Position numbers and translations under genes: made by a program
Notes under the pieces: model-generated
Databases searched by the model: none
What the model saw: the letters and a program-made list of their open reading frames with translations, nothing else
Told to the model about the DNA's origin: nothing
Origin: Alphaproteobacteria bacterium
GTDB taxonomy: Bacteria > Pseudomonadota > Alphaproteobacteria > Geminicoccales > Geminicoccaceae
Length of the DNA: 52,707 nt
Reading direction: 5' to 3'
Assembly: GCA_027045875.1 (NCBI GenBank)
Contig: JALUAG010000053.1
Span: forward strand, 1 to 52,707
Part shown: positions 1 to 52,707 of the stretch, piece after piece
Layout: every line of letters starts with the position of its first letter
How positions within the stretch are numbered: position 1 is the first letter of the stretch

Positions 1-1
1 C

Positions 2-70
2 GGCGCCCTGCGCGCCGCGGGTGTCGAGCTGGTGGTGGCGGAACCCTGCGAGATCGAGGAGAGGGCCTGA
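2..70 (+). CDS. C-terminal tail of a possible DeoR-family regulator (partial)
   Basis: Only the last 22 codons are inside the window, ending at the TGA at 68-70, which overlaps the ATG of the next gene by one base (TGATG). The visible tail contains RAAGVELVVA, which resembles the last beta strand of DeoR-type sugar-sensing regulators. That reading rests on a very short stretch and on the neighbouring sugar-kinase and ABC genes, so it is an inference. The overlap shows that whatever it encodes is co-transcribed with the BtpA-family gene. Confidence 0.45.
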   Translation, partial: GALRAAGVELVVAEPCEIEERA

Positions 71-870
71 TGCTGTTCGACTTCTTCGGCGGCAAGTCCA
101 AGGTGGTGATCGGCATGGTCCACATCGGTGCCCTGCCGGGTTCGCCCCTCTACGACGCCGAGGGTGGCATGGATCGGCTCCTCGAAGGCGTGCTCACGGA
201 TCTCGAGCGGCTGCAGCAGGGCGGCGTCGATGCGGTGATGTTCGGCAACGAGAACGACCGCCCCTACACCCTCGAGGCGCCGCCCGAGGCGCTCGCCGCG
301 ATGACCGCCATCGTGACCGCCGCGAAGCCCCATCTGCGCGTCCCCTTCGGCGTCGACTATCTGTGGGATCCCGAGGCCAGCGTCGCCATCGCCTGCGCCA
401 CGGGCGCCCGTTTCGCCCGCGAAGTGTTCACCGGCGTCTACGCCTCCGACATGGGGCTGTGGCAGCCCGATGCCGCCGCCGCCCTGCGGCTGCGCCGCCG
501 CCTCGGCCGGCCCGATCTCAAGCTGCTGTTCAACGTCAACGCCGAGTTCGCGGCCTCCCTCGATACCCGCCCCATCGCCCTGCGCGCCCGCAGCGCCGTC
601 TTCTCCTCCCTGGCCGATGCCGTGCTGGTCTCCGGACCTCTGACGGGGCAGCCGGCCGAGACCTCGGAACTCGCGGCGGTGCGGGAGGCGCTGCCCGAGG
701 TGCCGCTGTTCGCCAATACCGGCGTCGACATCGACAACGTGCGGGAGGTCCTGGCGATCGCCGACGGCTGCATCGTCGGCACCCATTTCAAGGTCGACGG
801 CGACACCTGGAACCCGGTCGACGGCGAGCGGGTGGCCCGGTTCATGGAGGTGGTCGAAAGGCTGCGCTGA
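70..870 (+). CDS. BtpA/SgcQ-family TIM-barrel protein
   Basis: 266 residues covering a full-length BtpA/SgcQ-family (PF03437) protein. Visible family marks are the N-terminal GMVHIGALPGSP segment, VMFGNENDRPY near residue 57, PFGVDYLWDP near 95, VLVSGPLTG near 191 and the C-terminal ANTGVDIDNV and GTHFKVDGDTWNPVD stretches. The fold is a predicted TIM barrel. The family name comes from a protein linked to photosystem I biogenesis, but the bacterial SgcQ branch sits in sugar operons, and a catabolic enzyme role is more likely here because a kinase follows at 874. The gene starts inside the stop of the upstream gene and leaves 3 bp before the kinase. The exact reaction is unknown. Confidence 0.85.
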   Translation: MLFDFFGGKSKVVIGMVHIGALPGSPLYDAEGGMDRLLEGVLTDLERLQQGGVDAVMFGNENDRPYTLEAPPEALAAMTAIVTAAKPHLRVPFGVDYLWDPEASVAIACATGARFAREVFTGVYASDMGLWQPDAAAALRLRRRLGRPDLKLLFNVNAEFAASLDTRPIALRARSAVFSSLADAVLVSGPLTGQPAETSELAAVREALPEVPLFANTGVDIDNVREVLAIADGCIVGTHFKVDGDTWNPVDGERVARFMEVVERLR

Positions 871-873
871 GCC

Positions 874-2370
874 ATGGCGCTTCTCCTCGGCATCGACATC
901 GGCACCACCTCGACGGTCGGCATCCTGGTCGATTCCGAGACCGGGCGCACCCTCGCCACCGCCGACCGACCGGCCGAGCTTTCGAGCCCGAGACCGGGAT
1001 GGGCGGAGGAGGATCCCCGCCAGTGGTGGGACAATCTCCGTCATCTGCTGCCGGAGCTCCTGCGCCGGGCCGGTGTCACCGGCGCCGAGGTGGCCGCCGT
1101 CGGCGTGGCCGGCATGGTGCCGACCCTGATCCTGCTCGACGAGCGGGGCGAGGTGCTGCGGCCCTCGATCCAACAGAACGACGCCCGGGCGGTGGCCGAG
1201 ATCGAGGAGTTCCGGCGCCGCTTTCCCGAGGAGGAGGTGCTGGCCCGCACCGGCAGTGCCGTCACCCAGCAGAGCATCGGCCCCAAGCTCCTCTGGCTGC
1301 GCCGCCACGAACCCGAGGTGATGGCCCGCGCCCGGCGGGTGATGGGCTCCTACGACTTTGTCGTCCACCGGCTGACGGGCGTCTTTTCGGCCGAGCGCAA
1401 CTGGGCCCTCGAAAGCGGGCTGTTCGATTTCCGTCACGAGCGCTGGATCCCCGAGATCCTCGACTTCGCCGGTATCGACGAGGACCGTCTCGGGACGGTG
1501 CGCTGGCCGCGCGAGGTGGTGGGCGAGGTGACATCGCGGGCCGCCCGCGAGACCGGACTGCGGGCGGGCACGCCGGTGGTGGCCGGCAGCGCCGATCACG
1601 TCGCCTCCACCTTCTCCGCCGGGGTGGTGGAGGAGGGCGACCTGCTGGTCAAGCTGGGCGGTGCCGGCGACATTCTCTTCTGCACCGATCGACCGGTCGT
1701 CGATCGGCGGCTCTTCCTCGACTACCATCTCGTGGAGGGGCGCTGGCTCCCGAACGGCTGCATGGCGGCGAGCGGCAGCCTCATCAAATGGTTCGTGCGC
1801 GAGTTCGGCTGCGGCGCCGGCTATGCCGAGCTCGACCGCGAGGCGGCGGCGGTGCCGCCTGGCGCCGAGGGGCTCGTGCTGCTGCCCTACTTCCTCGGCG
1901 AGAAGACACCGGTCAACGACCCGCAGGCGCGAGGGCTGTTCTTCGGTCTCACCCTGAGCCACCGCCGCGGCCATCTGTACCGTGCCCTGCTCGAGGGGAT
2001 CGGCTTCGGCTTTCTCCATCATCTGGCGGTGCTCGAGGAGAAGGGGCTCGCCGTGCGGCGGGTGCGGGTGACCAACGGCGGCGCCCGCTCGGATCTGTGG
2101 AAGCGCATCACCGCCGACGTGCTGGGCCTCACCCTCGAGCCTCTGGCCGCCCATCCGGGCTCCTGCCTCGGCGCCGCCTTCGTCGCCGGCATGGGGATAG
2201 GCGCCTTCGCCGACTGGAGCGAGATCGACCGCTTCCTCGCCTTCGGCGAGCCGGTGATGCCCGATGCGCGCGCCCACGAGCGCTATCGCGAGCGTTTCCG
2301 CATCTACCGCACGCTCTATGAGCGCAACGCCGATCTCATGCACGCCCTCGCCGGGGAGGAAGGCGCATGA
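874..2370 (+). CDS. FGGY-family carbohydrate kinase
   Basis: 498 residues, a normal length for FGGY kinases (xylulokinase, glycerol kinase and relatives). The N-terminal ATPase-fold phosphate-binding segment GIDIGTTSTVGILVD lies at residues 6-20, WAEEDPRQWW at about 46-55, the second-domain GSADHVASTFSAG near 238, and the C-terminal FGGY signature with TNGGARSDLWKRI near 400. It should phosphorylate a sugar or polyol with ATP in the cytoplasm. The substrate cannot be read from the sequence, and the family is too broad to call it XylB or GlpK. Its stop overlaps the ATG of the ABC ATPase by 4 bp, coupling it to the importer. Confidence 0.9.
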   Translation: MALLLGIDIGTTSTVGILVDSETGRTLATADRPAELSSPRPGWAEEDPRQWWDNLRHLLPELLRRAGVTGAEVAAVGVAGMVPTLILLDERGEVLRPSIQQNDARAVAEIEEFRRRFPEEEVLARTGSAVTQQSIGPKLLWLRRHEPEVMARARRVMGSYDFVVHRLTGVFSAERNWALESGLFDFRHERWIPEILDFAGIDEDRLGTVRWPREVVGEVTSRAARETGLRAGTPVVAGSADHVASTFSAGVVEEGDLLVKLGGAGDILFCTDRPVVDRRLFLDYHLVEGRWLPNGCMAASGSLIKWFVREFGCGAGYAELDREAAAVPPGAEGLVLLPYFLGEKTPVNDPQARGLFFGLTLSHRRGHLYRALLEGIGFGFLHHLAVLEEKGLAVRRVRVTNGGARSDLWKRITADVLGLTLEPLAAHPGSCLGAAFVAGMGIGAFADWSEIDRFLAFGEPVMPDARAHERYRERFRIYRTLYERNADLMHALAGEEGA

Positions 2371-3542
2371 CGGCGGCCCCCGTCCTCGCCATCGAGGGGT
2401 TGGAAAAGCGCTTCGGCGCGGTGCTGGCCGTGGCCGGCGTCGATCTCGCGGTGGCGGAGGGGGAGTTCGTCTCCCTGCTCGGCCCGTCGGGCTGTGGCAA
2501 GACCACCATCCTCCGCTGCATCGCCGGTTTCGAGCAACCCGACCGCGGGCACGTGCGGCTCGCGGGTGCGGTGGTGGACCGGCTGCCGCCGGAGCGGCGC
2601 GACATCGGCATGGTGTTCCAGTCCTACGCGCTGTTTCCGAACATGACGGTGGCCGGCAACATCGCCTTTCCCATGATGCTGCGGGGGATGCCGCCGGCCG
2701 AGCGCGCGCGGCGGGTCGAGGCGCTGCTCGAGGTGGTCCAGCTCCCGGGCTACGGCGAGCGCCGCATCTCGGAACTCTCCGGCGGCCAGCGGCAGCGGGT
2801 GGCGCTCGCGCGGGCGCTCGCCAAGGAGCCCCGCCTGCTGCTGCTCGACGAGCCCCTCTCCGCCCTCGACGCCAAGATCCGCGAGGAGCTGCGGGTGGAG
2901 ATCCGCCACATCCAGAAGGAGCTCGGCATCACCGCCCTCTACGTGACCCACGACCAGGAGGAGGCGCTCGCCATCTCCGACCGGGTGGTGGTCATGAACG
3001 CGGGCCGGATCGAACAGGTCGGCTCCCCGATCGAGATCTACCGCCGGCCCGCGACCCTGTTCGTGGCCGGTTTCGTGGGCACCATGAACTTCTTCGAGGG
3101 GCTGGTCCTCGAGGGACGCTTCCGCTGGCGGGAACACCCCCTCGTCCACCACGGCGCGGCGGCCTTCCGCGACGGCGACGCGGCGGTGCTGTGCCTGCGC
3201 CCGGAGGAGATGCGGGCGGCGCCGGCGGGCGAGGATCTCGATCTCGCGAACCGCCTCGAAGGAGTGGCGGGTCCCACCACCTTCCTCGGCTCCGTCGCCC
3301 GGCTGCGCGTGCTTCTCGCCGGCGATCGGCCGGTCGACATCGACATGCCGGCCACCGAGGTGGGGCGGTTTCCGATGGGCGAGGCGGTCACCATCGGCTT
3401 TTCCGCCGAGGCCGGGCTGCTGCTGCCGGCCGGGCGGGAGGATGCCGGCGGAGGCGCGGTCGCGCGGCTCGCGCCGGCGCATTCGGGGGAGGCGACATCG
3501 GGTCGCGGAACGACCGAAGAAGCAAGGAGGGAAGCGTCATGA
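2367..3542 (+). CDS. ABC importer ATP-binding protein (PotA/UgpC-like)
   Basis: 391 residues. Walker A GPSGCGKTT is at residues 39-47, the Q-loop in VFQSYALFPNM follows, then signature LSGGQRQRVALARAL, Walker B LLLLDEPLSALD and the switch histidine in YVTHDQEEAL. A C-terminal TOBE-type region (about residues 250-360, containing LCLRPEEM) is typical of importers of polyamines, iron, thiamine or sugars. The last 30 or so residues are a low-complexity tail. It forms the motor for the permeases at 4606 and 5519. The start ATGA overlaps the kinase stop, and the stop overlaps the start of the binding protein (TCATGA), so the operon is translationally coupled. Confidence 0.93.
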   Translation: MTAAPVLAIEGLEKRFGAVLAVAGVDLAVAEGEFVSLLGPSGCGKTTILRCIAGFEQPDRGHVRLAGAVVDRLPPERRDIGMVFQSYALFPNMTVAGNIAFPMMLRGMPPAERARRVEALLEVVQLPGYGERRISELSGGQRQRVALARALAKEPRLLLLDEPLSALDAKIREELRVEIRHIQKELGITALYVTHDQEEALAISDRVVVMNAGRIEQVGSPIEIYRRPATLFVAGFVGTMNFFEGLVLEGRFRWREHPLVHHGAAAFRDGDAAVLCLRPEEMRAAPAGEDLDLANRLEGVAGPTTFLGSVARLRVLLAGDRPVDIDMPATEVGRFPMGEAVTIGFSAEAGLLLPAGREDAGGGAVARLAPAHSGEATSGRGTTEEARREAS

Positions 3543-4609
3543 ACGGTCGGACAACCTGGATCGCGACGATCGCCGTGGTGGCGCTCGCGGGCGCGGCTCC
3601 GGCCACCGCCGGCGAGGTGGACCTCGAGGCGCTCGCCGAGAAGGCGCGGGCCGAGGGCGGGGTCATCAACACCTACGGCATGCCGGAGACCTGGGCCAAC
3701 TACGGCGGCATCTACGCCCGCTTCGAGGAGAAGTACGGCATCCGCCAGCAGGACATCGACATGGGTTCCTCGGTGGTGCTGGCCCGCATGCGGGAGGAGA
3801 ACGCCTCCAAGAACGACGTCGCCGATCTCAAGCCCGCCTTCGCCTCGATCCTGGCGAGCGAAGGCCTCACCTTTCCCTACGAGGTGAGCTGCTGGGCCGA
3901 TCTGCCCGAAGGCCAGAAGGGCGTCGGCAAGGACGGGTCCGCCTGGTACGCCGCCTACAAGGGGACGCTGGGGTGGATCGTCAACACCCGCATGGTGGAG
4001 AAGGTGCCGCGCAGCTGGAAGGATCTCGCCGATCCCGCCCTCAAGGGCATGGTGAGCTATCTCGACCCGCGGGCCACGGGTACCGGCGAGGCCACCGTCA
4101 AGGCGGTCGCCTACGCCATGTCGGGAGACGCTTACGACGTCGAGGCGGGTGCCGCCTTCCTCGGGAAGCTGCACGAGATGGGCGTCATCGCCTCGGTCGA
4201 TCCCAAGGTCGACGTCTCCAAGTTCCAGCGGGGCGAGGTCGCGATCCTCATCAACTTCGACTACAATCTGCTGAAGTGGAAGGAGGACCTCGGGATTCCG
4301 GCGGAGGTCGTGATCCCCGAGGACGGCACCATCGCCTCCGGCGGCGGCGTGGTGGGTGCCCGCAACGCGCCCCATCCGGAGACCGTCAAGCTGTTCCTCG
4401 AGTATCTGCTCTGCGGTGAGGGACAGCAGCTCTACGCCCAGGGGTTCGTCTCGCCGATGAACCCGACGGTCGAGCTGCCGGCCGAGGTGGCGGCCAAGTT
4501 CCCGCCCAAGGAGGCCTACAAGAACGTCCGCTTCGTCGATTACGCCAAGGACGCGGAGATCTCGGACGCCCTCAAGGCGGCCTGGGCGCAGGCGGTCGGC
4601 GCCCAGTGA
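3539..4609 (+). CDS. ABC importer periplasmic solute-binding protein
   Basis: 356 residues beginning at the ATG preceded by AAGGAGG about 6 bases upstream. Residues 1-24 form a Sec signal peptide (MNGRTTWIATIAVVALAGAA, with a likely cleavage after ATA). The mature protein looks like a family-1/PotD-FbpA type periplasmic binding protein: INTYGMPETWANYGGIYARF near the N-terminus, GTLGWIVNTRMV in the hinge region and LFLEYLLCGEGQQLYAQGF near the C-terminus. The ligand is not identifiable. The BtpA protein and FGGY kinase in the same operon suggest a sugar or polyol, although this binding-protein family more often carries polyamines, iron or phosphonate-type ligands. Confidence 0.88.
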   Translation: MNGRTTWIATIAVVALAGAAPATAGEVDLEALAEKARAEGGVINTYGMPETWANYGGIYARFEEKYGIRQQDIDMGSSVVLARMREENASKNDVADLKPAFASILASEGLTFPYEVSCWADLPEGQKGVGKDGSAWYAAYKGTLGWIVNTRMVEKVPRSWKDLADPALKGMVSYLDPRATGTGEATVKAVAYAMSGDAYDVEAGAAFLGKLHEMGVIASVDPKVDVSKFQRGEVAILINFDYNLLKWKEDLGIPAEVVIPEDGTIASGGGVVGARNAPHPETVKLFLEYLLCGEGQQLYAQGFVSPMNPTVELPAEVAAKFPPKEAYKNVRFVDYAKDAEISDALKAAWAQAVGAQ

Positions 4610-5514
4610 GCGACGGCCGTTCCGGGGGCGGCGCCGACGCCGCCCCCCTTCCTGCCGCCGCCCGCCGCCGGTTCGGGCCCATGCGGCCGGAGCTCTTCCT
4701 GCTGGCGCCGCTGCTGCTGTTCGTCCTCGCCTTCGAGATCTACCCGATCCTCGTCATGGCCTGGCGTTCCTTCTTCGACCGGGCCGGCGACGTCACGCTC
4801 GCCAACTATCTGCGCATCCTCGAGGATCCGGTCTACCGAACGGCGGTCCGCAACTCGCTCCTGTTCGCCACCGCCGGCGCCATGGTGGGGGCCGTCGGCG
4901 GCACCTTCGTGGGATATCTGGCGCCCCGCCTGCCGCCCCGCATCCATCGCTTCCTGCTGTCCCTCTATTCGCTGCCGCTCACCCTCTCCGGCCTCGTGGT
5001 GGCCTTCGCCTTCATCGTCCTCCTCGGCCGCAACGGGGTGCTCAATCTGATCGTCCAGCAGGTCTTCGGCCTGCCGCGGGACGTCTACTTCGACATCTAT
5101 TCCTGGTACGGCATCGTTCTCGTCTACGCCTTCTTCCAGATCCCCCTCATGACCCTGACCATGGCGGCGGTGTTCGAGAACCTCGACCGCTCGCTGATCG
5201 AGGCGGCGCGCAATCTGGGCGCGCGCCCCTGGCAGGTGTGGCGCTACGTGGTCGTCCCGGTGCTGGCGCCCGGCTTTCTCGCCGGGCTGTCGATCCAGTT
5301 CGCGGGGCTGCTCGGGGCCTTCGGCACCGTGCTGGCGCTGGTCGGCGGCGCCAAGAACCTGCTCGCCATCCAGATCTACTACCACACCTCGGAATCCACC
5401 TACGACCTGCCCCAGGCGGCGGCGCTGTCGATCACCCTGATCGCCATCATCGCCGGCGTGCTGGTGCTGCTCAACCGGCTCGAACGGTGGGCGCGACGCA
5501 GCGGCGGAGGCTGA
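4606..5514 (+). CDS. ABC importer permease 1 (PotB-like)
   Basis: 302 residues, GTG start overlapping the binding-protein stop by 4 bp (GTGA). A later in-frame ATG at 4681 (MRPELFLLAP) is an alternative start. About six hydrophobic segments are visible, beginning with LFLLAPLLLFVLAFEIYPIL. The cytoplasmic coupling (EAA) loop, EAARNLGARPWQVWRYVVVP, sits near residue 205 and fits the binding-protein-dependent transport family. It is an inner-membrane subunit pairing with the permease at 5519. Confidence 0.9.
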   Translation: MSDGRSGGGADAAPLPAAARRRFGPMRPELFLLAPLLLFVLAFEIYPILVMAWRSFFDRAGDVTLANYLRILEDPVYRTAVRNSLLFATAGAMVGAVGGTFVGYLAPRLPPRIHRFLLSLYSLPLTLSGLVVAFAFIVLLGRNGVLNLIVQQVFGLPRDVYFDIYSWYGIVLVYAFFQIPLMTLTMAAVFENLDRSLIEAARNLGARPWQVWRYVVVPVLAPGFLAGLSIQFAGLLGAFGTVLALVGGAKNLLAIQIYYHTSESTYDLPQAAALSITLIAIIAGVLVLLNRLERWARRSGGG

Positions 5515-5518
5515 GCCC

Positions 5519-6313
5519 GTGCATCGCCTGAGCGCCTTCCAGGTCCTGCTCCTGATCCTGCTCGTCGCCTTCGTGGTGGTGCCGATCGCGATGCCGGTGA
5601 TCTTCTCCTTCAGCCTCTTCTGGCAGGACATCCTGCCCGAGGGCTTCACCCTGCGCTGGTACCAGAAGATCCTGGCCAAGCCGGCCACCTCCCGCTCCCT
5701 CGGCGTGTCGCTGATCGTCGCCACCAGCGCCGTGCTGCTGAACCTGCTGATCGCGGTGCCGGCCGGCTACGCCATCTCGCGCCTGCACGGCCGCTTCCGG
5801 CGGTTCATGACCACCGTCGCGCGGGTGCTGCCGCTGGTACTGCCGCCGGTGATCGTCGGCACCGCCCTGCTGCTGGCCTTCTCGAAACCCCCCTTCGCCT
5901 TCTCGGGGACCATCTGGATGGTGATCGTGGCGCACACGCTGCTCGGCTTTCCCTTCATGATCCGCAACACGCTCGCGAGCTTCGACACCATCGACGTGGA
6001 CACCCTCTCCGAGGCGGCGGCGAGCCTCGGCGCCAATCTCTGGCAGCGCCTTCGCTACGTCATCGTGCCCAACGTGCTGCCGGGCGTGCTGGCGGGGGCG
6101 CTTTTGGTGTTCGCGATCTCCATCGGCGAGTTCGAGGTCACGAGCATGGTGGCCGGCTTCGAGGCCCAGACCCTGCCCCTTCAGCTCTTCCAGCAGATCC
6201 GCAACGACATGCGTATCGCGAGCGCGATCTCGGCCTTCCTGGTCTACGTGTCCCTCGTCTGCTTCCTGGGCATGACCTGGCTCGGCGGATATCTGCGCGA
6301 GCGCCGGGCATGA
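5519..6313 (+). CDS. ABC importer permease 2 (PotC-like)
   Basis: 264 residues with a GTG start 4 bp after the stop of permease 1. It has about six membrane segments and the coupling loop EAAASLGANLWQRLRYVIVP near residue 170, the hallmark of binding-protein-dependent transport permeases of the PotC type. The sequence around PFMIRNTLASF before this loop is also characteristic. Its stop overlaps the ATG of the phosphatase gene (GCATGA), so the phosphatase belongs to the same operon. Confidence 0.9.
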   Translation: MHRLSAFQVLLLILLVAFVVVPIAMPVIFSFSLFWQDILPEGFTLRWYQKILAKPATSRSLGVSLIVATSAVLLNLLIAVPAGYAISRLHGRFRRFMTTVARVLPLVLPPVIVGTALLLAFSKPPFAFSGTIWMVIVAHTLLGFPFMIRNTLASFDTIDVDTLSEAAASLGANLWQRLRYVIVPNVLPGVLAGALLVFAISIGEFEVTSMVAGFEAQTLPLQLFQQIRNDMRIASAISAFLVYVSLVCFLGMTWLGGYLRERRA

Positions 6314-7080
6314 GGCGCGAGCTCGAGGTGGCGGTGGCGGCGGCGCGCGAGGCGGGAGCGTTGCTCGCCGCCGGTTTCGGCGGCGCCCGCCGGGTCACCT
6401 ACAAGCGGGCCGCCGATCCGGTGACCGAGATGGACCGGCGGGCGGAGCGCCTGCTGCGGGAGCGGCTCCGGGCCGCCTTCCCGGATTACGGCTTTCTCGG
6501 CGAGGAGGGGGAGGGCGACCGCGCGGCCGAGGTGCGCTGGATCGTCGATCCCCTGGACGGGACCACCAACTACGCCCACGGCTTTCCCCGCTTCTGCACC
6601 GCCATCGCCCTCGCACGGGCGGGCGAGGTGCTGCTCGGCGTGATCTTCGATCCCCTGCGGCAAGAGCTCTTCACCGCCCGGCGCGGTGGCGGCGCCTTTC
6701 TCGACGGCCGGCCCGTCGCCGTCTCCAATACGGCGGAGCCGTCCCGGGCGCTCCTCGCCTCCGGCTTTCCCTACGACGCCTGGACCAGCGAACGGGACAA
6801 CACCCGCGAATGGCGGGCCGCCGTCAAGACGGCGGAGGCGGTGCGCGCCACCGGGTCCTCGGCGCTCGATCTCGCCTATGTGGCCTGCGGTCGCCTGGAC
6901 GGTTTCTGGGAGTACGGGCTCGAACCCTGGGACATGGCGGCGGGGGCGCTGCTCGTGGTGGAGGCGGGCGGTACCGTCTCGGCCATCGACGGCGGGGCCT
7001 TCGATCCCTTCCGCCCCAGCATCCTCGCCACCAACGGCCGGTTGCAGGATGCCATGCTGTCGCTGTTGCGGCCGCGTTGA
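6310..7080 (+). CDS. Inositol-monophosphatase-family phosphatase
   Basis: 256 residues with the full set of metal-binding motifs of the Mg-dependent, Li-sensitive phosphatase family. These are GEEG near residue 63, DPLDGTTNY near 79-87 and WDMAAGALLVVEAGG near 209-223. The enzyme should remove a phosphate from a sugar or inositol phosphate, or a related small molecule. Membership in an operon with an FGGY kinase is notable: one enzyme adds a phosphate and the other can remove one. It may act at a different step of the same pathway or on a toxic intermediate. It is the last gene of the coupled operon. Confidence 0.9.
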   Translation: MRRELEVAVAAAREAGALLAAGFGGARRVTYKRAADPVTEMDRRAERLLRERLRAAFPDYGFLGEEGEGDRAAEVRWIVDPLDGTTNYAHGFPRFCTAIALARAGEVLLGVIFDPLRQELFTARRGGGAFLDGRPVAVSNTAEPSRALLASGFPYDAWTSERDNTREWRAAVKTAEAVRATGSSALDLAYVACGRLDGFWEYGLEPWDMAAGALLVVEAGGTVSAIDGGAFDPFRPSILATNGRLQDAMLSLLRPR

Positions 7081-7163
7081 CGGTCCGTTGCCGGCCGGCG
7101 GCTTGATGGCGGTGCCGACGGCCGCCATCTGGCCCCGCACAGCCCCGACAGCGAAGGACCGTC

Positions 7164-7839
7164 ATGTCACCCCTGCCGACCCTCTCCGTGAGCCACGGTT
7201 CGCCCACGGTGGCCGTGGATCCCACGCCGGCCCATCGCTTTCCGCGCTCGCTCGGAACGCGCCTCCCGCGGCCGCGGGCGATCCTCCGCGTCTCCGCCCA
7301 CTGGGAGACGGCGCGGCGCGCCGTCACCGCCGCCGCGCGCCCGGAGACGATCCACGATTTCGCGGGCTTTCCCTAAGCCCTCTACGCGCTGCGCTATCCG
7401 GCCCCGGGCGATCCGGCCCTCGCGGAGACGGTGGTGGCGCGGCTCGCCGCCGCCGGCATCGACGCCCGGATCGATCCCGTCCGCGGCCTCGACCACGGCC
7501 GCCCGGGCCCCGCTCCTCCTGATCCTCCCGGAGGCCGATGTCCCGGTGCTCCAGCTCTCGGTCCGGCCGACCGCCGGAACGGACCACCAGCTGGCGCTGG
7601 GGCGGGCGCTCGCGCCGCTGCGCGAGGAGGGGGTGCCGGTCCTCGGCAGCGGGGCGGTCATCCACGATCTGGCCGACGCGCTCGGGCGGCTCCGGGCCGG
7701 CGCCACGGCGACCGGCGATCCGGCCCCCGACCGGGCGGTGGCCTTCACGGCGGGTGGCGGCCGCGGGCGGCGGCTGCACGGCAGCTTCGAGTTCGGCAGC
7801 GTCGGCATGGCGGCCTTCGCGTTTCCCGACCTCGCCTGA
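7164..7839 (+). pseudogene. Broken DODA-type extradiol ring-opening dioxygenase (LigB/YgiD family)
   Basis: The opening SVSHGSP and RVSAHWET segments, then HDFAGFP, match class III extradiol dioxygenases of the 4,5-DOPA/YgiD type. Three lesions are visible. First, a TAA at 7374-7376 interrupts HDFAGFP-ALYALRYPAPG, where the family normally has a glutamate. Second, a one-base insertion near 7500, right after LDHG, shifts the frame; the family sequence resumes one frame over as APLLLILPEADVPVLQLSV. Third, about 50-60 codons are missing between SGAVIHDL and RRLHGSFEFGSVGMAAFAF, removing the usual HPTxEH histidines. The remnant ends at 7839. No intact copy is in the window. Confidence 0.85.
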
Positions 7840-7857
7840 ACCGGGTGGCGAAATCCG

Positions 7858-7884
7858 CTGACCCGGGGGACCGCTCGCGCTAGG
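7858..7884 (+). promoter_or_regulatory. Possible promoter for the ABM-type gene
   Basis: CTGACC at 7858-7863 and GCTAGG at 7879-7884 with a 15-bp spacer (16 if GCTGAC is taken) resemble alphaproteobacterial housekeeping promoters. The -10 lies about 31 bp before the ATG at 7916. Weak match; sequence evidence only. Confidence 0.35.
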
Positions 7885-7915
7885 CTGCGGCCGGAGATCG
7901 GGTGGGAGATCGGCG

Positions 7916-8248
7916 ATGGTCGTGGTGGTGTTCGAGTTCGAGCTCGGCGAGGGAGGGGGCGAACGCTATTTCGCACTCGCCCGCGCCCTGCGCGAGGAGG
8001 TGGAACGGATCGACGGGTTCCTCTCGGTGGAGCGCTTCCGCAGTCTCACCGACGAGCGGCGCTTCGTCTCCGTCTCCTTCTGGCGCGACCTCGAGGCGGT
8101 CGAGCGCTGGCGGCGCCATCTCGAACATCGCCGGGCGCAGGCGGAGGCCATGGAGGGCGATTTCTTCGCCGACTTCCGGATCACCGTCGCCGAGGCGGTG
8201 CGCAGCTACGGCAAGAGCGAGGCCCTGGCCCGCCACCGGGGGGCGTGA
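7916..8248 (+). CDS. ABM-type (antibiotic biosynthesis monooxygenase-like) small protein
   Basis: 110 residues with the dimeric alpha-beta barrel pattern of ABM-domain proteins. A VVVVFEFEL strand opens it, then a helix ending VERIDGFLSVERFRSL, then RFVSVSFWRDLEAVERWRRHLEH, which is the most diagnostic stretch, then a final strand FADFRITVAEAV. Members are cofactor-free monooxygenases, heme-degrading enzymes or proteins with no known reaction, so function stays open. It is preceded by GGGTGGGAG and lies between the dioxygenase pseudogene and a convergent creatininase-family gene, only 7 bp away. Confidence 0.75.
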   Translation: MVVVVFEFELGEGGGERYFALARALREEVERIDGFLSVERFRSLTDERRFVSVSFWRDLEAVERWRRHLEHRRAQAEAMEGDFFADFRITVAEAVRSYGKSEALARHRGA

Positions 8249-8255
8249 TCCGGCT

Positions 8256-9041
8256 TCACTCCCGTCGCAGGGGCTCGCCCCAGAAATCGTCGGCGAGGAG
8301 CCGTTCGGCCAGCCGCTCGGCGGCCCGTTCCAGGAGCCGCTCGCCCTTTTCCGCCGAAGCGGCGGTGGGATCACCGAGGGCGCCCGAGGGCGTGCGGTCG
8401 GCGAAGCTCCGGAACCGGTACGCCCCTTCGGGACGCCAGGCGGGATCGTCCCTGGGATCGGGACAGGCCGCTTCCTCGAGCCGGCCGAGATCCACGAGAT
8501 CGGCCCGCGTCGCCAGCATCATCGAGGTCTCCGCCTCGCAGCCGTGGTGGATGCTGCGCTGGCGCTCCAGCAGCGGATCGAGGAGATCGGCGGCGAGATG
8601 CCAGTAGGTGGCGGTGACCAGCGGAATGCCGAAATCGAGGCTCAGCCGCTCGGTCACCACCTGCAGCGCCGCGATGTTGCCGCCGTGGCTGTTGAGCAGG
8701 CAGAGGTGACGGAAACCGTGGCGGTGCAGGGAGCCGACGATGCCCCGAAGCAGCGCCTCGAAGGCCCGGAAATCGAGGGTCACCGTACCGCCGAAGGCCA
8801 TGTGGTGTTCGGAAAGCCCGGTCCATACCGGTTCCGTCACCAGTACGGGATGGTGCTCGACGACGCGCTGGGCGGCGAGACGCGCCACCTCGCGGCCGAG
8901 GAACATGTCGGTGCCCACGGGCAGATGCGGCCCGTGCTGCTCCATCGCACCCACCGGCACGACGACGATGGCGTCGCGTCGGGCGAGCTCGCGCAGCTCG
9001 CGGGCCGTCAGCTCGGCGAAGCGCTGGGAACGCTGTTTCAC
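8256..9041 (-). CDS. Creatininase-family amidohydrolase
   Basis: 261 residues from a GTG start that overlaps the stop of the upstream hydrolase gene by 4 bp (GTGA). The metal-site signature PVGAMEQHGPHLPVGTD spans about residues 29-45 with E34, H36 and D45 as expected ligands. It is followed by LLNSHGGNIAALQ near 115 and HHGCEAETSMML near 165, which supplies the remaining conserved acidic and histidine residues. The family includes creatinine amidohydrolase, MftE and the formamide hydrolase ArfB, all metal-dependent C-N hydrolases; which substrate is used here is not visible. Confidence 0.88.
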   Translation of the reverse strand: MKQRSQRFAELTARELRELARRDAIVVVPVGAMEQHGPHLPVGTDMFLGREVARLAAQRVVEHHPVLVTEPVWTGLSEHHMAFGGTVTLDFRAFEALLRGIVGSLHRHGFRHLCLLNSHGGNIAALQVVTERLSLDFGIPLVTATYWHLAADLLDPLLERQRSIHHGCEAETSMMLATRADLVDLGRLEEAACPDPRDDPAWRPEGAYRFRSFADRTPSGALGDPTAASAEKGERLLERAAERLAERLLADDFWGEPLRRE

Positions 9042-9784
9042 GAGGCCACCTCCAGGATGCGGTCGAGGGCGTGGGCAAGCCGCGCGAGCTGCGCCGGTTC
9101 GGACATCCGGTGGTCGCCCTCCTTGACCAGTTCCACCGTCACATGCGGGGTCTCGAGCTTGGCCGCGAGCTCGAGGGAGAGCTCCCAGGGCACCGCCTCG
9201 TCGCGCTGGCCGTGGAGGATGTGGACCGGACAGCGGATCGGCACGGTTGCCGCCTCCAGCAGCAGATGCCGTCGGCCGTCCTCGATCAGGGCGCGCGTGA
9301 TCGGCACCGGTTCCTCGTAGTCGGAGGGCTCGAACACCACCCCCTCGCGTTCGAGCCGCGCCCGTTTCGCGGCGTCCCAGGCCCGCCACATCAGCCGTTC
9401 GGTGAAATCCGGGGCCGGCGCCACCAGCACCAGACCGCGCACGCGCTCCGGCCGGGCGATCGCGGCCAGGAGCGCCACCCAGCCGCCCATCGAGGAGCCC
9501 ACCAGCACCGCCGGTCCCTCCACCAGCTCGTCGAGCACGGCGAGGGTGTCCTCCTTCGCGCCGCCGATGGTGAAGGTCTCGAAGCGCCCCGAGGAGCGGC
9601 CGTGTCCGCGGTAGTCGAACCGCAGATAGGCCCGGCCGCACCTTCCGCAGTGGGCGTCGAGATGGAGCGCCTTGGTTCCTTCCATGTCGGAGCGGAAGCC
9701 GGGCAGGAAGACCACCGTGGGCGGCGTTCCGGGACGCCGCTCGTAGGCGATGCGAATTCCGCCGTCGCGTGAGAGTTCGGGCAT
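9038..9784 (-). CDS. Alpha/beta hydrolase (ABHD10-like)
   Basis: 248 residues with an alpha/beta hydrolase fold. The oxyanion-side segment VVFLPGFRSDMEGTKA is at residues 24-39, the nucleophile elbow GSSMGGW has its serine at residue 98, a late aspartate lies in HILHGQRDEAVPWE and the catalytic histidine in KEGDHRMSEP. The GFxSDMxGxKA pattern is typical of ABHD10-type thioesterases/esterases. It is translationally coupled to the creatininase-family gene and probably shares its promoter. The pairing suggests related small-molecule hydrolysis, but no substrate can be named. Confidence 0.85.
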   Translation of the reverse strand: MPELSRDGGIRIAYERRPGTPPTVVFLPGFRSDMEGTKALHLDAHCGRCGRAYLRFDYRGHGRSSGRFETFTIGGAKEDTLAVLDELVEGPAVLVGSSMGGWVALLAAIARPERVRGLVLVAPAPDFTERLMWRAWDAAKRARLEREGVVFEPSDYEEPVPITRALIEDGRRHLLLEAATVPIRCPVHILHGQRDEAVPWELSLELAAKLETPHVTVELVKEGDHRMSEPAQLARLAHALDRILEVAS

Positions 9785-9830
9785 GGGTGAACGTTCCGAT
9801 AGAAGCGTGTGGCCGGGCGTTCGCCTTCAT

Positions 9831-9858
9831 GCTAGCACGGGGCACGTCCGGCCGACAG
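9831..9858 (-). promoter_or_regulatory. Possible promoter for the hydrolase/creatininase pair
   Basis: On the minus strand CTGTCG (9858-9853), a 16-bp spacer and GCTAGC (9836-9831) resemble the alphaproteobacterial housekeeping promoter. It lies about 47 bp upstream of the ATG at 9784. Weak but repeated elsewhere in the window. Confidence 0.35.
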
Positions 9859-9900
9859 CAGGCCCCGACCTTTTCCGCCCGCCGGAGACCGCCCGTCCCG

Positions 9901-11118
9901 ATGTGCGCCGTCGAAGCCGCCCCGCCGACCCCCGTCCTGTTCGCGCTTCCCGACATCGACCGCGAGTGGCACGGTCGCTACGCACTCGCCCTCGCGCGCG
10001 CGGCCCGGGCGCGCGGTCTGGGCTTCGCCGTCGTTTCGGGCGGCGGCGATCTCGAACGCGAGCTCGCCGTCGCCGGCGCGGTCGACTTCCGCCTTCCCTT
10101 CGAGACCCGCTCGCTGGCCGCGGTGTGGATGAACGCCCGGCGGCTCGCGCGCGTGCTCCGCCGCCAGCGGGTGGCGCTGCTGCACGCCATCGGGCCGCTC
10201 GTGGCGTCGAGCGCCGTGCTGGCGGCGCGCCGTTGTCGGCGTGCGGCGCTCGTGACCCTCACCGAGCTGCCGCAAGAGGGGGGCGGCATGCTGCGCCGCC
10301 ATCTGCTCCGCCGCATCGGGCGTGCGGATCGGCTGCTCGCCCCCTCGGCCTACGCCCGGCGCGAGGCGGAACGGGTGTGGGCGCTGCCGGCGGAGCGGCT
10401 GCGCCGCGCGCCGCCCGGCATCGACCTCGAGCTGTTCGACCCGTCGCGCGTCACCGGCCATCGCATCCTGGCGCTGGCCGAACGCTGGCACCTCCCGCCG
10501 GACCGGCGGGTGGTGATGCTGCCGGCGCCGTTGGCCGAGGGCTACGGGCACGAACGGCTGCTGCGGGCGGCGGCCGCCCTGCGGCGCCGCGATTTCGACC
10601 TGCTGTTCGTCGGCCCCGATGCCGGGAACGAGCGGTTCGCGCGCCGTCTCGAGGCATTGCTGCGGGAGACCGGCCTCGGCGAGCGGGTGCGCTTCGCCGC
10701 CGACTGCGAGGACATGCCGGCCGCCTACCGGCTCGCCGATCTCGTCGTGTTCCCCGCCGACCGCGCCCTGCTCGCCTGCCCGCCGCTGCTCGAGGCGCAG
10801 GCGATGGCGCGGCCGGTGGTCGTGGCCGGCAGCGGCTGTCTGCCGGAGATGCTGCTGCCGATGGAAACCGGGATGGTGCTGGAGAGCGGCGAGCCGGCGG
10901 AGCTCGCGCGGGCCGTCGATCTCGTGCTCGACACGCCCGAGGCGGAGCGGCGGCGCGCGGGGGAGCAGGCGCGGCGCTTCGTGGCCGCCCGCTTCGATCT
11001 CCGGGAGGCGGTGGAGACGACCCTCGACATCTATCGCGAGCTGCTGGGCGCCGCGACGGTGGGCCGGCCCGCGGACGAGCCGGCGGCGCCGCGCCGGCGC
11101 GTCGCCGGCGACGCTTGA
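9901..11118 (+). CDS. GT4-family glycosyltransferase
   Basis: 405 residues from the ATG at 9901; earlier in-frame ATGs at 9769 and 9829 would run into or across the divergent promoter region and are less likely. The two-domain GT-B pattern is visible: PVLFALPDIDREWHGRYALALARAA at the start, ADRLLAPSAYARREAERVW in the linker region, APPGIDLELFDPSR, and the C-terminal donor-site region ACPPLLEAQAMARPVVVAGSGCLPEML with the acidic residue before AQAMARP. It is probably involved in lipopolysaccharide or other glycan assembly on the cytoplasmic face. Donor and acceptor are unknown. It is followed after 100 bp by thrS. Confidence 0.8.
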   Translation: MCAVEAAPPTPVLFALPDIDREWHGRYALALARAARARGLGFAVVSGGGDLERELAVAGAVDFRLPFETRSLAAVWMNARRLARVLRRQRVALLHAIGPLVASSAVLAARRCRRAALVTLTELPQEGGGMLRRHLLRRIGRADRLLAPSAYARREAERVWALPAERLRRAPPGIDLELFDPSRVTGHRILALAERWHLPPDRRVVMLPAPLAEGYGHERLLRAAAALRRRDFDLLFVGPDAGNERFARRLEALLRETGLGERVRFAADCEDMPAAYRLADLVVFPADRALLACPPLLEAQAMARPVVVAGSGCLPEMLLPMETGMVLESGEPAELARAVDLVLDTPEAERRRAGEQARRFVAARFDLREAVETTLDIYRELLGAATVGRPADEPAAPRRRVAGDA

Positions 11119-11148
11119 CATCCCCGGGGCGCGGGCACAGCTTGCCCG
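11115..11148 (+). promoter_or_regulatory. Possible thrS upstream promoter/hairpin
   Basis: TTGACA at 11115-11120 overlaps the stop of the preceding gene, but no convincing -10 follows at 17 bp (CAGCTT). A small hairpin CGGGCA-cagct-TGCCCG occupies 11132-11148 with no T run. Either could act in the thrS leader; evidence is weak. Confidence 0.25.
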
Positions 11149-11218
11149 ACGCGCAGGCTCCGGCGAAACCTTCGTTCCGCCGCCACCGGGGGAGCCGCTC
11201 CATTCGTGAAAGTCGACG

Positions 11219-13186
11219 ATGAACCGTGACGCCGTAGAAACCGAGAGTGCGGCCGCGCCGAGCGAAAGGCCGCGGCCGGTGACCATCACCCTGCCCGACG
11301 GTAGCCGCCGGACCTTCGACTATCCTCCGACCGGTGCGGAGATCGCCCGCTCCATTGGCAAGGGGCTCGCCAAGGCGGCGGTGGCGATCGAGGTGGACGG
11401 CGAGCTGCGGGATCTCGACCGGCCCATCACGCAGGACGCCAAGGTGCGGATCATCCGCGCCGAGGATCCGGAAGCCCTGCCCCTGCTGCGCCACGATGCC
11501 GCCCATGTGATGGCGGAGGCGGTGCAGGAGCTGTTCCCCGGCACCCAGGTCACCATCGGCCCGGCCATCGAGAGCGGTTTCTACTACGACTTCGCCCGCG
11601 ACCGGCCCTTCACGCCCGAGGATCTCGAGAAGATCGAGCGGCGCATGGCCGAGATCGTGCGCGAGAACCGGCCGTTCCGTCGCGAGGAGGTGAGCCGCGA
11701 GGAGGCGCGCCGGCGCTTCGCCGAGATGGGCGAGACCTACAAGCTCGAGATCCTGGACGAGATTCCCGAGGACGAGCCCGTCACCCTCTACCATCAGGGC
11801 GACTGGTTCGACCTCTGCCGGGGACCGCACGGCCCCTCCACCGGCCGGATCGGCGCCTTCAAGCTCCTTAAGGTGGCCGGCGCCTACTGGCGGGGCGATC
11901 CCTCGCGGCCGATGCTCCAGCGCATCTACGGCACCGCCTTTCCGGACAGAAAGCAGCTCGAGGCCCATCTGAAGCGCCTCGAGGAGGCGGAGAAGCGCGA
12001 CCATCGCCGTCTCGGCAGGGAAATGGACCTGTTCCATTTCCAGGAGGAGGCGGCGGGTTCCGCCTTCTGGCACCCGAAGGGCCGCATCCTGTGGCTCCAG
12101 ATCGAGGCCTACATGCGGCGGCGGCTCGAGGCCGCGGGCTACGTCGAGGTGAAGACGCCGCAGCTCATCGACCGGTCGCTGTGGGAACGCTCGGGGCACT
12201 GGGAGAAGTTCCGCGAGCACATGTTCACGCTCGAATTCGAGAACAAGGCGCTCGCCATCAAGCCCATGAACTGCCCGGGGCACGTGCAGATCTTCAACAC
12301 CCGGCTCCATTCCTACCGGGACCTGCCGCTCAGGATGGCGGAGTTCGGCTCCTGCCACCGGCGCGAGCCCTCGGGGGCGCTGCACGGGCTCATGCGGGTG
12401 CGGGCCTTCACCCAGGACGATGCCCACATCTTCTGTACGCCGGAGCAGATCACCTCCGAGACCGAGGCCTTCTGCGATCTGCTGATGCGCGTGTACCGCG
12501 ACTTCGGTTTCGATGAAGTGCACATCAAGTTCGCCGACCGGCCGTCGGTGCGGGCCGGCGACGACGCCGTCTGGGACCAGGCCGAGAACGCGCTCTGGGA
12601 GGCGGTGCGCGGCACCGGCCTCGAGGTCACGCTCAATCCGGGCGAGGGCGCCTTCTACGGTCCCAAGCTCGAATTCGTGCTCAAGGATGCCATCGGCCGC
12701 GACTGGCAGTGCGGCACCCTCCAGGTGGACTTCGTGCTGCCCGAGCGGCTGGACGCGAGTTACGTGGGAGCCGACGGAGCCAAGCACCGGCCGGTGATGC
12801 TGCACCGGGCGATCCTGGGGTCCTTCGAGCGCTTCATCGGCATCCTGATCGAGCATTACGCCGGCCGGCTGCCGCTCTGGCTCGCGCCCGTGCAGGTGGT
12901 GGTGGCCACCATCACCAACGAGGCGGACGGCTATGCGCAGGAGGTCACCGAGGCGCTCCGAAGGGCCGGCCTGCGGGTCGAGCTCGACGCCGGTTCGGAC
13001 AAGATCTCGTACAAGGTGCGGCTCCATTCGCACGCCAAGGTACCGATCATCCTCGCCGTCGGCAGGCGCGAGCGGGAGGAACGGACGGTCGCCCTGCGTC
13101 GCCTCGGCGGGCGCGCCCAGGAAATACTGCCGCTCGAGGAGGCGGTGTCCCGCCTGCGGCAGGAATCCCGCGCGCCCGATGCTTGA
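11219..13186 (+). CDS. thrS: Threonyl-tRNA synthetase
   Basis: 655 residues, close to the usual 640-650. An N-terminal TGS domain ([21 protein letters not shown], about residues 20-85) precedes the editing domain with [17 protein letters not shown] and [14 protein letters not shown]. The class II core includes the zinc-site region [13 protein letters not shown], motif 2 [20 protein letters not shown], and motif 3 [17 protein letters not shown]. The C-terminal anticodon-binding domain holds [18 protein letters not shown]. The enzyme charges tRNA-Thr with threonine and edits mis-charged serine. No strong Shine-Dalgarno precedes the ATG; a weak GTGAAAG is the nearest. infC follows 102 bp downstream. 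Confidence 0.97.
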
Positions 13187-13209
13187 ACGGTGTCCCCGGG
13201 ACGTATAGT
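13183..13209 (+). promoter_or_regulatory. Possible infC promoter
   Basis: TTGAAC at 13183-13188 overlaps the thrS stop, and TATAGT lies at 13204-13209 (15-bp spacer; 16 if the -35 is CTTGAA). The start site would give a leader of about 75 nt before infC. Confidence 0.45.
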
Positions 13210-13288
13210 TTGGCAACTGCGGGCTCGCCTCGCGAGCCGGCCGTCTGCGCGCGCACCCGAGCCGACAACAGGAGGTTGATCGACCTTT

Positions 13289-13810
13289 ATGAGTCCCACT
13301 TTACGCGATGAATACCGCGTCAACGAACGCATCGAGGCGCGGGAGGTCCGTCTGGTCGACGAACAGGGCAACATGGTGGGAGTGGTGCCGCTCGCGGAAG
13401 CGCTGGCACGCGCGGAGCGGGTCGGGCTCGACCTCGTGGAAGTGGCGGCCAACGCCACACCGCCCGTCTGCAAGATACTGGATTACGGCCGTTTCAAATA
13501 CGAGGCACAGAAGAAGGCGAGCGCCGCCCGTAAGAAGCAGAAGATCATCGAAGTCAAAGAAATCAAGATGCGTCCCAATATCGACGAGAACGATTACCAG
13601 ATCAAGATGCGCAAGGTCAGGGATTTCCTCCAGGAAGGCGACAAGGTCAAGATCACCCTCCGTTTCCGCGGCCGCGAGATGGCCCACCAGCATCTGGCGC
13701 TCGAGATCTTCGAGCGGGTCAAGAAGGATGTCGAGGGGCTGGCCAAGATCGAGCAGATGCCCCGGCTCGAGGGACGCCAGATGGTCATGGTCATGGCCCC
13801 CGCGAAATAG
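13289..13810 (+). CDS. infC: Translation initiation factor IF-3
   Basis: 173 residues, normal for IF-3. The N-terminal domain contains [19 protein letters not shown] and KPPV-like [15 protein letters not shown] (residues about 58-72), and the basic linker [11 protein letters not shown] leads to the C-terminal domain with [19 protein letters not shown]. It binds the 30S subunit and checks the start codon. An ATG start is used here rather than the rare AUU of enterobacteria; AGGAGGTTGATC lies 13 nt upstream, a long but workable spacing with a very strong anti-SD match. The usual downstream genes rpmI and rplT are not present. Confidence 0.96.
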
Positions 13811-13900
13811 GGCGGGAACGGCCGTTGCCCGGAACCCGCCCTCGCGCGAGGAAAGGCCGGGAGAACGCTTCCGGCTTCCGGCCGCGGGCGTGAACCGGCG

Positions 13901-15700
13901 ATGGGGACCGCGGGCGATCCCATTCATGCCGAACGGCTGACACGGCTGCGCCGGCTGCTTCGCGAGAGCGGTCTCGACGGGCTGTGGCTGCCGCGTACCG
14001 ATCCCCACGGCAGCGAGTACCTGCCGCCCCACGAGGAGCGGGTGGCCTGGCTCAGCGGTTTCACCGGCTCCGCGGCCGTCGTCGTCGTCCTCGCCGACCG
14101 CGCCGCCGTGTTCACCGACGGCCGCTACACCCTCCAGGTGCGCACCGAGGTGGACGAGCGGCTCTTCGAGACCTGCCACATCGGCCGCGATCCGCCGGCG
14201 AGCTGGCTGGCCCGCCACCTCGAGCCGGGCCAGCGCCTGGGCTACGATCCCTATCTGGTGACCAAGGCCGAGCGCGAGCGCATCGAGCGGGTGTGCCGTC
14301 GGCGCGGGGCCGATCTGGTGGCGGTCGAGGCCAACCCGGTGGACCGGATCTGGGAGGACCGGCCGCCGCCGCCGCTGGGCCGGGTGACGGTCCACGACCT
14401 CGCCTATGCGGGTCGTCCCGGCCACGAGAAGCGGCAGGACGCCGGGCGGGCGATCGCCGAGCTCGACGCCGACTGGCTGGTGCTGACCGCCACCGACGCC
14501 ATCTGCTGGCTGCTCAACCTGCGCGGTGCCGACATCCCCTTCAATCCGGTGATCCTGAGCTTCGCCCTCCTGCACCGCAGCGGTCGCTGCCGCTGGTTCG
14601 TCGATTCCCGCAAGCTGCCCCCCGACCTCGAGCTCGATGGCGAGGTCTCGGTCGAGCCCTACGAGGCCTTCCCCGCCGCCCTGGACGCCCTGGCCCGGGA
14701 CGGAGAGACGGTGGTCGCGGATCCGAAGCTCGTGCGCGCGGGGTTCCTCGACAGGCTGACGGCCGGCGGCCGACCGCCGCTCGAGGAGGACGACCCGGTG
14801 GTCTTGGCCAAGGCCCGCAAGAACCCGATCGAGGTGGAAGGCGCCCGTCGCGCCCATCGCCGGGACGGGGCGGCGATGGTGCGCTTCCTCAAGTGGCTCG
14901 ACGGGATCCCGCTCGACGGCAGCGTCACCGAGATGGACGTGGTACGCCGGCTCGAGGAGGAGCGTGCGCGCGATCCCCTCTATCGCGGCCCCAGCTTCGA
15001 AACCATCGCCGGACACGGCCCCGACGGTGCCATCGTCCACTACCGGGTGACCGAAGAGAACGCCCGCCCCCTGACCGCCGATACGCTGCTGCTGGTGGAT
15101 TCCGGCGGACACTATCTGGACGGCACCACCGACATCACCCGCACCGTGGCCCTCGGCCGGCCGGCCCCGGCCATGCGCGAGCATTTCACCCGCGTGCTCA
15201 AGGGGCACATCGCGCTGGCCACGGTGTGCTTTCCCGAGGGCACGAGCGGTGCCCAGCTCGACAGTCTCGCCCGCCTCGCCCTCTGGCAGGCGGGCCTCGA
15301 CTACGACCACGGCACCGGCCACGGGGTGGGCAGCTATCTCTGCGTCCACGAGGGCCCGCAGCGCATCGCCAAGACGGGCTCGGCGGTGGCCCTGGAGCCG
15401 GGGATGATCCTCTCGAACGAGCCCGGCTGCTACCGTTCCGGTGCCTACGGCATCCGGATCGAGAACCTGGTGCTGGTCCGGCGCCGCGAGCAGGGCCCGG
15501 AAGGCGGTGACCGGCCGCTCCTCGAGTTCGAGACCCTGACGCTCGCACCCATCGACCACCGTCTGATCCTGCCCGAGCTCCTCGACCGACGCGAGCGGGC
15601 CTGGATCGACGCCTATCACGCGCGGGTCCGGGACGGCCTGTCGCCCCTCCTCGACGCCGAAAGTCGGGTCTGGCTCGCCAAAGCCTGCGCGCCGCTCTGA
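13901..15700 (+). CDS. Xaa-Pro aminopeptidase (M24B, three-domain)
   Basis: 599 residues, the length of the three-domain aminopeptidase P form. Two creatinase-like N-terminal domains (about residues 1-300, including VAWLSGFTGSAAVVVV and FTDGRYTLQ) precede the pita-bread catalytic domain. Metal ligands are visible in LLVDSGGHYLDGTTDITRT (two aspartates), in the HGTGHGVGSYLCVHEGP region (histidine), and in SNEPGCYRSGAYGIRIENL (two glutamates). A C-terminal extension (FETLTLAPIDHRLI onward) is typical. It removes N-terminal residues preceding proline, acting in peptide turnover. It is convergent with the small membrane-protein gene at 15732. Confidence 0.92.
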   Translation: MGTAGDPIHAERLTRLRRLLRESGLDGLWLPRTDPHGSEYLPPHEERVAWLSGFTGSAAVVVVLADRAAVFTDGRYTLQVRTEVDERLFETCHIGRDPPASWLARHLEPGQRLGYDPYLVTKAERERIERVCRRRGADLVAVEANPVDRIWEDRPPPPLGRVTVHDLAYAGRPGHEKRQDAGRAIAELDADWLVLTATDAICWLLNLRGADIPFNPVILSFALLHRSGRCRWFVDSRKLPPDLELDGEVSVEPYEAFPAALDALARDGETVVADPKLVRAGFLDRLTAGGRPPLEEDDPVVLAKARKNPIEVEGARRAHRRDGAAMVRFLKWLDGIPLDGSVTEMDVVRRLEEERARDPLYRGPSFETIAGHGPDGAIVHYRVTEENARPLTADTLLLVDSGGHYLDGTTDITRTVALGRPAPAMREHFTRVLKGHIALATVCFPEGTSGAQLDSLARLALWQAGLDYDHGTGHGVGSYLCVHEGPQRIAKTGSAVALEPGMILSNEPGCYRSGAYGIRIENLVLVRRREQGPEGGDRPLLEFETLTLAPIDHRLILPELLDRRERAWIDAYHARVRDGLSPLLDAESRVWLAKACAPL

Positions 15701-15731
15701 ACCGGCTGCCGGGCGGCTCCGATGCCGCGGA

Positions 15732-19827
<4,096 letters not shown>

Positions 19828-19848
19828 CCGGTTGGGGCGCCGCTTCCC

Positions 19849-20679
19849 TCAGAACAGGCGGGAGAACCAGGATTCCCCGTCCTCTTCGGGGCTCAGGCCG
19901 CGGCCCGTGAGAAGGGCGTAGGAGCGCTCGTACCACTTGCTGTCGGGATAGTTGTATCCCAGCACCGCGGCGGCCGCCCGGGCCTCGTCCTCGACCCCGA
20001 GGGCGAGGTAGGATTCGACCAGCCGGTGCAGGGCCTCGGCCACATGGGTGGTGGTCTGGTAGTTCTCGACCACGTTGCGGAACCGGTTGATTGCCGCCAG
20101 ATACTGGCCCCGTTTCTGGTAGAAGCGGCCGATCTCCATCTCCTTGCCGGCCAGATGGTCGCGCACGAGATCGATCTTGAGCTGGGCGTCGCGCGCATAG
20201 GGGCTGTCGGGAAAGCGCCGCACGAGCTCGGTGAAGGCGCGCAACGCCTCCTCGGTCATCCCCTGGTCGCGTCCGACGTCGGAAATGCGCTCGTAGTAGG
20301 AGATGCCGATCAGATACTGAGCGTAGGGCACGTCCTTGTTGCCGGGGTGGAGTTCGATGAAGCGCTCGGCGGCGGCGATGGCGGCGTCGTACTCCCCGGC
20401 CTCGTAATATGCGTAGGCGGCCATCACCTGGGCGCGGGTGGCCCACTGCGAATAGGGATGCTGGCGTTCGACCTCCTCGAAGGCCTTGGCGGCATCGGCG
20501 TATTCCCCGGCCCGCACGAGCTCGTAGGCCTCGTTGTAGAGCTCCTCCACCGGCCGCTCGACGTACTCCTCCGGATCGCCACCGGTGGCGCAGCCCGCGA
20601 GCAGGAGGAGGAACGCCAGCATCGCCAGCGACCGGATGCCGCAGAGACCTTCCTCGAAGAACCTGGATTGCACCGTCAC
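19849..20679 (-). CDS. bamD: Outer-membrane assembly lipoprotein BamD
   Basis: 276 residues from a GTG start chosen because GAGG lies 6-7 bases upstream; a longer ATG-initiated form from 20736 would put a long charged segment before the signal peptide. The lipobox LLAGC follows the hydrophobic stretch AMLAFLLLL. Five tetratricopeptide-like repeats follow, including YNEAYELVRAGEYADAAKAF and YSQWATRAQVMAAYAYYEAGEY. BamD is a periplasm-facing lipoprotein of the BAM complex that folds outer-membrane beta-barrels. It heads the operon with recN and ligA. In many alphaproteobacteria lpxC lies just upstream; here the divergent XRE gene does. Confidence 0.93.
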   Translation of the reverse strand: MTVQSRFFEEGLCGIRSLAMLAFLLLLAGCATGGDPEEYVERPVEELYNEAYELVRAGEYADAAKAFEEVERQHPYSQWATRAQVMAAYAYYEAGEYDAAIAAAERFIELHPGNKDVPYAQYLIGISYYERISDVGRDQGMTEEALRAFTELVRRFPDSPYARDAQLKIDLVRDHLAGKEMEIGRFYQKRGQYLAAINRFRNVVENYQTTTHVAEALHRLVESYLALGVEDEARAAAAVLGYNYPDSKWYERSYALLTGRGLSPEEDGESWFSRLF

Positions 20680-20841
20680 GTCCGCCTCGACAGTTCGATC
20701 CCGACCGGAACCTCCGCCTCCCGCGCAGGCCCGCACCGGAATTGTAGAACGTCCATCAGCGGTTTACACTCGCCGCCGCCGACGGACACAGCTTAAACCA
20801 GCGCGGCGCGGGTGCCCACCCGCCCGAAGGGGAACGACCGA

Positions 20842-21252
20842 GTGAGCACGCGCAAACCGACGCTCGAACAGTATATAGGGGATCGCATCCGTCGTCGCCG
20901 TACCCAGCTCGGCCTCACCCAGGAACAGCTCGCACGTACGATCGGCGTTTCCTATCAGCAGATCCAGAAATACGAGACCGGGGCCAACCGCATCCCGGCC
21001 GGCAGTCTCCATCTCATCGCCCGCCGCCTCGACGTCTCCCTCGACTATTTCCTGGCCGGGTACGAAGAGCGGGAGGCGGGTGAGGGAACGGCTCCCGGAC
21101 ACGGTGCCCGCGATCGCAGCCTGATAGAATTCGCCCGTCAATTCAGCGAGGTGGAGGACAGCGGCGTCAAGGCGGCGCTGGCCGCCCTGGTCAAGGCGGT
21201 GGTGGAGCGGCAGGCGCCCGCGGATCGCCGTCGCCGAGGCGGCGCCGGCTGA
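20842..21252 (+). CDS. XRE-family helix-turn-helix regulator
   Basis: 136 residues from the GTG at 20842 (AAGGGG upstream). An HTH_XRE domain covers about residues 8-70: IGDRIRRRRTQLGLTQEQLARTIGVSYQQIQKYETGANRIPAG, then LHLIARRLDVSLDYFLAGYEE. The C-terminal part (SLIEFARQFSEVEDSGVKAALAALVKAV) is a short helical tail seen in a conserved alphaproteobacterial group of such regulators. Target genes are unknown. It is divergent from bamD with 162 bp between them. Confidence 0.85.
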   Translation: MSTRKPTLEQYIGDRIRRRRTQLGLTQEQLARTIGVSYQQIQKYETGANRIPAGSLHLIARRLDVSLDYFLAGYEEREAGEGTAPGHGARDRSLIEFARQFSEVEDSGVKAALAALVKAVVERQAPADRRRRGGAG

Positions 21253-21755
21253 GCGACGGCGCTCACCAGAAACGCGACGGCTCCCGCAGTTTCGCGGATT
21301 CCCTGTCCCGCCGTTCGGGAGGATCGCCGTCCTCGCCGGCCGGTTTCCGGCGCCGGCGGCGCCACGCGCCCCGGCGAGCTTCCGGGCCTGGTCGAAACGC
21401 GCTTCGCTGCGCCGGATCCGGAACGCCGCGCCCCGCGTCCACGGCAGCAGCTCGGGGAGGCCCGAATGGCGCGTTCCCTGCCGTCGTCCGCGGGGGCGGC
21501 CGGCCATCCGCCGTCGCACCGGCGGATGCACGGGCAGCGTTCCGCCACGGCGGAGCGCCGGGGCGAGTCCGAGCACGATCTCCCCCGGCCCCCTGATCCG
21601 TCGCCTGTTGCCGATTTGCCCCGCTCCCGTTGGATTTTCTGTGTTAAGGGCAGCGGCGGGCGAGGGGAGCGCCGGAAGCCGCCCGCCCGTGTCTTTGTGG
21701 CGGCCACCGGCATCCCTATCTAACAATCGTGGACCGCAGCCGGCGGGAGGTTCGG
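21253..21755. other. About 500 bp with no recognisable gene
   Basis: Short open frames exist on both strands, but their translations are arginine/proline-rich and have no ribosome site or recognisable motif. This G+C-rich stretch lies between the XRE gene and the UspA gene. I looked for an LpxC-like fragment because lpxC is often at this chromosomal position and found none. A relatively A+T-rich patch at 21630-21647 might be part of a usp promoter, but no clear pair of boxes was seen. Confidence 0.6.
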
Positions 21756-22598
21756 ATGGCTTTCAAGGATATCCTCGTACAGATCGACGATACCAAGGGC
21801 AGCGACGCCCGGCTCGACGCCGCGCTCGCGCTCGCGGACCGGTACGACGCCCATCTCGCCGCGCTCTGTCTGGTCGCCGAGCCCTATGTGCCGGCCGCCG
21901 TGGGGGTGACCATCCCGGAGGAGATCCTGCGCGAGCAGCGTCGCCAGGCGGAGGAGACCGCCCGCGCCCTGCTGGCCAGGGCCGACGAGCGGGCGGGCCG
22001 GTTCAGTCGTCCCATCGAGCCGCGGTTCGAGATCGCGCCGATCGATCGCCTGCCGGCAGTGTTCACCCGTCACGCCCGCCATGCCGACATCAGCATCGTC
22101 GGCCAGCCCGACCCGGAGACGGACGGCGCCGACATGGCGCTTCTGGTCGAGGCCGCCTTCATGCATTCCGGCCGACCGGCGCTGATCATCCCCTACATCG
22201 GCCATCGGGCGATGCCGCCCGAGACCGTGATCTGCGCCTGGGACGGTTCGCGCGAGGCGGTGCGGGCGATCAACGACGCCCTGCCGCTGCTCCGGACGGC
22301 GAAGCGCGTGCTCGTGGTGGTGGTGGATCCGGAGAAGCTCGGCGGGCGGGTGGGCCCGATCGCCGGCGCCGACATGGCCGCCCATCTCGCCCATCACGGC
22401 GTCGAGGTGGAGGTGCGGGACATCGAGAGCGGCGGCCTCGATCCCGCGGACGTGCTCCTGTCCACGGCGGCCGACGAAGGTGCCGACATGATCGTGATGG
22501 GGGGCTACGGCCATTCCCGGCTGCGCGAGCTGGTGCTGGGCGGCGTCACCCAGCACATCCTCGAGCACATGACGGTACCGGCGCTGATGGCCCACTGA
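21756..22598 (+). CDS. Universal stress protein (tandem UspA domains)
   Basis: 280 residues, two UspA domains. The first begins AFKDILVQIDDTKGSDARLDAAL; the second begins ETVICAWDGSREAVRAINDALPLL near residue 155 and ends with the ATP-binding type motif MIVMGGYGHSRLRELVLGGVTQHIL, which matches G-2x-G-9x-G(S/T). The ATG at 21756 has GGGAGG 5 bp upstream, better than a GTG at 21729. Such proteins act in stress or starvation survival in the cytoplasm. It is convergent with ftsZ, separated by a strong hairpin terminator. Confidence 0.93.
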   Translation: MAFKDILVQIDDTKGSDARLDAALALADRYDAHLAALCLVAEPYVPAAVGVTIPEEILREQRRQAEETARALLARADERAGRFSRPIEPRFEIAPIDRLPAVFTRHARHADISIVGQPDPETDGADMALLVEAAFMHSGRPALIIPYIGHRAMPPETVICAWDGSREAVRAINDALPLLRTAKRVLVVVVDPEKLGGRVGPIAGADMAAHLAHHGVEVEVRDIESGGLDPADVLLSTAADEGADMIVMGGYGHSRLRELVLGGVTQHILEHMTVPALMAH

Positions 22599-22622
22599 GC
22601 CGCTGACGGGCCGACAACGGAA

Positions 22623-22649
22623 AAAGGCGGCGGGAAACCCGCCGCCTTT
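22623..22649. terminator. Bidirectional hairpin terminator
   Basis: A perfect 12-bp inverted repeat, AAAGGCGGCGGG, loop AAA, CCCGCCGCCTTT, lies between the convergent usp and ftsZ genes. The A run on one side and T run on the other give a usable intrinsic terminator in both directions. It is the clearest terminator in the window. Confidence 0.92.
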
Positions 22650-22673
22650 CTCCTGCGCTCGGCGGAGGAGGCG

Positions 22674-24128
22674 TCAGCCGTCCACCTTCTCGCGCCGCAA
22701 GTAGGTCGGGATCTCGCCGATCTCGTCGTGATCGGCCCCGTCGCCGCGCTGCGGGCCGCCGGTCGCCGCCGTCTCGGCTTCGGCGCGCGGCTGCTCGTCG
22801 GCCGCCCGCTCGCCCCCGGGCATGCGGGCCCAGGCCAGGTCGCGCATGCGCTCGAACAGGTTCCGGCCGCGTTCCTCGCTCCGCGCCGCCGGCCGCATGC
22901 GCGGGCCGCCCGCGGGGCCGACGCGCTGTCCGGTCTCCAGCGACGGCAGGTTGAAACTGCGTCCCTCGCTGCGCCCCTCGGCGCCGGCGCCGGCGCTCGG
23001 CTGGCGCAGCCGGGCGGCGGGGCTGGGTTCGCGGGCCGGCGGCGTGTTGGGGCCCACCGGCGGGTAGGGACGCGCGCCGTGGAGCTGGGGCTGGAAGCGG
23101 AAGGTGGTGGCGCCGGGGGCCTGCTGGCCTTCCTGGGCCGCCGCCTCCTCGCGCCGGGCACCCGGGGCGTCGATGCCGGTGGCGACCACCGAGACGCGGA
23201 GCCGGCCCTGCATCGACTCGTCGAAGGTGGAGCCGAAGATGATGTTGGCGTCCGCATCCACCTCCTCGCGGATGCGGTTGGCGGCGGCGTCCACCTCGAA
23301 CAGGGTGAGATCGGCGCCGCCGGTGATGCTGATCAGCACGCCGCGGGCACCCTTCATCGACACCTCGTCGAGCAGCGGGTTGGAGATGGCCGCCTCGGCG
23401 GCGTCGATGGCCCGGCTTTCGCCCTCGGCCTCGCCGGTGCCCATCATCGCCTTGCCCATCTCGCTCATCACCGTGCGGATGTCGGAGAAATCGAGGTTGA
23501 TGAGCCCCGGCATGACGATGAGGTCGGTCACCCCGCGCACGCCCATGTGCAGCACCTCGTCGGCCATCCGGAAGGCCTCGGCGAAGGTGGTGCGCTCGTT
23601 GGCGAGGCGGAAGAGGTTCTGGTTGGGGATGACGATCAGCGTGTCGACGTATTCCTGCAGCTCCTCGATGCCGGCGTCGGCGAGGCGCATGCGGTGCGCG
23701 CCCTCGAAATGGAACGGCTTGGTGACGACGCCGACGGTGAGGATGCCCTGCTCACGCACCGCCCGCGCGATCACCGGGGCGGCGCCGGTGCCGGTGCCGC
23801 CACCCATGCCGGCGGTGATGAACACCATGTGGCTGCCCTGGAGATGGTCGAGGATCTCGTCGAGGGCCTCCTCGGCGGCGGCGCGGCCGATCTCGGGACG
23901 GGCGCCGGCACCGAGACCGTGGGTGATGGTGGTGCCGATCTGCACCTTGCGGTCGCTCAGGCAGTTGGCGAGGGCTTGGGCGTCGGTGTTGCAGGCGAGG
24001 AACTCGACCCCCTCGAGATGCGAGGTGATCATGTTGCTGACGGCGTTGCCGCCGGCACCGCCGACCCCGACGACGGTGATCTTGGGCTTTAGCTCGTGGG
24101 TCACGGGCATGCTCAGACTGATCGTCAT
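22674..24128 (-). CDS. ftsZ: Cell division protein FtsZ
   Basis: 484 residues from the ATG at 24128, with GGAGGA 6 bases upstream. GTP-binding motifs [12 protein letters not shown] (residues 19-30) and the tubulin signature GGGTGTG (109-115) are intact, as is [11 protein letters not shown] for the T7 loop. After about residue 320 a long low-complexity linker rich in P, G, A and R leads to a C-terminal peptide, [14 protein letters not shown], which should bind FtsA. FtsZ polymerises into the division ring. It closes the dcw cluster, 105 bp after ftsA, with a small perfect inverted repeat just before its ribosome site. Confidence 0.98.
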
Positions 24129-24145
24129 ATTCTCCTCCATGGTCG

Positions 24146-24164
24146 CGATCCGTTGGTCGGATCG
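24146..24164 (-). repeat. Inverted repeat in the ftsZ leader
   Basis: CGATCCG, a 5-base spacer and CGGATCG form a perfect 7-bp stem 18 bases upstream of the ftsZ start, immediately before its GGAGGA. It could be an operator or a translational hairpin; no T run follows. Confidence 0.4.
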
Positions 24165-24233
24165 TCCTCCTCGAGACCGGCCGCGGGCAGTCGACCGGCA
24201 GGTGGTCACAGGCGGGGCGCCGGGCCCCTCCGT

Positions 24234-25532
24234 TCAGAAATTCTGTTCGACCCAGCGCGCGAGGCGCGCGAGCCAGCCGGCCAGCACCGGCATCTCCCTT
24301 CCGTCTCCCCAGCTCAGTCCGTCGTCGTCACCGCTGGCGAGTGACAACGCACCACAGGTGGCCGCGCAGCAGGGCTCGGTCTCCGTGCCGTGACGGCCGT
24401 GCACGAGATCGGGACGGCCGCGGCGGGCCGGAATGCCGAAGATCTCCTCGGCCAGCTCCTCGAGACCGTCGAGCTGACTGGCGCCGCCGGTCAGCACCAC
24501 CGAACGGGGCGGCCGGCGCTCGAACAGCTCCCAGTTGGCGCGGATCTTGTCCTGGACGAAGTCGAGGATCTCCTCCACCCGCGCCCGCACGATGTGGGTG
24601 ATCCGTGCCCGGTCCACTTCTCCGGTGGCGCTTTCCGGGCGCTCGCCGACGAGCGGGAAGGTGATGCGGGCATCGGCATCGCAGGCCCGCCGCACGACGC
24701 CGCCGTGGAGGGCCTTCAGCCGTTCGGCGTAGCTGCGGCCGGTGGACAGGCCGTAGGCGAGATCGTTGGTGACGTGGATGCCGCCGTAGGGCACCTGATC
24801 GAGACAGAGCAGCCGGCCGTCCGCGAAATGGGCGAAGCCGGTGACGCCGCCTCCGAGGTCGAGCACCAGACAACCGCGCTCCATCTCGTCCTCGGTCAGG
24901 CAGGCGATGCCGGCGGCATAGGGTGCGGCGACGATCTCGGTCACCCGCACGTGGCAGCGCTCGAGACAGGCGAGGAGATCGCGCAGCGGCCGCCTGCGCG
25001 CGCGCACCACGGTGGCCAGCATCTCCAGCCGCTCGCCCCGGGCCCCCCGCGGATCCCTCAAGGGCCGACCGCCGTCGATGGCGACCGCCACGGGAACCGT
25101 GTGCAGCACCTCGTGCGCCTCGTCGGCGGCCGCCGCCCGGGCGTCCACGAGCAGCGCCCGGAGCTGTTCGTCGCGCACCGTGGCGCCGCCCAGATCGTGG
25201 GTCACCCGGACCTGCCTAGAGGCCGGCTTGCCTGCGTTGGTTACGATCACTACCTCGCGCACCGGATCGCCGGCCTGCTCCTCGGCCTCGTGCAGGGCGG
25301 CGGCGAGGGAGGTCTCGGCGGCGTCCACGTCCACCACCTCGCCGCCCTTGAAGCCTTCCGCCGCCTGGTAGCCGCGTCCCAGCAGGGTGAAGCCGTGGGA
25401 GGAGCGCGGCCGGGCGATGAAGCAGGAGATCTTGGTGGTGCCGATGTCGAGGACCGTGACCGGCGTGGTGCGTATGCCTTCGAGGGCGGGTCTCACGCCC
25501 CTGCCGGCGCGGTCCAGGGTCCGCGTGCTCAT
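24234..25532 (-). CDS. ftsA: Cell division protein FtsA
   Basis: 432 residues, an actin-like ATPase. PHOSPHATE1 VLDIGTTKISCFIARP (about residues 28-43), PHOSPHATE2 GCLVLDLGGGVTGFAHFADG near 210 and the adenosine motif VVLTGGASQLDGLEELA near 355 are all visible. The C-terminus ends GWLARLARWVEQNF, an amphipathic helix that should anchor FtsA to the membrane. It tethers FtsZ. The start overlaps the ftsQ stop by 4 bp. Confidence 0.97.
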   Translation of the reverse strand: MSTRTLDRAGRGVRPALEGIRTTPVTVLDIGTTKISCFIARPRSSHGFTLLGRGYQAAEGFKGGEVVDVDAAETSLAAALHEAEEQAGDPVREVVIVTNAGKPASRQVRVTHDLGGATVRDEQLRALLVDARAAAADEAHEVLHTVPVAVAIDGGRPLRDPRGARGERLEMLATVVRARRRPLRDLLACLERCHVRVTEIVAAPYAAGIACLTEDEMERGCLVLDLGGGVTGFAHFADGRLLCLDQVPYGGIHVTNDLAYGLSTGRSYAERLKALHGGVVRRACDADARITFPLVGERPESATGEVDRARITHIVRARVEEILDFVQDKIRANWELFERRPPRSVVLTGGASQLDGLEELAEEIFGIPARRGRPDLVHGRHGTETEPCCAATCGALSLASGDDDGLSWGDGREMPVLAGWLARLARWVEQNF

Positions 25533-26371
25533 GCTGCTTTCCTCCCTGGTTGGCGCAGGATCTGCCTGTTCGGCCGCAGCACGATCCAGCCCGGGCTGCG
25601 CAGATCGATGGCATCGATCGCCCGGTCCAGGATGCGGTTCCGTCGCTGTTCGCGAGCCAGCAGGCGCCAGGCCCGTTCGGCCGCCGTCTCGGGCAGGCGG
25701 ACGGTGGTGCGGCCGTCGATGAAGACGTCCCAGCGCCGCGCCCCCACGAGCGCGGCACCGGTCACCCGGCGGGCGAGTTCGGGCTCGCCCGCGAGGAGAC
25801 GCCGGAGATCGGGAACACGTGCCGGTGCCTCGGCACCGTAGAGGAGGGGCAGATCACGGAAGGGGCGGAGATCCTCGACCGGAATCGTCTCGCCGTCCCT
25901 GCCGATCAAGCGCAGGCCCTCCGGGCCCCGCCAGAGGGCGGTCGGACGATGTTCTTCGAGGCGGACGAGGAGGGTGGAGGGGAGCAGACGCTTGACAGTC
26001 GCACGACGGACCCAGGGCAGACGTTCCAGCCGCTCACGCACGGCCTGCAAATCAACCGTAAGTATATATTGCCCTTCGTAGGAGGCAAGGGTCCGCTGCA
26101 GCTCCCGGCGGGGCGTCCGCTCGCGCCCCTGCGTAAGGATATCGCGAACCCTAAGTCCCAAGCGGTCCTCCGCCGACCGGAGCTTTCCGCGCAAGGTGTC
26201 GTAGGCGGCGGCGGTCAGCCCTGCCTCAACCATGAGGTATGTCGTACCAGAGAGTGCGGCGAGCGCCAACGCCAGAATCGCGAACCGGCGCAGGGGGGCG
26301 ATCCAGCGCGGCCGCGGTGGGCGGCGCAGGTTCGCTCGGCTGCGGCGCAGGAGGCGGTTCACCTGTCGCAT
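25529..26371 (-). CDS. ftsQ: Cell division protein FtsQ
   Basis: 280 residues. A basic cytoplasmic N-terminus of about 30 residues precedes one membrane segment (FAILALALAALSGTTYLMVEAG), then a POTRA domain (LGLRVRDILTQGRERTPRRELQ) and the FtsQ/DivIB domain with LERLPWVRRATVKRLLPSTLLVRLEEHRP. FtsQ links the cytoplasmic ring to the FtsW-FtsI synthase. The gene overlaps the ddl stop by 13 bp. Confidence 0.95.
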   Translation of the reverse strand: MRQVNRLLRRSRANLRRPPRPRWIAPLRRFAILALALAALSGTTYLMVEAGLTAAAYDTLRGKLRSAEDRLGLRVRDILTQGRERTPRRELQRTLASYEGQYILTVDLQAVRERLERLPWVRRATVKRLLPSTLLVRLEEHRPTALWRGPEGLRLIGRDGETIPVEDLRPFRDLPLLYGAEAPARVPDLRRLLAGEPELARRVTGAALVGARRWDVFIDGRTTVRLPETAAERAWRLLAREQRRNRILDRAIDAIDLRSPGWIVLRPNRQILRQPGRKAA

Positions 26372-27267
26372 CGCGCGTCCTCCACCAGCCGCACCACGAG
26401 ATCGGCGAAGGACATGCCGCAGTGGGCGGCCTGCTCGGGGGCCAGCGACAGGGGCGTCATGCCGGGCTGGGTGTTGACCTCGAGGATGTAGAGCCCGTCC
26501 TCCCCCTCCTCGGGGTCGTAGCGGAAATCCGCCCGGCTCAGGCCCCGGCAGCCGAGGGCGGCATGGGCGGTGGCGGCGGCCTCCATGACCCGGTCGTAGA
26601 CGGCCTCCGGCAGGGGCGCCGGCAGCAGATGGCGGGCGACGTTGGGGGTGTATTTGGCGCGATAGTCGTAGAACCCCTCCTCGGCCGTGATCTCGGTCAC
26701 CGCCAGCGGCTCGCCGCCGAGCACCGAGCAGGTCAGCTCGCGCCCCGGCACGTAGCGTTCGGCCAGCATGCGGGCGTCGGGATCGACATCGTTGCGGCCG
26801 CGCAGCTCGGAGAGCTCCGGGTCGCGGACGATCACCACCCCGACGCTCGACCCCTCGGCCGCCGGCTTGGCGACGAAGGGCGGCGGAAAGGGCGGCCTCT
26901 CGATCAGCTCGGCGAAACGGATCTCCCGCCCCTCGGGGATCCGCAGACCGGCGTCGGCGAAGATGCGGCGGGCCATCGGCTTGTCCATCGCCAGCGCCGA
27001 GGCCAGCACCCCCGAATGGGTATAGGGGATGCCGAGCAGATCGAGCAGCCCCTGCACCCGTCCGTCCTCGCCGAAGCGCCCGTGGAGGGCGTTGAAGACG
27101 ACGTCCGGACGCAGCGCCGCGAGCACCTCGGGCAGATCGCGGCCGGCGTCGATCCGGCTCACCCGGTAGCCGCGCTCCTCGAGGGCGGCGGCGCAGGCGG
27201 CGCCGCTCGTCAGCGACACCTCGCGCTCGGCGGACATGCCGCCCATCAGCACCGCGACATGGGTCAT
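26359..27267 (-). CDS. ddl: D-alanine--D-alanine ligase
   Basis: 302 residues. The ATP-grasp pattern is complete: VAVLMGGMSAEREVSLTSG at the N-terminus, FNALHGRFGEDGRVQGLL near 58, YTHSGVLASALAMDKPMAR, PFVAKPAAEGSSVGV in the central domain and LEVNTQPGMTPLSLAPEQA near the C-terminus. It makes the D-Ala-D-Ala dipeptide that MurF adds to the precursor. The B-type position between murB and ftsQ is the common alphaproteobacterial location. Start overlaps the murB stop by 4 bp. Confidence 0.97.
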   Translation of the reverse strand: MTHVAVLMGGMSAEREVSLTSGAACAAALEERGYRVSRIDAGRDLPEVLAALRPDVVFNALHGRFGEDGRVQGLLDLLGIPYTHSGVLASALAMDKPMARRIFADAGLRIPEGREIRFAELIERPPFPPPFVAKPAAEGSSVGVVIVRDPELSELRGRNDVDPDARMLAERYVPGRELTCSVLGGEPLAVTEITAEEGFYDYRAKYTPNVARHLLPAPLPEAVYDRVMEAAATAHAALGCRGLSRADFRYDPEEGEDGLYILEVNTQPGMTPLSLAPEQAAHCGMSFADLVVRLVEDARCDR

Positions 27268-28181
27268 GCCGCCTCCTTGCGCGCCGCCGCGCGTCCGACG
27301 CGATGGATCTCCCAGGACAGGCTGATGCCGGAATGGGCCTTGACGCGCGCCCGCACCATCTCGCCCAGCTCCTCGATCTCGGCGGCGGTGGCGCCGCCCG
27401 TGTTGACGAGGAAGTTGCAGTGCTTCTCCGACACCATCGCCCGGCCGTGGCGGAGGCCGCGACAGCCGGCGGCGTCGATCAGCCGCCAGGCCTTCCCGCC
27501 CGGCGGGTTCTTGAAAGTGCTGCCGCCGGTGGCCACCCGCAGCGGCTGGCTGCGTTCGCGCTCCTCGCGGATGGCGGCCATGCGGCGGGTGATCTCCTGC
27601 GGATCGCCGGCCGCCAGCGCGAAGGCGGCGCGCAGCACGATCCAGCCTTCCGGCAGGCGGCTCGCCCGGTAGGAGAGGCCGAGCTCGTCGCGGGCGAGGC
27701 GGTGCAGGCGGCCCTCGTTGTCCAGCGCCTCCGCCCAGATCAGACGGTCCGCCGTCTCGCCGCCGAAGGCCCCCGCGTTCATGCGCACGGCGCCGCCGAC
27801 CGTCCCCGGGATGCCGATCATGAACTCGAGGCCGGACAGCCCGGCACGGGCGGCGGTGGCCGCCACCCGCTGGTCGAGGGCGCCGGCGCCGGCGATCAGC
27901 GTCCGCCCGTCGATGGCGATCCGGGCGAGGGGGCCGCCGAAGCGCACCACCACGCCCGCGATGCCGCCGTCGCGGACGAGCAGGTTGGAGGCCACGCCCA
28001 TGGGCAAAAGCGGCAGATCCTCGGGACGGGCGGCGACGAAGGACGCCAGATCCTCGGCATCGGCCGGCTGGAACAGGACGCTCGCGGGCCCGCCGACCCG
28101 GAACCAGGCGATCGGCGCCAGCGGCACCATCCGCCGCAGCCGGCCGCGCACCGGCGGCAGACGGAGTTCGGCGCCGCTCAT
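27264..28181 (-). CDS. murB: UDP-N-acetylenolpyruvoylglucosamine reductase
   Basis: 305 residues. The FAD-binding PCMH domain shows [19 protein letters not shown] and [18 protein letters not shown], then [26 protein letters not shown]. The proton-donor serine lies in [12 protein letters not shown] and a late glutamate in SWEIHRVG. It reduces enolpyruvyl-UDP-GlcNAc to UDP-MurNAc with NADPH. The gene overlaps murC by 4 bp. Confidence 0.97.
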
Positions 28182-29602
28182 CGTGCCACCTCCGCCCCGA
28201 GCAGGGCGCCCAGCCGGTCGGGCAGAGCGTGCGCCCACTGGGTGATGGTGCCGGCGCCGAGACAGACCACGAGATCGCCGGCCCGCGCCCGTTCGGCGAG
28301 GAAGGGTGCCAGATCCTCCTCGCCCGCGATGGCGTGCACCTCGCGCTGGCCGTGGGCGCGCAACCCCTCGACCAGGGCGTCGCGATGGACCCCTTCGATG
28401 GGCGTCTCGCCGGCAGCGTGCACGGGGGCCACCAGCACGATGTCGGCATTGACGAAGCAGGTGCAGAAGTCCTCGAACAGATCCCGCAGCCGCGTGTAGC
28501 GATGGGGCTGGACGACGGCGATCACCCGGCCCTCGGGGTTGGCGGCCCGGGCGGTGCGCAGCACGTTGCGGATCTCCACCGGATGATGGCCGTAGTCGTC
28601 GATCACGGTGATCCCCGCAACCCGGCCGGTGCGGGTGAAGCGCCGCTGCACGCCCTCGAGACCGGCCAGGGCGCGGCGCATCGCCTCGGGCGCGATGCCG
28701 AGCTCGCGGCCCACCGCCAGCGCGGCCAGGGCGTTGGTGACATTGTGCAGCCCGGGCATGGCCAGATGCACGTCCTCGAGCACCCGCTCCTCGCCGGCGG
28801 GGTCCCGCATCACCACCGTGAAATGCTCGCCGGTGGCATCGAGACGGGGATCGAGGGCGCGGACGTCCGCCTGCGGGTTGAAGCCGTAGGTCACCACCCG
28901 CCGGTCGGTGATGCGCGGCAGCATGGCCTGCACCTCGGGATGGTCGAGGCACAGCACCGCCACGCCGTAGAAGGGGAGCTGTTCCACGAAGGCGAGGTAG
29001 GCGCTGCGGACGGCGTCGAAGGAGCCGTAATGTTCCATGTGCTCGGGGTCGATGTTGGTGACGACGGCGATGGTCGCCGGCAGGCGCAGGAAGCTGCCGT
29101 CGCTCTCGTCCGCCTCCACCACCATCCAGTCGCCGGCGCCGAGGCGGGCGTTGGTCTTGTAGGCGTTGATGATGCCGCCGTTGATCACCGTCGGGTCGAG
29201 GCCGCCGGCATCGAGAATGGCCGCCACCATCGAGGTGGTGGTGGTCTTGCCGTGGGTACCGGCCACCGCCACCGACCATTTGAAGCGCATGAGCTCGCCC
29301 AGCATCTCGGCCCGCGGGACGATCGGCAGGCGGCGCGCCCGCCCCTCCACGAGCTCGGGATTGTCGGCACGGACCGCGGAGGAGACGACGAGGAGGCGCG
29401 CCTCGCCCAGGTTCTCGGGACGGTGCCCGATGGCGATGGGGATGCCCAGTTGCCGCAGCCGCTGGACGTTGCGTCCCTCGCCGATGTCCGAGCCCTGCAC
29501 CCGGTAGCCGAGATTGTGCAGGATCTCGGCGATGCCGCTCATGCCGATGCCGCCGATGCCGACGAAATGGATGGGTTCGACCGCGAAGGGGAGGAGCTTC
29601 AT
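28178..29602 (-). CDS. murC: UDP-N-acetylmuramate--L-alanine ligase
   Basis: 474 residues. A Rossmann-like N-terminal domain with [17 protein letters not shown], the ATP-binding motif [13 protein letters not shown] near 110, GTNIDPEH-type [11 protein letters not shown] near 190 and the C-terminal [16 protein letters not shown] identify MurC. It adds L-alanine to UDP-MurNAc, the first step of stem-peptide synthesis, in the cytoplasm. Overlaps the murG stop by 4 bp. Confidence 0.97.
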
Positions 29603-30687
29603 CGTGCCCCCTCCCGGTCCAGCATCGCCAGCACCGCGCCGGCCAGGCGCTCGGCGGCGTCGGTCACCGCCATGGCCGCGGCGGCCTCGCTCATGCGCTC
29701 GAGGGCCGCGGGATCGCCGGCCAGTTCCTCGAGCATCGCGGCGAGGCGCTCGGCGGTGAACGCGTCCTCCGGCAGCATCCGCGCCGCGCCGGCACGCACG
29801 AGGCGCTCGGCATTGGCCCGCTGATGGTCGTCGGCGGCGTGAGGGTAGGGAACCAGGAGCGCCGGGCGCGCGAGGTGGAGGAGCTCGGCCACGGTGGAGG
29901 CGCCCGCGCGGCTGACCACGAGATCGCTCGCCGCCAGCCGTTCCGCGACGTCCTCGAAGAAGGGGGCGAGCTCGGCCTCGACGCCGAGGCGGGCGCAGCG
30001 TTCGTCGACCACCGCCAGCCGTTCGGGTCGGCACTGCATGGCGAGGCGCAGGCGGCGCCGCAGCGCGGCCGGCAGGCGGGCCACCGCCTCGGGCACCACC
30101 TCGCCGAACACCCGCGCGCCCTGGCTCCCGCCCAGGACGAGGAGGCGGAACGCCTCTCCCGTTCCGGGCCGCCGCGGGGTGATCGCGGCGAAACCGGGTC
30201 GCACGGGATTGCCGGTGACGACGCCCCGGCCCGCCAGCGCCGGCGGCAGCCCTTCAGTGTCGGCGAAGGTGAGGGCGAGGGTACGGGCGAAACGCGCGGC
30301 CAGGCGGTTGGCGCGGCCGAGGACGGCGTTCTGTTCGTGGAGCAGCACCGGCAGGCGGGCGAGGGCGGCGGCGAGCACCGCCGGCACCGAGGCGTAGCCG
30401 CCGAAGGCGGCGGTGGCCGAGGGGCGCAGCCGACCGATCAGCCGCCGGCTCTGCAGGGTGCCGCGGGCGATGGCGAGGAGGGCGCCGAGGCCGCGGCGCA
30501 GGCCGCCCGCCGGGCTGGCGGCGCGGATCTCGTAGACCTCGTTCTCGCCGCCGAGATAGCGGGCCCCGCGTCGGTCGGTGACGAAGGCCACGCGCTGGCC
30601 GCGCGCCCGCAACGCGCGGGCGGTGGCGAGGGCGGGAAACACGTGGCCGCCGGTGCCGCCGGTGGCGATCAGCACGGGGCCGCTCAC
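29599..30687 (-). CDS. murG: UDP-GlcNAc:lipid I transferase MurG
   Basis: 362 residues from a GTG start overlapping the ftsW stop by 4 bp. The GT28 pattern is clear: [20 protein letters not shown] (residues about 7-26), [14 protein letters not shown] near 125, [20 protein letters not shown] near 190, and [35 protein letters not shown] near 270. It adds GlcNAc to lipid I to form lipid II at the inner face of the membrane. Confidence 0.97.
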
Positions 30688-31796
30688 GGCGCACCTTCCA
30701 GCCGCGCCCCGACCCGCGTCAGGGCCAGCAGCATGCCCATGCCGATGGCGAGCGCCAAGAGGGAGGAGCCGCCGTAGCTCACGAAGGGCAGGGTCATGCC
30801 CTTGGTGGGCAGCAGGTTGAGGTTGACGGCGATGTTGACGAGGGCCTGGAGGCCGAACTGGGCGAGCAGACCGACCGCGGCGAGCTGCACGAAGCGGTCC
30901 CGGGCCTCGTAGGCGCGCCACAGGCCGCGCAGCACGACGAAGCCGAACAGCATGAGCACGAGGAGGGCGGCGATGGCGCCGAACTCCTCGGCCAGGGTCG
31001 CGAACACGAAGTCCGAATGGGCCTCGGGAAGGTAGAACTTGACGACACCCTCGCCGGGACCGCGGCCGAACAGGCCGCCCGAGCTCACCGCCGACAGGGA
31101 GGCTTCCACCTGATAGCTCTCCCTGCTCGGGTCGAGGAAGTCGTCGATCCGCGTCTGCACGTGGGGAAAGACGAGATAGGCGCCGTAGAGGCCGGCTCCC
31201 GCCAGCCCGGCGAGGCCGCCGATGAGCAGCCAGGGCAGACCGGCCACGAAGAGCTGGATGCCGAACACCGCCGCCACCAGGGCGGTCATGCCGAGGTCCG
31301 GCTGGATCACCAGCAGCAGGAGGACGAGGCCGCAGAGCGCCGCCGCCTCGGGCGCGCCGCGCAGGCCCGGTCGCCGCGCCAGCAGCCAGCCGGTGACCAC
31401 CACCAGTGCGGGCTTCACGAATTCGCTCGGCTGCAGCAGCAGGCCGCCCACCGACACCCAGCGCCGCGCCCCCTTGATCTCGGCGGCGACGAAGGGGGTC
31501 AGCAGCAGCAGCAGGCCGAAGCCCGCGAGCAGCAGCAGCGCCACCCGCAGGATGCCCCGCGGTGCCAGCAGCGAGGTGCCGAGCAGCAGGAGGATGGCGG
31601 GCAGCAGGAAGGTGATGTGCTTGACGATGAACCGGGTCTCTTCGTAGCCGAGGCGCCGGGCGATGGGCGGGCTCGAGGCGAAGACCATGACCACGCCCAC
31701 CAGCGCGATCACCAGGAGCCCGCTCAGCAGCGCCCGGTCGAGGGTCCACCACCAGTTGGCCAAGAGGCCGCGGTCGGTGCGCGCGAAGGGGCTCAC
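30684..31796 (-). CDS. ftsW: Peptidoglycan glycosyltransferase FtsW
   Basis: 370 residues with about ten membrane segments. SEDS family marks include PSEFVKPALVVVTGWLLA near 145, YQVEASLSAVSSGGLFGRGPGEG near 240, PEAHSDFVFATLAEEFG near 265 and the C-terminal LPTKGMTLPFVSYGGSS. It polymerises glycan strands at the septum together with the FtsI transpeptidase. It overlaps the murD stop by 4 bp. Confidence 0.96.
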   Translation of the reverse strand: MSPFARTDRGLLANWWWTLDRALLSGLLVIALVGVVMVFASSPPIARRLGYEETRFIVKHITFLLPAILLLLGTSLLAPRGILRVALLLLAGFGLLLLLTPFVAAEIKGARRWVSVGGLLLQPSEFVKPALVVVTGWLLARRPGLRGAPEAAALCGLVLLLLVIQPDLGMTALVAAVFGIQLFVAGLPWLLIGGLAGLAGAGLYGAYLVFPHVQTRIDDFLDPSRESYQVEASLSAVSSGGLFGRGPGEGVVKFYLPEAHSDFVFATLAEEFGAIAALLVLMLFGFVVLRGLWRAYEARDRFVQLAAVGLLAQFGLQALVNIAVNLNLLPTKGMTLPFVSYGGSSLLALAIGMGMLLALTRVGARLEGAP

Positions 31797-33178
31797 GGGG
31801 CACCTCCCCCGGCGGGCGCGGCGAGACCGGCCACGAGCTCGGCGAAGGCGCGCCCGCGGGCCTCGAAATCCGCGAACTGATCGAAGGAGGCGCAGGCCGG
31901 AGCGAGCAGTACGACCGGCTCCGCTTCCTCCTCCTCGCGGGCCGCGCGGGCGGCGGCGGCCACGGCGCGGGCCAGATCCCCCACATCCTCGGCCGGCACC
32001 CGACCGTCGAGGAACCGGGCCAGCTCATCCGCCGCCTCGCCGATCAGGAAGGCCCGGCGCACGTTGCCGAGATGGGGTGCGAGGGCGTCGAAGCCGCCGG
32101 GCTTCGGCCGCCCGCCGGCGATCCAGTAGACGGCGGGGAAGCTCGCGAGGCTGCGGCCGGCGGCGGCCGGATTGGTGGCCTTGCTGTCGTCGACGAAGCG
32201 GATGCGCCCGAGACGGCCCACCTCCCGCATGCGGTGCGGCAGGCCGGGGAAGCTCGCGAGGGCACGGGCCGCGGTGGCCGGCGCCACGCCGAGGAGGCGG
32301 GCCGCGGCGTAGGCGGCGGCGGCGTTCTGCCGGTTGTGGACGCCGCGCAGCGAAGGCACCGTCGAGAGGTCGAGCACCTCCCGGATCCCCTCCGCGTCCT
32401 CCTCGCGCAGCCGGCCTTCCGGCACCCGGACGGCGGCCGGCTCGTCGCCGCCGCTCACCCGGATCACGCGCCGCCCGGTGGCTTCGAGCTCCGCGGCGAG
32501 GGCGCGGGAAACGGGATCGTCGACGGCGATCACCGCCGCATCCTCGGCCCGCTGGCCGGCGAAGATCCGACGCTTGGCGGCGATGTACGCCTCGAGGCCG
32601 CCGTGGCGGTCGAGATGGTCGGGCTCGAGGTTGAGCCAGACGGCGATCCGGCAGCGCAGGGAGCGGCAGAGATCGAGCTGGAAGGAGGACAGCTCGAGAA
32701 CCAGGATGTCGCCGCTCGCCGGCGCGAGATCGAAGACCGGCCGCCCGATGTTGCCGGCGGCCGTGGCGGGCAGACCGGCCGCCGTCAGGATGTGGGCGAT
32801 GAGGGCGGTGGTCGTGCTCTTGCCGTTGGTGCCGGTGACACCGACGAGCCGGGCTTCGGGATGGGTGGCGGCGAAGAGCTCGATGTCGCCGAGGATCGGC
32901 ACGCCGGCGGCGCGCGCGGCGGCGATCAGGGGGTGGGGCGCCGGATGGGTGAGGGGCACGCCCGGGCTGGGCACGAGAAGGGCGAGCCGCGCCACCTCTT
33001 CCGGTACACCGGGGCGGCCGCCGGTCTCGGCGACGGCACGGCGCAGGGTCGCGGGGTCGTCGTCGAACAGCACCGGCTCGGCGCCGCGGGCGAGGAGGGC
33101 GCGGGCGAGGGCGCGGCCGCTGCGGCCGAGGCCCAGCACCCCCACCGGTCTTCCCGTATACGCCCCGAGCCCCGGCAT
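31793..33178 (-). CDS. murD: UDP-MurNAc-L-Ala--D-Glu ligase
   Basis: 461 residues. VGVLGLGRSGRALARALL at the N-terminus, ATP-binding VTGTNGKSTTTALIAHIL near 110, LNLEPDHLDRHG near 180, and FVDDSKATNPAA followed by YWIAGGRPKPG near 330-355 match MurD. It adds D-glutamate to the growing stem peptide. Four bases separate it from mraY, one of the few non-overlapping joints in the cluster. Confidence 0.97.
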   Translation of the reverse strand: MPGLGAYTGRPVGVLGLGRSGRALARALLARGAEPVLFDDDPATLRRAVAETGGRPGVPEEVARLALLVPSPGVPLTHPAPHPLIAAARAAGVPILGDIELFAATHPEARLVGVTGTNGKSTTTALIAHILTAAGLPATAAGNIGRPVFDLAPASGDILVLELSSFQLDLCRSLRCRIAVWLNLEPDHLDRHGGLEAYIAAKRRIFAGQRAEDAAVIAVDDPVSRALAAELEATGRRVIRVSGGDEPAAVRVPEGRLREEDAEGIREVLDLSTVPSLRGVHNRQNAAAAYAAARLLGVAPATAARALASFPGLPHRMREVGRLGRIRFVDDSKATNPAAAGRSLASFPAVYWIAGGRPKPGGFDALAPHLGNVRRAFLIGEAADELARFLDGRVPAEDVGDLARAVAAAARAAREEEEAEPVVLLAPACASFDQFADFEARGRAFAELVAGLAAPAGGGAP

Positions 33179-33182
33179 CGGC

Positions 33183-34271
33183 CTAGCGCAGCTTCAGGGT
33201 GGAGAGGCCGATCAGCGCCAGGATCGAGGCGATGATCCAGAAGCGGATGACGATGGTCGGTTCCTCCCAGCCCTTCTTCTCGAAATGATGGTGCAGCGGC
33301 GCCATGCGGAAGACACGGCGGCCGGTGAGCTTGAACGAGGCCACCTGGACCATCACCGACACCGCCTCGAGAACGAACAGGCCGCCGATGATGGCGAGCA
33401 CGAGCTCGTGCTTGGCGGCCACCGCCACCGCGCCGAGGGCCCCGCCGGTGCTGAGCGATCCGGTGTCGCCCATGAACACCATGGCGGGCGGCGCGTTGAA
33501 CCAGAGAAAGCCCAGCGAGGCGCCGACCATGGCGCCGGCGAAGACGGCGAGCTCGCCGGTGCCGGCGACGTAGGGAATGCCCAGATAGGCGGCGAAGATG
33601 GCGTTGCCGGAGAGATAGGCGATGAGGGCGAAGCAGCCGGCGGCGATCATCACCGGCACGATGGCCAGCCCGTCGAGCCCGTCCGTCAGATTGACGGCGT
33701 TGGAGGCGCCCACCATGACGAAGGCGCCGGCCAGCGGGAAGAAGGCGCCGAGAGGAATGTAGAGCTCCTTGAAGAAGGGCACGGCGATGCTGGAGCCCAG
33801 CGGTTCGGGGGTGAGCTTCGCGATCACCCAGGCGGCGGCGAGGGCGATCACCGACTGGGCGAGCAGCTTGACCCGACCGGAGATGCCGTTCGAGGAGCGT
33901 TTCCTGAGCTTGCTGTAGTCGTCGAAGAAGCCGATCATCCCGAAGCCGAGGGTCACCGCCAGCACCACCCAGACGAAGGGATTGGTGAGATCGACCCACA
34001 GCAGGGTGGCGACGGTGAGGGCGAGGAGGATCAGCACCCCGCCCATGGTGGGCGTGCCCTTCTTGCGGAGCAGATGGTCCTCGGGTCCGTCCTCGCGGAT
34101 GGGCTGGCCGTCGGGCTGCTGGCTCCTGAGCCAGCGGATGATCATCGGACCCAGGAGAAAGCTCACGAACAGCGCCGTCATCACCGCGCCGCCGGTGCGG
34201 AAGGTGAGATAGCGGAAGACGTTGAAGGCGCCGACGTACTCCGACAGCGGAAAGAGGAGATGATAGAGCAT
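33183..34271 (-). CDS. mraY: Phospho-N-acetylmuramoyl-pentapeptide transferase
   Basis: 362 residues with about ten membrane segments. Family motifs: [13 protein letters not shown] near 69, [16 protein letters not shown] with the active-site aspartates near 115, [16 protein letters not shown] near 190 and [15 protein letters not shown] near 325. It transfers phospho-MurNAc-pentapeptide to undecaprenyl phosphate, making lipid I. It is 4 bp after murF. Confidence 0.97.
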
Positions 34272-34275
34272 CGCT

Positions 34276-35661
34276 TCAGAGGCTCCCTTCCGCTGCCGCG
34301 GCTTCGAGTTCCTTCACGATCGACCCCATACCGCTCGTCAGCGATCCCTTGACCAGCAGCACGTCGCCGGGGCGCAGTCGCGCACGGAGCAGGCGGCCGA
34401 GCCCGGCGGCTTCCTCGGCGTGCCCGCCGCGCCGTTCCGGGGGCAGCGCGTCCCGCAGTCGAGCCATCAGCGGACCGCAGGTGAATACCGAAGAGACCCC
34501 GGCCTCGGCCAGCGGCGCCGCGAGCTCGGCATGCAGCCGCGGGGCGTCCTCCCCGAGTTCGGCCATGTCGCCGAGCGCCGCGAGACGCCGTCCCGGCATC
34601 AGCCCGAGGAGCGCGATGGCGGCCCGCATCGAGGCCGGATTGGCGTTGTAGCTCTCGTCCAGCAGCAGGAAGGAGCCGCCGGCGACCGGCAGTCGCGCCC
34701 GCCGTCCGCGGCCGGGCAGGGCGTCGAGATCGGCGAGAGCGTGGGCCGCCCGTTCGGGATCGGCGCCCAGCGCCTCCACCGCCGCCAGCACGGCCAGGGC
34801 GTTGCTCACCCAGTGACGGCCGGGAAGCCCGATCTCGAACGCGACCCTCCTGCCGTTCGCGGTCGCGAGGACGCGGCTTCCCTGCGGCCCGCAGTCGGCT
34901 TCGAGGAGCCGCCAGTCCGCTTCCGCGCGGGTGCCGAAGGTGACGATGCGGGAGATGCCGGCGGCGGTCGCCCGCTCCGCCAGCAGGGGGAAATGCGGAT
35001 TGTCGGCCGGCAGCACCGCGCATTCCGGCGGTTCGCCGGCCTCGAAGATCTCCGCCTTGGCCTCGGCGATCGCCCGCTCGTCCGCGAAATAGGCGAGATG
35101 CGCACCCGCCACCCAGGTCACCAGCACCACATGGGGGCGCACGAGGGGCACCAGTTCGCGGATCTCGCCGGCGTGGTTCATGCCGATCTCGAACACCCCG
35201 AAGGCGGCCTCCCGCGGCAGGCGGGCGAGGCTCAGCGGCACGCCCCAGTGGTTGTTGTGGCTGGCGGCGCTCGCATGCGTCGGCGCCTGGATGCCCAGCA
35301 CCCGGCGCAGGGCCTCCTTGGTGCCCGTCTTGCCGACGCTGCCGGTGAGGGCCAGGATCCGCGCCCGGCTGCGCACCCGGGCGGCGCGGGCGAGCGCCTC
35401 GAGGCCGCGCTGGGTGTCGTCCACCGCCACCAGCGGCCCCGGTGCCTCCCGCTCGCCGGCCACCAGCGCCGCCGCAGCGCCGCGGGCGAAGGCGTCGGCG
35501 AGGAAGGCGTGGCCGTCGTGGCGCGGCCCCCTGAGGGCGATGAAGAGGTCGCCGGCGGCGAGGCTGCGGCTGTCGATGGACACGCCGCTCGCGCGCCATC
35601 CGCCGGGACCGCGGCCGCAGGTGGCGGCGAGCACCTCGGAGGCCTCCCACAGCGCCGTCAT
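34276..35661 (-). CDS. murF: UDP-MurNAc-tripeptide--D-Ala-D-Ala ligase
   Basis: 461 residues. The N-terminal domain has [18 protein letters not shown]; the P-loop is [14 protein letters not shown] near 112, in the [10 protein letters not shown] form usual in alphaproteobacteria; [19 protein letters not shown] and [15 protein letters not shown] follow; [15 protein letters not shown] marks the C-terminal domain. The late motif reads KGSLTSGMG, where many homologues have an arginine (KGSxxSRM). It joins the D-Ala-D-Ala made by Ddl. Overlaps the murE stop by 4 bp. Confidence 0.96.
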
Positions 35662-37112
35662 GCGCCCGCCTCCGCGGCCAGGTTCCGCAACACCTCGGCG
35701 TCGTCGAAGGGAAGCACCGCATCGCCGACGATCTGACCGGTCTCGTGTCCCTTGCCGGCGACCAGCAGCCCGTCGCCGGGGGCGAGCATCGACCAGCCGC
35801 GGGCGATGGCCTCGGCGCGATCGCCGATCTCCAGCGCCTCGCCGCGCATGCCCGCCAGGATCTCGGCGCGGATGGCCGCCGGATCCTCCGAGCGGGGATT
35901 GTCGTCGGTGACGATGACCACATCGGCCAGCCGCTCGGCGATCCGCCCCATCTCCGGGCGCTTGCCGCGGTCGCGGTCGCCGCCGCAGCCGAACGCCACG
36001 ATCAGCCGGCCGTCGATGTGGGCGCGAAGGGCGGTCAGGGCCTTTTCGAGGGCATCCGGGGTATGGGCGTAGTCGACGAAGGCCATCGCCCCGTCCTCGC
36101 GCCGGGCGATCCGCTGCATGCGTCCGGGCACGCCGTGGAGCCCGGTGAGGGCGTCGGTGGCCTGCCCGGCGGGAACCCCGCCGGCGATGGCGAGCCCGAG
36201 CGCGGCCAGCAGGTTGTGCGCCTGGAAGGGACCGAACAGGGGCAGGGTCGCGGACTGCGCATCGCCTCGCCAGGCGAAGGTGAGGGCGATGCCCTCGGGG
36301 CCGGGCACCAGCTCCAGCAGCACCAGGTCCTGGGCGGTGCGTCCGTAGTCGATCACCTCGATGTCGCGCTGTCGGCAGAGACGGGCGAGCTGATCGAATT
36401 CCGGCACGTCGGCGTTGAGCACCGCCCGGCCGCCGCTCCGCAGCAGCTCGGAGAACAGCCGCGCCTTGGCGTAGAAGTAGGCGTCGCGGTCGCCGTGATA
36501 GTCGAAATGGTCGCGGCTCAGGTTGGTGAAGGCGGCGGCGGTGATGGTGAGCCCGTCGAGCCGGTGCTGGGCGAGACCGTGGCTCGAGGCCTCCACCACG
36601 AGGCGGGTGATGCCGGCGTCGGCGAGGGCGGCGCAGGTCTCGTGCAGGCTCACCGGATCGGGCGTGGTGAGACGGGCTGCGATGCCGAGGCGGGCGGGCT
36701 CCACCCCGAGGGTGCCGAGACTGGCCGCGGGCAGCCCCGCGATCTCCCAGATCCGGCGCAGGAAGCTCGCCACCGAGGTCTTGCCGTTGGTGCCGGTGAC
36801 GGCCATCACCTGCTCCGGCTGGCGGTCGTAGAAGCGGGCCGCCATCTGCGCGAGGCGCCGCCGCGGGTTGTCGTCGATCACCAGGTTGACGCGCCCCGCC
36901 CAGCCCTCGATGGCGGTATCGCCGAGCACCGCGACGGCACCGCGGGCCACCGCGTCGGCGACGAACCGGCGGCCGTCGGCGCGGCTGCCGGGCAGGGCGG
37001 CGAACAGGTCGCCGGGACGGACGGCACGGCTGTCCGCGGTCAGGCCTCCGACCTCGCAATCCGGGGCTCCCAGGATGCGGACCCCCTCACCAGCCAGCGT
37101 CGAGAGCCGCAA
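35658..37112 (-). CDS. murE: UDP-MurNAc-L-Ala-D-Glu--meso-diaminopimelate ligase
   Basis: 484 residues. DSRAVRPGDLFAALPG marks the N-terminal domain, AVTGTNGKTSVASFLRRIWE the ATP site near 110, and VTDDNPRSEDPAAI near 403 carries the DNPR motif that selects meso-diaminopimelate rather than lysine. This predicts a Gram-negative DAP-type peptidoglycan and fits the lysA gene (a DAP decarboxylase) in the window. It overlaps the ftsI end by 26 bp. Confidence 0.97.
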   Translation of the reverse strand: MRLSTLAGEGVRILGAPDCEVGGLTADSRAVRPGDLFAALPGSRADGRRFVADAVARGAVAVLGDTAIEGWAGRVNLVIDDNPRRRLAQMAARFYDRQPEQVMAVTGTNGKTSVASFLRRIWEIAGLPAASLGTLGVEPARLGIAARLTTPDPVSLHETCAALADAGITRLVVEASSHGLAQHRLDGLTITAAAFTNLSRDHFDYHGDRDAYFYAKARLFSELLRSGGRAVLNADVPEFDQLARLCRQRDIEVIDYGRTAQDLVLLELVPGPEGIALTFAWRGDAQSATLPLFGPFQAHNLLAALGLAIAGGVPAGQATDALTGLHGVPGRMQRIARREDGAMAFVDYAHTPDALEKALTALRAHIDGRLIVAFGCGGDRDRGKRPEMGRIAERLADVVIVTDDNPRSEDPAAIRAEILAGMRGEALEIGDRAEAIARGWSMLAPGDGLLVAGKGHETGQIVGDAVLPFDDAEVLRNLAAEAGA

Positions 37113-38820
37113 GACCTTCCTCCATCTCGCCGGTCCGCCCGTTCATGGTCGGCACGATCTTGAGCCGCGCCGCGAAGCGCTGCCGGTCCGCCGGGCGCGA
37201 GGGCGGGACGCCGAGGATCGGGCCGATCCGATCGACGATTGTCGCCACCACGGGGGCCGCCGTCCAGCCTCCGTAGCGGAAGCCGAAGGTGCCCTTGTCG
37301 CCCTTGGGATCGTCGAGGGTGACGAGGACCAGATAGCGCGGATCCTCGATCGGGAAGAGGCCGACGAAGGAGGCGATCACCGCCTCGCCGTCGTAGCCGC
37401 GCCGGTTCCGGCCCGGCTTGTCGGCGGTCCCCGTCTTGCCGCCCAGCATGTAGGCGGGCAGTCGCGCCTTGGTTCCGGTTCCCTTCTCCACCACGAGCCA
37501 CATGAGCCAGCGCAGATCCCGCACCGTGCGGTCGGAGACGAGGCGCGGGCGCGCCGTCTCGGGCGGCCCGTCGCGGCGCAGGAGGGTGGGGGCGACCCGC
37601 GTTCCGTCGCCGGCGAGGCCGGCCACGGCGGCGGCGAAATGGAGGGGGGTCACGGCGATGCCGTGGCCGAAGGAGACGGTGGCGGAGACGATGTCGATCC
37701 AGCGGCGGGGCACCAGCGGCCGCCCGCGCTGGACCAGTTCGATCTCCAGCGGCCGGGTCATGCCGAGGCGCTCGAGAAAGGCCTGCTGCGCCGTCGCTCC
37801 GCCGGCGGCGAAGGCCATCTGCACGGTGCCGACGTTGGAGGAGAAGGCGAAGACCTCGGGCACGGTGAGCCAGCGTTTCTTGGCGTGGTCGTCGCCGATG
37901 CGGTTGCGGCCGATGCGGATCGGCTCGCGGGCGTCGAAGCGGTCGTAGAGGCCCACCCTGCCGGATTCGAGGGCCATCGCCGCGGTGATGACCTTGAACA
38001 GCGAACCCAGCTCGTAGACGCCGCCGGTGCAGCGGTTCTCGCGTTCCGCCGGGCGCGCCCGCTCGTAGGCGTTGGGATCGAAATCGGGCAGGCTCACGAG
38101 GGCGAGGAGTTCGCCGCTGCGCACGTCGAGGACGATGGCGCAGGCGCCGATGGCGCGGAAGCGGCGATAGGCCGCGAGCAGGCTGTCGCGCACCACCTCC
38201 TGCACCCGGACGTCGAGGGACAGGACGAGCGGTTCACCGCCGTCCTGCAGCCGCTCGTCCATCGCGAGCTCGATTCCCGCAAGCCCCTGGTTGTCGACGC
38301 CGGTGAAGCCGAGCACGTGGCTCGCGAGCCGGCGCTGGGGATAGAGGCGCCGCTGGGAGGAGCGGAAATCGAGGCCGGGCAGGCCGAGCTCGAGGACCGC
38401 CCGCTGTTCGGCCGGGGTGAGTTCCCGCTTGACCCAGGCGAAGCGGCGACCGACGGCGAAGCGCCGCTTGAGCTCCGCCGCCTCGACCCCGGAAAGCCGC
38501 GCCGCCAGGAGCTCGGCGGCCCGGTCCGGATCGGGCAGCCGGCTGGGGTCGGCGGTGAGGGAGAGCACCTGCACGTTGGTGGCGAGGAGGACGCCGTTGC
38601 GGTCGCGGATCTCCGCACGATCGGGCGTGCGCATGGCCGCCGTCGGACCGCCGCTGCCGGCCGCCATCCGCTCGCGCGAGCCGCCCGAGGCCATGTCGAC
38701 GAGGCGGATGCCGACACTGAGGAAGGCGAGGGCGAAGACGGCGGCGAGCAGGCGCACCCGCAGCCTTCCGCGCTCCACCATCGGCAGCCCTCCGCCGGCC
38801 GTCGTCCGCCCGCCGCTCAT
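37087..38820 (-). CDS. ftsI: Septal peptidoglycan transpeptidase FtsI (PBP3)
   Basis: 577 residues. A short cytoplasmic tail and one membrane segment (LLAAVFALAFLSVGIRLVDM) precede the dimerisation region (RDRNGVLLATNVQVLSL). Catalytic motifs are SLFK (nucleophile S273, K276; many homologues read STFK), SSN at 327-329 and KTG at 462-464. It cross-links septal peptidoglycan with FtsW. The start overlaps ftsL by 4 bp. A basic segment and low-complexity tail close the protein. Confidence 0.96.
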   Translation of the reverse strand: MSGGRTTAGGGLPMVERGRLRVRLLAAVFALAFLSVGIRLVDMASGGSRERMAAGSGGPTAAMRTPDRAEIRDRNGVLLATNVQVLSLTADPSRLPDPDRAAELLAARLSGVEAAELKRRFAVGRRFAWVKRELTPAEQRAVLELGLPGLDFRSSQRRLYPQRRLASHVLGFTGVDNQGLAGIELAMDERLQDGGEPLVLSLDVRVQEVVRDSLLAAYRRFRAIGACAIVLDVRSGELLALVSLPDFDPNAYERARPAERENRCTGGVYELGSLFKVITAAMALESGRVGLYDRFDAREPIRIGRNRIGDDHAKKRWLTVPEVFAFSSNVGTVQMAFAAGGATAQQAFLERLGMTRPLEIELVQRGRPLVPRRWIDIVSATVSFGHGIAVTPLHFAAAVAGLAGDGTRVAPTLLRRDGPPETARPRLVSDRTVRDLRWLMWLVVEKGTGTKARLPAYMLGGKTGTADKPGRNRRGYDGEAVIASFVGLFPIEDPRYLVLVTLDDPKGDKGTFGFRYGGWTAAPVVATIVDRIGPILGVPPSRPADRQRFAARLKIVPTMNGRTGEMEEGLAALDAGW

Positions 38821-39206
38821 CGCCGCTCCCGCCCGCTGTCGAAGGCGAAGGTGACGACGGGCTTGGCGCGCAGCAGCACCTCGCGACCCGAGGGCAGCGG
38901 CACCGGCACCGGCCGGGCCGCGAATTCGAGCTGGTCGCGGGTGCCGATACTGTCGAGCTCGACGATGCGGGTGGCGCTCGCCGGCTCCAGGCCGAGCTCG
39001 GCGGCGAGGCGGGCGAGCCGCTCCGGTCGGGTGAGGTAGGCCCAGCTCGCGCGCAGGCTCCGCAGCCGCCAGCGGGTCTCGACGATGGCACGGTCGATGG
39101 CGGCCCGCTGCAGCTCCAGATTGCGGACCGCGTATTTGAGCTGGTAGACGGCCCCCACCGCCAGCAGCAGCAGCGCCAGGAGCACGATGGCCGGCCGCGA
39201 GATCAT
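38817..39206 (-). CDS. ftsL: Cell division protein FtsL
   Basis: 129 residues. One membrane segment (AIVLLALLLLAVGAVYQL) is followed by a periplasmic coiled-coil (LELQRAAIDRAIVETRWRLRSLRASWAYLTRPERLARLAAELGL in parts), the usual FtsL layout. Sequence conservation of this family is low, so position between rsmH and ftsI is the main support. It bridges FtsQ and FtsI. Overlaps rsmH by 4 bp. Confidence 0.85.
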   Translation of the reverse strand: MISRPAIVLLALLLLAVGAVYQLKYAVRNLELQRAAIDRAIVETRWRLRSLRASWAYLTRPERLARLAAELGLEPASATRIVELDSIGTRDQLEFAARPVPVPLPSGREVLLRAKPVVTFAFDSGRERR

Positions 39207-40159
39207 GCCGCCCGCCTCCGGGCCGCCGGCTCCGTTTCGCCCTCCTCGCGCTCGCGCTTGCGGGCGACCCGCAGCCGGGCCGAACGGGCGCGCGGATTGC
39301 GGGCCACTTCCTCGGCGCTCGGACGCAGCACCCGCCGGCCACAGGCGACGAGTCGCGCCCGCGGTCCGGGGAGCTCGGGACGATGGCGCGAACCGCCCGG
39401 GATCCGGCCGGCGTGGCGGTCGAGGAAGCGTTTGACGATCCGGTCCTCGAGGGAGTGGAAGGACACCACCGCCAGCCGGCCGCCCGACACCAGGACCCTG
39501 AGCGCCGCCTCGAGGCCGCGTTCGAGCTCGCCGAGCTCGTCGTTGACGGCGATGCGCAGGGCCTGGAAGGTGCGGGTGGCGGGATGGATGCGCCGCCCCC
39601 GACCGCCCACCGTCCGGGCGACCAGCTCGGCCAGCTCGGAGGTGCGGGTCAGGGGGCGTGTGCGGCGGCGGGCGACGATCGCCCGGGCGATGCGCCGGGC
39701 CGCCGGTTCCTCGCCGTAGCGGCGGAGGATGTCCGCGATCTGCCGCTCGTCGAGCCGGGCCAGCAGATCGGCGGCGGTGGGGCCTTCGCCGCCCATGCGC
39801 ATGTCGAGCGGGCCGTCCTTGGCGAAGGCGAAGCCGCGCGTCGCGTCCTCGAGCTGGAAGGAGGAGAGGCCGAGGTCGAACACCACGCCGTCGACGGCAG
39901 CGATGCCGGCTTCGGCGAGCAGGCGGTCGAGCCCGCCGAAGCTGCCCGCCAGCATGGTGAAGCGGGGCTCGGCGGCGGCGAGTTCGCGGCCCCGTCGCAC
40001 GGCCTCCGGATCGCGGTCGATCCCCACCACCCGGCAGCCGGCGGCGAGGAGGGCGCGACTGTAGCCGCCGCCGCCGAAGGTCGCATCGACGAACAGGCCG
40101 TGCGGCCGGGGATCGAGGGCGGCGACGGCCTCCGCCAGCATCACCGGGACATGGCTCAT
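39203..40159 (-). CDS. rsmH: 16S rRNA (cytosine1402-N4)-methyltransferase
   Basis: 318 residues. The SAM-binding motif FVDATFGGGGYSRALLAAG (residues 23-41), DLGLSSFQLEDATRGFAF near 100, HPATRTFQALRIAVNDEL near 205 and VVSFHSLEDRIVKRFL near 240 are diagnostic. A basic tail closes it. The ATG at 40159 has GGAGGG 9 bases upstream. It modifies C1402 in the ribosomal P site. It is the first gene of the cluster here: mraZ, usually in front of it, is absent. Confidence 0.97.
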   Translation of the reverse strand: MSHVPVMLAEAVAALDPRPHGLFVDATFGGGGYSRALLAAGCRVVGIDRDPEAVRRGRELAAAEPRFTMLAGSFGGLDRLLAEAGIAAVDGVVFDLGLSSFQLEDATRGFAFAKDGPLDMRMGGEGPTAADLLARLDERQIADILRRYGEEPAARRIARAIVARRRTRPLTRTSELAELVARTVGGRGRRIHPATRTFQALRIAVNDELGELERGLEAALRVLVSGGRLAVVSFHSLEDRIVKRFLDRHAGRIPGGSRHRPELPGPRARLVACGRRVLRPSAEEVARNPRARSARLRVARKREREEGETEPAARRRAA

Positions 40160-40175
40160 GCGCGGGCCCTCCGAG

Positions 40176-40184
40176 TTATCCACA
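40176..40184. promoter_or_regulatory. DnaA box next to the rsmH ribosome site
   Basis: TTATCCACA, the perfect consensus, reads on the + strand 17 bases upstream of the rsmH start and directly beside the GGAGGG. DnaA binding here could affect dcw expression. Confidence 0.7.
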
Positions 40185-40513
40185 GGCCGGGGAGGGCGAA
40201 AGGCGGGCGCCGGCCGGCCGGCGGACGCGGAACGACGAGGTGAGAACGACGGGTGTCGCCCGACAGTGAGCGAAAGTATCGAAAGAACACAGATCCGAAC
40301 TCGCCTCGACGAATGCGCATGGATCCCCTGGCCGAAACGCAAGCGTTCTCAGCACAAGCAAGTAATGAAGGAAAAAGTGACAGCGCCGATCACGGACGTA
40401 GTCACGCCGCAGGTCCGATCTCATTACCGCAACTTGACGCGTCCGCCGTGCAACAGGCCACTTCTCTCGCGAAAACCGCCGGAATTTGGTTGCCAGCGTT
40501 GCGCGTCGGTTAC

Positions 40514-40542
40514 ACTCTACGGATGGCATTCGGGCCGGTCAA
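40514..40542 (-). promoter_or_regulatory. Predicted sigma-70 promoter of the dcw cluster
   Basis: TTGACC (40542-40537), a 17-bp spacer and TAGAGT (40519-40514) on the minus strand. It is placed downstream of rnpB and reads toward rsmH, with a start near 40507. Confidence 0.65.
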
Positions 40543-40624
40543 GAGAGGACAATTGAGAAATCTCGTCAAAAGCCGTTCAATAACCTGCTGATAAATTGCG
40601 AAAAACCATTCCCTGGAACATTTC

Positions 40625-40633
40625 TGTGGATAA
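40625..40633. promoter_or_regulatory. Second DnaA box
   Basis: TGTGGATAA on the + strand is the reverse complement of the perfect DnaA box. It lies 39 bases from the rnpB 3' end and about 80 bp upstream of the predicted dcw -35. Confidence 0.65.
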
Positions 40634-40671
40634 ACCTTGCGCTTCCGGTGGAAAGAGATAGGAGAGCATGG

Positions 40672-41061
<390 letters not shown>

Positions 41062-41067
41062 GCAATG

Positions 41068-41096
41068 AATCTAGGGCGCGAGGGCTAGGGCGACAA
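41068..41096 (-). promoter_or_regulatory. Predicted rnpB promoter
   Basis: TTGTCG (41096-41091), a 17-bp spacer and TAGATT (41073-41068) on the minus strand. The spacing places the start at about 41061, exactly where P1 pairing puts the 5' end of the RNA. It overlaps the end of the amidase gene. Confidence 0.75.
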
Positions 41097-41774
41097 GGCG
41101 GCCACGGCCTCCAGGAGCCCCATGGTTTCCGGATCGAGAATGCCGTCCACCCGTCGCGGCCGGAAGCGGCGCTGGAAGGCCCGCACCAGCACCGGGAGGC
41201 CGGCACCGTTCGCCCCCCCCATGTAGCCGATCCGCCGTAGCAGACGGGCCGCGCGCAGCGGATCGACGGGGCGCGGCGGCGCCTCTCCCGGCCACAGGGC
41301 GAGCCCGCGGGCCGCCAGAACGGGCCAGGGGAAGAGCTCGCCGGGGTCGGTCTTGCGGGCGGGTGCGGTGTCGCTGTGGCCGACGACCGCCGCCGGCGGC
41401 AGCCGGTGGCGGGCAAGGAGGGGCGCGAGCAGTCCGCACAGGGCGTCGATCTGCGCCTCCGGAAACGGCCGGTAGCCCCATTCGTGGCCGGGGTTGACGA
41501 GCTCGATGCCGATCGAGACGTCGTTGACGTCCTGATGGCCCCGCCAGCCGCCGCGGCCGGCGTGCCAGGCGCGGCGCTCCTCCGGCACGAGCCGCAGGAT
41601 GCGGCCACGCTCGTCGACGAAATAGTGGCAGGAGACGGCGCTTTCGGGATCGCACAGCCGGGCGAGCGCGGCGGTTGCATCGGGCATGCCGGTGTAATGG
41701 AGGAGGACGAGCACGATCCGCCCGCCGGCGGGCCGGGGGCCGTGGTTGGGCGAGGGATGATCGGCGATGCGCAA
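41085..41774 (-). CDS. N-acetylmuramoyl-L-alanine amidase (AmpD/AmiD-like)
   Basis: 229 residues. The Amidase_2 zinc site is visible: a histidine in VLLHYTGM near residue 26, another in WHAGRGGWRG, and the last histidine with downstream aspartate/lysine in VGHSDTAPARKTDPGELFPW. SIGIELVNPG is also family-typical. A C-terminal peptidoglycan-binding region (AFQRRFRPRRVDGILDPETM) follows from about 190. It cleaves the MurNAc-L-Ala amide bond. No signal peptide is apparent, so a cytoplasmic recycling role (AmpD-like) is at least as likely as a periplasmic one. It lies 5 bp after the TIGR02302 gene. Confidence 0.88.
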   Translation of the reverse strand: MRIADHPSPNHGPRPAGGRIVLVLLHYTGMPDATAALARLCDPESAVSCHYFVDERGRILRLVPEERRAWHAGRGGWRGHQDVNDVSIGIELVNPGHEWGYRPFPEAQIDALCGLLAPLLARHRLPPAAVVGHSDTAPARKTDPGELFPWPVLAARGLALWPGEAPPRPVDPLRAARLLRRIGYMGGANGAGLPVLVRAFQRRFRPRRVDGILDPETMGLLEAVAALSP

Positions 41775-41779
41775 GGGGT

Positions 41780-44260
41780 TCAGAAGCGGTCCAGCAGGCG
41801 CTCGTAGTAGTCGAGCTCGTAGCTCGGACGACGGCGCTCGCCGGAGCGCCGGTAGAGCTCCTCGAGGACGCCCCGCGCCCGCCCCAGGTCATAGTCGCTG
41901 GGCAGCTCCACCCCGTCGCTCTGGAAGCCGCCCTCGTTGCGCATCGCCCGGCCCAGCGGATCGCGGCCGCGGCGGCCGAGCAGGCCGGGCCGGCCGGCAC
42001 CGGGCTGGCGCGCCATCTGTTCGCGGAGCTGCTCCAGCATCGCCTGGCCGCCCTGCTGCATGTACTCGAGCGCCCGGGTCTGGGGCTGGGTGGCCTGACC
42101 CGGGGCCCCGCGCTCGAGGGCGCGGCGCGCCTGCCGCATCTCGAGCTCGGCCTCGCCGAGCGCGCGCGGGATCCGCATGCCGGCTTCGCCCAGGCGGCGC
42201 ATCAGCTCGCCGAGGGCGCGGCGCAGCGCCTCCTGCTCCATCGCCGCCTGTCCCGAGGCCTGGGGGCGCATCCGCCCCTCGCCCTCGCGTCCACGCTCGC
42301 CCTCGCGCGGATCCTGGCGGCCGGCGCGGAACTGCCGCTCCATCTCGAAGCTGCGATCGAGCAGTTCGCGCTGCAGCTCCATCATCCGTTGCAGATCGCC
42401 GAGCGCCTGCTCGCCGGGGGTGGGCTGCATGCGGGGCATCGCCGCCTGCATGTTCTCGAGCATGTTCTGGAGCTCGTTCAGGAGCTCGCGGGCGGCCTCC
42501 CGCATGCCGCTTTTCATGAGCTCCTCCGCCCGGCGCAGCATCTCCATGAGATCGTCGCGGCGCAGCAGCCGTTCGGGATCGAGCGGCACGAGCTCGCTCT
42601 GGCGTGTGGGCTCCCGCTCCAGCATCTGCTCCATCGCCCGACGGGCCATTTCGTCGAGATAGCGTTCGAGGGCCTGCTGCAGTTCCCGCATCAGCCGCTC
42701 GAGCTCCTGGTCCTCGGCCCCTTCGAGCAGTGCCCGCTGGAGCTGTTCCTGAAGATCCCGCATCTGGCGTTCGGCGATCGACAGCGCCCCCTCCTCGATG
42801 AAGAGGGCGATCTCCCACAGGAGATCCACCACCGAACGCCGCCCCTCGCCGTTGCGCTGGCGCTCGAGCCGCGCCGCCGCGACGTCGAGGGAAAGGGGAA
42901 CCGAGAAGCCCAGTGCCAGGGCCTCGCCGGTGGCGGCGAGGGAGCGCAGGCGGCGGGCCACCAGCGCCCAGCGGGCCGGCCGCTCGACCAGGCGCCGCCG
43001 CTGCTCGATCACCGCCCGCGCCAGCGGATGATCGAACAGCCGTTCCGGCAGGGTGATCTCGAGCGGTCCGCTCACCGCCTTCTGCCCCGACGCGTCCACC
43101 GCCTCGAGCCGCAGGACCACCGGCAGCCCGGCCCGTGGATGCGGGGTGAGGTCGAGAAAGCTCCGGCTCGCGAGCTCGGCCGGCTGCTTCGCCGGACGCA
43201 CGAGCACGTGGCGCTCGACGCTGCCTCCGGGCTCGTCGTTGACCACCGGCGGCTCGATGACGAGGGCGATCTCCCGCAGCCCGTAGTCGTCGCGTGCCTC
43301 GAAACGGAGGTCGAGCGCCGCCCGCAGGGTGGTCCGGGGTGCATCCACGAAGCGGATCTCGGGCGGCCGGTCGGGGATCGCGCGCAGGGTGAAGCGGGCG
43401 AGGGGCCGGTCGTCGAGACGGACCTCGAGCACCGCATCCGCGGACACCGCGAAGCGCGCTTCGGCGCTGCCGGCACCCAGCATGGTGAAGGGTCGCGGTG
43501 CCTCTTCCGCGAGCAGCAGCGGCGGCTCCTCGGCATCCTCGCCGAGGCCGTACAGCTGGAGCTGCATGACGCTGCCGGCCGGCACCTCGACCGGCGCCTC
43601 CCAGGCGGCGGGCTCGAGACGGAAGGGGGCGCGCTTGGTATAGGCGGGCGGCGTGAACCAGACTTCGAGGGTGGGGGCGCCGATCTGGCCGCCGCCGCGT
43701 GCCTCCGGCACCACGGCCCGCAGCAGCCGCTCGCCGATGCTGCCGCGGGCTTCCACCAGCGCCACCACGAGCAGCAGCAGCAGCGCCGCCCGCAGCCCCC
43801 AGGGATCGCGGCGCGGCAGGGGCGAGCGGGGCGGTCGCGGCCGCAGCCGCGACAGGAGCGCCTCCAGACGCGCACGGTGCAGTCGCCACAGCCGCCGGGA
43901 CCAGGGATCCCCGGTCCCCACGGCGAGCCTGTCGAGGGCCGCCCGCAGCGGCTGATGGGGGATGCCGCTGTCGCGCTCGAGGCGGGCCATCGCCTCCTCC
44001 CGCGAGGGCAGGCGCCAGCCGCTGCGGCCCCGGTGGAGGACGAACAGGAAGGCGAGGAGGAAGAGGACGAGCCCCGAGAGATGCAGCCAGCGCGGCAGCA
44101 GGATCCAGGGGTCGAACAGGGAGACGACGAGGAACAGGCCGAGGACCGCCACCGCCGGCCAGCAGGAAAGCCACAGCCGTTCCCAGAACAGGGCGAACCG
44201 CGCGGCCTGCAGCTTGGCCCGCAGCCGCCGATCGCGGAACATCTCCTCAGTCGCCGGCAT
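41780..44260 (-). CDS. TIGR02302-family (DUF4175) membrane protein
   Basis: 826 residues from the ATG at 44260, chosen for GGGAG upstream; it overlaps lysA by 14 bp. Two or three membrane segments lie near the N-terminus (SCWPAVAVLGLFLVVSL, LSGLVLFLLAFLFVLH, LRAALLLLLVVALVEA). A probable extracytoplasmic part with beta-rich stretches (TLEVWFTPPAYTKRAPF, VDAPRTTLRAALDLRFEARDDYG) follows. From about residue 500 it becomes a long Gln/Met/Arg/Glu-rich helical region, with repeats like MRELQQALERYLDEMARRAM. The family is conserved in alphaproteobacteria and has no known function. The amidase, lysA and dcw neighbours suggest an envelope role. Confidence 0.88.
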   Translation of the reverse strand: MPATEEMFRDRRLRAKLQAARFALFWERLWLSCWPAVAVLGLFLVVSLFDPWILLPRWLHLSGLVLFLLAFLFVLHRGRSGWRLPSREEAMARLERDSGIPHQPLRAALDRLAVGTGDPWSRRLWRLHRARLEALLSRLRPRPPRSPLPRRDPWGLRAALLLLLVVALVEARGSIGERLLRAVVPEARGGGQIGAPTLEVWFTPPAYTKRAPFRLEPAAWEAPVEVPAGSVMQLQLYGLGEDAEEPPLLLAEEAPRPFTMLGAGSAEARFAVSADAVLEVRLDDRPLARFTLRAIPDRPPEIRFVDAPRTTLRAALDLRFEARDDYGLREIALVIEPPVVNDEPGGSVERHVLVRPAKQPAELASRSFLDLTPHPRAGLPVVLRLEAVDASGQKAVSGPLEITLPERLFDHPLARAVIEQRRRLVERPARWALVARRLRSLAATGEALALGFSVPLSLDVAAARLERQRNGEGRRSVVDLLWEIALFIEEGALSIAERQMRDLQEQLQRALLEGAEDQELERLMRELQQALERYLDEMARRAMEQMLEREPTRQSELVPLDPERLLRRDDLMEMLRRAEELMKSGMREAARELLNELQNMLENMQAAMPRMQPTPGEQALGDLQRMMELQRELLDRSFEMERQFRAGRQDPREGERGREGEGRMRPQASGQAAMEQEALRRALGELMRRLGEAGMRIPRALGEAELEMRQARRALERGAPGQATQPQTRALEYMQQGGQAMLEQLREQMARQPGAGRPGLLGRRGRDPLGRAMRNEGGFQSDGVELPSDYDLGRARGVLEELYRRSGERRRPSYELDYYERLLDRF

Positions 44261-45560
44261 CGCTGTGGCTCCCGCCCGCCCGGTCCGACCCTTCCGGTGC
44301 GGCAAGCCAGGGGGGCACGATCTCGTCGGCGAACTGGGCGGAAGGTTCCACGCGCGGCTTGATCACCGCCCAGCGTCCGCCCTCGACCAGCACCTCCGCC
44401 GGCCGAGGCCTCGAATTATAGTTCGAAACCATGGCCGCGCCATAGGCCCCGGTGGCGCCGACGGCGATCAGATCGCCCCGCCCGAGGGCCGGCAGCCGGC
44501 GGTCGCGGCCGAGGATGTCGCTGCTCTCGCAGATGGGACCGACGACGTCCATGGTGAGGAGCGGCGTACCCGGCGGCGGCTCGCGTACCGAGAAGATGTC
44601 GTGCCAGGCATCGTAGAGGGCCGGCCGCATCAGCGTGTGCATGCCGGCGTCGACCACGAGGTAGCGGCCCGCCCGCGTCTCCTTGCGGTAGATGACACGG
44701 CTCACGAGGATGCCAGCCTCGCCGACCAGCGCCCGCCCGGGCTCGAAGATCAGCCGGCAGCCGGTCCCGGCCGTCAGTTCGCGGACCATGGCCGCGAGGG
44801 CGCCCGGATCCGGCGGCGCCTCCTCGCGATAGCGGATGCCGAAGCCGCCGCCGAAATCGATCCGTTCGAGGGCGATGCCGCGGGTCCGCAGATCGCGCCA
44901 CAGCTCCACCGCCCGCCGGTAGGCGCGGGCGAAGGGGGCGAGTTCCGCGATCTGCGAGCCGATGTGGAGATGCAGGCCCACGGGCTCGATACCGGGCAGC
45001 GCCGCCGCCCGCTCGTAGGCCTCGACCGCCTCCTCGATGGGCACGCCGAACTTGTCGCCGCGCCGCCCGGTGCTGATCTTGTCGTGGCTGCCCGCCGCCA
45101 CGTCCGGATTGATGCGGATCGCCACCGGTGCCCGGGTGTCCGCCTCCCGGGCGACGGCGTCGAGCCGCTCGAGCTCCTCCAGCGATTCGACGTTGAACTG
45201 GAGGATGCGGTGGTGGAGGCCGAGCCGCATCTCCCCGTCGGTCTTGGCGACGCCGGCGAAGACGATGCGCGAAGGGGGCACGCCGGCCGCCAGGGCCCGC
45301 GCGATCTCGCCGCCCGAGACCGTGTCCGCCCCGGCGCCCTCGGCCGAAAGCAGGCGGAGGATGGCGAGATGGGGATTGGCCTTGACGGCGTAGCAGAAGA
45401 GGACGGGGAGATCGGCGAAGGCGCCGGCGTAGGCGCGGAAGCGCTCCCGCACCGCACCGGCGCTGTAGACGTAGACGGGCGTGCCGGCGACGGCGGCGAT
45501 CTCCGCCACCGGCACCTCCTCGGCGAACAGTTCGCCGCGCCGGTAGGAAAAGCCGTTCAC
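44247..45560 (-). CDS. lysA: Diaminopimelate decarboxylase
   Basis: 437 residues from a GTG start overlapping the lipoprotein stop by 4 bp. PLP-lysine in FCYAVKANPHLAIL near residue 60, AGADTVSGGEIARAL, LHLHIGSQIAEL near 200, IDFGGGFGIRY, FEPGRALVGEAG near 290 and the substrate cysteine in GPICESSDILGRDR near 360 are all present. It makes L-lysine from meso-DAP. The reading frame stays open upstream across the opposite gene, but that part is antisense to the flavoprotein gene. Confidence 0.96.
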   Translation of the reverse strand: MNGFSYRRGELFAEEVPVAEIAAVAGTPVYVYSAGAVRERFRAYAGAFADLPVLFCYAVKANPHLAILRLLSAEGAGADTVSGGEIARALAAGVPPSRIVFAGVAKTDGEMRLGLHHRILQFNVESLEELERLDAVAREADTRAPVAIRINPDVAAGSHDKISTGRRGDKFGVPIEEAVEAYERAAALPGIEPVGLHLHIGSQIAELAPFARAYRRAVELWRDLRTRGIALERIDFGGGFGIRYREEAPPDPGALAAMVRELTAGTGCRLIFEPGRALVGEAGILVSRVIYRKETRAGRYLVVDAGMHTLMRPALYDAWHDIFSVREPPPGTPLLTMDVVGPICESSDILGRDRRLPALGRGDLIAVGATGAYGAAMVSNYNSRPRPAEVLVEGGRWAVIKPRVEPSAQFADEIVPPWLAAPEGSDRAGGSHSDAGD

Positions 45561-45739
45561 CCGCCGTCCTTCGCGCCGTTCCTTTTGCCCTCTTCCGGCG
45601 TCCTCTCCGGTTCCTGCGTCTCCGGCAGGCGCAACGGTCCGCGCCGGCCGCAGCCGGCGAGCCCGAGGATCAGCGCGGGCAGCGCCAGAAGGCGCAGGCG
45701 CGCAGGCGGGCTTCGCGAATCGCCCTTTCGCCGTTCCAT
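45557..45739 (-). CDS. lptM: LptM-like small lipoprotein
   Basis: 60 residues. A hydrophobic signal segment (LRLLALPALILGLAGC) ends in a lipobox, and the mature start CGRRGPLRLP matches the CGxxGPLyLP pattern of LptM/YifL. The lptM-lysA order is the common one. LptM assists LptD folding in outer-membrane LPS export, so its presence argues for an LPS-type outer membrane. The short C-terminal tail is Glu/Pro-rich. A GCTAGC sequence just upstream (45748-45753) could be a -10 element. Confidence 0.85.
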   Translation of the reverse strand: MERRKGDSRSPPARLRLLALPALILGLAGCGRRGPLRLPETQEPERTPEEGKRNGAKDGG

Positions 45740-45800
45740 GCAAAAAGGCTAGCACAGGCCCCGTGGAAGGGAAACGCGGGGCACCTCGGGGGAGGAGACC

Positions 45801-48251
45801 ATGGCGCAGGATCTGCCCGGGCAAACAGAGGTGGTGATCATCGGCGGCGGCATCGTCGGCTGCGCGATAGCATACCATCTGGCCCGGATCGGCATCACCG
45901 ACGTGGTGCTGCTGGAGCGCAAGAAGCTCACCTGCGGCACCACATGGCACGCGGCCGGACTGGTGGGGCAGCTCCGCGCCACCCGCAACATGACCGAGCT
46001 CGCCAAATACACCTCGGAGCTGTTCGCCGGGCTGGAGGCGGAAACCGGGCAGGCCACCGGCTTCCGCCAGAACGGGTCGATCGCGGTGGCGCTCCATTCC
46101 GAGCGTTTCGAGGAGCTGAAACGGGGCGCCTCGATGGCCCGCAACTTCGGCCTCGAGGTGGAGGTGATCGGTCCCGCCGAGATCCACGAGCGGCACCCCC
46201 TCGTGAACCTCGAGGGGGTGGTGGGCGGCATCTTCCTGCCCAAGGACGGCCAGACCAATCCCATCGACACCACCCTGGCGCTGGCCAGGGGCGCCCGCAT
46301 GCGGGGGGTGCGGATCCTGGAGGAGCTGCCGGTCGAGCGCATCCTCGTCGAGGGCGGGCGGGCCGTGGGCGTGCGGACGCCGGTCGGCGAGCTGCGGGCC
46401 GGCACCGTCGTTCTCGCCGCCGGCATGTGGTCCTGGTGGCTCGCCCGCGACATCGGCGTCCATCTCCCCCTCCACGCCGCCGAACATTTCTACGTCGTCA
46501 CCGAGGCGATCGAGGGGCTGCCGCGCGAGCTCCCGGTGCTCCGGGTGCCGGACGAATGCGCCTACTGCAAGGAAGATGCCGGCAAGCTCCTGATCGGCTT
46601 CTTCGAGCCCGAGGCCAAGCCCTGGGGCATGCGGGGGATCGATCCCGACCACGCCTTCGAGACCCTGCCCGAGGATCTCGACCAGATCGCCCCGCTGCTG
46701 GAGAAGGCGGTGGCCCGGCTGCCGGTTCTCGAGCGCACCGGCATCCACACCTTCTTCAACGGGCCGGAGAGCTTCACCCCCGACGATCGCTATCTGCTCG
46801 GGGAAGTGGCCGAGGTGCGCGACCTGTTCGTGGCCTGCGGGATGAACTCGATCGGTATCCAGTCCTCGGGCGGGGTCGGCAAGGTGCTCGCCGAATGGAT
46901 CCGCGACCGCCGGGCGCCGGTCGATCTGGTGGATGTCGACGTGCTGCGCATGCAGCCCTTCCAGTCGACCCGGCGCTATCTGTTCGACCGCACGCGCGAG
47001 ACCCTGGGCCTCTTGTACGCCATGCACTGGCCGCACCGGCAGTACGCGACCGCCCGCGGTGCGCGGCGCTCCCCCTTCCACGACCGCCTCCTGGCGGCGG
47101 GCGCGGTGATGGGGGAAATGGCCGGCTGGGAACGTCCCAACTGGTTCGCGCTGCCCGGCATGGAGCCGGTCTACCGCTACACCTGGGGGAGGCCGGACTG
47201 GTTCGCGGCCTGCGCCGCCGAATGCGAAACGGTGCGCGATCGGGTGGCGCTGTTCGACCAGAGCAGCTTCGCCAAGTTCTTGGTGCAGGGGCGGGATGCC
47301 TGCCGGGTGCTGAACCGCATCTGCGCCAACGAGGTGGACGTCGCCCCCGGGCGTGTCGTCTACACGCCCTGGCTCAACGACGCGGGCGGCATCGAGGCCG
47401 ATCTCACCGTCACCCGCCTCGATGGGGACCGGTTCCTGGTGGTGACCTCGGGCGCCTCGCAGACCCGCGACCGGAGCTGGCTCGAACGTCACATTCCGGA
47501 GGATGCGCGGGTGGCGGTGACCGACGTCACCTCGGGGCTGCCCATGCTCGGGCTCATGGGGCCGAACGCCCGCGCGCTCCTCGAGGCGCTGTCGGGCGAG
47601 GATCTCTCGAACGCGCGCTTTCCCTTCGCCACCTCGCGGATCCTGGAGATCGGCTATGCCGAGGTACGGGCGAGCCGTCTCACCTATGTGGGCGAGCTCG
47701 GCTACGAGCTCTACGTCCCGGCCGAGTTCGCCCTGCACGTCTTCGAGCGGATCCTGGAGGCGGGGGAGGCCTTCGGTCTCGGCTTCGCCGGCATGCACGC
47801 CATGAACTCCTGCCGCACGGAGAAGGGCTACCGGCACTGGGGCCACGACATCGGTCCCGAGGACACGCCCCTCGAGGCGGGTCTCGGCTTCACCCTCGCC
47901 TGGGACAAGCCGGGCGGTTTTTTGGGTCGCGAGGCGCTCCTCGAACGACACTCCGAGCGGCCGCCCAAGAGGCGCCTCGTGCAGATCCGGCTCGAGGACC
48001 CGGAGCGGCTGCTGTTCCACGAGGAGCCCATCCTGGAGGACGGACGCATCGTGGGTTCGGTCACCTCGGGCGCCTTCGGTTTCCGGATCGGCGCCAGCCT
48101 CGGCATGGGCTACGTCCACCATCCCGAGGGCGTCTCCGCCGAATGGCTCGCGAACGGTCGCTTTTCGGTCGAGGTCGCGGGCGAGCCGGTGCCCGCCACC
48201 CTGCAGCTCCGCCCGTTCTACGATCCCGACAACCGGCGGGTGAAGGCCTGA
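45801..48251 (+). CDS. Dimethylglycine/sarcosine dehydrogenase-type flavoprotein (GcvT family)
   Basis: 816 residues. The N-terminal FAD-binding site GGGIVG is at residues 15-20, and H50 in CGTTWHAAGLVG matches the histidine that carries covalent FAD in dimethylglycine and sarcosine dehydrogenases. A DAO domain (about 8-380) is followed by an FAO_M-like linker (WPHRQYATARGARRSP), a GCV_T domain (about 430-690, VTDVTSGLPMLGLMGPNAR, YVGELGYELYVPAEFA) and a C-terminal barrel (VTSGAFGFRIGASLGMGYV). It likely oxidatively demethylates an N-methylglycine-type compound with tetrahydrofolate. GGAGGAG precedes the ATG. The exact substrate is uncertain. Confidence 0.9.
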   Translation: MAQDLPGQTEVVIIGGGIVGCAIAYHLARIGITDVVLLERKKLTCGTTWHAAGLVGQLRATRNMTELAKYTSELFAGLEAETGQATGFRQNGSIAVALHSERFEELKRGASMARNFGLEVEVIGPAEIHERHPLVNLEGVVGGIFLPKDGQTNPIDTTLALARGARMRGVRILEELPVERILVEGGRAVGVRTPVGELRAGTVVLAAGMWSWWLARDIGVHLPLHAAEHFYVVTEAIEGLPRELPVLRVPDECAYCKEDAGKLLIGFFEPEAKPWGMRGIDPDHAFETLPEDLDQIAPLLEKAVARLPVLERTGIHTFFNGPESFTPDDRYLLGEVAEVRDLFVACGMNSIGIQSSGGVGKVLAEWIRDRRAPVDLVDVDVLRMQPFQSTRRYLFDRTRETLGLLYAMHWPHRQYATARGARRSPFHDRLLAAGAVMGEMAGWERPNWFALPGMEPVYRYTWGRPDWFAACAAECETVRDRVALFDQSSFAKFLVQGRDACRVLNRICANEVDVAPGRVVYTPWLNDAGGIEADLTVTRLDGDRFLVVTSGASQTRDRSWLERHIPEDARVAVTDVTSGLPMLGLMGPNARALLEALSGEDLSNARFPFATSRILEIGYAEVRASRLTYVGELGYELYVPAEFALHVFERILEAGEAFGLGFAGMHAMNSCRTEKGYRHWGHDIGPEDTPLEAGLGFTLAWDKPGGFLGREALLERHSERPPKRRLVQIRLEDPERLLFHEEPILEDGRIVGSVTSGAFGFRIGASLGMGYVHHPEGVSAEWLANGRFSVEVAGEPVPATLQLRPFYDPDNRRVKA

Positions 48252-48264
48252 AGGGCCGGGGGCG

Positions 48265-49935
48265 CTAACCCCGGCGGCGCCAGTTCTCGATCCAGAGCGT
48301 GGTCGGTGCCTGGTGGCCGGTCGGCGTCACCCCTTCGAGCCATTTCGGCCAGATGTGGGGATTGGCCCGGAAATAGAGGGGCAGCACCGGCAGATCGGTG
48401 GCGTAGAGACGCTGGAGCGCCGACCACAGCCGGCGGCGCTTCTCGCGGTCGAGTTCGACCTCGATGGCGTCGATCAGCGCGTCCATCTCGGGGTTCCGGT
48501 AACCGGTGTAGTTCTGCCCCGACCAGCCGTTCTCCGCCGTCGGGATCTCCTCCGAATGGAGGGTCGAGCGGGGCGGGTTCTCGGGCGAGCTGATCCAGGC
48601 GAACATGGCCATGCCGGTGAACCGGCGCTTGGCCACCGTCTCGCCGAAGAAGACCCGCGCCGGTTCGTTGCGGATGGTGATCTCGACGCCCGCCCGGCGC
48701 CACATGCCCTGCAGCACCTGCTCGACGAGTTCGCGGGTGCGGTTGCCGGCGGTGGTCATGAGCTCGAGGCTCATCCGCCGTCCCTCGCGATCGACGAGGA
48801 TGCCGTCCGGGCCGGGGCGGAATCCGGCCTCGGCGAACAGTTGCGCCGCCCGCTCGGGGTCGTAGGGATAGCGGGGGACCTCGGGATCGTGCACCCAGTC
48901 CAGGGGGTGGACGTTGGTATCGGCCACCGGCTGACGGCCGGCGAAGAGCTGGTCGACCAGGGTCTGGCGGTCGATGGCGTAGAGGAGGGCCTGCCGCACC
49001 CGCCGGTCGGCGAGCAGCGGATTGTCGAGCATGAGTTCGATGTGCTCGTAGACGAGGCCGGGCTGGTAGTGGACGGTGAAGCGGTCGCCGTTGCGGCGCT
49101 CGAAGGCCAGCGCCTGGTCGAGGCTCATGCCGAGGCCGCCGTCGATCATGTCGATCTCGCCGGAAAGCAGGTTGGCCTCGAGCGCGGCGGTGTTCTCGAT
49201 CGCCCGGACGACGATGCGGTCGAACCAGGGCTCGGCGCCGTACCAGGTGGGGTTGCGCTCGAGCAGGATGTGGCTTCCGGAGACGAGCTCGGTGATCCGG
49301 TAGGGACCGAAGTAGAGGCCCGGGTTGGTGGGGTCGGTGTCGTAGAGGGTGCGGTTGCGATAGGTTGCCGGGTCGGCCTCGAACACCGGCCGTTCGAGAT
49401 GGGCGGGGAGGAGGCGGAAGTCGTTGATGGTGTTGTACTGGAAGGTGAGCTTCTCGTCGTAGATCGTGAAGGTCTTCTCGTCGATCACCTCGATCCTGTA
49501 GATGCGCCGGTACATCTCGGCATTGCCGACCCCGCTCTGCGGATGGCGTCCCACTTCCCAGGTGAACAGCACGTCCTCGGTGCTCACCGGGGTGCCGTCA
49601 CCCCAGGTGGCATCGGGGCGGATGGTGTAGGTGAGGGCGACGCCGCGCCCGCCCTCGGGGTTCGTCACCTCGCGCGCGAGCCCGTTCTCGAAGGTGGGAA
49701 GCTCGGTGCACAGGAAGCAGCGCGGTCGCCAGTCGGCGTCGTATTCCGTGAGCGGCCGGCGCACCATGGCCAGCACGTAGCTCTTGGCGGCCATCGAATC
49801 GATGTTGGGATGGAGGGTCGCCGGATACTGGGTGATGCCGATCGTGAGCGTGCGCCCGTCTGCGGCGGCGCGGGCGCCGTCCTGTGCGGGCAGGGCGAGG
49901 AGAAGGAACGAAGCCAGCAACAGCCATCGCCGCAT
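48265..49935 (-). CDS. Family-5 extracellular solute-binding protein
   Basis: 556 residues from the ATG at 49935, with GGAGG upstream. An N-terminal signal peptide (MRRWLLLASFLLLALPAQ) precedes a SBP_bac_5 domain: TIGITQYPATLHPNIDSMAA, YTIRPDATWGDGTPVSTEDVLFTWE, FGPYRITELVSGSHILLERNP, RVRQALLYAIDRQTLVDQLFAG and PLYFRANPHIWPKW. The family binds peptides, nickel or other small molecules. No permease or ATPase gene is adjacent on either side, so it is an orphan in this window. It is convergent with the flavoprotein gene. Confidence 0.9.
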   Translation of the reverse strand: MRRWLLLASFLLLALPAQDGARAAADGRTLTIGITQYPATLHPNIDSMAAKSYVLAMVRRPLTEYDADWRPRCFLCTELPTFENGLAREVTNPEGGRGVALTYTIRPDATWGDGTPVSTEDVLFTWEVGRHPQSGVGNAEMYRRIYRIEVIDEKTFTIYDEKLTFQYNTINDFRLLPAHLERPVFEADPATYRNRTLYDTDPTNPGLYFGPYRITELVSGSHILLERNPTWYGAEPWFDRIVVRAIENTAALEANLLSGEIDMIDGGLGMSLDQALAFERRNGDRFTVHYQPGLVYEHIELMLDNPLLADRRVRQALLYAIDRQTLVDQLFAGRQPVADTNVHPLDWVHDPEVPRYPYDPERAAQLFAEAGFRPGPDGILVDREGRRMSLELMTTAGNRTRELVEQVLQGMWRRAGVEITIRNEPARVFFGETVAKRRFTGMAMFAWISSPENPPRSTLHSEEIPTAENGWSGQNYTGYRNPEMDALIDAIEVELDREKRRRLWSALQRLYATDLPVLPLYFRANPHIWPKWLEGVTPTGHQAPTTLWIENWRRRG

Positions 49936-49962
49936 GTCACATCCTCCGGCCGGCGGTCCCGA

Positions 49963-49972
49963 TACCCGGGTA
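49963..49972. repeat. Perfect 10-bp palindrome in the binding-protein leader
   Basis: TACCCGGGTA lies about 28 bp upstream of the binding-protein start, a place that could suit an operator. No other copy was searched for; significance is unclear. Confidence 0.25.
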
Positions 49973-50027
49973 CCATAGCGGCCCGCCGCGGCGGCCGCCA
50001 CCGGCGGGCGGTGCCCGTGCAACGACG

Positions 50028-50056
50028 ATGACAAACGGGGAACGGCGGCGTAAGCC
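50028..50056 (+). promoter_or_regulatory. Possible pyk promoter
   Basis: ATGACA at 50028-50033, a 17-bp spacer and TAAGCC at 50051-50056. The -35 is a good match and the -10 poor. It would give a leader of about 30 nt. Confidence 0.3.
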
Positions 50057-50092
50057 CTTCGGCGGTGGAGACGCAGCACGGGCGGAAGGGAC

Positions 50093-51508
50093 ATGCCGTT
50101 TCACAAGAGCACCAAGATCGTGGCGACTCTCGGTCCGGCCAGCTCCCGCGAGGAGGTGATCGCGGCCATGGCCGAGGGCGGGGCGGACGTGTTCCGGCTC
50201 AACTTCAGTCACGGCGGTCACGAGGAGCAGCGCGAACGCTATCGCGCGGTCCGGGCGATCGAGGAGAAGCTCGGGCGGCCGCTCGGCATCCTCATGGATC
50301 TCCAGGGGCCGAAGCTGCGGATCGGCAGCTTCCGGGAGGGCAAGGTGCGGCTCGAGCCCGGGCAGACCTTCCGGCTCGACCTCGATCCCGAACCCGGGGA
50401 CGAACGTCGGGTCTCGCTGCCCCATCCCGAGATCTTCGCCGCCGTCGGCCCCGGCCACGAGCTGCTGCTGGACGACGGCCGGCTGCGGTTGCGCATCCAG
50501 GAGAGCGGCGCGGATTTCGCCCTGACGGTGGTGGAGATCGGCGGCATCCTCTCCAACAACAAGGGGGTCAACGTGCCGGGCGTCACCCTGCCCATCCCGG
50601 CGCTGACCGAGAAGGACACGCGCGATCTCGCGCTCGCGCTCGATCTCGGGACGGACTGGGTGGCCCTCTCCTTCGTGCAGCGGCCCGACGACGTGGCCGA
50701 GGCGCGCAAGCTCATCTCGGGGCGGGCGGCGGTGATGGCCAAGATCGAGAAGCCGGCGGCGATCGAGCATCTCGACGAGATCGTCGATCTCGCCGACGGC
50801 ATCATGATCGCCCGCGGCGATCTCGGGGTGGAGATGCCGCCCGAGGACGTGCCCGGACTGCAGAAGCGGATCATCCGCCGCTGCCGCGCCGCCGGCAAGC
50901 CCGTGGTGGTGGCCACCCAGATGCTGGAGAGCATGGTCGAATCGCCGGCACCGACGCGGGCCGAGGCCTCGGACGTCGCCACCGCGGTCTACGACGGGGC
51001 CGATGCGGTGATGCTGTCGGCGGAGAGCGCGGTGGGCGCCTATCCGGTGGAGGCGGTGGGCATGATGGCCCGCATCATCCGCCGGGTGGAGAGCGACGAG
51101 CTCTACCGCTCCTACCTCGAGGCCTACCGGGCCGAGGTGGAGGCCACGGCGGCGGACGCCATCACGCTCGCCGCCTGGCAGGTGGCGGAGACCATGAACG
51201 CCGCCGCCATCGTCACCTACACGACATCGGGCGCCACCGCGCTCCGGGCTTCCCGCGAGCGTCCGACGCGGCCCATCCTGGGGCTCATGACCCGGCGCAC
51301 CACCGGCCGCAAGCTGACCATCGCCTGGGGGGTCCATCCGGTGGTGGCGGGCGATGCGGTGGACATCGACGACATGGTGGAGAAGGCGCGGAAATGCGCC
51401 CGCGAGGTGGGCATGGCGCCGCCCGGCTCGGCCATCGTGATCACCGCCGGCATGCCCTTCGGCACGCCCGGCGCCACCAACCTCCTGCGCCTCGCCTGGG
51501 TCACCTGA
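50093..51508 (+). CDS. pyk: Pyruvate kinase
   Basis: 471 residues. KIVATLGPASS at the N-terminus, VFRLNFSHGGHEE near 35, LMDLQGPKLRIG near 70, the catalytic lysine in VMAKIEKPAAIEHLDEI near 220 and the Mg-binding IARGDLGVEMPPEDVPGLQK near 240 are all in place. A C-terminal allosteric domain follows (from about 355). It converts phosphoenolpyruvate and ADP to pyruvate and ATP. The gene is monocistronic here, divergent from the binding-protein gene and convergent with parE. Confidence 0.97.
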   Translation: MPFHKSTKIVATLGPASSREEVIAAMAEGGADVFRLNFSHGGHEEQRERYRAVRAIEEKLGRPLGILMDLQGPKLRIGSFREGKVRLEPGQTFRLDLDPEPGDERRVSLPHPEIFAAVGPGHELLLDDGRLRLRIQESGADFALTVVEIGGILSNNKGVNVPGVTLPIPALTEKDTRDLALALDLGTDWVALSFVQRPDDVAEARKLISGRAAVMAKIEKPAAIEHLDEIVDLADGIMIARGDLGVEMPPEDVPGLQKRIIRRCRAAGKPVVVATQMLESMVESPAPTRAEASDVATAVYDGADAVMLSAESAVGAYPVEAVGMMARIIRRVESDELYRSYLEAYRAEVEATAADAITLAAWQVAETMNAAAIVTYTTSGATALRASRERPTRPILGLMTRRTTGRKLTIAWGVHPVVAGDAVDIDDMVEKARKCAREVGMAPPGSAIVITAGMPFGTPGATNLLRLAWVT

Positions 51509-51526
51509 GCGGGCGGACGCCGCCGC

Positions 51527-52707
51527 TCACACGTCGAGGAGCTCGCGCGCGAAGGCCGCGTTGTCCTGGATGAAGGCGAGGCGCAGCTCGGGTTTCCGTC
51601 CCATCAGCCGTTCCACGAGCTCGGCCGTCGAGCGCCCCTCGACATCGTCGATCTCCACCCGCAAGAGCTGGCGACCCGCCGGATCCATCGTGGTCTCCCG
51701 GAGCTGGCGCGGGTTCATCTCGCCGAGCCCCTTGAAGCGGCTCACCTCGACCTGCTTGCGGCCGGCGAACAGGCCGGCCAGCAGCTCGTCCCGCTCCGCC
51801 TCGTCGCGGGCGTAGGCGATGCGGCCGCCGGCCGACAGCCGGTAGAGGGGCGGCTGCGCGAGGTAGAGATGGCCGTTCTCGATGAGCGGTCGCATCTCGG
51901 CGAAGAAGAAGGTCATGAGCAATGCCGCGATATGGGCGCCGTCGACATCGGCATCGGTCATGATGACGATCTTCTCGTAGCGCAGATCCTCGAGGCGGAA
52001 ATGACGCCCGGTGCCGCAGCCGAGGGCCGTCACCAGATCGTGCAGCTCGCGGTTGCCGCGCAGCTTCTCGGCGCTGGCGGCGACCACGTTCAGGATCTTG
52101 CCCCGCAGGGGCAGCACCGCCTGGGTCTCGCGGTCGCGGGCCTGTTTGGCCGAGCCGCCGGCCGAATCGCCCTCGACGATGAAGAGCTCGGTGCCGCGGC
52201 GGTCGGCCCGGCTGCAGTCGGCGAGCTTGCCCGGCAGCCGCAGCCGCCGGGTCGCGGCCTTGCGGGCGATGTCGCGCTTCTGCCGGCGGGCGAGCCGTTC
52301 CTCGGCACGGGCCAGCACGTGTTCGAGGAGTGCCTGTCCGGCGGCCGGATGCTCGCCCAGCCAGAGCTCGAAGCGGTCGCGGACGGCCGCCTCCACGAGC
52401 CGCGCCACCTCGGGCGACACCAGCCGTTCCTTGGTCTGGCCCTGGAACTGCGGCTGGCGCACGAACACCGACAGCAGCACGCAGGCCCCGCCGAGCACGT
52501 CGTCGGCGGCGAGGTTCTGGGCCCTGCGCATGCCGAGCCGCTCGCCGTGGGCCCGCAGCCCCTTGACCAGCGCCGCCCGGAAGCCGGTCTCGTGGGTGCC
52601 GCCGAGCGGTGTGGGCACCGTGTTGCAGTAGTATCCGGCATAGGCCTCCTCGTCGCGTGGCCAGGCCACGGCCCACTCGACGCGCCCCGCCTCCTCCTGC
52701 CCGCCCC
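51527..52707 (-). CDS. parE: DNA topoisomerase IV subunit B (partial, N-terminus missing)
   Basis: About 393 C-terminal codons are in the window; the gene continues past the right edge. GRVEWAVAWPRDEE and YYCNTVPTPLGGTHETGFRAAL mark the transducer domain with the ParE-type reading rather than GyrB. The TOPRIM site ELFIVEGDSAGGSAKQARDR (about 145 residues in) and acidic cluster KIVIMTDADVDGAHI follow, then FKGLGEMNPRQLRETTMDP near the C-terminus. It forms topoisomerase IV with ParC and decatenates daughter chromosomes. Confidence 0.92.
   Translation of the reverse strand, partial: GGQEEAGRVEWAVAWPRDEEAYAGYYCNTVPTPLGGTHETGFRAALVKGLRAHGERLGMRRAQNLAADDVLGGACVLLSVFVRQPQFQGQTKERLVSPEVARLVEAAVRDRFELWLGEHPAAGQALLEHVLARAEERLARRQKRDIARKAATRRLRLPGKLADCSRADRRGTELFIVEGDSAGGSAKQARDRETQAVLPLRGKILNVVAASAEKLRGNRELHDLVTALGCGTGRHFRLEDLRYEKIVIMTDADVDGAHIAALLMTFFFAEMRPLIENGHLYLAQPPLYRLSAGGRIAYARDEAERDELLAGLFAGRKQVEVSRFKGLGEMNPRQLRETTMDPAGRQLLRVEIDDVEGRSTAELVERLMGRKPELRLAFIQDNAAFARELLDV

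Follow-up and report, generated by a model that had tools for sequence, protein, structure and literature searches.

Conserved DnaA boxes at the head of the dcw cluster in Geminicoccaceae, a family that lacks mraZ

Introduction

The usual switch gene of the dcw cluster is mraZ, and a cluster that begins directly at rsmH raises the question of what acts at its control region. Such a cluster is found in an alphaproteobacterium of the family Geminicoccaceae (GCA_027045875.1, contig JALUAG010000053.1), within a stretch of 52,707 nucleotides that was analysed as a whole and is referred to here as the window. The original prediction for this DNA was that two perfect DnaA boxes in the leader of the cluster lie in the place of mraZ and could couple division and wall synthesis to replication. 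We have examined this proposal in the window and its own genome, in the 31 genomes of the family to which that genome belongs, and in other alphaproteobacteria.

Results

The leader separates rnpB from the dcw cluster

Read along its minus strand, the window has rnpB, then a gap and then rsmH (Table 1). The length of 512 bp originally given for the leader was right, but rnpB had been overlooked as its upstream neighbour, so the leader is the whole of the gap between these two genes. Profile matches gave the order rsmH, ftsL, a penicillin-binding transpeptidase in the place of ftsI, murE, mraY and murD, continued by ftsW, murC, murB, ddl, ftsQ, ftsA and ftsZ (murG lay outside the profile set); the transpeptidase, ftsW and ftsQ matched below the NCBIfam cut-offs, and the frame in the place of murF matched no profile. 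With 57.4% G+C against 71.6% for the window the leader is A+T-richer, as had been stated, and among 512-bp stretches taken at 32-bp steps along the window, the eight with the highest A+T content all overlapped it. The two perfect boxes at its ends, in opposite orientation, had also been described correctly: exact TTATCCACA occurs twice in the window, both times in the leader. This pair is not due to chance, because the 9-mer is present only five times in the 3.53 Mb genome and two of these copies are here.

Table 1. Features at the head of the dcw cluster, in positions of the 52,707-nucleotide window.
Feature	Position	Strand	Basis or remark
rnpB, RNase P RNA class A	40673-41056	-	RF00010, 285 bits; upstream of leader
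Upstream (5′) DnaA box, exact TTATCCACA in direction of dcw transcription	40625-40633	-	91 bp upstream of -35
-35 hexamer TTGACC, predicted dcw promoter	40537-40542	-	motif search and family leaders
-10 hexamer TAGAGT, 17-bp spacer	40514-40519	-	motif search and family leaders
Predicted 5′ untranslated leader, ~347 nt	40160-40506	-	start site inferred from promoter
Downstream (3′) DnaA box, exact TTATCCACA, opposite orientation	40176-40184	+	3 bp before rsmH Shine-Dalgarno
Shine-Dalgarno GGAGGG of rsmH	40167-40172	-	read by eye
rsmH, first dcw gene	39206-40159	-	TIGR00006, E 1.3e-87
dcw cluster, rsmH to ftsZ	22674-40159	-	profile matches

The leader is apparently non-coding. A hidden coding sequence was rejected, as no constant counterpart was found for the longest sense ORF of this leader (117 codons), and substitutions between the leaders of genomes G000 and G002, counted in the longest sense frame common to both, numbered 23, 26 and 36 by codon position, without clear periodicity. 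A structured RNA was likewise rejected, as the leader folded no better than its shuffles (z 0.19). An Rfam scan of the window at gathering thresholds matched rnpB alone, and no intrinsic terminator was found at positions 40100-40700 (shuffles gave a mean of 1.2). As a separate observation on rsmH, the match to this gene in genome G042 (C1:3096684-3097628) contains one in-frame TGA.

MraZ and its operator have been lost from the family

The MraZ profile PF02381 matched none of the 31 family genomes, our own included; in other families it did match 24 of 29 genomes, and it matched 7 of 14 controls, including E. coli, B. subtilis and Caulobacter. Nor did an HMM built from eight MraZ proteins match anything upstream of rsmH in the 30 family genomes searched. 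The absence of an mraZ-like frame, first noticed at the cluster itself, extends in this way to the rest of the genome and to its relatives. Arrays of at least three TGGG/CCCA units were found in none of the 28 complete family leaders (described below), our own among them as originally noted; of 71 mraZ-bearing regions, 43 had such an array. The named loci in this comparison are the best 80 of 592 matches in one search and not a balanced sample. The dcw promoter region of our genome thus has neither of the two marks of MraZ regulation, an mraZ gene and a TGGG-repeat operator. MraZ and its TGGG operator have been lost in Geminicoccaceae, a loss of which we found no report in the open-licence PMC literature.

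DnaA boxes are conserved at both ends of the leader

Complete leaders were available from 28 of the 31 family genomes. G001, which reaches a contig end without an rsmH start, and G026 and G028, whose leaders are cut (310 bp without a box and 376 bp with one TTCTCCACA), were dropped, and the leader of G007 was trimmed by hand to 560 bp owing to Ns at rnpB. A box with at most one mismatch was present in 24 of the 28 leaders, against a mean of 1.47 and a maximum of 5 in 100 dinucleotide shuffles, and an exact box in 18 of 28, where the same number of shuffles gave a mean of 0.05 and a maximum of 1. The original prediction had been staked in part on conservation of the boxes in close relatives, and in this respect it has held.

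In total the leaders contain 54 sites, compared with 1.5 in shuffles, and 53 of them fall into two groups at the ends of the leader, with a single site between. The 5′ group is found in 24 leaders and, apart from one extra site, reads in the direction of transcription. The 3′ group, again with at most one mismatch, is found in 14 of 28 leaders and lies within 38 bp of the rsmH start, positions relative to rsmH being counted from the first aligned residue (1 to 3) with an error of up to 6 bp; in G017 and G023 the 3′ box has the other orientation, and both leaders also carry a weaker inverted one. Control DNA from further upstream (26.1 kb) held no exact box and one near match. Within their final 60 nt, 17 of the 28 leaders had the core TGTGGA, which occurred in 2 of 136 control stretches inside leaders. 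At the rsmH start this core is invariant in all six leaders of genus g5, in an alignment whose preceding ~200 columns are scrambled, and comparison of G000 with G002 likewise showed the core kept and the preceding stretch scrambled. Four family genomes (G003, G004, G005 and G016), which lack mraZ as the others do, are box-less in the leader even when one mismatch is allowed. In G016, whose leader is box-less, hemE was seen upstream of rnpB and rsmH within ~1.2 kb (C33:77962-81094).

The upstream box keeps its distance to a predicted promoter

Our own leader contains one predicted promoter, TTGACC-17-TAGAGT (40542-40514), where 0.1 were expected from shuffles. A sigma-70-like promoter (TTGACC or TTGACT with a suitably spaced -10) was found in 26 of the 28 family leaders, a count for which a strict pattern was applied first and a looser one where it failed, with the shuffle control made on our own leader only; none was found in the leaders of G008 and G015. 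In the 22 leaders with both elements the upstream box lies 71-73, 82-84 or 90-91 bp from the -35 hexamer (sd 8.4), one box and one promoter having been chosen where there were several (G009, G011, G013, G019, G021, G024 and G025). The distance between rnpB and the box (sd 28.6 in 21 leaders) and that between the box and rsmH (sd 40.5) are more variable. Since the spacing to the -35 hexamer is held while the others drift, the upstream box is tied to the dcw promoter and not to rnpB. The stepwise distances resemble helix turns; a Rayleigh test for helical phasing gave p values of 0.0013, 0.005, 0.023 and 0.09 for periods of 9.5, 10, 10.5 and 11 bp, a weak and period-dependent test with one value for each of 11 genera and p uncorrected. 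What is expected of a DnaA-regulated promoter was thus found on two counts, a box of consensus quality near the predicted promoter and its conservation at a fixed place in relatives, in 24 of 28 leaders and in steps from the -35.

A hairpin with the invariant loop CUUGCCCGG was seen in genera g5 and g11, close to the point where the dcw leader RNA is predicted to start, with compensatory changes in 4 of its 14 pairs (L021:2767-2815 (-), L022, L023, L024, L025, L028 and L026:1143-1191 (+)). A covariance model of it (R1) matched only these seven source sequences among 45 sources, and nothing in our own genome.

The family encodes DnaA and carries the box at other replication-linked loci

DnaA of our own genome has its N-terminal, ATPase and helix-turn-helix domains, and the match of its DNA-binding domain to PF08299 (106 bits) supplied a further feature expected where DnaA regulates a promoter. 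The DnaA consensus of C. crescentus, [TC][TCG][AG]TCCACA (PMC2877005), occurs in 24 of the 28 family leaders. Two full-strength DnaA matches were noticed in G004 (C1:569 and 3389956), together with a weak match in five copies of a 571-codon frame that is perhaps a mobile element.

Across the 31 genomes the 10-mer TTATCCACAG has 92 sites, of which 23, assigned by hand from the positions of rsmH, sit in the dcw leader. The other 69 represent 62 non-leader loci, the neighbours of which were clustered by BLAST and one per cluster named by Pfam. Among them were the gene for class II (B12-dependent) ribonucleotide reductase in 8 genomes (L273:1984-3000, L308:804-1463 and related loci), the NDUFA12 gene in 10 genomes, in several of which it lies beside the ribonucleotide reductase gene, and RPA-type plasmid initiators in 8 genomes, including our own (L312:1-960, C102:29800-30759); the last loci are probable plasmid or chromid origins. 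Ribonucleotide reductase genes have been proposed as DnaA targets elsewhere (PMC8203912). The recurrent neighbours, ribonucleotide reductase and the plasmid initiators, suggest from their annotation that the motif is linked to replication in this family, as expected of DnaA.

Boxes also precede mraZ in other alphaproteobacteria

Of 71 mraZ-bearing alphaproteobacterial loci (the named ones drawn from the best 80 of 592 matches), 9 had an exact box within 300 bp upstream of mraZ, where 0.15 were expected with a maximum of 1. With one mismatch allowed the excess was smaller (13 against 3.57 expected, maximum 8), and the stretches between mraZ and rsmH (35.8 kb) held no exact box and one near match. 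Three of the nine exact boxes are in reverse orientation (G043, L061 and L116). Fourteen boxed loci of other families were examined for a promoter. The box lies 133 bp upstream of a TTGAC -35 hexamer in L059, L060 and L097 and 123 bp upstream of one in L092, and behind each of these hexamers come CCCAT repeats like those of MraZ operators; elsewhere its distance to the promoter is 139 bp (L109), 140 bp (L090), 92 bp (L116), 65 bp (L085) or 39 bp (G043), and in L061, L083, L114, L123 and G041 no promoter could be read. Because exact boxes also precede mraZ in these 9 of 71 loci, the upstream box is, on this comparison, probably an older and patchily kept input that predates the loss of mraZ.

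Judged at the region upstream of rsmH, mraZ is apparently also missing from ten loci outside the family (L054, L055, L058, L069, L071, L072, L074, L082, L089 and L096), which include Methylobacterium, Methylorubrum and Devosia; L106 was too short for a judgement. None of these ten, within the same best 80 of 592 matches, has the pair of boxes, and L058, L071 and L072 have a single near box each. That of L072, TTGTCCACA, reads in the direction of transcription; it is located 145 bp ahead of rsmH and ~35 bp past the start of the 3′ motif of rnpB, and so resembles the upstream box of the family. DnaA sites are not an obligatory substitute for MraZ, because four family genomes are box-less and mraZ-less species elsewhere lack the pair. 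The boxes and the absence of mraZ that had been brought together in the original prediction are therefore both real, but the idea that the one took the place of the other has to be amended in view of these same loci and of the boxes in front of mraZ itself.

Other roles for the leader

The leader could be a titration or reactivation site of the datA or DARS kind, which would mainly tune DnaA activity and lie next to dcw incidentally. Boxes of high affinity, as judged by sequence, at a fixed position and with an A+T-richer spacer would suit such a role, but there are mostly one to three boxes per leader, in two groups hundreds of bp apart, and the upstream box is spaced to the promoter. Known datA and DARS sites have close-set boxes and sites for IHF and Fis, whereas the boxes of our own leader are 449 bp apart. 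We regard this role as unlikely.

Much less probable still is that the upstream box serves rnpB, for example as a roadblock at which bound DnaA would stop transcription of that gene: it does lie 26-138 bp behind rnpB in 21 leaders, but it is the distance to rnpB that drifts and the distance to the dcw -35 that is held. We give slightly less weight again to the notion that the inverted boxes act as RNA, pairing in a read-through transcript so as to hide the ribosome-binding site. In 16 leaders compared, 8 to 10 of 10 positions could pair with G-U allowed, and the mismatches by themselves would still allow pairing; against this, the predicted promoter is downstream of the upstream box in all 22 leaders with both, so that the transcript would not contain that box, and the folding of our own leader was unremarkable.

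An origin of replication at the leader, whether the chromosomal origin or a relocated one, was considered in view of the fixed boxes and the A+T-richness and was rejected on the parS, KOPS and skew data, which leave it the least probable role of all and agree with the earlier view that a full origin was unlikely. The parS and KOPS motifs were used in what we take to be their usual forms. In the form searched, parS was found in 14 of the 31 genomes, on one contig with hemE in six, on separate contigs in seven, and in G007, where no hemE was found. It lies at most ~130 kb from hemE in all six genomes with both on one contig: G000 (parS C106:4051, hemE C106:11433), G002 (C9, 97.9 and 99.9 kb, hemE 89.6 kb), G006 (0.497-0.502 Mb, hemE 0.575, rsmH 1.080), G004 (3.74 Mb, hemE 3.86, rsmH 2.51), G015 (C8, 261-264 kb, hemE 270.7 kb) and G021 (C5, 19.6 and 24.2 kb, hemE 12.5 kb). 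By contrast, the rsmH contig is without parS in 12 of the 14 parS genomes, and in G006 and G004 parS is 0.58 and 1.2 Mb from rsmH.

Strand bias pointed the same way. Neither skew nor KOPS switches at rsmH in G002, and in G019, which has near boxes, rsmH (2.05 Mb) lies inside an unbroken run of plus-strand sites from 1.19 Mb (sites listed to 2.56 Mb). Among these sites the G019 switch falls at ~1.10-1.19 Mb, which does not coincide exactly with hemE (1.50 Mb), and a search of this genome for parS gave no match. In G006 the GC skew was positive in all four stretches sampled between hemE and rsmH, which is what an origin close to hemE would give, but AGGGNAGGG occurs there 5 times on the plus and 4 times on the minus strand; in G004 sampled skew becomes positive between 3.75 and 4.0 Mb, the KOPS counts being too few to place the switch, and three near boxes lie in the region upstream of hemE. 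In favour of an origin at the leader, besides its own composition and boxes, our genome has no box with at most one mismatch within 8 kb around hemE, and the hemE contig of G002 shows no clear switch of strand bias either. However, no strand-bias switch was seen at rsmH in G002 and G019, no parS lay close to rsmH in the 14 genomes that have it, and the two widely separated boxes of our own leader do not form an array.

Discussion

We conclude that the leader is the dcw promoter region followed by a long 5′ untranslated region, with DnaA as its probable regulator, a reading that we hold with reasonable though not high confidence and that draws on conservation and spacing. The best reading of the family history is that the dcw promoter would have kept its DnaA sites, in many genera doubled, after the loss of MraZ and its operator, an older DnaA input being retained. 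On this view DnaA would occupy the upstream box, some 105-125 bp ahead of where transcription is predicted to begin. In many genera it would also occupy a second, inverted box, which lies ~440 bp further downstream, at the ribosome-binding site of rsmH; both boxes might then act jointly by looping, or the downstream box might be a roadblock. We infer from these patterns the binding of DnaA, the existence of a direction to its effect (repression or activation), looping and cell-cycle timing. That DnaA couples the division and wall genes to replication is accordingly the part of the original prediction that conservation favours most, in qualified form. A stronger version, in which the replication initiator took over dcw and, by looping promoter and leader between two inverted sites, sets transcription, is possible but we think it rather doubtful. 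In the open-licence PMC literature we found no account of DnaA controlling a dcw cluster from its head (mraZ or rsmH) in alphaproteobacteria.

B. subtilis has MraZ. In vivo its DnaA binds the ftsL promoter (Goranov 2005, cited in PMC8203912), and the operon with ftsL also holds rsmH (PMC11019786), so the likeness to our predicted case is DnaA at the promoter of an operon with both genes. The differences are that B. subtilis belongs to another phylum, that the family studied here has neither the MraZ gene nor its operator and holds the upstream box relative to the promoter, and that in many of its genera the rsmH start carries a second, inverted box. Counting against a DnaA reading, RsmH and PbpB levels in B. 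subtilis are wild-type-like when replication initiation is arrested (PMC11019786), and in E. coli transcription of ftsZ has been shown to be unaffected by the DnaA boxes that lie ahead of the gene, inside ftsQA (PMC8203912). Closer by descent, C. crescentus DnaA binds the ftsZ promoter and has a regulon of ftsZ, mipZ, gcrA and podJ (PMC8203912). This resembles our prediction in that an alphaproteobacterial DnaA acts on division genes, but the predicted target in the family is the start of the entire dcw cluster, and mraZ, mraW and dcw do not occur in the main text of PMC2877005. Regulators other than DnaA may also act at the family leader, since by analogy CtrA sites have been reported upstream of mraZ in S. 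meliloti (PMC4414408).

A long dcw 5′ untranslated region, predicted here at ~347 nt, is also known as UpsM in R. sphaeroides, where it measures 268 nt (PMC5089854). At that locus mraZ is present, with a strong terminator and an sRNA, whereas no terminator-like site was found in our own leader; that paper calls the long dcw leader exclusive to Rhodobacteraceae and does not contain the word DnaA. Lineage-specific loss of mraZ with dcw kept is shared with the multicellular Neisseriaceae (PMC9395523), in which the loss is linked to down-regulation of dcw, again with no occurrence of DnaA in that paper.

Conserved DnaA sites at the dcw control region suggest, as far as sequence comparison goes, a direct link between the copying of DNA and division. 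If a DnaA loop does form, initiation-competent DnaA would set the transcription of wall and division genes, a hard-wired connection of replication with division that would be derived from an older alphaproteobacterial DnaA input. In a family without MraZ, with DnaA sites that are few, conserved and well placed, the question can be tested through one or two 9-mers, and the enrichment of exact boxes upstream of mraZ elsewhere would extend the test to tractable species.
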